From assembly GCA_950106755.1 (NCBI GenBank), contig OX467088.1, forward strand, positions 15,236,001 through 15,300,000: a stretch of DNA of 64,000 nucleotides, given 5' to 3'. This DNA is from Climacium dendroides. Taxonomy: Eukaryota; Streptophyta; Bryopsida; Hypnales; Climaciaceae. Shown piece after piece: positions 1-64,000 of the stretch. Made by a program: the position numbers and the translations under genes. A model generated the notes under the pieces. The model had not been told where the DNA came from and searched no databases. It was given only the letters and a program-made list of their open reading frames with translations. Numbering within the stretch: the first letter of the stretch is position 1; each line of letters opens with the position of its first letter.

Positions 1-530
1 GTCAACAAAGGCTCTAGGAAAAAGAGGGCAATGGGCTAATTGCAAGCACTTATACTTTTTGTTCACTAGAGTTTGCCAATTGGATGCAGAAGTAGATCTT
101 TTTATTCATGCTCCAAGCTTTAGCTTTAACGAAGTGAAACGCATACTTCAGAGTGGTATCTTGAAGCTGAAATCCAATTAGTACACAGTTATCCTTCAAA
201 ACGGTTGGCACTAGTATATTGCAGTGTACCTTTGGATGATGTGTTCCAAACTTGTTTCACGTAAGAATTGTAGTGAGAGTAAAAGGGCCACTACTGAATT
301 TCAATTGTCATTCGTCCATTGCATCCTGCACTATCATGCGTGATTGCCCATCTCACACTCTCTAGTATGATTTGTATATATCTCTAGATATAAAATATTC
401 ATAGAGGGTTGTTTAGATTGGTATTGATAATTGTGACAAAATAAAAATGGCCTTCCCTCGTCCCAATCCACTGAAAATGACCTTGCCTGAATTCCCTTTT
501 TACAATGAATATAGTAGGACGACGACAGAC

Positions 531-614
531 TTCTGAATGCATAAGGTGACCACTTCTAAGGTACCTCTCGGTACCGAGAGGTACCTTAGAGGTGGTCACC
601 TTATGCATTCAGAA
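531..614. repeat. 84-bp near-perfect palindrome
   Basis: Two 42-bp arms meet with no loop at the centre CGGT|ACCG (position 572/573). The left arm opens TTCTGAATGCATAAGG and the right arm closes with its reverse complement. I find a single mismatch, at 554. Such a structure can extrude as a cruciform or give a perfect hairpin RNA. It could be a tiny foldback element or a replication/repair inversion. No flanking duplication is obvious. Confidence 0.9.
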
Positions 615-2064
615 ATTTGCAACATTGACCTGAATTTGCTATGGTCCTAAACCAAGTTTTTATTAGCACTATCTCATGCTAGCATTGGTAGCCGTTACCT
701 TCCCTTGCAATACAGATGAGTAGTACTTGCAAACATAATTGAAATGCATTATTATTGATAGGAAGTTTGTCAACATGCTAATGCCTTTTATGTGGTAAAG
801 TGGTTGCGCATGGATGAACTTAATTAATCATTTAAACCCTATCACATGGAAATGTTAGCCTAATCCCAAGCGCTCTAACTACAGTTGTTCAGTAGTTCAT
901 GTTAAATTGTTCACCTAACCATACTTTTTCAATACAATAAACAGATGTGCATCCATCAATAAAAAATTTATATGAACCCTGAACCCAATGTTCTAATTCT
1001 TAAATATAGTCCTCTATAAAAAGTTAATAGATATGCAATAAACAGGACATGAAGGCAATAATAATTACTGTAAACATTGAACTCTCACCCTAGAAGTATA
1101 CCTGTCCTTCACCTTTGAAGGGTCATTTCACGATTTGAGGTCCCCAATTATCTTGAGATCGGAAAACAAAGTTATAGGGGTACACCTAAACCCTAAAACC
1201 GCGGTGAAAGGTTATGTTATGTGTCTTGATACCACGGTTATAGGTTCACACCCAAATACTCTTTTTGCTATAGACTTAGGGTCTATTGTCTTGGCTCCAT
1301 GGTGATAGGTCCATTTTCACGGTTATGGGAGCATGAATATAAAGTTATCATGTTCTACTTTGTAAAACTTCAAAGCAACCCTAGTCTAAACATCTACAAA
1401 ATATACTTCATTCAAAAGTTCATTCAATTTGGGATACACGACCATGAACACCTTTTTTCTTACATGTTCAATGGATTTTTGTATGAAATGTAGAAGAAGT
1501 CATCTATTTAGTTGATTTCAAAATATTCCCAATCAATTGCTCGCCATAACATTTATAACTTTGAGGCGTCTATCTTCTTGGGCAACTTTGCCAAAAAGCC
1601 CTATACCCTAACTATCCCTTGAAACCTTCCTATTCCTCTATATCCTCTCCCTCCTTCCGTCTTGGCAATTGAAAGGCCAATCCTAAAAGAAAACAAACTC
1701 TTTTCTCCCTCCCATGCCGTTGATCTAGATACGGGTAGGGATACTTTACAGGGACAGATGCAATATAATATAGACATGATTCGGATACGAGATACAAGAT
1801 ATAGTTCAAATACAATACAAATACAATACGGTACAAAGATGAGATACGGAGTATAGTTCAAATGCAATATAAATACGATATGGTATAGATACAAAATACG
1901 ATATACAAGGTATGGATACGGATATATCCCATATCAAATGTTACCCCAGTCCCACCTGAAAATTACAAACGGGCAAGAAGGGGGGCAAAAAAGCTAAATT
2001 TAATATAACAAAAATTTGAGCTTATTAGTGGGAGGTCCAAAAATTCAATTTCATTTTTTTTGGG

Positions 2065-2097
2065 GAGTGGATAGTGAGACAGTCTCACTATCCACTC
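2065..2097. repeat. 33-bp inverted repeat (16+1+16)
   Basis: GAGTGGATAGTGAGAC is followed by one base and then its exact reverse complement. It lies just after a T-rich run. It could be a foldback element, a small hairpin or a protein-binding site; no gene is nearby. Confidence 0.85.
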
Positions 2098-2983
2098 GAA
2101 AGACAAGCCACTAAGCTCTAGCACATGAAGCAATAAATTGATATAGCATTAAAACACTAATCCCCTACACAAATTGGTTTGTCATTATCCCACCGTAGGA
2201 GGTGTCCAATGTCATTGTTGAAGTTATGCACCAACAGTAATAAATACATTCTTCTAAGTTCAATCAATATAACCCTTTCCTCCATGTGGTCAATGACCCT
2301 AAAATATTTCTACACATATTCAAATTGTAGTCCACCCTAAACTTTAGAGGTTAAACTTTTTAAATCCCCAAATTTTGAGACTGGACTTTTTATTACCCTA
2401 AAGTATGCTGATTTATGGAAAAAAGGTTCAAAATTTTTAATCAACTTTTGAAGGTAAACACCCAAATTTAACAAAATAAATAAATAAATAAATTTCTACC
2501 ACACCAAATTACAGAAAAAGACCCTAAATCAATGCTCCATGCTCCAATTCCATGCTCTACGTTCTACGCTCCCGCTTTACGCTTGTATACTAGCTTCATT
2601 GCGTGTTTGAATGTTCTGAATCGGCAAGATATTTGAAGGCAAAGTCTTACAATGAGCTAGAGTACTGTGGGAGTGTGATCCCACATGCTAGACACAAAAA
2701 ACTAGCATTAGACGGGAAATTTTAAAATTTATTCCTTTAAATAGGAAAGTTTTGAGTTCCAATAGAAGATTAGTAAGTTTTGGGAAATACCGGAACTCTA
2801 GTTCTGGAGAATTCCTATTATGTATAAGAAACCTAATTCTGGAACCCTAAAAAGTTCCGGAAACCGGATGACAGCGCCGGCTCTAAAAGCCGGAAATCGG
2901 ATCCGTATAAGGGTTAGGTTTTGCCGCCGAAATCTCTCCCGGACTTTCGTCCATCTGTCCAACTATCCATTCGTTTGGACTAG

Positions 2984-2992
2984 TATAAAAAA
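2984..2992 (+). promoter_or_regulatory. Candidate TATA box of the 3.2-kb retroelement ORF
   Basis: TATAAAAAA lies about 200 bp upstream of the ATG at 3186, in a CCGG/TCCGGAA-rich leader that resembles the U3/R region of an LTR. The match to a plant TATA box is good by eye. Its use is inferred, not shown. Confidence 0.4.
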
Positions 2993-3185
2993 TGGATTGT
3001 AGCCGGTAGAAGGCACAGTTGTTTTCTTGCTGCCTTACATTTTTGTTTTCCTGCCTCCCCAACTCTTAGAACTTTCGGTAGATTGAGGGACTGTGTGAGT
3101 TGCGATCGTGCAGGTGTTCCGGAGTGACCTTTTGTGAGTAAAGAGAGTTAGGGAGAGATTGTAAGAGGTTCCTCGCGTGTACGTA

Positions 3186-4921
3186 ATGTCTTCTAGGGCG
3201 AGCCGGCGTAGACTGAGGGAGGAGCCGGAGGAATCAGATGAGCCGACTTTAGTGCCGCCACCACAGATGAAGACGATTTCGGTGCAGCGGGTGGTGTCGG
3301 AAATTCCAACTGATGAGGTCCGGTTGGAATGCCTCCAGAGGAATCTCACCAACATGGGATGCGCGGGATTGATGGATGTCCCTTAGGGCATTCGGGAGGA
3401 GAGTCTAGTGGCGGACCTACTGTGACTAGAGAGTGGTATCTTGGATACCATCCTCCGGGCAAGACCTGAGCAATGGATGGTGGACGAGTGGAGAACCATC
3501 TACGGGTTTCGAGTGGCACCGGACAAGGTGATGGATAAGAATCAAGAATGCATGGAGGGTGAGTTCTGAACGGTGACGAATTCAAAGGAGGGTTACCAGG
3601 TCTCAGACCTAGTAAATCTAGAATACCGGGATGTGGTAGCATTTCTTAACCCTATCCTCCACCCGACCAAGCCGAGACGAGTGGTGGCCAAGGTAACTTC
3701 CACCATTCTAGGGAGCCTCTAGGGGAAAATGATGATGGATTGGGCGTTCATCATCTTTAAGCTGGTAGGGGATCTCGTGCGTTCTCTCCGGTAGGGGAAG
3801 AAAGGTGGGAGCCCTCTTCCGACTTATGTCTCCCACTTATATTCCCACCATTCCTTGCTCAAGGAAAATGAGGAGGAAGCCTATCTGGAGTTGATTCAGT
3901 TTCAGAAGTATGGAGGAGAAGAACCCTCTCACCGGAAAGGCTCGAATGACGAGGAGACGGAAGAAGAGGAGCAGTCCACTCCTCTGAATAACGGACCCGG
4001 CGGAATGAGATTCCACTGGTGATGCCAAGGGGGAGTCCTCCCACTCTAGAGCAGATGGAGGAAGACGCTCCCTCTCATACAAAAGCTGGTCCCTCTCAGA
4101 CCAATCCTCCGGAGGCAGAAAAGGAAGAAAGAACCGAGATCCAACTGGGGAGGTCGCCCTACGAGGATATTTCAGAACTGGCCCAACACATTGTGTGGCG
4201 GGTAGACGACATCATGAAGATTCTCCACAACTATGAGGAGACCTTCAAACGGGTGTGCCGAAAGATGGCACTGACCGACCGGAATGCCATCTTCCAGAGG
4301 ACGGACGCTCTAGTGACGGCTGAAAAGCAAAACAACCTTGTAATCGAAGATCAAAAGAAGATAGTGACGGAGGTTGGCGCTCTACGAGTGGAGAACCAGG
4401 AATTGCTGGAACGGGCCCAAGGGTTGCAGTCCGATTGCGCCCAGTTGAAGAACGAGTTGCGGACGGCCCAAGAAAAGGCCAAAGTTGTGGAGGAAGAGCA
4501 TCGTCAGCAGATGGAGGCACTAAGCTGGAGTGTGACCCAGCTCCGGAACTCTTTGGAGATCTCGGTGGACTACATCAACAAGGCCCAATTGTTCGAAGCC
4601 AACTTCGACGTAGCCACAAGCTCAAGCTGGGTGCCTATAGTCAAGTGTCTATTGGAGTAGGTGAAGAGGATGGACACATCATGAGCAAAGATGCGGGAAT
4701 TAGTGGCGCGTTTGGTACCCGCAGAGCCAAATCTGGTAGACCCTTCTCCTTCCTCTTCCACCTATACATTATCAATTCCGGAGGAAATTGTTCTTCTAGA
4801 AACCGTTGTTGCAAAAGTGTCGTTGGTGGTACCTCCTGTCCCAAAGCTATCACCTCCACCCGAGAGACCAGGAGTGGATTGGAGTACCATTGTACCTAAG
4901 GGAAGTGAAGACCTCATTTAG
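3186..4921 (+). pseudogene. Decayed retroelement-type ORF (unknown family) with coiled-coil part
   Basis: Starting at ATG 3186, the translation runs through several in-frame stops. It then shifts frame near 4020 into a 213-residue open stretch (4019-4660), followed by a proline/serine-rich tail ending at 4921. The first part is charged (MSSRASRRRL start) and reads like the DNA- or RNA-binding N-terminal ORFs of plant retroelements. The 4019-4660 stretch has the E/Q/L-rich heptad look of a coiled coil. No catalytic motif is visible. The CCGG-rich leader and tail (including a TTTCCGGATATCTCG block near 5270) suggest an LTR element in the opposite orientation to the neighbouring gypsy relic, or an antisense ORF of a Tat-like element. 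I do not recognise the family. Confidence 0.5.
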
Positions 4922-5744
4922 GAGAATCCGGTCATTGACCTTACGGGTACTCCTCCGGAGATAAGGGGGACTCGGTCTGTTTAGTCTTCTCCCTGCATGA
5001 AATTTACCTGGAGAGATTCCCGAAGAAGTCCGAAAGTTCCAGTAGCCAGAATCCTAAGTGCAAACAGAGGAACCGATATCTCTACAACTCCAAGTTGGGG
5101 AGCAAGAGTCCCTAATGTGTTTTCTCCGGGGAGTAACTGAAAGCAGATATACCTAGACTTGTTAAAAGACGTTATTCCTCCTAAAGAATAGGATGTAGTT
5201 TTGTACATACTTATAAAGACGCCGGAGTCCAGTTGCCATTCCGGATTTATAGGATCTGACGTTGATCTTTCCGGATATCTCGAGATGTTCACTGAAGATT
5301 ATTGGAAATCTAGCGGGCCAGTAGGAGTGTTTTGTCTGATTTTGAGATGAGGATTGGTTTAGTATAAGTTAGATTTTGATGGACCTTTGTGGTCACTTAC
5401 ACACCATATTATTTTTAGTTTGTACCTTTTGAGCTTAATTCAAAGCGTTTGGAGGCATTCCATTCTCTTCCTTCTTCTACTTGGTGCATACTTTTGTGGG
5501 TGTGGGTCCATTTGTGCCTTTTCCAGATGCTGAGAACTTACCTTGATTAGCAAATGTCGATGTTGTGAGTGAATCTGGATGTCATTGGATTGATGGAAAG
5601 ATCGGCTGGATTGTTCCGGAGGAAGTGTTAGTGTACTACGTGCTTGGATGCTAGTATAGCTTAAAGAGAAGATATTGCCTTGTGTATAAGGGTGTTTGAG
5701 AGGCTGCGAGCAACTTCCGTATACGGGAGTTTGTAAGACGTGTC
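4922..5744. other. Retroelement-like non-coding tract
   Basis: TTCCGGA-rich sequence shares a block around 5265-5290 (CTTTCCGGATATCTCG) with the LTR-like piece at about 10830-10850, so both probably come from related LTRs. The gypsy RT frame breaks off at about 5745, and no RNase H or integrase follows it. Confidence 0.45.
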
Positions 5745-7204
5745 CGAATTCCGAATATCCATTAATGAACCTCCTATAATATCCAACACACCGTAGGAAT
5801 CCCTAGATCTCCCTTACACAGGTAGATGGAATAAGGACTAAGATTGCCTTGACCTTTTCAATGTCAACCTCTAGCCCCCTTTCACTAACTACATGACCCA
5901 ATAAGATCCCGGATACAACTCCTAGGAAACACTTACCCGGATGTAACTTTAATCTGGTCTCGCGACAGCGGATAAAAGTTTTCTCCAGGAACTCCAAATG
6001 TTGCTCCCTTGTACTGAACACTGCAAAGTCGTCAATGAACACTTCCAAAAAGTGTCTAAGGAAATCTCGGAAGATATCCATCATGAGCCTTTGAAATGTT
6101 CCGGGTGCATTGCATAGACCGAATGGCATCCGGTTGAAGGCAAACGTCCCCCATTCCGTCGTAAACGTGGTCTTCAACTGGTCCGCTAATCAAATGAACA
6201 CTTGATTATATCCTAAGAATCCGTCCAGGAAGCTATAACACTCCTGACCGGAAACATGATCTAGGATAATATCAGTGAACGGCAGAGGAAAATAATCCTT
6301 CTTTGTCGCAGCATTCAATTTCCTGAAGTCTTGACAAATCCGGATTTTCACTTTTCCATCTGCTCCTACCTTTTTGGGTACAACAACAATGGGCGATACC
6401 CATTCTGAGTTGTTGACCGGGTAGATAAATCCTGCCTTCAGTAGACTATCAATCTCCTCCTTAATCATGAGTGAGTACTTAGGGTTCAACCTATACTGAC
6501 GTTGCATGACTGGAACAGCTCCCTCAATGAGATCTATCCGGTGCTCCCCTAGATCTAAGGGTATACCACTCAAATCTGAAGATGTCCAAGCAAAGACATC
6601 TAAGTACTTCCTCAACAAGTCCACATACTTCTTTTGCTCTACTGAATTTAAAGATTTTCCCAAGAAGAAGGCTTTTCCTTCCTAAACTTCTACCTTCTCA
6701 TAATCGGAGGGGTTAACAATATTTTTGATCGGATCCGATCCCTGCTCCTTTGATTCAGCCCGGATCTCACTCCAAGGAAAGTCAGTTCTCCCGTCTTTCA
6801 GACTAACGGTGGATAGTTTACCTTCTTCGATTTGCTGCTTGATCCAGCTTGACGCTAGTGGGACACTTGCTTCTCCAAAAGATTTGTCCTCGACTTGTTT
6901 TTCTTTCTGCTCTGACAGGATCTGCTCCTCGGCTTCTCCAAATTCCAAGACTGGAACCGGAAAGTCGAAATCAACTTCCGTAATTCCGTCAAATTCTTGG
7001 ACGAAGTAGGATGAAATGTCGGAAGAATTTTCAGCCTCCGACCAATCAGTTGTGTAACCCTTTGATTCACTTGTTTCTCCAAGATGCTCTTCAAAACTCC
7101 AAGGGATCCAGATACTGGATTTCCCGATTACGAATTCCTTGCATCCCCAATCCACGATCACCCTTTCAGTATACAGCCATGGTCTTCCAAACAAAATTGG
7201 AAAT
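5745..7204 (-). pseudogene. Gypsy reverse transcriptase segment, truncated
   Basis: Translation from 7204 downwards gives the post-protease segment (FGRPWLYTERV), an acidic linker, then RT: RLNPKYSLMIKEEIDSLLKAGF, KIRICQDFRKLN, YFPLP, FNRMPFGLCNAPGTFQR. The catalytic box is FIDDF (usual YVDD/FIDD form), followed by LGHVVSERGLEV. In-frame stops lie at 6682-6684 (TAG), 6190-6192 (TGA) and 5803-5805 (TAG), at places where relatives have Gln, Arg and Gln. The frame dissolves at about 5745, just after the GFLRCVGYYRRF motif, so the connection, RNase H and integrase domains are absent. The upstream boundary is the CACTA insertion with TSD AAT. Confidence 0.9.
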
Positions 7205-7929
7205 CACTATAAGAAACCCATGTTTTTCTCTGCGTTACGCTGTGACATCACCGTTACTTTTGACGTCACTACGTTTTTGGACGAACGCATAGTTCAGGGA
7301 CAATTTTTTGTGATGTCATCTGAAACGTCATAATAGATGTAAGGAAATATAGGGATGTCACTTTGAACGGACGTGTTTATCACTACGTCCAAAAAAATAA
7401 AGGACGTTTCAGATGACGTCCAAAAAAACACGAATCGGCCACGTCAGCCATTAGTGCGTCTTTCACTGTGGGCAGGTGCACTGCTGTCACTGAGAGGGCA
7501 AGGGGGGGTGCTGCCCTACAGGGAAAACATCTGATCAGTACAGGAAAGAGCTCCAGGGTGTAAAATTTCAGGCTTTCTGGGAGGATGTGAAGTCATGGGT
7601 ACAAGGTAGGATGAAAGTGACATAGACACATGTAATGACTCAACAAATGTGTTTTGGTGTTACAAGTCTAGGGTATGCTAAAATAAAAAGGATGTACAGA
7701 ATTAAATATTTTAGGTCCTAAAACATGAAAGATGGGAAATAAAAATGGAGACTCATTGGGATAACCTTCTCATAGAGGTGAAGTTACGCAATATTATTTG
7801 GAGACGGGTTTTGAGAACAAAAAATGGGGATTACTTGGAAGTGTTGGGATCAATGTGTCATTATTCCATTGGCTTTGAAATTGCAAATTAGGCCCCATAA
7901 AATGGAGAGTGACTTGTAGTCCCCATAGT

Positions 7930-8390
7930 GAATTCCTTCCAATGTTTTTTGGATTTACAGAGTTGGGATAAAAGTAAATGGGGAGAAAATTAAATGGGGA
8001 GAATATAGGGGTGTCTAGTTCAAATTCATTCCATTGGGATGGGGCTTGGGGGTCCCCCCAATATGGGGGTGAATGGTAGTACGGGAAGTGTGAAGAAGTG
8101 CTTTCCATTGGGGGTTCGTGGATGGCCCAAACAATTTGGGAGTAATTTGAAGTCCGCACAGTGAATTCTTCCTAGTGCTTTTTGGATTTAGAGAGTTGGG
8201 AAAAAATTTAAATGGGGAGAACATGGGGGGGTTATGGCCAAGTTCATTCCATTGGGTTGAGGCTCGGGGGTTCCCCCCCAAAAATTGGGGTAAATGGTCG
8301 TGTGGGGAGTGCCAGGAAGTACTTTCCCACCTGGGTTTAGGGATGGCCCAAACAATTTGGGAGTGACTTGCAGTCTCCATAGGGTGAAAG
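7930..8390. repeat. Two imperfect ~230-bp tandem units (third piece at 9711-9850)
   Basis: Each unit contains TTTTTGGATTTA, TAAATGGGGAGAA, TTCATTCCATTGGG and GGATGGCCCAAACAATTTGGG in the same order. A third, partial unit continues at 9711-9850 after the element inserted at 8382-9710, showing that the array was split. Short repeated peptides in the open frames here are by-products of this repetition. Confidence 0.75.
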
Positions 8391-9710
8391 CACATTACGC
8401 CCCCCTACAAAGTACGTCAGAAAAGTACTTTTTCAAGATGTATTTATATAACATACTTTTTTTAGATGAAATAAACATTATTTTCACTTTTCAATTGATC
8501 CAATTGGTAGGTACTTATGTAGAGAAGGTATTCTACCACATTCTAATCCAATTTAGTGTTTCATCCATCCTCTACAAAGTACTTTACCAACAATAAAAGC
8601 GTGTTAGGTTTGTAAAATAATTACAAATGACTTTGTACAGGCCAAATGAATGATAAAAAAACACAATAGTTTGTACAAAGATAGAATATATATACTATGC
8701 AAGGGTTTCTTGGTCATAGTAGAACTATAATTACAATATCTATTGGAATGTGGAAGTCAGATGGGCATTATCTTTTGCGGAGGAAAAAAGACACAAAAAA
8801 TAATATTTACGTTCATTTTTTGATGAGTAAAGCACTACATTCACATACTGTAGCATGGCTATTGCTTAAATCTCCAAAATTTTGAATATTTGTTTGACTT
8901 TTTCCCTTGCTTCTATTCGTGAAGAATTACTTATGGTTTAGGGTAGTTTTAAACTTTCAACTTCATCTCCACTCTTCGTTTTCAAATTTTAATTTTCTTT
9001 TAAAAATTACAATTTTATTTAAAAAAAATTATGAATGAATATTATGTACTGTGGCATGGTTTGCATAAAATGCTAATGTGGCGAATTCCCACAATCTAAG
9101 AACTTCAAGGAACTTCTGGGTTTTTTTTGGCTTCGATTATTTTTTAATGTATTGTACAGTTAAAATATTTGACTTTGAATATTAATCTTCATCTGGAATT
9201 TGGGTACTACAGAGTTCTGAACTTTAAATCTTCATGTTGGAAAATCGAGTTGAGAATCTAAGGGAAAAAATTCCCACGTGGCACTTCATTCTCATTTTTA
9301 AAAAATTCTTAAATAGAAGAAAGATCAAGATACAAGGCAAATTTACATTATTAGTACCTCTAGGATAGCTTTGAATTGCACTAATCCCAATAGTGAGATT
9401 ATTGTAGGAAGTAGAATTTGCATATAAGTTTTTTAAGGTTCGAAGTGACATGAATAACTAGAAATTGGGTTAACACACTAAAATGCACTTCCAATAAACT
9501 CAAGTTCAAATGAAGATGTTCATTAAGAAATTCTTGTCTATAAGTATGTTACTTTGTAATGGCAAGAATCTACAAGCATCCATTTAAAGTTTCTTTAAGT
9601 TCTAATGGTACTTCCACCAAGGTACTTTATATACTTCAAGTATTTCATGTCCACTTGAAAGTACTCTTGATTTTTGACGAACGTGTATTCAATGTAGTGT
9701 GCTTTCACCC
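8382..9710. mobile_element. Non-autonomous TIR element inside the CACTA
   Basis: GGGTGAAAGCACATTA at 8382 is mirrored by TAGTGTGCTTTCACCC ending at 9710, giving 16-bp inverted repeats with one mismatch. The flanks share CATA (8378-8381, 9711-9714), or CCATA if the last C is counted with the flank. The flanking repeat array reads through once the insert is removed. The interior has no transposase-like frame. The superfamily is not clear from these ends. Confidence 0.7.
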
Positions 9711-10499
9711 CATAGTGCATTCCTTCCATTGCTTTTCAGATTTAGGGAGTTGGGAGGAAAATTAAATGGGGACAACATGGGGGTGTTCCAGCCAAGTTCA
9801 TTCCATTGGCTTCTAGGTGGGGAGATCTCTGCCCACAAAAAAATTGAGAGCACATTATGTACTCAGCCCAATCTGATTCATTACTATTTTCCACTCTTAG
9901 AATATGGTAGAACACAATAATTACAAGTACAACTCCTCTCACTACTACGGAACATGGGATGTGACATTCCATTCTATACAAGACATTGATAATCCTTCTA
10001 TTCAATGCATAGACGACTTCTTCCATTGCATCACCATGCTCCACTAAACAATTTTGCTAAGATCTATGAGAAGGTCTTGTGCTAGCACATGCAAGTACCT
10101 AGACCTCGCTCTGGGGTGAAGGCAACAGCAAATATGGTGTTTGAGACATTCTCCATGCAACTTTCACCTTAGAACTCCATGGGAAGGAAACAAAAAACTT
10201 TTTTACTGTAGTGAAAAGAACATTTAGAGTGGAAGGTGCCCCAATTCGAGCGAGCATACCTGCTGTCAGAAGCGAAGAAAATAGATTTTATCTATTTCAA
10301 ATAGAATTTGAAGTAAGAAATCCATTCATAGTACATTTTCTGTATTCTGTGGGGTAGAAATAGAAAAAATTCTTAGAATTATGGATTAACAACTGTAGGG
10401 GCTCTTAATTGCGGTAAAATGGTTAAGGAGGAATTTTGCACTTCCGTCCTAACCAGAAACCGGGGCTTGGAGAGTTGTCCAAAAAGTATTTTCAAAGAC

Positions 10500-11760
10500 T
10501 TTTTGTAGTATCGGAACTAGATCCGGAATCAATCCGGAACTATTCCAAACTAACGGATCCGGAATCCGGAAATGTCTAGGATCCGGATGAAGATCCGGAT
10601 AAGATCCGGAATCCAGAAAATGATTTGGAACAGAAGCCTCATACCAAGCGGCAACGAAGACAAATCCGGCCGGAAGCAGAAAGGACGGATCCGGGAAAGG
10701 GTGGATCCGGAATGGGCAATTCCGGAATGGATCCAGAATTTTAGGGATTTCCGAAAATTTAGGGCGTTCCGGAAATTTAGGAAGTTCCGAATTTTTAGGG
10801 ATTTCCGGATTTTTAGGATCCGGTGCTAATCTTTCCGGATATCTCGGGAGGTTCAGTGATTGGTTGCTTGGATTTCCGGATTTCCTTTTCAGGCTGTTAG
10901 GAGTTGACTTTGGGTTTTTGTGTTAGTATTTTAAGGGCAGGCAAGTTAGTTGTCTGCCATTCCATTCCATCCTACTCCATTCGATTTTAGTGCTTTCACG
11001 TATGTATTACAATTCTCTTTTCTTAATCTAAGTCAGCTAGGGTGCTTCTAGCTGCACTTTTGCTTAGACAGGGGTCTTTTGGCTGAGTGTATGCATGGGG
11101 GTGTGACCTAGTATTGGAGAAAGAGAAGGGAGGGAGAGAAGGAATCCGAATCTTGAGCTACGGATCATCTGGGGGTGGAGCTAGTGAGAAGGAATGCAAA
11201 GCTTAGTAAGGGAGTGTAAGTGCAACGTGCTTTTAAACTGCCGGAACGGCAATCTGGAATAGAGGGTAGAGGTCCGTGCGAGTCCGGAATCAAGAGGGTT
11301 CTGTGCGGAGTTAAGCAACCGCCAAAGGAAAGGATCTCCTGCTACTTCGGAAAGTCTGCCAACCTCCCCCTTGGTAAATTGTCTTCTCTTTGATATTCTA
11401 TTCTTTTGGGTCTATAAATTCTGATCCGTCGTTGTAGTAAGAGAGGTGTGAAAAGTGCTCTGTGTGACCTGATTCCGGATTGGCCAATCCGGAAACTGTG
11501 AGAGAATACTCCTCCCTCCTCCTACAACTGTGTTGTCTTGGGTGTGTTGTTTAGTAGATTTAGAGTACAGAGAGGTTAAAGTATACAAGTGGTGAGTCCC
11601 CACCCCTTTCTAGATCAAGGGCGGACCCTCTGAGGGTAAAACAGAGGCAACAAAAACCAGTGACGGAACTGAGTTTCCGGAGGTATCCGGATCCGGAATG
11701 GAATCCGGAATGTACTAAGTTTCCGGAATAAAGTAGGGAAGTGAAAGGAGGATGATTAAG
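10500..11760 (+). repeat. LTR-like fragment rich in TCCGGAA
   Basis: Very dense in TCCGGA/CCGGAT words, with a CTTTCCGGATATCTCG block shared with about 5270, a TATA-like TCTATAAATT near 11411, and a leader ending in a G/A-rich stretch. No coding domain is visible. It looks like a solo or partial LTR inserted in the CACTA element, but I could not define its ends or a target-site duplication. Confidence 0.45.
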
Positions 11761-12108
11761 TGAGTAGTTACAATCCAGAATCTTCTAACTCGATCGATAT
11801 CATACTAGAAGTTCCCTAGACCGATAATTCGTGTCATCTTGCAACCATTGGTCGTTGTAAGGATACTTACGGCTAACTGCACATACGACACCTGCCACCT
11901 TGGTTTAAATGTGTCCACTGGAATGTTATATCCAATGTCCTTTTAAACAAGCGTGTTAGAGTGGGCGTCCTCCTTGACATCCATTCGCACATCATGTACA
12001 ATGTCAACATTGACAATGAGTGTATAGCAGCCGTTTCATAACAGATGAGCCTCCATTTGCCTACTGCCGTCCATCTCTCTCCTACTCACTTGAAGACCGC
12101 ATCCACGG

Positions 12109-15100
12109 TCAAATGTATGTGCCACCATCTTCGGCCGGTTGCCTCTGAGGCTCCACGTCCACCAACTGAGGTTGCAAACCGGGGAAGTCCGTGTCACTGC
12201 CTACATTAATTATGGTAGGCATAGGTTGGTTCACCTGTAGCTGCCCACGTCTGCCCCGGACATCTGTGCGACACACAATTTTCCAACCTTGCCTGTGCGG
12301 ATCATCGGAGAAGAATACTTGTTGACAATGCAATGGGAAAGCAAAAGAGTCTGCGTGGACTCTGCCATCCATGCGATTGAAGTTTGCTCTTGTAAACCTA
12401 TATTGGTCTTTGCGGATGTTTACATATTGAGCACCTTCATTTGATCGAACCCAATCGCACACCAGCACTGTCGTGCAATGATTCCGGTAGTTCAACTCCA
12501 ATATCTCCTGAATATATCCCACGCACTCATTGGTTCTCTCTATGGATCGCCCATTGCAAAGCCCCCAACGTAGTTGCTCAGTGAATGAGGCCACAATTGC
12601 GGAGTCGCATGTGACACGGCCCCTCTCTATACTACGAACACGGAGGTGCATGCCAAACGCATACATTTGGCGATGTGAGACTACATACCGCTCTGGAGGT
12701 TGCCCGTACTCTACAACATCAGGGTCAACATGTTCACCGGCATGTCGCAAACTCTGAATTCTTTCACTCAGCCACAATGCAAACGGAAGCAAATCGAAGA
12801 GCTCGCTGGGATACCGCACTGGCACTGACGGATGTTGACGACGAAATTGTCTTCGAAAGGCCTCCCTTTCTTTCCAGATCTGGCCTCTCGCGAACACATA
12901 CTCCCTACAAGGCATTCAGATCATGCATTGTTAGACGACGCTTACAGTACCAGGGCACAGTGAAGAAGCATTGTGAAGGTACCATATGTCCTATTCGACG
13001 TGGACTGCAAGTTTTATGCATTCAGAGAGATGTTCACAATGACGTCGACACGAACACGTGTATAGCTGAAACGTTACAAGAAATGTTTATCAAGACATGA
13101 TCTTCGACATTGTGCACATTACCGTCCAGGTCCCTAAACAACAGAAGTACAAATATGATCTCATAGTAAACTCTAGGGAAACAATGTCAAGAAGGTTGAA
13201 AAGAGCACTCACTCCCGCCATGGTTCTAAGCACGCTGCGTTGTCCAAGACGAAGGCATGCGCGTAGTTGCGAAACTCATTGGACATTTTCCGCTTCTGCA
13301 TCTTCTTGCTTGAAATAATTTCATCAGTCATGATGGGTTCATCGGTTGCATCCCACACCCGTTGCGTTGTTGCTCCATACTGCTACATGTACTCTGTGCA
13401 AAATCCTAACGTCTCCTCCATTCGATAGCCTTCAGCAATGCTACCCTCGGGGTGTGCATACGTCCGCACATAGTCTTTGAGTGTTTTCATATATCGCTCA
13501 ATTGGATACATCCACCGGCAATGCACAGGACCGCAAGTGAAAAGTTGCTCCACTAGGTGCACAGGCAAATGAGACATGATGTTCAAGAACGTTGTTGGAA
13601 ACTCCTTCTCAATCTCGCATGTCGCCATGATAACATCGCGCATCATGTCTTCCTTGTCATCAGGTCGCACGTCCTTTGCACATAGCCTTTGGAAAACCCT
13701 ACTCATTTTAATAATAGCTAGGCGGACCCTCTCATCTAATATGTTCTGAACCGCAATGGGAAGAATCTGCAAAACATGTGGACGTACACAAACAAAGTTA
13801 TTGCATTGTTGGATATTGTCGACATTGAGGTGTACACCAAGAAAGGAGTGTAGGTGGTTCCCTCACTTGTTGCATGAGGACATGATAATCATGTGTCTTC
13901 ATATATTGCAGCTTCCCGTCCTCTAAGCGCTTGTAAATGCTACCTACATAGTTTGTAGGGGTCCGAATGTTTGAGAGAATGGCTACAAATTCTTTGCGCT
14001 CATTTGGTGTTAGTATGAAAGGTGCACGTGGCATGTAGTATTGATCATTTTGCCGTCGTGGAGGTTGTAGCCATATCTCTTCTCGAATGCCCAATTCCTC
14101 TGCATCTATTCTACTTCCAGCACTGTCCTTCATGCCCAACAAAGTTTTGACTATGTTTTCACACATATTTTTTTCGCAATGCATGGCATCCAAGATGTGA
14201 GGCTCCAACAAATGTTGCCACAAGCAAAAAAAAAATTGGGAATTAAAGAAAAGAAAGCAGAGTTCCAAAACATGTGTACCACTACTGTCAAGCATGTACT
14301 GTTCAAGTGCTGACGTGCTCTTCACTTCTCAAAACAGAGTGTTGTTCATCCAAGGCAGTGACAACTACGTTACTCCCAATGTCTGATATAACGTGAACCA
14401 TAATGTCCCAATAGACGTCAGAAATAACAACTGGGACATACAGATGGTTAGAAACCCACTGACCTTCCAATACGGCAACTAGGACAGAGGACACAAGTGC
14501 TTCACCCCAGTGACATGAACTGGGTCATCAGGACCATTTTCTCTCCCTCCTAGATCCAAGTACGATTGCCACCACGCTGCGTATGCGATGGTTTCCTCGG
14601 TGGTTTGTTTCCGGGGCCTATCACGAGGCTCCGTTCGACCATTAAACCTCAAATTGCGTCGGTAAGGGTGATGCCGAGGTAAATAACAACGAACACCACC
14701 ATACACAATCTTTGAGCCCTTTGTTCTCCTGTTAGGAAGAACGTCTCCCATTTTAGCCATCCTTGCATCGGTGTCTTTTCCACAACAAGGACAACCCTTG
14801 TATCCCTTACAGCACAAGCCGGATAGGAGGCCCAAGGCCGGAAAATCTGAGATCGTCCACATCAATACAGCGCGTAAGGTGAAACTGCGACTCCCTTGTA
14901 CTTGGGAGAAATCAAGGGCTGGAACACCTTGCCATAATTCTTCGAGCTCCTTCAGCAATGGACGGATGAAGACACCAACGCCTTTAGATGTAAGTGAGTG
15001 CTTTCTCGAAATTAGTATGGATAGTGAAATGAAAAATTTCTTGGTCACTAACCAAGGCTTGAAGTTGTATATTAGAATTAGCACTGGCCAAGTCGACCAA

Positions 15101-16163
15101 TTACTGTTGTTCAACTTGAATGGATTCACACCATCTAAAGCTAGAGCCAGCCGCATGTTTTGCACCTCAGAGCTGAAGGTGCCAAATGCGACGTTTGTAT
15201 CGATGTGCTTCCAGGCAAGACTATCGACAACGGAACGCACGATTCCGTCATCACTAACATGCTTGAGGTAGCTAGTCAACATCCGAGCTATCTCTGGTGA
15301 GCGCCACATTCGTTTGAGTCGAGGAATGAGTGGAAAGTGACGAATGACCTTGGAGGGAATGTTATTTGAGCCATCCATCCACCGGGAGCTACTACAATGG
15401 GGACAAATCTCCAATGATGAATATTCATCTTCAAAAAGGATACAACCATTTGGACACCCATGCACGTTGTTGTAATGCAAGCCTAATTTTCTAATGGTCT
15501 TTCGTGCTTCGTAATGGGATCTCGGCAGCTTATTACCTCTTGGGAGTAAGTCCACAGACAAATACCGGAACAACTCATCACTAAACCTATTGCTCACCCG
15601 AAACACCGTACACATGTTCATAATTATGATGGTGGCTAAGACAACATTTGTCCCTGATCCATTGTACAACGGGGTAGTAGCTTGTTTGTAAAGGTCCTCC
15701 AATCCGTCCACACTATCACCACCAACGTCATCGTTTTCGGGAAACTCCACACTACCTTCAGCCTCTCCGTGTAGTGCGTCTCCTCTGTCCAATGCCTCAA
15801 GGACCTGCCGGTGGACTTCGTGATATGCATCTAAAGGGATGTGGGGCTCCGAATCAGTTGGCCCTGCATTTTCAGGCTGTGCGACGTTGTTGTTGATGTC
15901 AAGCTCAATGTCAGAGGGAGCATTGTCAATGACATCATCGTCATAAGCAATGTCCTCTACCCACATTCCCCGCCGTGGATAGCCCTCGGGGGGTCTCCAT
16001 CCAGTAAGGATTTTGTAAGAAATGGATCCCGACCAACCTCTCCGTGGTGCCGGCGAATAACCTGAATGGTTTTTTGTAAACCGCCCTCGCAATCCCTGCA
16101 GGGACACCTGAAGGATCGAATGTTTTCCTCTGTGGCCACTCTCAATTCAGTATGCAAAATCAA
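12109..16163 (-). pseudogene. CACTA tnp2-type transposase (TnpD), multi-exon, damaged
   Basis: Read from 16163 downwards. First comes an N-terminal cysteine-rich segment (CPCRDCEG, Transposase-associated type). A frame change near 16000-16100 leads into a 542-residue stretch to 14479 with the tnp2/Transposase_21 signature: LALALDGVNPF, STWPVLILIYN, RAVLMWTISDFPALG, CCKGYKGCPCC. After an intron-like gap, 14260-13798 continues with EPHILDAMHCEKNM. 13772-13383 matches the DUF4218 pattern (CGPVHCRWMYPIERYMKTLK, PEGSIAEGYRMEE). 12915-12109 is a DUF4216-like tail (VLVCDWVRSNEG, FFSDDPHRQGWKIVCRTD). The domain order is that of plant CACTA transposases. It would act in the nucleus on the CACTA ends. 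The N-terminal frame break makes activity doubtful. Confidence 0.88.
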
Positions 16164-17269
16164 GTCACTAAGTGGAATGTGGCGTAACGTGCATCCGTCT
16201 TCTGAAATACGGATAGTTGCACCTTGTCAGCGGGTTTGGGAATTGAGACGCCACGCCATCTACAAAGTGAATACAAGGTCGCAACCAAATGTTAAAGAGT
16301 GTTTAGGTTCAGAATGATACAAATGTGAGTGTGACATACAACGCACATTGCTTCCATGGCCAAGTTCCGTCATTGCAGGACAACCTCGATCTTCAAATCA
16401 CAACTAAAGACGTGCGTTACGATTCCTTCACAATTAGCGTGCCTTTCTCAATGAAAGCATCACTAGAAATGAGTTCATTGTTTTACTTCTAGGCCCATAC
16501 TATGTCATCCAAGGATTGAAATGTAAATTTCCATTGATGGTACTTCGAGCCCTGTATTGACTGTCAAAGAGGATGTCAAAATTGACGTCAACAATGACGT
16601 CAACCTCAGTTTGTATAAACACAAACTACAGATGCCTCATCCGAAGTCCTCACAAAGCATGTTGTAAGTGATAGCATTGTGCACAAGAAGACATATTCTT
16701 CAACACGAATATGACAGGCTGGATGTCCATTGTGACATCATCGACAACAGGAGTCCATACGAACAGAGTCCAAGCTTAGGACTTTCCCCACGTGTTTAAG
16801 GGCTACCCCACAATGACAGAGGTGACCACATTGCCCATGACTACTATCTTCTGTGTCTCATGAGTTGAGGGCGCACCACCTTATACCATAGAGTGTACAC
16901 GTTCCTCACCAATATGGCCGTATACTGTGAAGTGCCACTGCGTCGTAGGGTGGTACGCTTTGCGGAGCCTTGCTAGGAGGCGTCTGTCGTCCCGGCGGAA
17001 GACTCGGAGGCGGCTTCGTTGCTCACTAGTCTTGTCTATAGGCATATATGTACCAATCTAGAAGATTAGTCTGTGAAGACTCCACGAAGAAGTACTGCTG
17101 GAGGAATCCTTTGACGCAGCTCTCGCCACACCGTCTAGGATGCTCTCCCACTTCAAACATTGCCTCTACGGCATGAGGGCATTGCAAAGGAAGGTGCTGT
17201 CCAGTAGGTACTTTCCAATGTACACAACTTCTTTAACGAAACGATGAAATATCGTGTAATTTGGATAAT

Positions 17270-17470
17270 GGCGAGCCTCGCAGGTCGCATTAGGGTTTGC
17301 AGGGAGGACTGCCGCTATCGCTCCGCGCGGAGTTAGGGTTTCCCTGCACGGGCTTCCGGTGGCGCGGTCGCGAGTGAGGCCTGTGCCGTGACGGCCATAG
17401 GGGCTCGTAGGGGGGCCACCTCAGCTATACGCGGGGGCGGGCCTTCAATTCCACAGGACACTCACTTCCG
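17270..17470. promoter_or_regulatory. GC/CpG-rich interval between divergent CACTA genes
   Basis: A short GC-rich tract (CGCTCCGCGCGGAG, GCGGGGGCGGGCC) stands out from AT-richer surroundings. It lies between the minus-strand tnp2 gene and the plus-strand tnpA gene, so it is a plausible shared promoter region. No clear TATA box was picked out; position and composition are the only evidence. Confidence 0.35.
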
Positions 17471-17924
17471 CCACGCTACGTTGCTTTGAACGCACGACCT
17501 TGCACAACCCTGAAATTTCAGCGTTTGTGTAATCCTTCAATTGCGTTCGTCTTTGGAGCCAGCCTTGCTAATGTAAGAGAGGTGAGGTAGGTGCTCCCCA
17601 ATCGGCATCGGTTTTGTAGTTTCAAATTTTCATTTTTGTGTCAATTTGGCAAGGGCGGCGTTCTTACATGCAGTTGCAAGGGGCGCAGCTCTCCACCGAT
17701 CTGGAGCAACAAGGGTTCCAATCTTGCGCCACAGCTTCATCGGAGGCTAGAACACGCCTTGCAGCAAGTCGATTGCGCGCAGCTTTTCAGGTTGCTAGGA
17801 TGCCTCCCCAATGTGTGACCTTTGTTGTGGACGCTCATGTGCGCGTTTGTATGTGAGGAGGGTACAGAACGGTGAGTTCTACGTGCAGTGGAGAGGGGCA
17901 GGTGAGGAAATGCCTCGCGCTTAG

Positions 17925-20900
17925 GCCCCTGCGCGGAAGAGGAATGCAAGTCAGCGGCGTGAAGAGGATTCCAGCGAACATGAAGAAACGCCGCCGCCAA
18001 AGTCAATCCGCATGCGCGGGGAGCATGAGCGCCGCTCCAAGGCCAGAGGAGACCCTTGGCCTACTGCGTCGGCGGGGAAGGGACGAAACCGGGACAACAA
18101 TCCTCCAACGAAGAGGAAGAGGACCCCTCAAGTGCAGTTGGACTTGTCGAAGGAGGCAGGGCACGACGCAAAGGAAGAGGAGGAACTCGGAGAGCAGTCT
18201 TGGAGGTAAATTTGGCAGCAGACATAATTTGAGTATAGAACCACTTGTATTCAAGGTTTTTGGGGAGGCATGCGTTGGTACGGACGTGAAGTGCAACGCA
18301 CACCATGTTTCTTTTGACGTCGACTCTATCATGTTAAACGTCATAGACGTTTAATGTGACGTCCGCATAAATTTTGTGAGGTTCATGTCTGCGTCACGAA
18401 GGACATGTTCTTTGAGTTGAACTCTGTACAAAGAAAGGTGATTGTTTGTTCCTCAGAGAGCAATCATATTGAATTCCGGAGTGATCAATGAAGACGTTCG
18501 GGAGTCATCCCTCTACAAGGGTGGCAGACCCTAAACCACGGCGGCTTCCCAGTTTCTATCAAGAGGAAGTTCCTGTAATGTCCAAAACAACGTCCAGGCG
18601 TGTTTACATTGACGTTAGGTTCAACGTCGTGAGCAATAAAGTCGCATATACAGAACTGTGAAGCCAAAAATAGCATATGTGGATGTCTTTTGCGGGGGTC
18701 CAGTTGCGGGATTGATTTGTTTGTACTGACGTAGCCCCATTTTCTTCCCAAGCTGATAGTGCATTTGACCTTTTTACAGTAAGGGCTACAACATAGGGTC
18801 TGATGAACCAGCTTCGGATGTTGATATTGAAGAGATGATCGAGCAGCTGATCCCCGAATAGTCTCGCGAAAAAGGCGTAAGCACTGTAATGAAGAAACCT
18901 GTGGAAATCGACCGACAGGGGGAACCATTTGGACCTATGAGGGTTCCTTTCTCCAACGACATTAAGACATATGCGAGAGACCTTGACCCCAGGTTTGGAT
19001 GGGAGGGTCAGCCCAAAAAAGACAGACGACGCTTATTTAGGCGCCTCTATACAGGTTTGTATTCAGTCCTTCTCTATGAAATGAAGAGGACTACAGACCT
19101 TGTAGTTCACTATTGCATGTAGTTCAAAAGATTGTAAATGTTGTGGAAGGTAGCTCATTGGCCATGAGGCGGGGCAGTGGATGTCACCTGTAATGTCCAC
19201 AGCGACGTCGAATACAATGTCACGCTTGACGTCAGTGCAAGATCCTCTACAGTGAGGGGTGGTCCCTATGGTCGTCCGCACCACAGGGACGTGCAGTGAG
19301 TTTCTAGAGACATAGTAGTGTCCATGTAAATTCTCTTGTTATTCTTTGGTACAACAATGTCATACATAATGCAGAGGTAGCTATACTAAGTTCTCTGGCT
19401 TGCAGATTGGCGTATAAAGGGAGAGTCCGAGCGCGTGTCGGAGAAGTGGATGCAGCCGTTCATCACAAAAGCGTTCATTCATGTTCGTTGGAAGCTCAAT
19501 CGATTGATTGATGGCGGAAAACCCAAGCCGATGGGAATGGATGACGATGTGTGGGAGGCATTGAAGGAGGCTCATGCGACCGATGCTTCCCAAGAGAAGT
19601 CAGCCCATATGTCTGCCATTTCTAAGGGCAAGGCATCCAACACAGCCCAGCATAAGGCCGTCGAGAGAGAAGTCATCTCGAGGCTGGTAAGTATGTAGTA
19701 ACTGACGTCCACCTACTTGCCCAGGTCGACACCACTTTCATCACACATGTTGCGTTTGTTTTTCCAAAAAATGTCCGCTCTGGTGGTAGATGTGCAGGAC
19801 TGGGCCTTCTTCTTTGCACGTGGAAGGACCTTTGTGGGGTGGCATTGAAGCATGTAATTATTGCATCTAAACTCTAAGTGCATATTTTTCTTCCCCTTGT
19901 CGGGTGGCATTCAAGCATGTAATCGTTGCATGTGGACTCTAAGTGCATATTCTTGTTCCCCTTGTACGGTGCCATTGAAGCATGTAAGCTTTGCATGTGA
20001 ACTCTAAGTGCATATTCTTCTTCCCCTTGTAGACTTTGTTGCGGAACAGAGCATCGTTTGAAGTAGAGGTGGACGCAGAAATGGCCAAGGAGTTGCAACG
20101 TCTGGAAGAAGAGAAGCGCAGAGGTCGAAGTCCCCATGGCAAAGAGCTGCAAGAGATGCGCAGTCGGCTGGATGAGCTTGAGCTCAGTGTAAGTCGCCTT
20201 ACTGAGATCGTGAGCACGTCCCACAAAAGCATGGAGGAAATGCTACGTAAGATCCTCGCAAGTCAGTGTAAAGCAAGTGTTGGGGGGACCCCGGAGCCAT
20301 CCTTGCCAATGGAGGCAGGGAATGCACCACTTCTGACGTCACCTAGGGCAGAGGCATCGAAAATGGCACAGAAGGACTATCCTATGCCCGTGTTGCAGCC
20401 CACAGCTCTTGTAGATGTCGTTGAGCCAGTCCCCATAGTTGTCCAAAGCAATGTCGAAGACGATGTTCTTGTTGACGTTAACTCCAACAAGCGGGCTGTT
20501 GAAGACGATGTTGTTCACGACGTTGTAGCTAACGTTGAGGAGGAGCAGGTACAAGGCGTCGGTGAAGTTGCCATCCCTGAAACTGCTGAAGGTCAGCAAG
20601 GAGTGGAAGATGTGTACGCCATAGTGAAAGACTCCGGGGTGCAGGCAACATCTGAGAGGCGAGAAAACACGATGGAGACCTCTACGGAGCAACAGGTGAT
20701 GCGACGTCTCTCTTTCCATTTTAAGTGCCAAGTGATTGACGTGAAGCACTCCCTTTGTTAGGCTAGTGACGTTATTTCCATGAATTGCCTTGTATGAGGA
20801 TGGTGTCATAGCGTAGTAGCGGATGCCTTGCAATGCTTCAATTTTTTTTTACAAGTGCGTGTCAAATTGGACATCGAAGTGAACGTCACTAGTGGCAGAC

Positions 20901-21500
20901 GCTGATGCACTCTAGGGCTCAACCTGTTCTTTTCAAAACTAGTACATCAACATACTATGTAAGCAGAAGTCGAAGTTTCCTTTCAGTCCCCCATTCCATT
21001 GAATGCGCAGGAATGTTTTACAATAACTATGTGCATCTTACAGGAAAGCAAGTGCCTCAATGGTGCTTAAGTAAAGCTAGGAAGTGTAGGTGATTAGAGG
21101 ATGTCAAAAGTGAATAATAATTGTGTGATGGTGTTGCAGGAAGACATTGAAGTCCTTGGTGAGTCCTCAAGCCGGCCTCGGCGTGCTGTGAGGACCACGC
21201 AAGCTGCGAAGGGCACGAAGGCTACACCGAAGGCAGCAATTTCCAAAGCGGTGGGTCTTCCTAAACCTACCCAACCCACTAAAAAGGTTAGGAAGCCTAC
21301 ATTCCATTCACCCATACTTTCATTTGTTTTTGTATGCAACTTTAAAGAGTAATGCAAGTGTAGCATTCCTTGACATCTGTTGTGGCTGTATAAGAGTCCC
21401 AGAAATAAATATGCATGAGTAGGTACTGCTAGTTTTGACTTGGTGTGGTACGATGCAGGCTGCTGTTGTCAAGAAATCGAATGCACCTCAGAAGAAGTGA
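17925..21500 (+). pseudogene. CACTA TnpA-like protein, spliced, one in-frame stop
   Basis: Exons with good GT-AG borders: about 17925-18207 (Lys/Arg/Glu-rich), about 18799-19053, 19406-19686, 20033-20695, 21140-21296 and 21459-21500 (ending KSNAPQKK, TGA). The 19406-19686 exon has the En/Spm TNP1/Transposase_24-like text (SEKWMQPFITKAFIHVRWKL, MDDDVWEALKEAHA). The 20033 exon begins with a predicted coiled coil (EMAKELQRLEEEKRR, RLDELELSVSRLTEIV), as in TnpA proteins that dimerise on subterminal repeats. A TAG at 18859-18861 interrupts the second exon (CAG to TAG would explain it). The introns are full of GACGT words, so element-end repeats and gene overlap. The first exon is uncertain. Confidence 0.7.
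19834..20032 (+). repeat. Three 65-bp tandem units ending at a tnpA splice acceptor
   Basis: Three units in the tnpA intron each contain GCATGTAA, CTCTAAGTGCATATT and a pyrimidine run CCCCTTGT (at 19893, 19958 and 20023, period 65). Only the last run continues as TAG and gives the acceptor used at 20032/20033; the others read TCG and TAC. The duplication therefore multiplied a polypyrimidine tract, with one live AG. Confidence 0.75.
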
Positions 21501-22535
21501 GTCTCTATTTGCCACAGCGTGTCCAACTTCACATCGCATATGATGGTCAAGCATGTTATTTAGAACATTAAGTAGAACGCACCATGTTTTCATTGAAAGT
21601 GCTGTAGTTAATGTTGTTGTGGATTTCTTCGTAGTACTAGACTATGGCATTTGTGTGCAGAAGTTGGCAAGTGGCCTTATAATCCCAATGCCATTGAAAA
21701 CACAGGCTTCTATGCTTGGACATCCCTTACAAAGACACATAATTCATCTTCTAATGGCATATTTCAATCTTCCATTCACTCATGTATATGGGCTGTAGAG
21801 GACATCGTCTTTGATGTTGCGGTTTATGATTCACGTTGTTCATGTCGTTCGAGAAAACATCCTTCCTCTCGCATTGTATGTCTTCTGTAATGCTCAAGAA
21901 AACACTGCAGATGTCACTATGCATGTCGAACGGAACACTAGGCGCAAAGCAATGCATACCCCAGTACACGGGTTGCTCTACTTAATGTCACAATAGACGT
22001 GTATGTGGACGATGTCTGCGATTTCAGCAAAGAATAAATTCCACAATATTATCCACCCAGCTCGTTTCCTAAAGCACATTCTCGTTGACTCTGATGTCAT
22101 TTAAAACATCCTCCTGTCAAATGTGACGTCCCAGAGAACATCACACAGAACACCGGCATGTACCGCAAAAGAGTGCCACGTCGGCTACCACGTAGGCTGC
22201 GTGCTCCGGAAATTATTTTCCACGTCGGATATTTAGGGGTCCACGTCATTGGACACGTCACAATGTCGTTGGATGAAAAAGTTGTCCAACGTGTCCCTGC
22301 CCATTGTTAAAAATCCTACGTGGATGCCAAAACCCCTCCACATGGCACTTTCAGAAACTCTTGGGTGACCCTGTTGTTTTCGATGTCACAAAAAATTTAA
22401 GCACATTTTAGCACATAACATGGCCCGTTTTTGGCCCGTTTTTTTAAACGGATTTTTTTAGACGTCACTACAGGCATCGTCCTTGTTAAATTAGACATCA
22501 CGGCACGTTTTTTCCCTCGTTAAAAAAAACACTAA
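21501..22535. repeat. CACTA 3' subterminal region, no gene
   Basis: Non-coding after the tnpA stop. Repeated ACGTC, GACGTG, GCCACGT and GACATC words increase towards the right terminal repeat, as in the left end (7217-7450). These are likely TnpA-type binding repeats (family knowledge; binding not shown). Confidence 0.6.
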
Positions 22536-22547
22536 TTTCTTATAGTG

Positions 22548-23262
22548 AATGGTCTTCCTTTGTCCACCCGTATGATGACAAAGTTCAACAAGTAAATCAG
22601 TTCTCCAATCCGGGTCGGGACCTGAGAAAGTCGTCCGACCGGAATCACTCTGGATTGATCCGCCATTCTCAAGACTTGGTTGGTTTGTTCAAACGTGGTG
22701 AATCTCAAGTCGAATGCTGTATTCTCCAGCATCAAATTTACTCCAAATCCTCCATCTACAAGTACCTTAGGGATGGTACAACCTTCCACTTCTACCACGA
22801 CCTCTGGTGGACCGTAATCTTTTACATTGGCGAAGTTGACAGCAACTGCCGGAAGTCTAAATTTCCTCTTCCTTCTCTTCAGCCATGCATCTCTGATTAG
22901 CTTTTGGTAGTTGGCGTTGTCATCAAGTAGTTGGCCAATGGTGACATTGGCTTTCTACTCTCTGATTTCTTGCAAGATGTTGTACTGACACACCCTTTCT
23001 GGTTGAATGAAAACTGGGGTGTCATCAAATCTAACTCGTTTCGGTGAGCTAGGTGGACCAAAAACCAGAACTTTTCTTTACTGTGGTATAGGATTGGGTT
23101 GCTCTAGGTCCTGTCTAACTTGCTTGCTGATGTCCTCAGGAACCTCTATAGGCTCTACTCCATTTTTTGCGTTTGCTAAGGGTGGTCCTAAGTTGGATTC
23201 ATCTGAGTGATGAGAATCACTTGAATCCGGTTCCCAACTCCTAACTATTCTATTTTTCCTAC
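22548..23262 (-). pseudogene. Gypsy aspartic protease segment
   Basis: Minus-strand frame with KRRKRKFRLPAVAVNFANV, then the protease core VLVDGGFGVNLMLENTAFDL. DGG replaces the DTG/DSG triad, which I recall as usual in this lineage. VIPVGRLSQV and an acidic linker follow. In-frame stops at 23078-23080 (TAA) and 22955-22957 (TAG) fit Gln codons changed by C-to-T. The frame runs into the CACTA insertion at 22547 and continues at 7204. The upstream side is cut by the 1.0-kb CACTA at 23263-24277. Confidence 0.85.
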
Positions 23263-24277
23263 ACTAGAAGAAAAACGTGTCCGTTGCAACCCACTGAGAT
23301 GCGACTATGTGTTCTATACAACTGAGATGCGACTGTAGTCCTCTGTATTTGCACCAAATTTCACGTGTATGTAGTTGTAGTCGCAAAGTAGTCGGAAAAT
23401 GAAGAATAGGGTTACGATATTGTAACAGAAGAACTGACATGAGGTATTCTACATCCAGTATTTATCGCAGTTGTCCATGTGGACAACTATCCGCGAAATA
23501 GAGTCCACCGTGGAAAAATTCAATCGCTCTGATTACAGGCTGCAACTAAAAACTAGAAGATTGCAACTTAGAAATGACTCAAATGCAACTAGGAATCAAC
23601 TATAATGCAACTAGAGCCTGACTACAGTGTAATTAAAAAACGATTCAAATGCAACTAGAGAACAAGTGCAATGCAACTAGAACATGACTGAAAATCGATT
23701 CAATTGTCCCATATCGATTGTCAAGAATACCATCAGCTTGAACAGATAAGAATGGTAAGTTATAGCATTCTTGTGTAATGAATTTTGATAGTGAAATTCT
23801 AATATTTATATATTTTGTAGATTTTTACACTTTGTAGATTTCTACAATTTGTAGATTTCTATAATCTACAACTCTATAAATTATAACCAAGTCGCAAACT
23901 AGTTGCAAACCAGTTGTATGTCAATCGCAAACCAGTTGCACACTAATCGCAAACGAGTTGCACATCAATCGCAAACTAGTTGCACACTAGTTGGAAACCA
24001 GTTGTATGTCAATCGCAAACCAGTTGCACATTAATCGCAAACTAGTTGCACACAAATAAGTGAAATAACTTCCACATCAGCAACTACGTCACAGCAGTTC
24101 ATCTACGAAGTTCTCCATTGCCTATTGAATGACAAACAACCTCGCGACTACAGTGCAACTCATGCGACTTGTCCACTGCGACTGCGGACTCTAGAATATC
24201 ACCAAGTCGCAAACGTCCGATACGACTACAAACCAGTCGCAAACCGCAGTCGCAAAACCCTACTTTTTCTTCTAGTG
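23263..24277. mobile_element. Small non-autonomous CACTA, 1015 bp
   Basis: Termini CACTAGAAGAAAAA (23263) and TTTTTCTTCTAGTG (ends 24277) are perfect 14-bp inverted repeats with TSD CTA (23260-23262, 24278-24280). The body holds two runs of short repeats: ATGCAACTAGA-type words at 23570-23690, and GCAAACCAGTTGCAC-type words at 23890-24055. These are candidate subterminal transposase sites. No coding frame. It interrupts the gypsy gag-protease frame. Confidence 0.93.
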
Positions 24278-25301
24278 CTACCATGTCTTTTCTTATGCCT
24301 TTCTATTCTATTTTTTTCGGTAGAGCTACGTGCACTTACTCTATGGACTAATGACTCTACTGCTACTGGTAACTCCACCCTACTATGTCATTTATCCGGA
24401 TTCTCAATTCCGGTCTTTGAACCATAGTTTAGTGCCGTCTGCTCCCGTGGTGGAACCTCTACTTGTTTATAGACTACACGATTCTGGACAGGTTTTGAAC
24501 ACTGAGAAGAATTGTGACCATATTCCTGACAATTCTGGCAAGGAAGAACTAAGGGTGCACCCTGACTGGGTCTGTATTGACAGACATTGGCATAGTGATC
24601 CCCTCCTCCACAAATAAAACAAAACCCAAAAGGTCTAGGTGGAGTGATAACAACTTGGTTACCTACTACTGGAGTTGACCTCGGTACAAAGTTGTTTCTC
24701 ATGATTTGTTGTGGTGGTCGTCCCCATATAGGTCGGCTGAATTTGGTAGACTGGATTCATCTCCATATCATCTTCCTCCTCTGGATTGGTGTAGTAGACC
24801 TCGTCCTCTTGATTCACGTAGTTGACTCGTCTGACAAAAGGCCGGTTGCATTCACTCGGGTAGTGTCCCATTTCTCCACACCTCGGACACCAAATGTTTG
24901 TTCGGTTTGTTGGTACGGTCCGCCTGGGATTCCGGTTCTCCGTCAAGTTCACCTTGATTGCCTCCAAAGTTGCTGCAACCTTCTTCATAAACTCCTTTGA
25001 CTCATCCTTCTCGATCTTGACTTGACCAAGAGCCTTAGCCTTTTCCGCCTTTTCTTGCTTGTACGTAGAATGATGATATCGATGTCTGGATTTGGATCCA
25101 GATGCTTCTTCCGGTTCCGGTCCAGAATCTTCTGATGAAGACTCCGAACTTTCACTCGACTCTGATTCAGAACTGCTGGAGTACTTCTTTCTTCTGCTCT
25201 CCCTTCGAGAGTGCCTCTTCCCCTTCTGGTCGCTTCTCTTCAAGGCATTCCGGATGGAATGAGATGCATTCTCATAGTTTTGGGTTGCTTCCATGGCCTC
25301 C
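24278..25301 (-). pseudogene. Gypsy gag C-terminus with three zinc knuckles
   Basis: Minus-strand frame read from 25301: EAMEATQNYENASHSIRNAL, a Lys/Arg/Ser-rich basic stretch, then CPRCGEMGHYPSEC (about 24885). Further down come CFICGGGDHYANVC (about 24620) and CQNCQEYGHNSSQC (about 24550). All three fit CX2CX4HX4C nucleocapsid knuckles that bind RNA. There is a frame adjustment between the first and the last two knuckles. Both ends are cut by CACTA insertions. Confidence 0.87.
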
Positions 25302-27134
25302 CACTACAACAAAAGCAGTGTTTTATGACTGCAAAATATGACTGCAGTGAGTCATAAAATAAAAAAATATGACTCACGCAGAAATCACTGTAGATGACTC
25401 GGAATATGACTGACTCCAGTCGTTTAGAAGCAGTCGCTTCAGACATCAGTCATATTGGCAATCATATTTTCCGAGGGGTATAAATACCCATTTTTAGCCA
25501 TAGTATGCCAATATGGCGTATACTTTGACTTTCCTAGGGGAGTCTTGACTTTTTCTTGAATTGCTCGGGCAAACAAAAAAATCCTATGTGGAATATGACT
25601 ATGGTCAGTCATATTTTTGGATGACGTGGAATATGACTGCGATCAGTCATATTTTTGGATGATGTGAAATATGAGTGCGATCAGTCATATTTTTGGATGA
25701 CGTGGAATATGACTGCGGTTAGTCATATTTTTTGATGACATGGAATATGACTACAGTGAGTCATATTTTTTGATGACATGGAATATGACTACAGTGAGTC
25801 ATATTTTTTAATGACATGAAATATGACTGCAGTCAGTCATATTTTTTGATGACATGGAATATGACTACAGTGAGTCATATTTTGCAATAATGTAGAATAC
25901 AACTCTTGTTAATCATATTTTATGGAATATGACTTCTGTAAGTCATATTTTTGGCTTCATGAAGTTGCAAGTAGCTTTCAATGTCTTTGTTTCAACTTTT
26001 GATGCCTGCATATACAATCAAAGAAATGAGAGGTTAGTTTTTAGTGATTGAACAACAAAGCCTAACCTTTAAAGATTTACAATCAACACAAAATATGTAG
26101 CTTAAGTTTAGGATAGGAAGAATAAGATTGATGATGGAGGAAATAAGAAAAAAAATATAAGTATTAAGAGATAACAAGAATCAAAAGTTAAAATGCAATA
26201 AGGAATAAGAAGCAACAACTAAGCAACAACTAAGCAACAACTAAGACACAATAAGAAACAAGAAGCAATACAAAACAAGAAACAACAACTAAGACACAAT
26301 ATGAGGCAACAATTAAGACATAAGAACAAATAAGAAGCAACAACTAAGATACAAGAAGAAACAAGAAGAAACAAGAAGAAACAACTAAGACATGACAAGA
26401 AACAACAAGAAATGAGAGTATAGATGCAACAAGAAGAAATAAAAAGCAAAAACTACAAAACAAGAGGAAACAGAAAAACAAGAACTAGGAAGAAGAAAGA
26501 GTTCAAATGCAACAGAAAGAAAGAATTTAGATGCAACAATAAGAAACAAGAAGCATGAACTAGATAGCAACAAGAAACAAGAGTTAAGATGCAACAAAAA
26601 GCAACAACAAGTGAGAGCTAAGAGACAATAAAAAATAAGGAAGAAGAGCCACAAGAAGTGACGGTTAGGATTTCAAAACCCTAAAAAGTGGCGGCTAGGG
26701 TTTCAAAACCTTAAAAAAATGACAGCTAGGGTATCAAAACCCTAAAAAAATAGTGATTAAGATTCAAAATTCAAAAAAGTAGGTGACTAGGATTTCAAAA
26801 TTTTAAACAATGACTTTTCTATATTTTTTTGGAATTATCCAAATTTTTCTTGAATTGCCCAAAAAAAAAAAATCACTATTATATGAAAATATTAGTGATA
26901 ATATGACTCAATGTTCCCAAACATGTTCCCTACGTTCCCGATGAAGTACTTTGGTATTCCTAATGGCCATATAGTATACGCTTGTGAAGTATAAGGCGTA
27001 AAAATAACTGGCAGTCATATTTTGCAGTCATATTTCTCCCCAAAGTGTTGACCTTCAAGAATATGACTACAAGCAGTCGCTAGTCATCCTCAGTCATAAT
27101 TTTGCAATCATAAAACATTGCCATTGTTGTAGTG
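25302..27134. mobile_element. Non-autonomous CACTA with palindromic repeat array, 1833 bp
   Basis: Termini CACTACAACAA (25302) and TTGTTGTAGTG (ends 27134) have TSD TCC on both sides (25299-25301, 27135-27137). Next to both ends, TATGACTGCA/AGTCATA-type words repeat. The interior from about 26100 to 26650 is a T-poor AAGAAACAAGAAGCAACAAC-like low-complexity strand. No coding gene; long minus-strand frames here are Leu/Cys/Phe/Ser artefacts of that strand bias. It interrupts gypsy gag, whose frame resumes at 27135. Confidence 0.92.
25590..25905. repeat. Tandem array of self-complementary 46-bp units
   Basis: About seven units, each built on ATATGACTGCAGTCAGTCATAT-like cores separated by TTTTTGATGACATGGA. 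Because the core is its own reverse complement, every unit can fold as a hairpin or bind a dimer on either strand. Spacing is about 46 bp. It lies close to the left end of the CACTA at 25302, as a subterminal transposase-binding array would. Confidence 0.8.
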
Positions 27135-27231
27135 TCCCGTAATGTAGCTGGGTGTTGTTGTCGGATGTGAAACCCCATCTCGTCTAGAAATCCTGCAACA
27201 TACCACTCAACTTGGACGTTTGGGTTTATCT
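27135..27231 (-). pseudogene. Short gypsy gag piece between two insertions
   Basis: Only about 97 bp, but the minus-strand translation PNVQVEWYVAGFLDEMGF followed by HIRQQHPATLREAM is typical retrotransposon gag. It joins the 24278-25301 piece on one side and the 46791-47421 piece on the other. It is the key evidence that everything from 27232 to 46790 is one insertion. Confidence 0.85.
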
Positions 27232-27639
27232 AACACAATATTCAATATTTTGAGAGGTTTAAGGCCTCTCATAATAATATTTTCCATTTAGGCCCTAAAA
27301 AGTGAATTGTAATGTTAACTAGTTTAGGTGGGCAAACACTAACTTTGCTAGTTGTAATACACAATTTTCATTAAAATGAGAGTCTTTTTAGTGATGGACT
27401 GTTGAAATACATGAAGTTTGCTTTAGGGTATATATTCTGATTTATATAAGTGAAGAGAATGACATCTTTTGAACACCAAGTCATAAGCTCCGCGGTTGGT
27501 TGTAAGGGGTTGTTCATCTCATTGAAGCGGTCTGGGTTCGATTTCCATTGGGTTTGTATGAGCGCATGAGAGGAAAAACATGACTTGGTGCTACTAAGTG
27601 AGCTTTGCCGGCAAGAAAGTTGTAACAACTAACCAACCC

Positions 27640-28085
27640 CCTACCCAGAATGTGACAAGTGCTTTACATGTTAACCAAATAAATAATGGATATATCCACT
27701 ACATTTTTTTCTCCAATAGCAATGTAATTTCAAATAAAATATATTTAGTGATACACAAATAAGAAAATGAATTAAAAAATAGAGAAAATATAGCTCAAGA
27801 ATAAAAAATATATATATATATTAAAGACTATATTTAAATTCCATTGTTTTGTAAACCCAAAACATATACTTGAAAACAATCATGTAGTATCAAACACTAA
27901 AATAGAATCAATCAATGGAAACCTATATCCTCTAAAAAAAGCTGAAATGACTATCATCTATTATAATATTAAGGGTCCAACACTTATGCAATGAAAAACA
28001 ACTTCATATAAGATGTAGAAATAAAACAATACCCTCCATATGAATGTCATAGTTAAAATGCATCCAATGTATGTACATGATTTCT
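27640..28085. other. AT-rich left flank of the composite element, no gene
   Basis: AT-rich, with a TATATATATA run near 27810. No frame or motif recognised. It is the 3' side of the DUF7869-like gene. Confidence 0.5.
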
Positions 28086-28090
28086 CCATA

Positions 28091-30983
28091 TCATGTATAT
28101 GAAGCCAAACTCTGGTTGATGATTTCGATTTGAACTGTAGGGATCTTGATTTTGCATTGGCGAGTACCTCTTCTGTTTTGAGACTTCCATGCTGTAATTA
28201 AAGCATTTGTTGTCTCCCACGCAAGTTCTTCGGTTTCATCAACCCTCCAAAGCAAACCTCTATCACTATCCCATCCTTCATAGAAGTCTTGAACTTCTTG
28301 ATTGCGTGATGTTGGCCGAAAGTATTGAATGTGCACACAGTTTGGTTTCTCGGGGTTAGAGTTTGGATCAGACAATGCTCTGGCAATCCAAACTAGTCTG
28401 CTGTCACCGTCTGCAGGGCGAACTGCAACAAAATACCCTTCGTATACATCTCGAGCCACCCTAAAGGATGGTTGTGGACGATCCCTCAAGGGCCCAACAT
28501 AAGGCTCATCCTCTCCATGCTCTTCGAGATCTTCACCATCTTCGTCTAAATGATCAGCTTCTGTCACTTGAATACGAGTAGTTGGCCAGAAACCATCTTT
28601 TAGAGCACTAGAAGTAGGAAGTGGTTCTTGAAGAGCTGCCTTTACACCACGCCAATAGCGCATCACATTCTCATAGCGCCTACAATGTTCTCCACTCACG
28701 TCTGCTCTGCACAAGTCATCCCAATAGTTTATGAATCCTGATAAACCTTTGACAATGTCATTGACACCTTTCATTGGGTTGAATGGTACTGGCAAAAGCA
28801 CACCACGTGGCCACAGACTCCGTCCTTCATCGTCTTCTTTCCACAACTTAATGGCTTGACCGTGCCTGCCTAACCAATTTTCATCCGTGCACTTCAACTT
28901 GTATTTCATGACTGGGCATCCAACAAAGTCTAGGTAGAACTTCACTTGTTGCAGTCTTGTGTGTCCCACAAGGATTTCATCACCATCCATCCATTTTCCT
29001 GCAATGAAACGCTTGAAATCAGGCACCTCCTCTATGAGGTGAGGGATAGTAGGAATGGACTCAACATCCATGAATGACTTCATGAGCGCCGGGATTGTTG
29101 GGAAGTTCTCCTTCTTCAACAGCATGCTCCATCTTCCAAACAATGCGTCAATGTCGTCGTGTGTATGACCAACAATCATAAAGTTGACATACACTTCTCT
29201 AAAGATCTTGTTAGCAACAAGTAGAGACCAGAAACAGAAAACATATCTATTCTTGTTGTAGCCGGTGGCATTGTCCATTTGCACATTCAAAATAGGAGGC
29301 AAAGGCACTACTGGAACTGCATTCATTGGAGGTGGTGGCAGTGACGTGTCGCACATTTCTTTACCCTGCAGCACTGCCCTGAACAAATTTGAAGACCTTG
29401 ACCCAGAAAATAATTGCCAAGAAGAAGACTTCGATGGTAATTCCAGATCCCGCAACAATTTTCCATAGAACCAATTGTATAGTTTGAATCGTGTTTAAAG
29501 AGATCCAAACCATAATGTGCGTAATGCACATCTCCATGACCATGAGCAATCATGCAGTGACAGACACAAGCAATTTCACAAGGCCATCAAGCTCTTTACT
29601 CCTGTGGGAAAAGACTAGAGAAGCAGTCTTTGCATAATCCATCTTGTCGTGCATAACTGTGAGGCATTCGTGTGGAAAAGCTACTAAACGGTGATGGTTT
29701 GCATAATACAACTCCCGATAAGCTCGAGCAATCTCAACGTGCCTATCCAACTTCCGAGAATACTTCAATTCATTGTGAGACCTACTTATAGCATCCTTCT
29801 TGAGGTCTTGCAATTTGTCACACGTGCCACATCGCGCAAAATTGTCTCCAGGCTTCTTCACCTCATACTCAGGGAACTTACAATACCTAATCTTACTCAA
29901 GTTCGAAGCTGACACCTCACTCAATCCAAAAATAGCATTGACATCATTGAGTTCTTTCATCTTACCCTTCCACTGGAAGGTGGAAGGTAGAATCTTAGCC
30001 ACAACTTTCTCTCTTGACTTCAGGGTCTTCGTACGATGAGGCATGTGATCTACTTCTTTCTCCAGAATGCACTTCAATGTTGCTATAGCTTGTTGAGTGT
30101 GTTTCTTCGGTTTCACCGTTCCCTTATTGCCATGGTCCTTTGCCTCTCGACCACGCCTCATGTACAATTGGTAGCGATAGAATGTGGCCTCAAGGACCCC
30201 AGCTATATACATCCACACTCGCATACATACCGGTGTATTGTCAATTGACACCATTCGTCTACCACGCTCGTCAACATGCACCTGCCTATGCACATCCATT
30301 TTCATATAGGTCCTGTGCTTGAACGTGGAGTTGCGATACATGCGTTCACGAAAAGCTCGAATCTTATCCCTAGGAAATGGCTGAACACAGTTGCGACTAG
30401 TACAACATATTTTAGTAGACACTGCATGGATGGAATCTTGAGTAAGCAACTCCTTCAATTTCAAATTTGTTTCACGAGGCGCATTTCGGACCATACTTGT
30501 GTATGGTCTCGAAGACGTCGAAGAGGGCGGATTTAAGAGAGCCTGTTGGAGACAATTGAATTTGTCCCTAGCCTCATGGTCTCTAAGGCTAGCTCCACGA
30601 TAGTGGACAAGATGAATAGGCCAAGCCAACAATGAGCACACTTGTTCCTTTGGTAGGTCCTCTTCGCTATGTATTTTGGAGATGTGGATCGCCACGTGGG
30701 TGTCACCAAGAGGGCCATTGGCACCCAAAACGAGGTCAGAGTTCACACTATGATAGACACCTTCACCCACAAGCACTCCAGCCTCATTGTACAAGGTGAC
30801 AACTCGAGTATTCCAAAGCCGACGCGGTAGACCTTCACATTCCAGGACCCCAACATTCATTGCTTCGACATTCTGAAATTCGTCTTTTGAAGATGCCATA
30901 AAATCCTCTTCATCATGTCTGAATTCACTGGATTCAGAACCCGATGACATGTCCATGTCATTAGGGTCATCTATAGTATCCAT
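28091..30983 (-). pseudogene. DUF7869-like, putative RNase H-fold transposase-like protein
   Basis: The ATG at 30983 (MDTIDDPNDMD) follows an intron acceptor at about 30990. An acidic N-terminus is followed by a basic central region with Cys pairs (CCTSRNC, CGTCDKLQ) that could bind zinc. MHDKMDYAKT ends the first part near 29640. Two frame changes, near 29550 and 29465, interrupt the MIAHGHGDVHYAHYGLDLF stretch. The C-terminal part (to 28091) has QMDNATGYNKNRYVF and VGHTHDDIDALFGRWS. The three Asp-containing motifs in this order look like a DDE/RNase H-fold core, as I recall for DUF7869 proteins of non-seed plants and invertebrates. As the only transposase-like gene in the 27232-46790 element, it may have moved it. 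The frameshifts suggest it is dead or that small introns are missed. Confidence 0.7.
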
Positions 30984-31724
30984 GGATATCTGTAAAAATG
31001 CAATGTGAAATAGGGTAAGTGAATTGCAACATAGATCATGCAATTTCATTCATGTTCAGGTCGACCCGACCTGAATGACCAAATGTTATAGGTACATCTA
31101 TGACAGGAACAAACTTATTTTCTGAAGCCTAGGTTTCAACTACAATTGACATCATTCATTAAAATTCCTTATAAATTCAGATATATGTAAACTCTGTTTT
31201 CAGGTCGAATTGACCTGAAGTGTCTGACCCCTGTCTTGTATAATTTTTGTCAGCCGAAAATATAAATGTAAGAAGACTGAGTACAATCCTGAACTTCAGC
31301 TCGGATCGACCTGAAGTGTCCCTTGTACTCTGAGATAATGAACCCATCTTCATCTGTTCAATTCGACAGGGAATTCCCTATTTTATTCCTTTAAAAATCT
31401 CGAACTTCTCGAACTGAAGTCTGTGATGGGAGTACCCACATTTTAGGTCGAACCGATCTGAAATGAGGACTTGCAGTGAGCCGAATTCCATCTGCACACT
31501 ATTATCATTACATACAGAATTCTTTATGACTGAATCTGTGAATATCGGGAATTTCAGCAGGACATCTACGAGATTTTCACTTGAACAAAATTACAATTAT
31601 AGATACGGTTTAGGTCGACTCGATCTGAATTGCCATGTATATCATTTCATTAACATATTTGATGACAGAACTATTCAATCTACCTAGGATACGTTTTAGA
31701 TTACTTCAATTACTATCATATGGG

Positions 31725-32150
31725 TCAGTTCAGGTCGACTTGACCTGAATTGCATGAACGAATTACTAATGTAGACAATCTCACATTTAGGTCGACTCGA
31801 CCTGAGTTGCATGAACGAATGACTAATGTAGAGAATCTCACATTTAGGTCGACTCGACCTGAATTGCATGAACGAATGACTACTATAGACAATCTCACAT
31901 TCAGGTCGACTCGACCAGAGTTGCATGAATGAATGACTAATGTAGAGAACCTCACATTCAGGTCGACTCGACCTGAATTGCATGAACAAATGACTAATGT
32001 AGACAATCTCACATTCAAGTCGACTCGACTTGAATTGCATGAAAGAATGACTAATGTAGACAATCTCACATTCAGGTCGACTCGACCTAAAGTGCATTAA
32101 AATTTACTCATGTACCGTTGTTCGTATTCAGGTCGACTCGACCTAAACAG
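31725..32150. repeat. 57-bp-period tandem array carrying the palindrome
   Basis: Eight palindromes at about 31731, 31789, 31846, 31903, 31961, 32018, 32075 and 32131, mostly embedded in near-identical units (TGCATGAACGAATGACTA, ATGTAGACAATCTCACATT). It lies about 0.75 kb upstream of the DUF7869-like start. Repetitive peptides readable on both strands here are artefacts. Confidence 0.9.
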
Positions 32151-33076
32151 TTCCGGATTTCTCGGACATTGTGTTGGCAGTCTCGTAGTAACCGTGATCT
32201 CGTGTTCCGGGTTTCTTGGCGAGATAATCGGGCACTGCACTCTCAGAGTTCTGCAACTCAGATGTCGAGAACTGAACATTGAATAAAGACCTTGTCACTA
32301 AAAATTGAGGAAGCCCAGAACTCATAATCGTACAACTCGATTTTCAGTAATAAACATTGGAAACACACGCACTCTGCCAACTTCAGCAACTAGGAACTCA
32401 ACAGTAGATGGCAGTGCTGAAAGAAACATTATACACACTCAGAAAACTACTATGTGCTTACAAAGTAACTATGTCCAATCCATTGTATGAAAATGTTTGA
32501 AAATGCTAAAGGCTTCTAACCTGAGGACATACGGAAGGCAACAAGCGCGTTCACCGAGATCCTCGAAGCGCAATACTCCGACACTCTAGATAGTACAAGT
32601 ACAGAAGTTGATAGAGGCCAGTAATGACATGAGAGAAGTGAAATCTCGCATGAACGTCCATGCATTCGCGACGGAGAAGGAGAGTACCCTAATGCGCGTG
32701 GACGCAACAACATTCAAAACAATTTTGGTGGCAATGTGTAGGCGCAAATGTGAAGGCGGGAGTTGTAGGACGGAATTTGAAAATCCCGAACTCCTTCCGC
32801 AAATTCCTTTGATTTTTTATTCCCGCCTACACTGTTCATGACAGAAATAGCCACTGACAGCTATTAAGTACTTATGAGGTTGCTTTCTTGCACCGTTAAG
32901 CACTACTTTCTAGATTCTATTTGTAACAGAATCTAGGCAAGAAGTCTTCATTGTCTTTTTTTCTTTTGCAATTTCTGGAAGTCAATTTGATTTTGCTGAA
33001 GTTAGGGTCTCTTTGTAAATTTAGACAAACACAACCTTTTGCACCACCCAAGTGTTTGCATGTGATTTTATCAATA

Positions 33077-33235
33077 TTTTATCAATAAGGGTTTTATGGT
33101 TTAGGGTTTAGGGTCTTTAGGGTTTAGGGTTTAGGGTTTAGGGTTTTCAGGGTTTAGGGTCTTTAGGGTTTAGGGTCTCTAGGGTTTAGGGTCTCTAGGG
33201 TTTAGGGTCTCTAGGGTTTAGGGTCTCGGGTTCAA
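33077..33235 (+). repeat. Interstitial TTTAGGG telomere-like repeats
   Basis: A run of TTTAGGG heptamers and the derived 14-mers TTTAGGGTCTCTAGGG-like. TTTAGGG is the plant-type telomere unit, so this supports a plant origin. It lies inside the composite element, next to the satellite block, not at a chromosome end. Confidence 0.85.
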
Positions 33236-33374
33236 ATATTTTGTAGATTAATAAATCATTTCATATCATGTTTTTGAAATATTGAACAAATATTTAATTT
33301 AGAAGTGAATTCAAGGTTTTTGTACACACTAAGGAATTATACTGCATGCACTTTCAATTTCTTTTTATAATGTT

Positions 33375-34190
33375 CGCAATATTAATTTTTCCATGAATCC
33401 GAATTATTTCGTAGAGATTTGCAACTTGTGTGTTATTTTTTCGGACATGCTTCCACGTCAAACCGATACAAATTAATGGTTTGGTTTGTATTAAATACAA
33501 CATCAATCCTAAAGTATTTTTTTGGAAACTTATTTGAAAAAGTCTGGGGAAGCAATAGGGTTGTCCTAAAATTATGTTTTTCCATGAATCCTAATTATTT
33601 TGAACAATTGCAACTTGTGTGTTACGTTTTTGGACATGCTTGCACGTCAAACCGATATAATTTGTTGGTTTGGGTTCTATTAAATACAGCATGATTTTTA
33701 GAGTGTTTTTTTTAAACCCATTCCAATTGAAAAAGTGTGGAGAAGCAATAGGGTTGTCTTAAAATTAAGTTTTTCCATGAATCCTAATTATTTTGAACAT
33801 TTGCAACTTGTGTGTTACGTTTTTGGACATGCTTGCACGTCAAGCCGATATAATTTATTGGTTTGGGTTCTATTAAATACAGCATGATTTTTAGAGTATT
33901 TGTTTTGAAATCCATTTCAAATGAAAAAGACAGTGTAGGAAAGCAATAGGGTTGTCTTAAAATTAAGTTTTTCCATGAATCCTAATTATTTTGAACATTT
34001 GCAACTTGTGTGTTACGTTTTTGGACATGCTTGCACGTCAAACCGATATAATTTATTGGTTTGGGTTCTATTAAATACAGCATGATTTTTAGAGTATTTG
34101 TTTTGAAATCCATTTCAATTGAAGAAGTGTAGGAAAGCAATACGGTTCTTTTAAAATAATTTTTCCAATGAATCCTACCCAATGAATTCA
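33375..34190 (+). repeat. ~190-bp satellite, four units
   Basis: Units start with TTTTTCCATGAATCCTAATT near 33388, 33577, 33768 and 33968, with a partial one at 34163. Each contains TTGCAACTTGTGTGTTACG, GGACATGCTTGCACGTCAAA and AGAGTATTTGTTTTGAAA. The same family forms a longer array at 54355-56125, linking the composite element to the second ParB/MTase cluster. Confidence 0.9.
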
Positions 34191-34635
34191 TCCTCAAAAT
34201 TTCAGTAGAGTTTTTATGTATTAGATAAAATGCAGAGCAAGAAATGGGTTGGCGCTTGCTATGCTATCCATTCATCATTAGAATTTTATAAGAATTGTTG
34301 TGTAAAACTTTCTAATAAATCTTCAAATAAAAATCTCAAAAACTTTCTGAAGAACTTAATTCTTTTGGAATCCAAAATCACTTCAATTGAATGAATTTCT
34401 CAAAATTATTTAGTAGTAGCAATAGAAGATTGAAATCATGAAAACTCACAGCTCACAAAAGAACAAAATCATAGAAGTGCAAAGGAGTGTAAAGCCAAGA
34501 GAAGCAATGGATTTGCTACCTCTATAATATCATTCTATAGATCCTCTTTAATATCACCTTCATTTCAACAACTATATTATGTCTATAATATCACCCGGTG
34601 GAAAAAGTGGTATTACAAAAGTGATTGTTGGAGAT

Positions 34636-34836
34636 CAACTCATGGTGTACAAGTGAAAGGTCAATATAATCGTTTATCTTGTGGTTCTGATATTTTATTC
34701 CTACATGTGTTCATCTGATTTTAATTCTTGTATGATTTGAATATTGTTTGAGGAATTCTCTTCTCCGTTTTCAAATGAAATTAGACTTCTGTAACTCTCA
34801 TTTCGGTGGAATACTCTCATTTTAATGAATATTACG
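34636..34836 (+). repeat. Internal 201-bp copy of the composite element's right end
   Basis: Closely matches 46590-46790 with a constant offset of 11954 and a handful of substitutions, and stops at the same ATATTACG end, here followed by TTATGA instead of TTATCT. It is either an old internal terminus (a smaller 27232-34836 element) or a duplicated end. Confidence 0.9.
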
Positions 34837-34840
34837 TTAT

Positions 34841-37800
34841 GACTAATAGTGAGCAAAATTTGTGGTGATTGTTTTTGTGTTATTTCAAGGTAATCAATAA
34901 GAATTTGTATATAGAAGTGTTTTGATGGCTAGTCACTCCAAGGTTCATCGTGAAGAGTGCTAGGATGGTGAATAATTATAAATAAGCTAAGAATTCTACC
35001 GCCATAAAGAAATTCATATGTATAATTCAAATTATAAATGAAGTTTCCCTAAAAATTTATATTGAAATCTGTAGGAACAAGACAGTGCTCTGAAGGTCTT
35101 TGACCAAGGTTGTCAATTAAGTTTTTATATGGAATTCATAAGTGCTCTTTCAGTTTTTTTAGAATTACATCAATTATGTTACACAATAAAAAGGGGTAAT
35201 TACTATAGTCAGTACCAATTCATCTAAGGAAACTATTAGTCAATCGTTCTTATAGTATGCACTTAATGCCTAGAACAAAATTGCAACTAATAATGATCGA
35301 ATTTTTTTTGTTAAAATGGGAGGTCTCTGGCAGTAGTCAGTATACAAATGAAAGTTCATACACCTTACTAAAGCTAATGATTTAGATAGTGAAAAAAAGA
35401 ATGATTTCCAAATGAAGAAATCAGTATTTAAAGATTAAAAGGTAAAGGATTCACTTCCAATTCTCGTTAAAAAATTCAGGAATGAAAATATGTATTATAC
35501 ATAGGTTTTCATGTGAGGAAGCTTTTAGGTATCATTGGAATTGAATTTGAAGGATTGACTATCGTGGTTAAGTACAAAAATTGTTACGTTATTCAAATGA
35601 AGTTTTGTGATATTCATGTTTGTAAACAAACTTTTTAGTATTTTTGTTTCAATAAACAAACCAAATTTTGGGAAAAGGGTATCTATTATTATGTTTAGGC
35701 TACAAAAAGGGATATATCACGGTCCAAGTACTTGAGACGGGTATTGAAGATGGTCGGGTACCAAAGGCGGGTATTGAAGAAGGCCGGGTACCTAGTCCAC
35801 CGGGTATATGCCTGTAGAGTTCTGGAAACCTAGGGTTTGGTGTCCGCACATTTTCGTGCATGTCCGTTGTTTTGTCGTGCACCTCTACTGTTCCCTCGTA
35901 AATCTCCGTTGTTCTCTTGTTCTTTTGTTCTCTCGTTGTTCTGCTCTATTTTTGTGCATTCCACTGTTCTTTGGGTGCATTTTCGTTGCATCTTCATTGT
36001 TTGTGCATTTTGCACTTGCCAACAGTTGACGCGCATTTTTTTAGCACGGGTGTCGTAAAGAAGAGGACCTTGTTTTCCGCATTGATTTGTGTGTAACTTT
36101 GGAGTTCGATTCAATTGGGGGGACTTGAAGCTGTGAAGAAGCGGACCTCAAGGTGAGCGTCGTGAAGAAGCGGACCTTAGAATATTGTTTTCTGTGTGAT
36201 TTTAGAGCTCCATTCGATCGAGGGGACTTGAAGCTGCTGGGTGGTACTGTGTGTTTGTTTCTAAAGGAGGTGCAACTTGATCTCAAGGACATGTAGCTTG
36301 AAGCAGGGTTTGGGGTTTGAGGTAAAAATCTGACTCCATTCATCACTGTTGTAGGAGTGCAATGGTTCTCTTGAGGCGTGTGATCTTGTTGTTTCTTTTC
36401 TCAGTTCCTCCAAGGTCTGATAGTTTTGTGCTCAACGACGCTAGGATTTCGCGCAGTAGGAGTTTTGTTTTTGCGTTCTGAATTTTTGTTACTGTGAATT
36501 TTCACAATTGTCCAAAGGAGGCTTGATCCACGTGGGAGAGTCTTTCTTCGAGAGTTTGTGTCTAGTAAAGCGGACCATCTTCGAGAATTTGTGTTTGTGA
36601 GCCATGGCTATGGCGTCTACTGATGTGAGGAGGTTTCCAATGAAGTCCAGGTCGGTCTTGGGAGTGTTCCTGTTCTTAAGATTGGAGTCTTTGTTCCTCT
36701 TAGGGTACTGATGTGAAAGTGACACTTCTGCTTCTTTGGACACTTAGGGTTTGGGATTGGTTTTTTTGCTTTGTATTTGCTTTGTGTTGGGAATACTGTT
36801 GCATTTTCTCTGAAGTGTTGAATTCAAAATAATGGAGGAGGTACTTTCACGACATTTCATGCTTTGTATGCATAAGATGTTATTGTCTGCGTTTCTACAT
36901 TGTTGGATTTTGGATCTTGGATTGTGCTGGATTGTACACATCTCCTTTGGTCTCGATGGAATTTTAGATGCGTATGACTCTAGCTGAATCAAGTATTGTG
37001 TGAATCCTCATTGAACTTGTGTGGGGATTGTATTGTGCCAGAGCACTTTGCCAAGGTTTTGAAAAGCAAGGTTGTGTAACCTTATTCTACTTCAAAGAAT
37101 AGGTACTGGTGGATAAGCTACAACAACAACAACGAGGTTAGTATCTAGAACTTCATTATTTGTTTTTCCTTGCTCAGATATGGTTGCACAATTTATTCTA
37201 GAAAATGAGCTTTTAGAGATAAGAGTTGTGTATTCTGTTGGGAGGTATTTGCTCCCAACAGATTGGATCTTTTTTTTTAATTGTTGCAAGGAATCTGGTT
37301 GCTTGGAATATGTTTGCAGTTTGTTTCTTGGAATTTGGTTTGCAATGTAAGTTTTTTAAAATTGGTTTGTTTTTTGCATTGTAGATTGACGGTTGTAGCA
37401 CTGAAGTTACAGGATTGGGGAGTCCATAATAAGCAGCTACAGTGAAAGTAGGAGCTAAGTTGAGGCTGAAGTTGCATAGCGATTGCTTGCAGAAACTCAA
37501 GTATGTATTAATTTCAATTCTCTTGCACCATCTATGCTTTGAATAGTGATTTCTGTGATTGTTGTAAAGCTAGCTGCAATGTCCAATGAATGTGTTAGTG
37601 GGGTTTAAATTGCAGGATGTATCGTGTGCATACATGCGTTTTTAGTCTCTTGAGGTTAGTTGATTTTTGTTAGAATTCATGGTTTGGGATTTGGTAGATG
37701 GAAGCATGCTTGTTTGAGATGTTGTAGGTATGCAAAATTACTTTTTGTTTTTTTGTTTAGATTGTCTGTTGGTTTGAGATGTTGCTGTTTTTGATTTTTT

Positions 37801-38560
37801 GGCTTTTTTCAACTCCTGAATTTGTTGAAAATGTAGATAATCTTGTAGGATTTGGAGATTAATCCATCTGCATTGCATTTGAAGGTCCTCATTTTTCAAT
37901 TCCCCAAGTGAGTTTTAATGCACAAGACTTTGTTAGTTTGTTTAGGGTTTAGGGTTCAGAAATTGGCATTCATTGCTTAGGGTCCGGTGCTTAGGGTCCA
38001 GGGTTTGTTTAGGGTCCAGTGCTGAGGATCCAGGGTTTATTTGGGGTCTACTGCTTAGGGTCCAGGGATTGTTTAGGGTCCACTGCTTAAGGTCCAAGGT
38101 TTGTTTAGGGTCCAGTGCTTAGGGTCCAGGTTTTTCTTGAGGTCTAGGAATTAGAATTCAGAATCTCACAATAATAAATGACCGGCCACAACCACACAAA
38201 TTCCGTGGAATCAGCCCGGTACTACCTGGGTATCATCATCCTGTCACCCTAAATTCTTAAATGTACCGGAAATGTAAGGCATCTGAACCAAACTACAATT
38301 CAGGTCGCATCGACCTGAATTGCATAGCCCTTTCAAACATACCCTCTCTCAAATCTATGGTTTTGTCCGTGCAAGTTTATGGATAAGTTTGAGATTAGAG
38401 TAGCATACATTTCAGGTTAGTCCGACCTGAAATGTACACCTACTAGCATTGTCTGTATATAGAAAGCAACTAAACGACAAACAATTGCACTAACATCCAA
38501 GAAGAGAAATAACATCATCGTCAAAATCAAATGCCGATCAGGTCGGTCCGACCTAAACTG
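34841..38560. other. Long non-coding interval of the composite element
   Basis: No supported gene. 34841-35690 is AT-rich. 35700-37700 has a short repeated GGGTATTGAAGA/CCGGGTACC region (35740-35800), two GAAGCGGACCT-type units near 36115-36250 and T-rich intron-like sequence; it might be a captured, decayed leader or intron. 37935-38140 is a degenerate TTTAGGGTCC/CTTAGGGTCCAGGG repeat. Three TCGA palindromes occur between 38300 and 38560. Confidence 0.5.
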
Positions 38561-38565
38561 CAAAG

Positions 38566-41500
38566 AAGACGTACGAATCCTGTGCGTACGAATCCTCTGG
38601 GGAGGAAGGGGACGACTTTGACAATGACGGAGACTACTAGGAATTCAAAATTCCCGAAAAAGTTGAGAGTTGGAGTCTCTACATGATTCCATTCAAGAAC
38701 CTCATTTGTTTCGCTGCAAAGTTTAAAGACACGGACCATTTCTTCAACATATCCTTTGATGAGAAGATAAAGGACGTTGCCCACGATAGTGGTCCATTCT
38801 TGAAAATTCGGTGTGTTACAACTGTGACAGGATAGCCTGAAAGCGAGCAGTACCACTTCACTATTCGCTTGGACTCCTGAAGATGTGCCTTCAACATATC
38901 GCACTTCCTGTCAACACTGAAACTGACTAAGTACAGAACGGAGATTCCCGACCTTGAGAAGAAAGTTGACCACAACTACTTCAAGACAAAGGATGGGAAG
39001 TTGGCAACGGGGAAGGCACTATACTCTTGCTTGAAGACACTCCTGAATGACTTCACAATTTTGAAGACGAAACTTGAGTTGAAGAAGAAAGACATGACTA
39101 TCAGAACTGTCTCCCAGGAGTTTCCAAGTAACGTGGAGGGACAGAGCTCAATGGGTACACCTGGAACCCAACAGAGTTGGGGGACAAGAAAGTCCATGCA
39201 GGCCACTACTCCAGCACGAGCTCCCAGGAAAAGTAAGTTCGCATCAACCTCAGCAGCGGCAACAGCAGCGTAAGACCCTAGTGCAGTTTTACTAGGGGAG
39301 CTGAGTTTTGTATCCGCGGTAACTGAGGTTCCGGTCCCTTATGACGCCAAGAAATCGCACGATTACATTGCGTCCGCGGAGGCATACAAGGCCTACTGGA
39401 AGCACTGCACAGACGCCTACATCTTTGGCCTAGAGGATAAGAAGACAATTTCCATTGAGCAACTCATCAAGGCCCCAGAGGACTTAAACATCCGTAGCCA
39501 TGAAATGAAGCTCGCAGAGGACATGATGACATACCCCTGGGAAATGCCAGATAAGTCCACAAAACAAACATTGTGTATCATGCCAGTGGATTGCTTCGAG
39601 AAGCCAAAGCTGGAGGACTGGCCAGCAATTGAAAGGAAGAACTTCTACATCATCAATGGGCAACATAGTGTGACTGCTAGCAAAATGATGGTGGACCAAA
39701 ACCTTGACGAAGAGATTGTCAAGAAGTTTTGTCAATGGGATTGCTACGTGGTCTGGTCCATAGATGCCCAGAAACTACAGGACATATCAGCGTACTACAA
39801 TAAGGTCAACCACTTCGTGGCGCAGAAGCCGTCGTGGTCAACAAACATTCTGGGAGCGAGAAAAGTGTAGGAACTCATGGGGAGGCCACGCAATCCGAGG
39901 GAAGCGGCCCCAATAGTGACAATGTCCAACATCAGGCGAAACGCTGAGAGTACAGCAAATAAGAAGAAATTCATGGTAAGAGATTCAGGTCGAGTCGACC
40001 TGATCTGAGAATGTCGTCTGCCACCTAGTGTTCCAGCCAGCATAGGTGATGTATTGATTTACTTCATGTGATAATGAAAAAAGAGTTTGAAGTAAGTAGA
40101 ACGACAAAGGTGCATTTGACGTTAAAAATGAAATGTGTAGTTTAGGTCGGTCCGAGCTGAATAGAGAGCTCTAAATTGACCGTGACATACAAAATTGCGT
40201 TGCAGGAATTCTCATCGGCAATGTACAAGCGGTTCGCTCTGCTAGATGTACTAAAGGCCTAGAAGGCTGCAAAAGGCAAGGACGCCAAGGAGAAGCTCGA
40301 GATCCGAAACGAGCTGAAGATAATCATAGCTCCGGACGATGTGTACAACCTATGGAGCGAGGTCATTTCTAGTGCTGCGCATGGGGAGTTGATAGACCCC
40401 AATACTAGACTAAAGTACAACGAGAAGGTCACTTGGAAGCCCGAGCAAGGGAATCTGACGCATGAGTTTTTCAAAGTGCTCGGAAACCTTTCCTTCAATG
40501 ACTTGTCGAAGCTGGCCGAACATATTCTGCATCAGAATCCAGGGAGCAAGAACAAGGACTACCCAAAGGTCACAATCAAGCTTCTCTCTACTGTATAAGA
40601 GAGCTGCTATACTACTAGGGAGTGGGTGGAGAGAAGGAAGCGCAAGCACAAGGTGAAGATGGAGCTTCACGCCCTGGACGCAAGTCTCGGGCTCATGTCC
40701 TCCTTGAACGAGCTAAACCACGAGAAGTGGAGGGAGTTCAAAAGAAGTCGGAACTTCACGAGTGCCACCATGAACGTGCTGCTAGAGCAGCCAGGGAATG
40801 AATATTGGATGGAGGCGAAGCAGTCAAGAGCTAAGGAGAAGAGCGCTGAGGAGATGTCAATGTACACGGTTGAGTTCTTCCGGGTCTTCCTGCAGCAGAG
40901 AAACAATTTTGTGCCCCCAAAATCCACTGCATACTATCGTCCATATGACGTTATGTATAAGACGCACCAGGATTGGCCTAGAGGCGTGCTCACTACAGAG
41001 AACGTGAAGGACATCAAGCTTGGAGTGTGGGACCTGCGTTACACCCTGAATGTAGTATCAAAGTCTAAGTGTACACCAACCGATCCATACGTCGCTGCAA
41101 TTGTCGAGTCCTTCCAAGAAAAGAGCCAGCCCCTTCTCGAGGATATTCCGGTGTGGGTGCTCATTTGTTCCGACCTCATCGAGCAAACACAGACACTCTA
41201 CTTCATAGACAGCAATCCCGCGTTGAAGGAGTACTCCATGAGTTTCTCTAACTACATTCCCTCACCCAATGAGTGTATCGGTGACTTGTCTACACAAAGC
41301 AAGAAGGCGGTGGAACCAATTTACCTAACCATCCTGCAAAGCCTAAGCAATGCTAGGACGGTGAAAATGAGGTCTTCCTATAATGCTCCCAATATTGAAA
41401 TATTTACGAGGCCCGGGGCTTACAACGAGCTAGAGTTCAGAATTAATAATACTGAGCTACGGATGGAGTTCTTCCTCAATCTTGTGAGGAAATTCTGCGC

Positions 41501-42870
41501 TCCTAGAGCAAGCGTAATGTCATTCTTCGCTGGGTCGAAGTTCACGTGTGCTGCGATGGTAAGCCTAAACACAATGAATTCCACAATGTAATGTTTTGGC
41601 TATGGTTAAGGTCGATTCGACCTGAATAAAATGGACATGTATTTCTTCTTGAAATTATAAGGTGATAGAAATCAGGTCGGGTCAACCTGACTCGTAGCAT
41701 TGACTAGAGTGTGTTCCTCCAAAGTTTGGCTCGACCTAACCGGTGCCATTGAGTGCCCGAGAGTGAACTTCAGGTCGGGTCGACCTGACCCAACCTATTG
41801 TTGACGTTACATGAAATACCATTGTATCCTCGTTAGGGAATTTTCATACTATCGTAATCTGATAGTATGTGACGTTGTGTGTGACTTTACAGATGAGTGG
41901 GGTTAATGTGTTTGTTGTGGGGGACTCGGAGGATTCTGACCAGTGGACTGAAATTGCAACCACTGCGAAGAAACTGGATAAGAACGATTTCCTTCTAGAG
42001 GGATACTTTGTCGATGAGGGCAAATTCCCGCGCCGACCATTGGGGTCAAGCACGCCTTCGTCATCAAAGCGCAAGGGGAAGTCAACTGGAGAGGCAAGCA
42101 CGCCGTCCGATCGGAGGTCATCTACAATCATATTGTGTGAGTCCTCCGACAGCGATGGGGCAGCCGGTGATGACGACTACGACAATGACGTTCCCATGGA
42201 TCGGAGCACCCTTCTAGTGATCCGCTCTCAAAGCATCCGGGGATCATCAGCGTCGTCGGGTCAACCACCTGACACCTCTGCCATGCTGTCTCCAGCCTCC
42301 AAGGAGAAGCGGAAGAGGGGAAGATCGCAAGCCGACGACGACTATGATGCAGAAATTGCAGAGCTGAAGAGGAGGCGGGAACTGGATCAAATGATGTTTG
42401 ACAGGCAAGCCAGGGAGATGGCAGAGTTGTGACAGTTTATGGTGGCAATGTCACAAAAGAACACCTCCAAACTAGAGGCCATTATCAACAGTCTTGGTGG
42501 GGCCATGCCTCTAGCATCCGTACAGCTGTCTCAGGTTGACCAAGTGCTTTTGCTACAAAGAGCGCCAGCAAGACCAACGATGAGTGGATCCTCAAGCTTA
42601 CCCACCACTCCACGATTGATTGGGGGGCCTTTTGTCTCTCTCACTCCTCTTGCAGGTTCCGCAGATCCTCTAGCTCCTCCTCCTACTGAGGAGTGCCCCT
42701 CCACCCCTGCACCTCCACCTGATGACGAGGACATGGCTCAAGTTCCACTTGATGGTGGCAGGTCCTCAGAGACCTTGGAGTCTAGTCCGAAGATGCCCGC
42801 GGATCCTGCCATCGCCATTGATGATGATCGGAGTCATGCATTGGATGGCCAGGATGCACCATCAAGTTGA
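38566..42870 (+). pseudogene. ParB-like / DNA-methyltransferase-like protein, copy 3 (in the composite element)
   Basis: Three phase-0 exons: about 38566-39975, 40206-41558 and 41893-42870, with GTAAG donors and TGCAG/ACAG acceptors. The N-terminal region is unrecognised. A ParB-like motif YIINGQHSVTASKMM (about 39650) is followed by a helix pattern. The C-terminal half has a degenerate beta-class methyltransferase order: motif IV place VWDLRYTLN (about 41025), a strand VWVLICSD, then EFFLNLVRKFC and motif I-like SFFAGSKFTCAAM. Just after the last intron comes motif II-like NVFVVGDSEDSDQW. The tail is Ser/Asp-rich with KEKRKRGR. Eight in-frame stops (38638, 38833, 38878, 39271, 39868, 40260, 40596, 42430) without frameshift in the exons show a pseudogene damaged by substitutions. 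Both introns contain the TCGA palindromes. Confidence 0.65.
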
Positions 42871-43116
42871 CCACACAATCACTCGATGTCATTTGTATAG
42901 AATTAGCTCGACTCGAGCTGATTTGTGTCATAGGTTGTACTTAGATAGAGACCCTTAGTGTGGGAGACAATACTTTTTGATAGAAAACAATTTTTTGGCT
43001 AATCCATATCTTCATGTAAGATGATGACTTTTTTGTACTGAATTTTATTAATCAATTATACAGATTTTTCTGTAAAAATTTTAAGTCTTGTTTGTCTGGC
43101 CCTTCCTGAATTGCAG

Positions 43117-44306
43117 AACCTCCTCTGATGGCTATCTCAACTGTACCGAATGATCTTCCGAAATCTATTGCTCTTGTACAGCATGTACAATGTCCAACAT
43201 TTGGTTGTGGCATTGTAGAAGCTACAAGCGGAAGTGCACCGGAATCTGAGTCCATGCACTTAGATGATGACGTCTCTATTCCCGACGCTCAACTTCTGGA
43301 GATTGAAATGCCAGACCCTATTCGACCGACGTTGTCTTTGCCGGAAAAGGTAACCTCGTGCCCATGTGTCCTTGATCTCTGCGCTAATAGGTACCTCTGT
43401 GTTCATATATAGTCTGCGACAATTGGATTTTGCCTTTTTCCTTGAGTTTCAAAATGTGTCAGTGCAGCTTAGTAACTGGCTGCACATTTGTCCGTTTGAT
43501 AGCAGGGATCGGTTCCCCCATCTGAACGTGGAGATACGTCGAAGGATGTTGAGATTCCATTGACGTCCAGGGTGACCGTCGCCGAGAAGTGGCTGAATGT
43601 TGTCCTGGACTTAAATGGAGTCTTGTGTGTTTGTGAAGACGCCAAGTACAAGGGGTGGGCTGTGCACGTCGGGAATGCAGACCAACCGCACTCCACCATG
43701 ATTCCTGCGATTGTGGGACCAAAGGCGGTCTTTGTCCGCCCAAATTGCACTCATTTCCTTCGTGAGCTAGGATTGATAGCACACATTTCTATTTGGAGCT
43801 CAATGAAGAAGTTTACCGTTCAAAAAATTGTCGATTATCTTTTTGTCGGTCTGGATAAGCCTCGCATTATACTTGGGCAGGAGTCTTGCACGACACTCAA
43901 GTGTGAGGAACAAGGCCGGATAGTCACATTCAAAGAGCCAGGCACCACCAAGGACCTGTTCGTGAAGGACACGAACACCTTATTTAATAATTTCAATGGG
44001 CAATTTCTTCGAGAGAATACTGTCATAGTTGACGATAGTCCTATAAAGCACTTCATGAACAAGTTGGAGAACGTCGTTCTCCCCATCAGTTGGTCTCCCA
44101 AGGGTAACGGCCCTAGGGACTCATATTTGGACATGGTCCTTTTACCCTAGCTTAGGCGACTTCACATAGCTCGAGATGAAGGGTTGAAATCATTTTGCAA
44201 GAGTAGTGTGGGGAAAATTGGGTGGAAGATGTTGTATGACGAGAGAAATCGTGGCATGTACAATAGTCTTATGGATGCAGTCAGAGTGTATTCAGCGTAC
44301 CGATAG
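43117..44306 (+). pseudogene. FCP1/NIF-type HAD-like protein
   Basis: Two phase-compatible exons, 43117-43349 (MAISTVPNDLPK; acidic, Ser-rich) and 43506-44306. The second has the FCP1-homology order: VVLDLNGVLCV (motif I), HISIWSSMKK (motif II Ser), and VIVDDSPIKHFM (the DD motif). The second Asp of DxD is Asn (DLNG), so phosphatase activity is questionable. FCP1 proteins normally dephosphorylate the RNA polymerase II tail. A TAG at 44148-44150 interrupts the C-terminus (LLP*LRRLHIARDEG) and the frame then continues to TAG 44304-44306; the first could be a mutated Gln codon. It lies 250 bp after copy 3 of the ParB/MTase gene, same strand, inside the composite element. Confidence 0.75.
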
Positions 44307-44706
44307 CGCATTGCATTTCATTGTTGTTCATGAACCACGTGGATGCAGTGACTGTGTCATCGTCTAATCGGCGTTACGAAAGGGTAGTTTATTTATTGCT
44401 TTAGTTCAAGTCAAGTCGTGCTAAATGGCATGTGGATTGTTCTCTGAGTTCCTAATGAACTTCAGTTCGCCTCGACCTTAATGGCTCGTGCATTCGCATG
44501 TATGGTTAGAGATATACATAATTTCTGTAATATAATTTTTTTATGAATACCTTTCTATATTTTCTTCTTCCTCTAGTTTAGATCGGGTCGACCTCATTCG
44601 ATGGCCAGGACTTTCTAGACTGCATATTTGCTATTGGAGTTTACTTGTAAATGTAATGACAGTTACAGTTTTTGATTGAATTGTTCTAATCTCTTTGTTT
44701 TCTTAG

Positions 44707-45111
44707 AATTTGAAAACGTCGTCCTCTCTAGTTCGGCACACCAATCTTCCGTGCACTACATCAGCTGACTCTTTCTCCGACTACGGGCAGAATCTAATTC
44801 TGAGTACAGAAAACTTCATGTGTTCGGCTACCACTACAAATTCGACAATGGACTTCTCCCTAAAGCCCATTGATGATGGGGTGGTGGATAGTCCCCCGGG
44901 TTCAACTCCACATCGTCCAAAATCATGTTCTCCATCGCCCATGAAGTCTACCGATGTTTTTGCTACACCGATATCGTCCTCACCTTGCGATAGAGCAATA
45001 CAGCGGAAACTATATGGTGAGGACGTGGGTCCTTCTTCAGATGTTCAAGGAAATAGGAGGGCTTTCCAAGCTCATGAATTACAAGCAAGTACAACCACAG
45101 GCCAAAGATGA
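44707..45111 (+). CDS. Ser/Pro-rich terminal exon, unknown function
   Basis: Open from an intron-like acceptor (TTTTCTTAG at 44706) to TGA 45109-45111, giving about 134 residues rich in Ser, Thr and Pro (PKSCSPSPMKST, ATPISSSPCDRAI). No domain is recognised. Position and strand suggest a last exon of the FCP1-like transcript or of a separate cargo gene. The CACTA at 45117 inserted just past its stop codon. Confidence 0.4.
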   Translation, partial: NLKTSSSLVRHTNLPCTTSADSFSDYGQNLILSTENFMCSATTTNSTMDFSLKPIDDGVVDSPPGSTPHRPKSCSPSPMKSTDVFATPISSSPCDRAIQRKLYGEDVGPSSDVQGNRRAFQAHELQASTTTGQR

Positions 45112-45116
45112 CGAAG

Positions 45117-46340
45117 CACTAGTAGAAAAATACAGTGACCAAATTAACAAAAATCAACAGAAAAGTGTTGATTTTTTTTGTTAATTTGGACGTGTTAATT
45201 TGGGCACTTTTGAACAGAAAAGTGTTGATTTTTGAACAAAAATGTGTTGTTTAAGAACAAAAAAGTGTTGTTTAAGAACAAAAAAGTGTTGAATTTCTAA
45301 CAAAAAAGTGTTAATTTTTTTGTTAATTTGGTCACATTATTTTTTTAAATTATTATTATTTTTTAAAAATGAATAAAAGGTGACACGTGGAAATGCCACG
45401 TAGGCACCCCAAACTAGCCACGTGGCATGCCACACAAGCTACTTGAATGCCACGTGGACAGTCCAAATGCCACGTTGGCAATTCACGTGGCCAACATTGG
45501 CATCAAGGTTTGAACCTTGAACCTCATGGTTGAGGCCCAAGACTCAAACCAATGCACCACTTCAACATATACATGTTTAAAATGTATATAAAATCTTATT
45601 TGTTTAGTTTTTTATTTTTTTCTCATTGTTTTTTAAAGTCAGCGTACTTCAGGGCTGGTTTTGACTTAGTAAATGACCTTTCCTCAAGAAACTTTGAACT
45701 AATAAAAGTTGGAAAATCAAGCCAACTTTCACCTCCAACAATCCGTTTGAGATTTAGATCCTCCAATCAAAAGTTATGGACAAAAATCAGAGAGGGGTTT
45801 TAAAGATGTAAAAGAAATGATTCATTTTCACCCCTCTCTGATTTTTGTCCATAACTTTTGATTGGAGGATCGAAATCTCAAAAGGATTGTTGGAGGTGAA
45901 AGTTGGCTTGATTTTCCAACTTTTATTAGTTCAAAGTTTCTTGAAAAAAGGTCATTTATTAAGTCAAAACCGTCCCTAAAGTATGCTGACTTTAAGAAAT
46001 ACCGAATTGTTAATGTTTAGTTTTTAAAAAAATCTACATTGTACAATTAAAGATTCCAAGAGATTCCAAGAGATTCTAGGAGATTCCAAAAGATTCTAGG
46101 AGATTCTAGGAGATTCCAAAAGATTCCAAAAAGATTCCAAAAAGATTCCAAAAAGATTCCAAAAGATTTAACAAAATTTTATTGATTTTAGTTGCACTAT
46201 CCAAATCAACAAAAATAATGTGACCATTTTGTTAATTTGGGCAAAATCAACAAAAATTTGTGAAAATGGACAATACAGTACCCAAGTTAATAGAAATTTG
46301 TTGACTATTTGTTGATTTGGTCACTGATTTTCTACTAGTG
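45117..46340. mobile_element. Non-autonomous CACTA with long internal hairpin, 1224 bp
   Basis: Termini CACTAGTAGAAAA (45117) and TTTTCTACTAGTG (ends 46340) have TSD AAG (45114-45116, 46341-46343). Homology continues inward as AGTGACCAAATTAACAAA. The body holds AACAAAAAAGTGTTG repeats (45150-45320), CCACGTGG words, a long inverted repeat (listed separately) and AGATTCCAAA repeats (46046-46168). No gene. It is nested in the composite element. Confidence 0.93.
45635..45994. repeat. ~160-bp-arm inverted repeat (hairpin)
   Basis: Arms at about 45635-45798 and 45828-45994 are almost complementary, with a ~30-bp loop (ATGTAAAAGAAATGATTC). A transcript would form a long double-stranded RNA stem, the usual source of siRNA. 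Arms differ at a few bases, so it is not brand new. Confidence 0.9.
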
Positions 46341-46589
46341 AAGGCAATCGTGGAGCTCAAGAGTAAATGACACGTATAGTACTTGTTCATAGTGTAGAGT
46401 CATACATTCATGCTTCATGAAAGTTCAATGTGCATATTACAAAAGAACTTAGAGCTCGAGTGAATCACACTCGTAGCTTTTACAGTGTACACAGAACAAT
46501 GTAATGAACTACATTACTGGCCTTTATAGTTCGTTGCCTGTAATATAGTGTCACTGGACCTAGCCAAGCATAGTTGGAGATGTATGGAA

Positions 46590-46790
46590 CAACTCATGGT
46601 GTACAAGTGAAAGGTCAATATGAACGTTTACCTTGTGGTTCTGATATTTGATTCCTACTTGTGTTCATCTAATTTTAATTCTTGTATGATTTGAATATTG
46701 TTTGAGGAATTCTCTTCTCCGTTTTCAAATGAAATTAGACTTCTGTAACTCTCATTTCGGTGGAATACTCTCATTTTAATGAATATTACG
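46590..46790 (+). repeat. Right terminus of the composite element (201-bp repeat)
   Basis: Matches the internal copy at 34636-34836. It ends ATATTACG immediately before TSD TTATCT and the resumed gypsy gag. Confidence 0.88.
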
Positions 46791-47421
46791 TTATCTCCAT
46801 ATCTAGCTTTTGAATAAGAGCCTTCACCCGCTGTCCATACCTCCTTACTGATTCTGAAGGTTTCATAGTCATGACACTAAGTCATCCTAACGCTCTGGCT
46901 TCTCCACCGGATTCTCTAAACGTTCTGACGAACAAGTTTGTGAGCCGGTCCCAGTTATTTCGGGTTGCGTCCAGAACATCTTGGTACCATTTCAGCACCT
47001 CACCCTTCAATAGTCCTTGGAATATCCGCTGTTTGGCTTCAAATTCCTCTTAGTTGGCCAAAACAAGGGAGTTAAACTCACACAGCCAGTCATCTACATC
47101 CTGACTGCCGTCCCCTTTGAAACTACTATACTTTAGGCGAGTGGATCCTACCATAGTGTCACCTTTTGGTTTCGAGTGGACTGATTCTACCTCCTCCTCA
47201 GACTCGACCAAAATCTCCTGAATCTGAACTGTGACTGGCTGAGGTTCAGGAACTTCAACAATTACTTCTAACGCTTCAACTTCTGCTGGTACGGTGTCTC
47301 CAAACACAGGGTGTAATCTTGGGTTCACGTTTACGCTAGGTAGCGCATGAACAAGAACGTCTCTACGAATATTCCGGGCAGATCTTCTAGACGAAGTTCC
47401 TTCTCCTCCCTTTCTATTCAT
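46791..47421 (-). pseudogene. Gypsy gag N-terminal segment
   Basis: ATG at 47421 (MNRKGGEGTSSRRSARNI) opens about 165 bp inside the PBS. An acidic region (EILVESEEEVESVH) is followed by retrotransposon-gag text: FKGDGSQDVDDWLCEF, FEAKQRIFQGLLKGEVLKWY, LTNLFVRTFRE. In-frame stops at 47050-47052 (TAA) and 46882-46884 (TGA) are at expected Gln and Arg positions. The frame ends at the composite-element insertion and resumes at 27231. Confidence 0.9.
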
Positions 47422-47565
47422 GGATAAGTTCTATGTTCTCTGTTCAACACTTCTCAGATATCCTCTGAACAGATTAACAAACTCAGATACTACACTCCTA
47501 TAGAAGTTTTAACTTTTCGTGACCGTCTCTCCTAGAGACCGGATCGCTAATTCTAAGTATTTTCG

Positions 47566-47584
47566 ATTCCCGGCAACGACACCA
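47566..47584 (-). promoter_or_regulatory. Gypsy primer-binding site (tRNA-Asp-like)
   Basis: Minus strand reads TGGTGTCGTTGCCGGGAAT, close to the 3' end complement used by many plant Tat/Athila-type elements (TGGCGCCGTTGCCGGGG, from knowledge). It lies between gag and the probable LTR end at 47593. Confidence 0.75.
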
Positions 47585-47592
47585 CTTTTCCG

Positions 47593-50500
47593 TGTTGTAG
47601 CACAGGAAAACAAAAATCCTTCTTTAACACTATAAGAAAATGGTGTCTGCCTGAACATCCAGCCAAAAACGACGTATATCTGCGTAGACACGATACGTTG
47701 CACGAGACGTCAGGGTGTCAGGTCGAGAAAGTGGAGATTTTGCAATGATGTCTGTGTTAGCATTGCTAGATTGCAGTCACAGCATACTGATGCTACAAAA
47801 AACGTGCATGCAATGTAAGGCATCTAGGTGGACATCAAATGTTTTCCAGGATGTTCACAATAACATGTTTAGCCACGTCATCATCTTTGGTCAAACATAC
47901 TTTACAAGTTTAGATAGAATTTTGGTGCGGTCAGAGGTAAAATGACTGCCTAAGGCTAAAAAGAGGACAACGGGCAGGTGGTGACTCCTAAAAGCTTATG
48001 TGGCATTTGATGTGGCGAGATGAGGTGGTTATTGTGTGACGTGGACCGATGAGGTGGCTATTGTGTGACGTGGCATGCCACGTCAGTAGCCGCGATCAAT
48101 CCATGTTCCAACCTAGGATGTCTCCGTGGACATCACACCTGACGTGCTGACGTCCACATTGACATCACTTCTAGCGTTAACATTTTGTACTTCCTGCGAC
48201 TATAACTTCAAACCACATGCTATCCATGGTGCGTTTCATTACGTCTGACTAGACGTGTGGGCGTTGTGAAAGCAACTGTAGGCGTCCACTTTGATGTCAA
48301 AAATGACTCCAAATGTTCATTTGAATGCTTACAATGACGTCAAAGAAAATATAACTAAGATATATAGATGTTCTTTTGAATGTTTACAATGACGTCCAAA
48401 AAAACATAATTAAGACATGTAGATGTTTTTTAAAACATCATTTCAGACATTATTGTATTCATATTCCTACTCATATTCTAGTTCTGTATATCCCATATGA
48501 TTTGTCATGCTGTCTACACCCCACTAGTATAAAAGGCTTGTCTTCTCATCGATTAACAAGTGGATTTTTAAGCCATATAATATACTTAATAAATATAATG
48601 TATTGTGTACATGTGTATGGCATATTATATATACTATATTTTGTATGGCATATTGTATATATTATATTTTAAATGACACATTTTGTATGCTACGTTGTTA
48701 TATTGCATATAATATACCATATATTGCATATTTTATATTGTGTACAACATATTGCTATAGTCTTTTATAACATATCACATGATATAATAAAATATACCTC
48801 ATGTCATTGTTGATGTCAGACAAGACATCATGAGAAGCATACAATTGTTTCACCTGATGTTATTCAAGATACTCAGATGTCCACATTGATGTCTCAAATA
48901 ACATCATTAAACTTTAAAAAGACAGTTTAGGAATCTCTAAGAAATGCCACGTCAGCATCCACGGATGCCACGTCAGCCAATTTTGTCATCACTGACGTGA
49001 CATGCCACGTCACGTCACTGCCATATCACTGCCACGTTGTTGCCACGTCATAGACGGGCAATGAATGAAAAAAATGACACTCTGGCTTTCCCGCGCCTAT
49101 GTGGTAGCTACATGTCAACTTCCTAAGCCCCCCGTTGACCGAAGTTTTTTTGGACATCACGATGTCCAGCCTAAAAATCTGCGTGGACGTAGCATGCAAA
49201 ATGCATGTCCACGGCAGCGTGGTCTAATTGGACATCCACCCTAACGTAGACACATCAAGCGCGATGTCCGGATGTCAAAATTGCGATGTCTCGGCGGAGA
49301 CAGTTTTCTTATAGTGTAAGGCTCAATATTTCTTAAAAGAAGCCTTAAAGTGACTTGAGTATCATTCCCACGAAGATCAAATTTCCTAGGTTCACAATTA
49401 CCGGAAAATGGTAGAGTGATGGTCACGAAACACACACACACAAAACCCCAAGCAAAACAATAGACCGGAACTTCTACTTGGCCTTCTTGTTTCCTTAGAC
49501 GAACACGACCGGATCCCTCCGGTCCAACAATTACTAATATACGTTAGACCGGATCTTCCCGATCTAACAACACTGACCGGATTGATTCCAATTTAACACC
49601 CAATTGTTTATCACACAGACTCTCTAACTGGTTAGTTTACTACCCCACGGCTTTACACTACCCTGTAACTCTCCCAACACTTCTATTCACATACCTTTGG
49701 TAGTTACATGTATTTACGTTTTACAGACCGTAACCGGAATCTGCGTTTCCACAGATTTAACCTTAACCTCTAGTATTCACATCCGGTCTAGATCTTTACT
49801 TGTAACCATGTGGATTTTAACCTCTCGACAAGGGATCTGCTTAATTGGGATTTAGGAAGGAAGCTTAACTCCTACCCTCCGATTTTAAAGTGTCAGAAGT
49901 TTCACTATGTGATCAAACTTTCAAAAATAAACTTTCAAATCCTACAAATGAGAAAACAGACCGTCCTCACAACTGGAAAGGAAACGCAGTCGTGTCCAGC
50001 AGGTCACGCAAGCCGGTCTAATTTCTCCTAACCAATGCTACAACGACAACCTACTGAATTAGTCCTAAATCCGGTCTGAACTAGTGGGGAAGAGAGGGGA
50101 AACGAGCGTTGCAAAGGAATGCTAACCCTTACTCTTTCTGGAGAGTGGTCCTCAATTCGTACTCCCTTCCGAGTCCATTCCTAGTCCACACTAGAGATCC
50201 CTTTTGCCTTTGCCCCTACACACTAATCCAATACTGGACCGGATAAACTCAGTATCCGGGTACACCTTGTATCCATTTACGCTCACTTTCCAACCTGGAC
50301 TTCCAAAACACGGACAAGTGTCAAGTACACACAACTATGATTTGTTTCAATCACGCCAAGAGCAAACTCCCAGGTACTCATGAATATAAGAAGGTAAGAT
50401 AAAGATGCACACCGGGACCAAAGAAGTCCCGGATTTAAATACTAAACTACTTCCTCAAAATCCTAACCTAAAAGTAATGCTCCAGCCAATTAAGGCCCAA

Positions 50501-50735
50501 CACGTTTCATTCCCTTACTATTTTCTAGCCCTGTTGACTTTCACTCAAACTCCCACTACTTCCGCTAAAAGTGGATCTCAGATCCTATAATTACGGACCC
50601 AGTCACTTTCCAACTGCTAGTGGCCGTGTCACTCAAAAAGTAAACTTCCTAATTATGTACAACTATCCCAAAACTTCAGATTTTCACCACCCTATCCTCA
50701 AAAATTTACCCTACGTAACTTTCTAAGTTTTTAAC
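47593..50735 (-). repeat. Probable gypsy 5' LTR (far end not determined)
   Basis: Plus strand starts TGTTGTAGCACAGG at 47593, eight bases beyond the PBS, so the minus-strand LTR ends in CA as expected. The interval is CCGG-rich and gene-free apart from the CACTA at 47628-49316. I cannot place its other end: no second LTR is available for comparison, and 50735 is only where an ORF begins. Confidence 0.4.
47628..49316. mobile_element. Non-autonomous CACTA, 1689 bp
   Basis: Termini CACTATAAGAAAA (47628) and TTTTCTTATAGTG (ends 49316) have TSD TAA (47625-47627, 49317-49319). They match those of the 15.3-kb CACTA and the same GACGTC/GACATC/GCCACGTC words fill both ends, so it is probably a deletion derivative mobilised by that family. 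The middle has an AT-rich ATATTGTATATATTA tract (48590-48780). No coding sequence. Confidence 0.93.
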
Positions 50736-50739
50736 TTCT

Positions 50740-51474
50740 TCACGGCCGGCTTCTTTCCAGTTCCGGTCTTCTGTCCCTAGCGTACCTTACCCCGAGCAGC
50801 GAGCTTCTTCTTCTTAGATGCTGCAGCCTTCGTTGCCCGAGTCTCTGCCAATGCTTAATTCGGGTCAGAATACGGCTCCAAGTCTTCCTCAATACCGGAT
50901 TCTTCATCCTCGTCCTCTTCTTCTTCTTCTTCTTTCTCCTCGTCATTGTCCTTTTCTTCTGTGTTGACATAATTGGAGGCTTCTTCTTTTGTGTGGTTAG
51001 TGTGGGTGGAATGTTGGCCCTAGCACTCTGAGGAGTGGTTTCTTCAATCGTTCTACCCTTCCCGGATCCTTGCCCCTGTGATTCGGTCTTCCTTTCCTCC
51101 ATTGACCCAATTTCGCTTCCCAAAGCTAAGTTGAGTAGGGTGGAAGGAAATACCTTTTCTGTCTTTGCAGGAGGAGTTGGAGAAACTGGAGATAACTCAC
51201 TTAAGTCGATAAACTTGGTGCTCAGCCCTAGTTTGGGCACGTTCTTCTTCTTGGACGGTTCCGGTCCAAATCTCGTCTTCTCTTTAGCTGCAGCCTTCAC
51301 CTCCTCCGATGGTTCCTTCGCCTTGCTTGTTGTCTCCACTTCTCCGCTCTTCTCTTCCTCAGCAGCCTCTACTGCTCGTGCTGCATTAAGAGCAACGTCA
51401 GTTACTTCCCCCAATAGGAAAGTCATTTCTCCTTTAGGCTCTGACCGGACGGAAGAACTTGGTACGTCCTCCAT
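50740..51474 (-). CDS. Charged low-complexity ORF, probably retroelement-derived
   Basis: A 244-residue frame starting MEDVPSSSVRSEPKGE, rich in Glu, Lys and Ser. It holds KKKNVPKLGLSTKFIDLSEL and a strongly basic run (RRKKKKKKRTRMKN) that could be a nuclear-localisation or nucleic-acid-binding patch. No catalytic domain. It is embedded in CCGG-rich sequence like the neighbouring LTR material, so it may be an accessory ORF of an LTR element. Function unknown. Confidence 0.35.
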   Translation of the reverse strand: MEDVPSSSVRSEPKGEMTFLLGEVTDVALNAARAVEAAEEEKSGEVETTSKAKEPSEEVKAAAKEKTRFGPEPSKKKNVPKLGLSTKFIDLSELSPVSPTPPAKTEKVFPSTLLNLALGSEIGSMEERKTESQGQGSGKGRTIEETTPQSARANIPPTLTTQKKKPPIMSTQKKRTMTRRKKKKKKRTRMKNPVLRKTWSRILTRIKHWQRLGQRRLQHLRRRSSLLGVRYARDRRPELERSRP

Positions 51475-51990
51475 CCTGTCCTTTGCCTGAACTTCTTCTG
51501 TGATGACCGGAAGGGGTGTTGGTGCGAGTTCCGGTTTCGTTTCCGGTCCCTGCTCTCGCTCTCTTCTGCTTTCCGGTTTCTAATTAAACTCACTCTGACC
51601 TATTCTTGACCTACCTCTGCCGTTTCCGGACTTTCGGTTTCCGGTTTTCGGTTACTTCTGTTAACACTATTATCTATTCTAAAGTAACCCTATTCCGGTT
51701 TCCGGTTCCTAACTACTTACGGTCTACTTTTTTAACGAAAAACGAAAAAAAATAGGGAATAAAAAGCTCTATTCCCCTTATTTCCCTTCTAAACCTAAAG
51801 ACTGGATTTCCATGCTCCTACAAAGTGACTTGCCCAAGCATGAAGAAAAGTATACTGCATATAAGTGGATTCCAACTTCACTTGTAAGAAGCTGTAGGAA
51901 GGGTTAACGACAAACGAAAAATGCATGGAATTGTAAGTTTTATAACCATGTGTTGAAAACACCAAGAACCCTACATGATCAGTTTAGACA
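51475..51990. other. Non-coding interval
   Basis: CCGGTTTCCGG-type repeats to about 51720, then an A/G-rich run (GAAAAACGAAAAAAAATAGGG near 51736) that resembles a polypurine tract on the plus strand. The rest shows nothing recognisable. Confidence 0.4.
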
Positions 51991-51992
51991 TA

Positions 51993-54123
51993 CTATGCAG
52001 AAATCGAACTACCCTCACTTTCTGATGCTTGTAAATCTGACTGTATTGCGAATTCATCTATAAAGTTAAGAGCACGAGGGTCAACTAGGTGGGCCCTAGG
52101 ATGTGGTTTAGGATTCAGGGCAACAAATTCGTGAGCCACTGCATCAACATACATGGGAAGAGTAAATGGTTTCGGTGGACTAGAAAAGAATTGAGGATGA
52201 AAAAAGAAAGGGACATTGGCTGCAGGTATCACGCTTTGGGCTTGCTTGAAAAACCAAGTTATCCACATATAAGTCGAACGGTTAGAAACTAACGTATTTC
52301 ATCATGCGAAGAGGAAAACAGTCACAAGATGACTTACTTACGGAATCTAGTAGTCTTCACAATAGCTTGGACGGGGACTTCGTCTTCATCCATATCAACT
52401 AGTACATTAGCCGGTTCAGGTGGCTTAGGGCTAGGACCGACGACCGTGCGCATAATTGGAGCAATAAGTGCATCAAAAATAGCCTTATCCTCCTCGAATG
52501 CAAGAATATGTTGTAGTGTGGTATAGCAAGCTTTGATGGTTGCACCTGAAGACATGAAATAAGTCCAAGGAAGTGGACAAAGGGAAAACAACCAAGTGCT
52601 TTAATTGATGATCATGACAGTGACAAGTTAATACCAAAGTACTTGTAGTGGCTATACAATCGACCACAACGTCCCCTGGTTTGCTGCATGCTTCTACAAG
52701 TATCTGCATGAATTCCCGAGATTTCTCTCGAGGTCCCCTCCATGGTATATCTCCATTCATGGTGACGTCATTCTTGTTGCAGAAATTCTGCAGAATGTCA
52801 TCCTTATCCACAGCATTGTGGGATCATTCCACGTATTGGAAGGGGTAGTCATCCTCGAACTTTGGTCCATTCTCTTTTACAATGAGAGATATGGAGAACC
52901 GCATAGTCTGCAACAACCAAGAAGTGAGTATTAAACACTATTTTAGGAAATCATTAAAGCACCTATAGAAGACGTGGGGAAATACATTACCGTCTTAGTG
53001 TTGTCTGCTGGAGACGTCAGATGAAGGCGGTTCATGCCGAACCATGTCCGAAGTATCTTGAATTTGTATCCTTGGCAACAACCAAGGAGTTGGCTTCTAT
53101 GGGCACGAGAGAGGGCGGGATATATTATGAGAAGACCTCCATAGTCATGGAGGTATGCTTTGGCAAAGTCAAAGATTGGCACTAACCAATCATCTACAAA
53201 CACGTTCTACTTTGGTATAGGTGCAGGAGGAGTCAAGAGTGTGGGAATATGAAGGCCTTCAGGAACATCCACGATGACCAAGTCTACTACAGCCTCACGC
53301 TTCAAGACTCCATTGAAGAAGCGTTGTTTGTCACTCGAATGCTGCAGGAAAACATAAGGGATAAGTAGAAACACAGTATAGGCACATAGAACTTCAGAAG
53401 GGAGTTGATGAAATTGCAGTAGTATGTAAATGATAAAAAGAATATATGAATGATGGTCTTGCTTGAAATGTACCATTGAAAGGAATGCATTCACGTCATC
53501 AAATGCTTTCTTCTGACTTGGTAAAGCGGACAACGACAGGTTTAATATGCACTCGTCTACATCATAAACAGGGTAGTGAGAGGACGGAGTGAACCCGTGG
53601 ACCAAGTGCTCTTGAATAAGCGAAAAGCCTGATGACCCTTCTTTCACCTCGGCTGCACTTGTAGCTGGTTTTGAGTTTGGGATTCGGCCTTCCTCTTGGT
53701 ACCCTTTTTTTCCCCCTTCTCTTGGGCCTTCTCAAATTGGGTGGCCTGTCGCTTCTTTCTGATGTCGTCGGACTTCCTCTGTGCTTCTTCAAGCTTCTCT
53801 AGCTTCTTCCTATTAGAGACCTTCCACCTTTGGATGCATCTTGCTCGCATCTCTGAATCAAGATGAGCGAACTCATCGAACTTAGCATCAACAATAGCGG
53901 CATCCTTCAAGGTCTGAAATAGAGCCTCCTCTTCTAGCGGAGTAGTCCCAAAGATGCATTCTATATACCAAAGACACGCTTGCAGATGTGGACTTGTCCA
54001 CTTTGTCAACTGCATGGGAGAAAACATGCAGTCCAGAGAAGACCGATCTAACCAAGTAGTCAAAAACGGTGGTAAATCTGCCTTCACAATTGCCTTCTTA
54101 TTGTACAACTCGAACTTGAAATA
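51993..54123 (-). pseudogene. ParB/MTase-family gene, copy 2: 5'-truncated, methyltransferase half only
   Basis: Exons (high to low): 54123-53474 (YFKFELYNKKAIVKADLPPF, then a Lys/Glu coiled coil), about 53342-52993, about 52911-52636, about 52548-52340, and about 52260-51993. Splice positions match copy 1, including the TMRF/TLKF and GATIKAC/GASIKAC exon starts. Motif IV place: VDLVIVDVPEGLHIP (DVPE for DPPY). Motifs X-I: PWRGPREKSREF, GDVVVDCIATTS. Motif II: LQHILAFEEDKAIF. The tail ends FIDEF...ASESEGSS. TGA at about 53645-53647 and TAG at 53204-53206 interrupt the frame. The ParB-like exons are missing and replaced by satellite DNA (54355-56125). Confidence 0.7.
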
Positions 54124-54354
54124 CCTGCATACAATGCAGGATTAGTCAGCTACCTTTACATTCGTTGGGTCCAAATTATTTGTTTTTTCTAAAACATGTT
54201 CAAAAATTTCAGTCGTTCATGTAAATTCCACTCCATTTATTGTTGGATTCAACAACAACTACCTCAAGGAGCTTCGCAGTCCATATTTCAATGTCTCAAA
54301 ATGACCAATTTGTCTCCATTTAATGAATAAGGCCATAATAGAGTTTACTAATAA

Positions 54355-56125
54355 TTAACTTTTCCATGAATCCTAATTATTTCGAAGATTTGCAACTTGT
54401 ATGTCATGTTTTTGGACAAGCTTCCACGTCAAACTGATACAAATTAATGGTTTGGTTTCTATTAAGTACAGCATCATTCATAGAATAATTGTTTTGAAAG
54501 CCATTTCAATTGAAAATGAGTAGGAAAGTAATACGGTTCTTCTATAATTAACTTGTCCATGAATCCTAATTATTTCGAAGATTTGCAACTTGTATGTTAT
54601 GTTTTTGGACATGCTTCCATGTCCAACTGATACAAATTAATGGTTTAGTTTCAATTAAATACAGTATCATTCCTAAAGTATTTGTTTTGAAACCCATTTC
54701 AAATGAGAATGAGTAAGAAAGCAATAGGAATCTCTTATAACTAATTTTTCCACAAATCCTAATTATTTCCAAGATATGCAACTTGTATGTTATGTTTTTG
54801 GACATACTTCCACGTCAAACCAATACAAATTAATGATTTGGTTTCTATTAAATACAACATCATTCCTAGAGTATTTGTTTTGAAATCCATTTCAATTGAA
54901 GAAGTGTGGAGAAGCAATAGGGTTCTTTTAAAATGAATATTTCCATGAAATCAAATTATTTCCAAGATTTGCAACTTGTATATTACGTTTTTGGACATGC
55001 TTCTACATCAAACCGATACAAATTAATGGTTTGGTTTCTATTAAATACAACATCATTCCCAGAGTATTTGTTTTGAAACTCATTTCAATTGAAAACGTGT
55101 AGGAAAGGAATAGGGTTCTTTTAAAATGAATATTTCGATGAATCTGAACTATTTCGAAGATTTTCAACTTGTATGTTATGTTTTTAGACATGCTTCCACG
55201 TCAAACCGATACAAATTAATGGTTTGGTTCCATTGCAATACAACATCCTTCCTAGACTATTTGTTTTGAAAGCCAATTCAATTGAAAATGAGTGGGAAAG
55301 TAATACGGTTCTTCTATAATTAACTTGTCCATGAATCCTAATTATTTCGAAGATTTGCAACTTGTATGTTACGTTTTTGGACATGCTTCTACATCAAACC
55401 AATACAAATTAATGGTTTGGTTTCTATTAAATACAGCACCATTCCTAGAGTATTTGTTTTGAAACTCATTTCAATTGAAAAAGTGGGCAGAAGCAATAGG
55501 GTACTCTTATAATAAATATTTCCACAACTTTTAATTATTTCAAAGATTTTCAACTTGTATATTATGTTTTTGGACATGCTTCCACGTCAAACCGATACAA
55601 ATTAATAGTTTGGTTTTTAATAAATACAACATCATTCCTAGAGTATTTGTTTTGAACCCATTTCAATTAAAAATGAGTAAGAAAACAATAGGAATCTCTT
55701 ATAACTAATTTTTCCACGAATCCTAACTATTTCAAAGATTTGCAACTTGTATGTTATGTTTTTGGACATGCTTCCATGTCAAACCCATACAAGTTAATGG
55801 TTCAGTTTCTATTAAATACAGCATCATTCCTAGAGTATTTGTTTTGAACCCATTTCAATTGAAAATAAGTAAGAAAGCAATAGGAATCTCTTATAACTAA
55901 TTTTTCCACAAATCCTAATTATTTCCAAGATATGCAACTTGTATGTTATGTTTTTGGACATGCTTCCACGTCAAACCAATACAAATTAATGATTTGGTTT
56001 CTATTAAATACAACATCATTCCTAGAGTATTTGTTTTGAAATCCATTTCAATTGAAGAAGTGTAGTGAAGCAATAGGGTTCTTTAAAAATGAATATTTCC
56101 ATTAAATCGAATTATTTCGAAGATC
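54355..56125 (+). repeat. ~190-bp satellite, about ten units with higher-order pattern
   Basis: Units begin near 54359, 54549, 54744, 54938, 55128, 55322, 55520, 55709, 55898 and 56092 (TTTCCATGAATCCTAATT variants), with the same internal words as 33375-34190. Some units recur as a block: 54744-54960 resembles 55898-56115 at an offset of about 1154 bp (six units), suggesting higher-order repetition. Confidence 0.9.
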
Positions 56126-57205
56126 AGGGTTGCTAGCGTGCGAGCGTGCGAGCGTGAGCATGTGAGCGTGTGAGCAGGAACAAATAAACATGAATTACCT
56201 ATGACCATGGATTCATAAAATGATTGAATCACCTATGACCGTGGTTCTTTAATCTTTAGAGGGTCGTGGCTGTATATTTTTTGGTATTTGTTGTAACCCT
56301 AATAATGGTGTAGGTTTAGGTTTAGGGTGTAGGTTTAGGGATATATAAAGATTTGTTTGCTATCTATGTAGTGATGGTAATCAGTCTTCTGCAAGCTTTA
56401 TTTCTGGTTAAACCACAATTTATGTCACTGAAGCTTTGGTGTACTTGTATTGTATTTCACACTGTCTTTTTCAACAAAAATCATTTCTGTGCAATTGTTT
56501 TTTTGTTGAGGGTTTTATATTTTTTAATGGAAGTGTTGGAATAGTTGCCATTTATTTTAAATCTATATTTTTCTTTGAAAGTTTTGGTATAGTTTCTATT
56601 TTGGTAGACACCCTAGTATATAAGCTGTAGGGAGTCTGGATAGTTGTAATGTTCTTCGACATCTTTTTTTGGAAGCCCACATTTATAGTTTCAATTTTAA
56701 TATGACATCCTATTCTTGATCATTCAAAATCTACAGTACTTGTGTTTTTTTGACACCTTATATTTTGGAGAATAAGTCGTGTGCAATTGCAATTTTTTTT
56801 AAATACACTACAAAAACTTTCGATTACTTGTAATGTTATTGGACACCCTATATGGCTACAAAATGTTTAAATTAAGCACATTCATGTAGTTGGAATGTTT
56901 TTTTAAACCCAATATTCCGTAGTTTTGAAATCTTTTCAAACCATGGTCATTGTGAATGTTTATTTCTCTTATAGGCTGTGTCTCTTTCATTGAGACACTT
57001 GAAATGATGAACTACTATGTATTCCCTTGTATTGTCATTCAAAAGTGTCAAATGTAAGACACTAAGGTTAGAATTCATTTGAATGCACGACTGCATATTG
57101 TAGAGCAAAAACGGTGATATACACACATATAACCATAAAACACACAAATCCAATCATAATCAAAATCAACACATATTGTTTAAACTCATAAGATACGTCA
57201 ATCTT
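56126..57205. other. Non-coding spacer with GCGTGCGA microrepeat and telomere-like words
   Basis: GCGTGCGAGCGTGCGAGCG at about 56136 grades into GTGAGC repeats. TAGGTTTAGGTTTAGGG occurs near 56308-56340. The remainder is T-rich (TTTTGTTG, GGACACCCTA words) without a gene. It separates copy 2 and copy 1 of the ParB/MTase family. Confidence 0.55.
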
Positions 57206-57211
57206 ATGAGT

Positions 57212-60200
57212 CTAAGTGGCAGTCGATTCTACTGCAGAATCCCTGTCACTAGAAGAATCTGAAGTTTCTTCACCCTCTGAGGCCGATCCATCTATAAACT
57301 GCAAGACATTTAGCGTGTACAAAGGCTTTCGGCGTTTGGGTTCTGCAGTCCCAAACTCTGCAAATGCTGATGCTAACTGCGATGCATAAACTGGTAAGTC
57401 AAATGACTTCTCAGGACTAAGGAGAAGCCTTCGCCTTCTCTTAACTGCATCATCTGCCATCAATCTCGAACTGCTGCACATGCAAATGATTCACAATTAG
57501 ATCATGACATCTTACATGTACTTAAGAAACATTAGAATTTGAGGACTAAAGAAAACTTACTTACTAGGTCTATCACGACGAGGGAACTTCCGAGGTACAA
57601 TTGTCATTGAATCTGGATCTTGTGACACTTGAACGTCAGCAGCTTCGCTCATTCCAATTGGGGCAACAGGACTTATAGGAGTAATAGTCCTCTTCATAGC
57701 TTCAAGGAGATATTTGAAAATGTTCTCGTCTTTCTCCAACGCTAGAATATGGCGCCCTGTTCCGCGACAGGCCTTGATGGAGGCACCTGTGAAAACCAAA
57801 AGAAATTTCATTAAATAAGTGTTTAGGGTTGGTGTTGCATTTGAAGACTATATACAAACTTCATTTGAATTTCATACTTACCTGTTGACGCTGTGCAATC
57901 AAGAACAATGTCTCCCTCGTTAGTGGTACTGTCAATGAGAAATGCCAATAGTCGAGCATCCTTTTCTCGAGCCCCACGCCACGGTTTTCCATCGATTTTA
58001 TTCACCGATAGGGAATCTATTGTCGTATAGTTCATAAGCACGTCATCTTGTTTAAGGTCCACTTTGGCTTGCTCCATTGCCTTTGATCGCTTGAAGCAGA
58101 ACTTTGATTTCCCTCTAGGACCAAGGTCTTTCACGAGAATGGTGATACCAAACTTCAAGGTCTACTAGTACAAAAACACAACTCACATTAAAAAAATGAA
58201 TTAAAACTCAACCACGATAATGTTCCAAAAACTGTAAGGGATTTGGAAAATATTACCGTGCTCTTTTTGTCCACGGCCGATATTAGATGCACTCGATTCG
58301 TACATAGCCACTCCTTCTTCACAACTATTTTTCGAAATTCTGTACATAATCCCGCAATGGTGCTCTTTGCATCCACACTCCACGAATGGAAAACCACAAT
58401 TGCACCATGGTCTTGCAAATGCTTCTCTGCAAATGCAAATGCTTGGAATATCATATTGTAATGGGGGTCTGAGTTCCACGCCGGTATAATATCTGTTGTC
58501 AATGAACACCCCGGCACCGGCAAATTCTCTTGGCAGTCAAAGACCGTCAAGTCAAATCCGGGAAATTTGTTTACCTTCCCATCGTATTCCCTGTCTTTCT
58601 CTACCACCACCTACAATAGGAAATTTGGTACCAATTAGTAGTTTCTAAGATGGAATTCTCATTCTGGACTTCTAAATGATCTTGTAAAGAACAAAAACAA
58701 GAAATCTTTACCTTTTCTAGGAAATCAATAACCTCAGTGTAGCAATTCGGCCCAGGTTTTAGTTCATTTTCCATGATGTCTTCGATGGAGACATTCAGGA
58801 TTAACTCCTCTGACGTTACCTCTTCGTCGTCTGAAATGTGAACCAGCTGAGTCCCTTAGGTGACCATATCTTCATTGAAGTCTGGTAGGACTGCCTTCCT
58901 CTTCATTCCGCTTTGACTTCTTCCTATCATCTCAGAGCTCTGGTCCACCGTTGATGATGTAGGAATAACGGGTCCACCTTCATCTTTCTTCATCCCTTTC
59001 ACCTTAGCCTTTTCTTCCTTTTCTTTTTCCTTCTCCTTTTCCTTCTCTGCCAACTTCGCCAAACGCTCTAACTCCTCCTTCTGTTTGTTCTCCAATGCAA
59101 CTTTAAGCTTTGCTGCCTTCTTCCTGTCACTAGACTCCCTCTTCGAAATGGCCCTCCGTTTCTGGACATCGGTCATCCCTACAAACTCATCCACTTCCAA
59201 ATCAATGGCACCAATACCCTCCAATGAGTTCCGGAGCTGTGATTCCGATGGATGTGTGTATGAAATTGGGCAGTCAAGGTACCATCCACCACCACCAAGA
59301 TGGGCCGTTGTATACGTCCTCAGTTGCATAGAAGTGTACATGCAACTCGGGGAAGTACGGTCTAAGAAATTCGATAGGAATGTAGGGAAGTCTTTCTTCT
59401 CAATTGCACCTTTGCCCAGCAACTCAAACTTGAAGTATCTGTAGTTCCATTGTACAATGCAAAAAAGAAAAATCAAAACACATCACAGTATTGTTTAAAC
59501 AGATTGCAAGATTTCATTTATACTAAGAAATGCTTCAAATACACTTCATTAATTTATTTGCAATTTAAAAAAAAAAATTCATCAACAAACAAGACCAAAG
59601 GGAGCAAGAACTCTGTCCACAAACTTTGAATCATGTCATACAACTTTTCAACTCACACTATAAACCTCTTCAATTGTGCCCATAGTCCCCAACTCCTTAT
59701 AAGTATTCTTGCACATCTACATTTCTGACATACAATGACATATTCTTCACTTCATTGTATGAAGTACAAAATAAATACAATGAACACTTAAGATTACTTA
59801 ACACTTACCGAAAAAGAACTCTTCGCACCGCTTGCTTGGACCCTTCATAGGCCTCAAAGTTGTCATTTTTCTTGAAATAATTTGCTCCTCTCAAGTGTGG
59901 TAAGAACCCTTGATCCCAAATCTTCTTTCTCCAACCTTCTAGGTAGTCCACCAAGGTATCTGGTTGCTCTGGTACGTCCATGTTCACAGCGATATTGTCA
60001 CCCTTCACAATACTGTCGAATTCCTTTACGGCTGCATCTTCAATCTAAGAGACAAAGGTCTTGTAAGCTTTGTCCAAAATATACAATGCAATGCAATTAC
60101 TCCATGCACCTACACTTCAATTTTGTAATAAGTAAAAAGTTCAAAGATTACAATACATGTATAAAACTGTATACACTTCTTTCAACGTTCCAATATTGAG

Positions 60201-62694
60201 CATGTTCTTAAAAAATAGGAAAACTGTTTTATCCTACCATATGTATAAGCAGGGCAAAATGTTATTATTTTTTTCCTAAAGTCCTAGTCACTAATGCATG
60301 TACTTGTAAAGGAAACAAGCTCTCACCCCAGCATACCAAACACATCTGTTTAAAAATGGTGCAAGTAATATCTCAGACACTGGCCTCGACGGAAAACACC
60401 TAGCATTACGTGATGGCCCAGATGAATTCCACCACTTCAAGAACTTTATTTTATGTGCTGGTGTAGTGTTGCAAGTTGCAACCATTTGTAGCTTCTCCAG
60501 AGTCATCTCTGGAATCTCATTAGCACTCCAATGCCTTTCCACCTACAATTTGCAAATTTTTTGTTAGCCTCAAATGTCATTTTCAACAATAGGAGTCAAA
60601 TTGTAGTTGCATATGCATAAGACACAAACCTCTTGTAGGAACTCTGGCTTGAGAGCTGGATTGGCCACTGTAACAAGTTTCATCATCTTTATATTCAATT
60701 TCCCTATCTTCTCCCGTGCTCCAGCTCTCATTGCATGTGCCACCCCTTCTGGCATGTTCTCTTCCTTAGGAGTGACTTCATGGTACTTTCGTACTGCTCC
60801 ATCTGCAGCTTGAGCTATCTCTTGCTGCAAAAATTACATGATAAATTAAATTACAAACAGCTTGAAAGCTCAAATCCAACCACATGACAACAAAATATGC
60901 ATCCAGTAATTCATAATTGTTGAAGACATCTCTTACCCGGAAAAGAAAACAAGTGAAGACCTGTACAGGCATAGTATACCAAGTCCTCTTCATCTTCACT
61001 GCATCACATAGTTTGAATTTAGATGGCCTCAACATTTCCTTGAACTTGTTAATGGGAAGAAGTCCATACTTTTGGACTCTGTATAATGTGTGGACAAGAT
61101 TAGTCTTCACATGTGAATCCTCCGTCGACCTACAATTCATTTGATAAAATGGGTTAATTAAAGACTTGAAATACAATTATAAAAAAAAAATGCAAATAAA
61201 GATAATAGACAATGCCATATTAAAAAGGAAAAAAAGACTTACTTGTTTATGTCATGCATTACATGCATGACCAACTCCGTCTTCCCCTTTGTGTTTAGGA
61301 CAATGGAATCCACAGCACAGTGCCAATCTGCGTCACCGAAGTGACGCCTCTTCATGTGGGTCATCCAAGAAATTAGCCGATGGTTTCCATCGCAAACGTA
61401 GAACTTCAAGTTTTTCATAAACTTGAGCTCGGGCACTGACTCTAAGTGCGAGGTAAAAATGGCATTTTTCTCTTTCCAAATAGGACCCCAAGCCTCCATC
61501 TCCTCTTCCATGAACTCCAAACTCTCCCCTCCTTCATTTGTTGTTGTCACATAAAACACTGCGGCTCCATCTCTATAGCCATTCACAAATTCATGCTCTA
61601 GTAACAATAGGTCACTTGCAAGAGTGGGCCTTACCATAGGCATGGCTACCATTCTACACAATGGTATTTGCAACTGAAATAGGTGGTCCGGCTTCATCCG
61701 CAAAGCTGCAATAGACTTCACAGCATCTACCTTGTAATACTGCCGAAGGTCATCCTCTAGAAGGTCTTTAGACTCATCTTCTACAACGTCCTTCTTTGCA
61801 TCACCTACCCCGTACTCATGTTCACCTTCATCTTCATCTTCAGTTTCTTGTTCAATGTCTGGTTGCTCTGAAGCTTCGACTGCCTGAGTCTCGAGAATGG
61901 TTTCCTCTACCCAAAGGTTAGCTGTACCATCTTGCATCTGAAAGTTCAAATATGAAAATGAAAGAATTAGAAAGGATTCCAACAAAGACAATGACCAACA
62001 GAATACTATGAACTCACTGTCAATTTCAAACTACATAGGTAACTAATATGTCTACAATGAAGACCATCACAAACGAGCTTTGTGCAAAATTAATAATTGA
62101 AAATGATTCTAAAGTAACAATTTCAAAAACACACCAAAATAACCAAATAAATTAATAAACCAATACAAGATACAACAGAGAAGTTTGTTACATGTCAATT
62201 TGAGACTGAACAAAGATCAATGAACACAACATCTTCACTATGTGTAATTGTGCTCCATGTACAATCAAAAGTTTCATGAATTATAGGTGCATTGTCAGTA
62301 ATATAACTCTGCCTATTAGTGTTGTTTTTCCTCTGAACTCTCTAGAGAATGCTCTGCTGTCCTATGACTAAATGCATCCTTATTTTAAGGATTCGTCCAA
62401 ATCTAGTGTAAAACAACACTAACATAGAATAATGCACAATCCTTGGATCGCTCACATGATTGAGGGCACGTTTCTTGTATACATCTGCCAAATAATGTGC
62501 ACTTATTGAGATTTGGAAAAACTTACCATTTCTTCTTCTCTTCGTTCATCTTCTTCCGAACTGCTGGAGACTTTCGTGGCCGTTGGTGATGGTGTCGAAA
62601 TGTGAGAAGGTCCAGCCCTTGATAGCAATGGGGGATTTGGAGGACGGTCTCTTCCTGTCGATGTACTCCTCTGATGTCCTCCTTGCACATCCAA
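57212..62694 (-). CDS. ParB-like / DNA-methyltransferase-like protein, copy 1, 11 exons
   Basis: Exons (high to low): 62694-62527 (start uncertain, no ATG in frame), 61937-61243, 61130-60939, 60824-60630, 60541-60328, 60045-59811, 59438-58712, 58612-58257, 58163-57882, 57787-57561, 57473-57212 (TAG). All have GT-AG borders; the total is about 1180 codons. The acidic N-terminus leads to a ParB/sulfiredoxin-like motif KFYVCDGNHRLISWM (about 61395). Middle: a conserved unknown region and a KEKEKEKEE coiled coil. C-terminus: beta-class methyltransferase order, with FDLTVFDCQENLPVPG at motif IV (DCQE for DPPY), GAIVVFHS, PWRGAREKDARLLAFL with GDIVLDCTASTG (X-I), and GRHILALEKDENIF (II). One in-frame TAA at about 58856 (a Gln codon in a Ser/Asp-rich part) suggests recent loss. 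ParB-methylase fusions are known in phages and prophages; nuclear action here is inference. Confidence 0.7.
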
Positions 62695-62705
62695 TCAGAC
62701 GACAT

Positions 62706-64000
62706 AAAACGTCACTAATTTTATATCACTATATTCTTTCCCAAATGACAATCACAAGATTTAATAAAACTAAAGAGAAAGTCATGAACACTAACATCAT
62801 TTTTTCTTTGTTGAATAGTACCAACTTATCAAACCATATACATTATTGAATGTACAAATTCACTTCATCTACAACTGAACCTACTAGAAAAGAGCCCAAA
62901 TGTACTTAAATTTTAGAAATTACTATAATACCACACATTCAGAAAGAGTAAAAAATTTTATTGTCAAACGGAGGGGTCTATAGCTAACATGATTTTTTAC
63001 AGTCACATCTGACGGTCCATGATGAAGAAAGTCCTACACCCCCCGTCATGGGATTATAGTTGCCATAGTTTCTGTCGTCAGCATTCTTAAGGACATAATG
63101 CGAATAAACAACAACTTCTTTTTGGCCTTTTCAATTGAAGTAACCATAAACAAAAAGGCACTCTTACATATTAAATGCAAATTATAAAAAAAATTAAAAG
63201 ACTCGTCACATATCGAAAATGAAGGTCAAGGTCAACTCCTGAAACTTTAAGAAGACTTCAAAACTACAATCAAATGCTGCGCAATTAATACAAATGAGTC
63301 AAAGTTCAAATAAAAACAGAAATATTAAAACTCAAACATTACAAGTTCGGGGGTCCAAGCAGCAACGGCAAATAGACCATCGGATCCGATAGTACATTCC
63401 CTATGGTCACCATGACCCACATATTTCCAGAATTTGGAACCTTATAAACCCACGCCAGCTATGGCATATGACAGCGGGGGATTTCGACCCAAACACCCTA
63501 AATCCCACTTTGGTCTGCCAGCTTTCGCCACCTATGCATTCTACCTTCACAGCAAGTCAGCAATTTGGAGCCTTCAAAAGTCGACTAGTGTAGAAACTTA
63601 GAAAAATTATAACCTTTCTGAGAGAATCCAAGAATTATAGCAAAAGAAGGGGGTCCCGTTACCACCAGGAAGGAGACCGTCGGATCCGACTGTCCGTTCA
63701 CTGGACTGTCAAGGACCCCCCAAAATGAGGCGGCTTGAGAATTCAATACTCTGTCTTTCCACTGGACATACGTAGTTCAGCTGAAATTTGAAATCGTTCC
63801 ACATTCTCAAAAGAACTCGCACACCTCGGATCTGAAGGTTGTTGCTGATCTCATTCAAGATCAGTTCACACTTCTTACTGCTTTCAGGAATCGGGATTCA
63901 TTGAAGCATAGTCCGGGTTCAATAATACACATTAGTTTCACTCCCCGTTTGTGCATACTCCTGAAACCACAATGAATTTCAAGAAAGAAGTATCTTTGAT
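62706..64000. other. Upstream region of copy 1, with imperfect dispersed repeats
   Basis: No gene supported. Three related segments contain GACGGTCC/CCATCGGATCCGATAG/CCGTCGGATCCGACTG cores near 63010, 63380 and 63680, with a GGGGGTCC partner. The cores are themselves near-palindromic around GGATCC. This is the likely promoter side of copy 1, but I could not pick out a TATA box with confidence. Confidence 0.45.

Follow-up and report, generated by a model that had tools for sequence, protein, structure and literature searches.

Family-private palindrome sets in ~20-kb DUF7869 DNA transposons of the moss Climacium dendroides and a candidate ParB-fold reader

Introduction

Why should some 25 copies of one palindrome be gathered in a single element of a moss genome? 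The question is raised by a stretch of 64,000 nucleotides of Climacium dendroides (contig OX467088.1; hereafter the window), for which a first-pass annotation had proposed a dispersed site set for a dimeric DNA-binding protein, with the product of a ParB-like gene in the same element as its parS-type partner. ParB-type transposon proteins in eukaryotes have already been published: a 21.5-kb algal Sola1 element encodes, opposite its transposase strand, an accessory protein with a ParB-like domain, an Ectocarpus Sola1 relative has an N4-cytosine/N6-adenine methyltransferase domain, and the passages on these algal ParB-methyltransferase proteins propose that they bind and epigenetically modify their own element (PMC12477816). 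In a survey of ParB-CTPase folds that appeared in 2025, sulfiredoxin is given as the commonest eukaryotic representative, and the words "transpos", "plant" and "moss" are absent from the main text (PMC12704722). Anti-silencing is the role of the VANC proteins of Arabidopsis VANDAL transposons, where a short motif is clustered in the element's own family (PMC5735166, PMC10398659), and of VirB, described as a ParB-superfamily protein on a bacterial plasmid (PMC10653881).

Results

The palindromes lie in a DNA transposon of a family that we call F1. Homology between the window and six other copies sets in sharply at 27232, and the right break at 46792 is common to the five copies whose compared stretches extend that far; with ATCT on both flanks, these shared ends bear out the 19.6-kb element first proposed (Table 1). 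The termini read AAC...GTT in the aligned ends. Target duplications of 4 bp match in five of the six elements examined, namely the window copy and E1-E4, with none at E5; the count covers the window copy and E1-E5, the right end of E6 lying outside the compared stretch. Sola1 elements also duplicate 4 bp of target, and CACTA (En/Spm) elements have CACTA termini and a 3-bp duplication.

The DUF7869 gene, the product of which is probably the transposase, is broken near 29494-29550 in the window copy and forms a stop-free open frame of 985 aa in several others. Since the DUF7869 open reading frames are on the minus strand and the ParB-like gene on the plus strand, the element has the Sola1-type arrangement of a ParB-like accessory gene opposite the transposase strand in a giant element. 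In the window copy the first ParB-like exon contains premature stops, the frames being more open in other copies, and the phosphatase frame is shortened.

Table 1. Coordinates of the features of the element in the window
Feature	Position	Strand	Remarks
Whole element, family F1	27232..46792	.	19.6 kb; starts AACACAATATT, ends AATATTACGTT; based on breaks in homology and aligned ends
Target-site duplication, left copy	27228..27231	+	ATCT; aligned ends
Target-site duplication, right copy	46793..46796	+	ATCT; aligned ends
DUF7869 gene, probable transposase	28091..30983	-	PF25273, E 3e-31
Site group A	31055..32147	.	13 palindromes, partly in a 57-bp tandem array; immediately 5' of the DUF7869 gene
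Site group B	38299..38557	.	3 palindromes (38299, 38411, 38537); 5' of the ParB-like gene
ParB-like gene, first exon	38585..39976	+	N-terminal domain and ParB/Srx domain with NGQH motif; start approximate
Site group C	39984..40161	.	Palindromes 39984 and 40141; inferred intron 1 (39977-40206)
ParB-like gene, second exon	40207..41558	+	Terminal part resembles methyltransferase motif I by eye
Site group D	41606..41789	.	Palindromes 41606, 41671, 41720 and 41769; inferred intron 2 (41559-41893)
Middle segment	41894..42863	+	Coiled-coil/proline-rich; no Pfam family
Site E	42902..42922	.	ATTAGCTCGACTCGAGCTGAT; inferred intron 3; variant in both arms
NLI-interacting-factor-like (FCP1/SCP-type) phosphatase domain	43507..44306	+	PF03031, E 2e-12 in the window, 8e-14 in a copy
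Site group F	44405..44597	.	Palindromes 44405, 44461 and 44577; in the gap between phosphatase exon and last exon
Last exon	44708..45108	+	Weakly conserved in relative F2 (49% over 41 aa)
Later insertion	45117..46340	.	Missing from the five other copies that reach the right end

A scan of the window with AGGTCGANTCGACCT, allowing up to 3 mismatches, returned 26 matches, 25 of them at 31058-44594, compared with a mean of 1.54 and a maximum of 5 in 100 shuffles, so the roughly 25 palindromes first counted at 31.0-44.6 kb stand. The unit is better written as TTCAGGTCG-N3-CGACCTGAA, with 9-bp arms around a 3-bp variable spacer, than as the TCGA-centred 17-mer by which the sites had been described. 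The match at 39236 was dropped (3 mismatches, inside an open reading frame, at chance level), as was the weak match at 19723 (3 mismatches); 38411 and 44405, not in the mismatch-scan list, were added to give a scored set of 26 sites. According to the inferred gene model none of the 26 is coding: they are found in introns or on the 5' side of the DUF7869 and ParB-like genes, in line with the intronic or intergenic placement claimed at first. The compensatory changes in both arms reported for some variants hold at two sites of the window copy, 32014, where the double-arm change is private to that copy, and 42902, where the altered arms are common to all five other copies that cover the site; they do not hold elsewhere in that copy.

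This distribution bears on the reading of the palindromes as transposase-binding repeats acting in excision, after the subterminal TnpA repeats of CACTA (En/Spm) elements, which are also short repeated motifs within a DNA transposon. In its favour, the 57-bp tandem array looks like subterminal repeats, DNA transposons are what these elements are, and the last site on the right lies 2.2 kb from the end, or about 1.0 kb if the later insertion is discounted. Nevertheless, the first 3.8 kb of the element have no site, sites are dispersed across inferred introns, and the mostly internal placement, the AAC...GTT ends and the 4-bp duplications all differ from CACTA, so that we regard an excision function as extremely improbable.

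Genome-wide, the palindrome occurs as 831 exact sites in 412.6 Mb, against 0 for the reversed control. The sites belong to one DNA transposon and its copies, and the isolated F1 site examined (L001, n=1) also falls within an element remnant. Confinement to the element holds within the window, the other 44 kb of which have no site at ≥15/18, but the motif recurs in the six further F1 copies examined. In related elements of the same genome, in the parts read, site positions and gene layout are kept and the arms are different, including TTATC(C/G/T)TCG, TTTAACTCG and YAGCTCG. Each such element carries its own motif almost exclusively, half-sites are uniform within a family, and both arms differ at most sites between families. 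Six related elements or lineages in one genome present at least four distinct arm sequences. One genome-wide pattern gave 7510 sites versus 24 for its control. The ParB-like protein was seen encoded in most of the related elements; it was not seen in F3, which is truncated, and in piece L028 of F4, where there are no sites, the ParB-like match ends near 906. Some weaker matches of the F2 and F5 motifs fall in open frames, and the family motif tables leave out the AAGAGCTCG class of F6. The L016 piece (8088-9614) is an element end separate from F2 and was set apart.

Because the sites are palindromic, noncoding by the gene model, family-specific and at corresponding places in relatives, it is well supported that they would form a dispersed set for a symmetric, dimeric factor that binds DNA and is a product of the element itself, which upholds the core of the original proposal. 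Two other origins can be weighed against the same data. Host transcription-factor sites captured or amplified as promoters or enhancers would account for the promoter position of groups A and B, and TCGACC resembles a plant W-box variant. We consider this quite unlikely, given at least four arm sequences among six related elements of one genome, each nearly without the motifs of the others, the further sites in introns, and the remnant around the one isolated site examined. Palindromes retained for folding, whether as DNA cruciforms or, in introns and leaders, as hairpins of the RNA, would also need arms that change jointly between families; pairing alone does not demand uniform half-sites within a family, groups A and B are placed 5' of inferred coding starts, and arm position 6 is symmetric in just 31 of the 50 listed sites, which leaves a structural role very improbable.

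Site conservation and cytosine decay, compared across the seven F1 copies, speak rather against the explanation favoured below. At non-CpG positions the sites are no better conserved than other noncoding DNA (differences: sites 3.0%, noncoding DNA of the same regions 3.8%, other noncoding DNA 2.6%). CHG decay, at 7.6% within sites and 6.6-8.9% outside them, is not reduced there, and CpG loss in sites (29/341) is not significantly reduced relative to neighbouring noncoding DNA (44/375; p 0.17). It is slightly lower than elsewhere in general (423/3335; p 0.024), a weak signal, and with regard to DNA methylation an indirect one.

Which protein might read them? The ParB-like label is upheld by a confidently predicted ParB/Srx CTPase fold, but not by sequence families: the proteins scanned matched no ParB family in Pfam or NCBIfam and no PDB sequence. 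Where ParB proteins have their canonical arginine motif, the element's protein has (N/D)GQH(S/C). The segment after the fold is poorly modelled, with a helical region past residue 430 of low confidence and, in this low-confidence model, a weak resemblance to helix-turn-helix chains; a Foldseek search with the P0122 model gave nothing at E ≤0.001 (best 8.7e-3). Annotated homologues exist in Physcomitrium patens (A0A7I4AG42) and Ceratodon purpureus (KC19_3G000200), and a Physcomitrium homologue, P0131, combines the ParB-like part and a similar low-complexity part in a single protein. We put the partnership of the element's ParB-like protein with the palindromes forward as a hypothesis, helped by the proposal made, in the passages concerned, for the algal ParB-methyltransferase proteins (PMC12477816); the site-set part of the original claim stands more firmly than this partner part. 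The predicted fold and the several palindromes per element would also suit partition or episome maintenance by true parS-like centromere sites. That reading is scarcely credible for copies that are integrated with target-site duplications, whose sites are dispersed and not in a single cluster, and whose open reading frames, scanned with Pfam, include no ParA-like family, although short exons may escape such a scan.

A different use of the same protein, or of a methyltransferase relative, would be to modify the transposon DNA, the palindromes being targets of epigenetic marking and no clamp being formed. The Ectocarpus domain and the marking of the own element suggested in that part of the literature are in its favour (PMC12477816), and by eye the C-terminus shows motif I-like and IV-like methyltransferase stretches in the same order in the F1, Ceratodon and Physcomitrium proteins. 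On the other hand, no methyltransferase was matched by Pfam in the proteins scanned, the best PDB profile match is an arginine methyltransferase at E 1.1, and activity is doubtful because the DPPY-like motif, again by eye, appears degenerate. We judge marking rather unlikely. It is unlikely, too, that the sites are read by a different product of the element, be it the N-terminal part of DUF7869, the middle segment or the phosphatase protein, and that the ParB-fold protein has some other role. With sites 5' of its own gene DUF7869 could regulate itself, and half-site distance between families tracks DUF7869 identity, but among the three proteins compared for F1 and F2 it is DUF7869 that has changed least (49% identity) despite the different motifs, and published precedent favours the ParB-like protein as DNA-binder. 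Fast evolution cannot single out the latter, because the phosphatase part (34% identity) diverges nearly as rapidly.

Discussion

The explanation that we favour, and to which we would give an even chance as a whole, is that the palindromes are the operators of a self-recognition system in a group of ~20-kb DUF7869 DNA transposons. Its reader, we infer, would be an element-encoded protein, most probably the one with the ParB fold, which acts as a symmetric dimer and reads 9-bp half-sites (TCG by the centre plus about four family-specific bases) twice over a 3-bp spacer. The sites would cover the promoters of the transposase and reader genes and the introns of the latter. Bound protein might load as a nucleotide-dependent clamp, as ParB does at parS, and hold these regions active or clear of silencing marks; an active copy would then help only copies of its own family. 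Regulation or anti-silencing would suit sites in promoters and introns better than parS-type DNA segregation. With a change of specificity, a lineage would have all of its sites replaced, leaving one private motif per family. More tentatively, and with doubt prevailing, the protein may load at private parS-like palindromes, spread and keep the element open as a ParB clamp, perhaps as a retired methyltransferase in which target recognition serves for positioning alone, with lineages splitting by switching half-site specificity over about 25 sites together. If true, the moss system would parallel VANC independently, with the fold used by bacterial VirB as its basis, and the algal ParB-methyltransferase proteins would gain the binding sites so far missing for them.

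Like VANDAL elements, the F1 transposon has its own family's motif, partly as tandem repeats, in introns, between genes and upstream of the transposase gene, related families carry different motifs, and the reader protein, here a candidate, diverges faster than the transposase. Unlike them, it has a 21-bp dyad instead of a 9-bp motif arrayed one way, and unrelated proteins (DUF7869 and a predicted ParB fold), the VANC domains DUF1985 and DUF287 being absent from Pfam scans of its open reading frames. With ParB-parS, Noc and KorB it shares the predicted CTPase fold and palindromic sites close to the gene; it differs in being a eukaryotic transposon, with no Pfam ParB match, the altered arginine motif, long extra regions and no ParA among the scanned frames. 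VirB, as characterised in the part of the source consulted, is likewise of the ParB superfamily, plasmid-borne and fast-evolving, and has shifted from segregation to countering transcriptional silencing, but it is bacterial, acts against H-NS and binds CTP (PMC10653881), whereas the moss protein is known from sequence and predicted fold. The algal Sola1 type resembles ours in a ~20-kb element with an accessory protein of ~1000-1100 aa, bearing a ParB-like domain, opposite the transposase strand; here the family is of a moss type, with a phosphatase domain and no recognisable methyltransferase match. The likeness concerns size, accessory protein and strand arrangement. The Sola1 passages report no binding-site set, and the window adds one (PMC12477816).

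What is new here is thus the family-private site sets in related elements. They offer a second, apparently unrelated case of VANC-type transposon self-recognition, in which a palindromic "address" may let each element family find and support its own kind, and concrete candidate targets for ParB-type transposon proteins, whose binding to their own element is so far a suggestion in the passages on them (PMC12477816). Six lineages of one genome, with at least four half-site specificities and most with their own candidate reader, form a natural series that makes the coevolution of protein and site set testable through swaps.

Palindromic sites in a multi-copy transposon

A pattern scan with AGGTCGANTCGACCT (up to 3 mismatches) returned 26 matches in the window against 1.54 expected, and 25 of them fall between 31058 and 44594, in agreement with the first-pass annotation, which had placed about 25 palindromes at 31.0-44.6 kb. 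The genome (412.6 Mb, 123 contigs) contains 831 exact matches and 0 to the control, in which the pattern was reversed. With at least 15 of 18 arm matches required, no site of any type occurs in those 44 kb of the window that lie beyond the element. The sites had been described as TCGA-centred 17-mers; their palindromy was borne out, but position-by-position comparison of seven copies of the element's family (F1) gave TTCAGGTCG-N3-CGACCTGAA as the common unit instead, departures from it being mostly C-to-T or G-to-A. By the gene model, none of the 26 sites scored in the window element is coding, as had been claimed, while the coding share of the span is 46% (p = 1.6e-7); the ParB-like gene region, 73% coding, contains 13 of the 26, again none of them coding (p = 3e-8). 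Thirteen sites lie immediately 5' of the gene for DUF7869, the probable transposase, and three stand in the same way before the ParB-like gene. Introns 1, 2 and 3, deduced from open-frame breaks and splice-like junctions, not from RNA, contain two, four and one, and the remaining three fall in the stretch that separates the phosphatase from the last exon.

Homology to all six further site clusters chosen for comparison, which were taken from contig 1 only, begins at 27232, and the right end at 46792 was seen in five of these six copies, the sequence of the sixth stopping short of it. F1 termini are AACACAATATT...AATATTACGTT. Target duplications of 4 bp flank five of the six elements with both ends available (window, ATCT; copies E1, GATA; E2, TAGG; E3, ATTG; E4, ACAC; E5, none), and a genome search with the DUF7869 ORF gave 91 scored matches, each at least 93% identical, from 1848 first-look candidates. 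The duplications, common ends and many matches together identify the element as a multi-copy DNA transposon. In it, DUF7869 (-) is followed by site group A, by a middle region where repeats of 193 bp and TTTAGGG-like ones occur, and by site group B; beyond these come the ParB-like gene, a middle coding segment, an NLI-interacting-factor-like phosphatase and, at the end, one more exon. Several frames are interrupted in the window copy; those of other copies are more open. The insertion near the right end (Table), missing from the five other F1 copies with the right end fetched, resembles a non-autonomous element of CACTA type lying within the transposon.

Table. Positions of features in the window and in fetched genomic stretches (L-numbers)
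Feature	Position	Details
CACTA transposase gene	window 12109-16146 (-)	Transposase_21, E 3e-55
TTTAGGG telomere-like repeats	window 33086-33243	middle region of element
193-bp tandem repeat	window 33378-34245; 54337-56178	within element; outside, ~20 kb away
Right-terminal 208 bp and internal repeat	window 46587-46794; 34633-34840	direct, 97% identity, incl. terminal ACGTT
Phosphatase domain	window 43507-44306; L013 4157-4960	LDLNGVL
Insertion	window 45117-46340	CACTAGTAGAAAAA...TTTTCTACTAGTG, AAG on each side
ORF with DGQHR-like motif	window 61239-62030 (-)	VCDGNHRLISW; outside element
ParB-like C-terminal stretch	L007 5256-5358	
Weaker F2 matches in open frames	L024 4888, 5050, 7252	
F5 matches within an open frame	9536, 9715	
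Interleaved palindrome classes	L023 3282-4365	TTATC(A/G)TCG with TTATCGTTG
Interleaved palindrome classes	L027 4882-9735	TTATCTTCG with TTATCCTCG
Interleaved palindrome classes	L029 1425-2784	YAGCTCG with AAGAGCTCG

Related families with other arms

We compared F1 with related families (F2-F6) within this one genome, at one locus each, F3-F6 being seen incompletely and family counts being lower bounds. F2 (L023-L024) adjoins copy E4 and has the gene order of F1, with identities to F1 of 49% over 744 aa for DUF7869, about 25-28% for the ParB-like protein and 34% for the phosphatase. Its palindrome array occupies the equivalent position on the 5' side of DUF7869, with more sites 5' of and inside the ParB-like gene, and its arms are TTATC(A/G)TCG, TTATCGTTG and TTATCCTCG; weaker matches within open frames (Table) speak against F2 sites being strictly noncoding. 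A genome pattern without the window-type TTCAGG arms gave 7510 sites against 24 for the control, and from this list the F4 and F5 loci were picked. In F4, TTTAACTCG arms stand on the 5' side of a DUF7869 fragment and on that of the ParB-like start. In F5, TTATC(T/C)TCG arms precede the ParB-like gene on its 5' side and recur in two of its inferred introns; an open frame contains two more matches. F6 was reached by a third pattern; the stretch that separates its ParB-like gene from DUF7869 (65% identical over 375 aa) carries arms of the YAGCTCG and AAGAGCTCG types. The truncated F3 (DUF7869 64-75%) retains TTCAGG; by blastn at E 1e-5 its noncoding DNA no longer aligned to the window's site regions.

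With the threshold at 15 of 18 arm matches, each F1 stretch has 22-29 TTCAGG sites and, apart from a single TTTAAC-like match in copy E4, no motif of another family; only TTATC types occur in F2 and F5, and only TTTAAC in F4. Best-family assignment at 14 or more arm matches (shuffled means 0-0.6) gave 23 CAGG and 1 CAGC in the window element, 5 CAGG and 1 CAGC in F3, 11 CAGC, 1 CAGG and 2 TTATC-type in F6, 14 TAAC in F4, and 24 and 13 TTATC-type in F2 and F5. The ParB-like proteins of these two TTATC families are 40% identical mutually, against about 25-28% to F1. Among the first 50 distinct sites of the 7510-site list, all from contig 1 and many copy-related, the arms are symmetric at position 3 in 50, at position 4 in 49, at position 5 in 47 and at position 6 in only 31. 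TTG/TTT arms gave 170 matches against 12 for the control; the TCGANTCGA core alone with non-T outer bases showed no excess (1552 versus 1961 control). Some relatives have two interleaved palindrome classes (Table), as if there were two readers or two modes.

Candidate reader and proposed function

The site set is symmetric, largely noncoding and family-private, and corresponding positions are kept while the sequence is replaced. If no single trans-acting factor read the palindromes, a change of both arms at about 25 of them per element would be difficult to account for, and we infer that one factor would read those of a family. The ParB-like protein is the favoured candidate: members of its predicted fold family bind palindromes as dimers, and it changes rapidly from lineage to lineage. 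The scores obtained bear on fold, not on function. Similar algal transposon proteins have also been proposed to bind their own element (PMC12477816). Of the parS-like partnership suggested by the first-pass annotation, the dimer-type family site set is well supported, and the ParB-like protein is retained as the favoured candidate reader.

Such a reader would activate or anti-silence elements of its own family. For VANC21, Hosaka et al. describe motifs in introns, between genes and upstream of the transposase, frequently as tandem repeats, a layout matching that of F1 sites; a related VANC uses different motifs, and the transposase is more conserved (PMC5735166). Sasaki et al. propose that escape from RNA-directed methylation drives VANC-type diversification (PMC10398659), and VirB is described as a fast-evolving ParB relative able to act as a CTP-dependent anti-silencer (PMC10653881). 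The VANC21-like layout, this proposal and the VirB precedent led us to choose activation or anti-silencing, with the chances for the whole chain about even.

The nearest alternative is epigenetic marking by a methyltransferase-derived protein. PMC12477816 describes an Ectocarpus relative, encoded by the 21.5-kb Sola1-1_Ec32 opposite to the transposase strand, whose 1104 aa combine a ParB-like domain with an N4/N6 DNA methyltransferase domain. By eye, the C-terminal stretch of the ParB-like protein and the corresponding ends of the homologues P0121 and P0131 resemble DNA methyltransferase motif I; searches gave this likeness no significant support. Among giant eukaryotic transposons, those of algae are already known to carry a ParB-type accessory protein. 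In the open-licence literature, covered mostly by listing and with searches of which only some addressed this question, we found nothing on the sites bound by such a protein, on palindromes private to a family or on moss elements of this kind, and a term search of the main text of a ParB-CTPase fold survey found 'transpos', 'plant' and 'moss' absent (PMC12704722).

Element proteins and neighbouring genes

The ParB-like protein is 38% identical to KC19_3G000200 of Ceratodon purpureus, and a profile search links it to a 1135-aa Physcomitrium patens protein; the DUF7869 protein is 68% identical to a P. patens protein. These homologues suggest that the host is probably a moss. By eye, the Physcomitrium homologue P0131 runs beyond the exon 2 end into a low-complexity part, as would be expected if intron 2 is spliced out there. 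Some gene calls from other sources among the relatives P0122-P0126 extend beyond the exon 1 end, and their extra C-terminal residues could be codons of intron 1 palindromes in relatives from other hosts. Typical NIF phosphatases carry DLDET, and with LDLNGVL in this domain catalysis may be altered. Outside the element, the ORF with the DGQHR-like motif has no Pfam match and possibly represents a separate family of mobile element, and a DUF4216 ORF lies close to the CACTA transposase gene.
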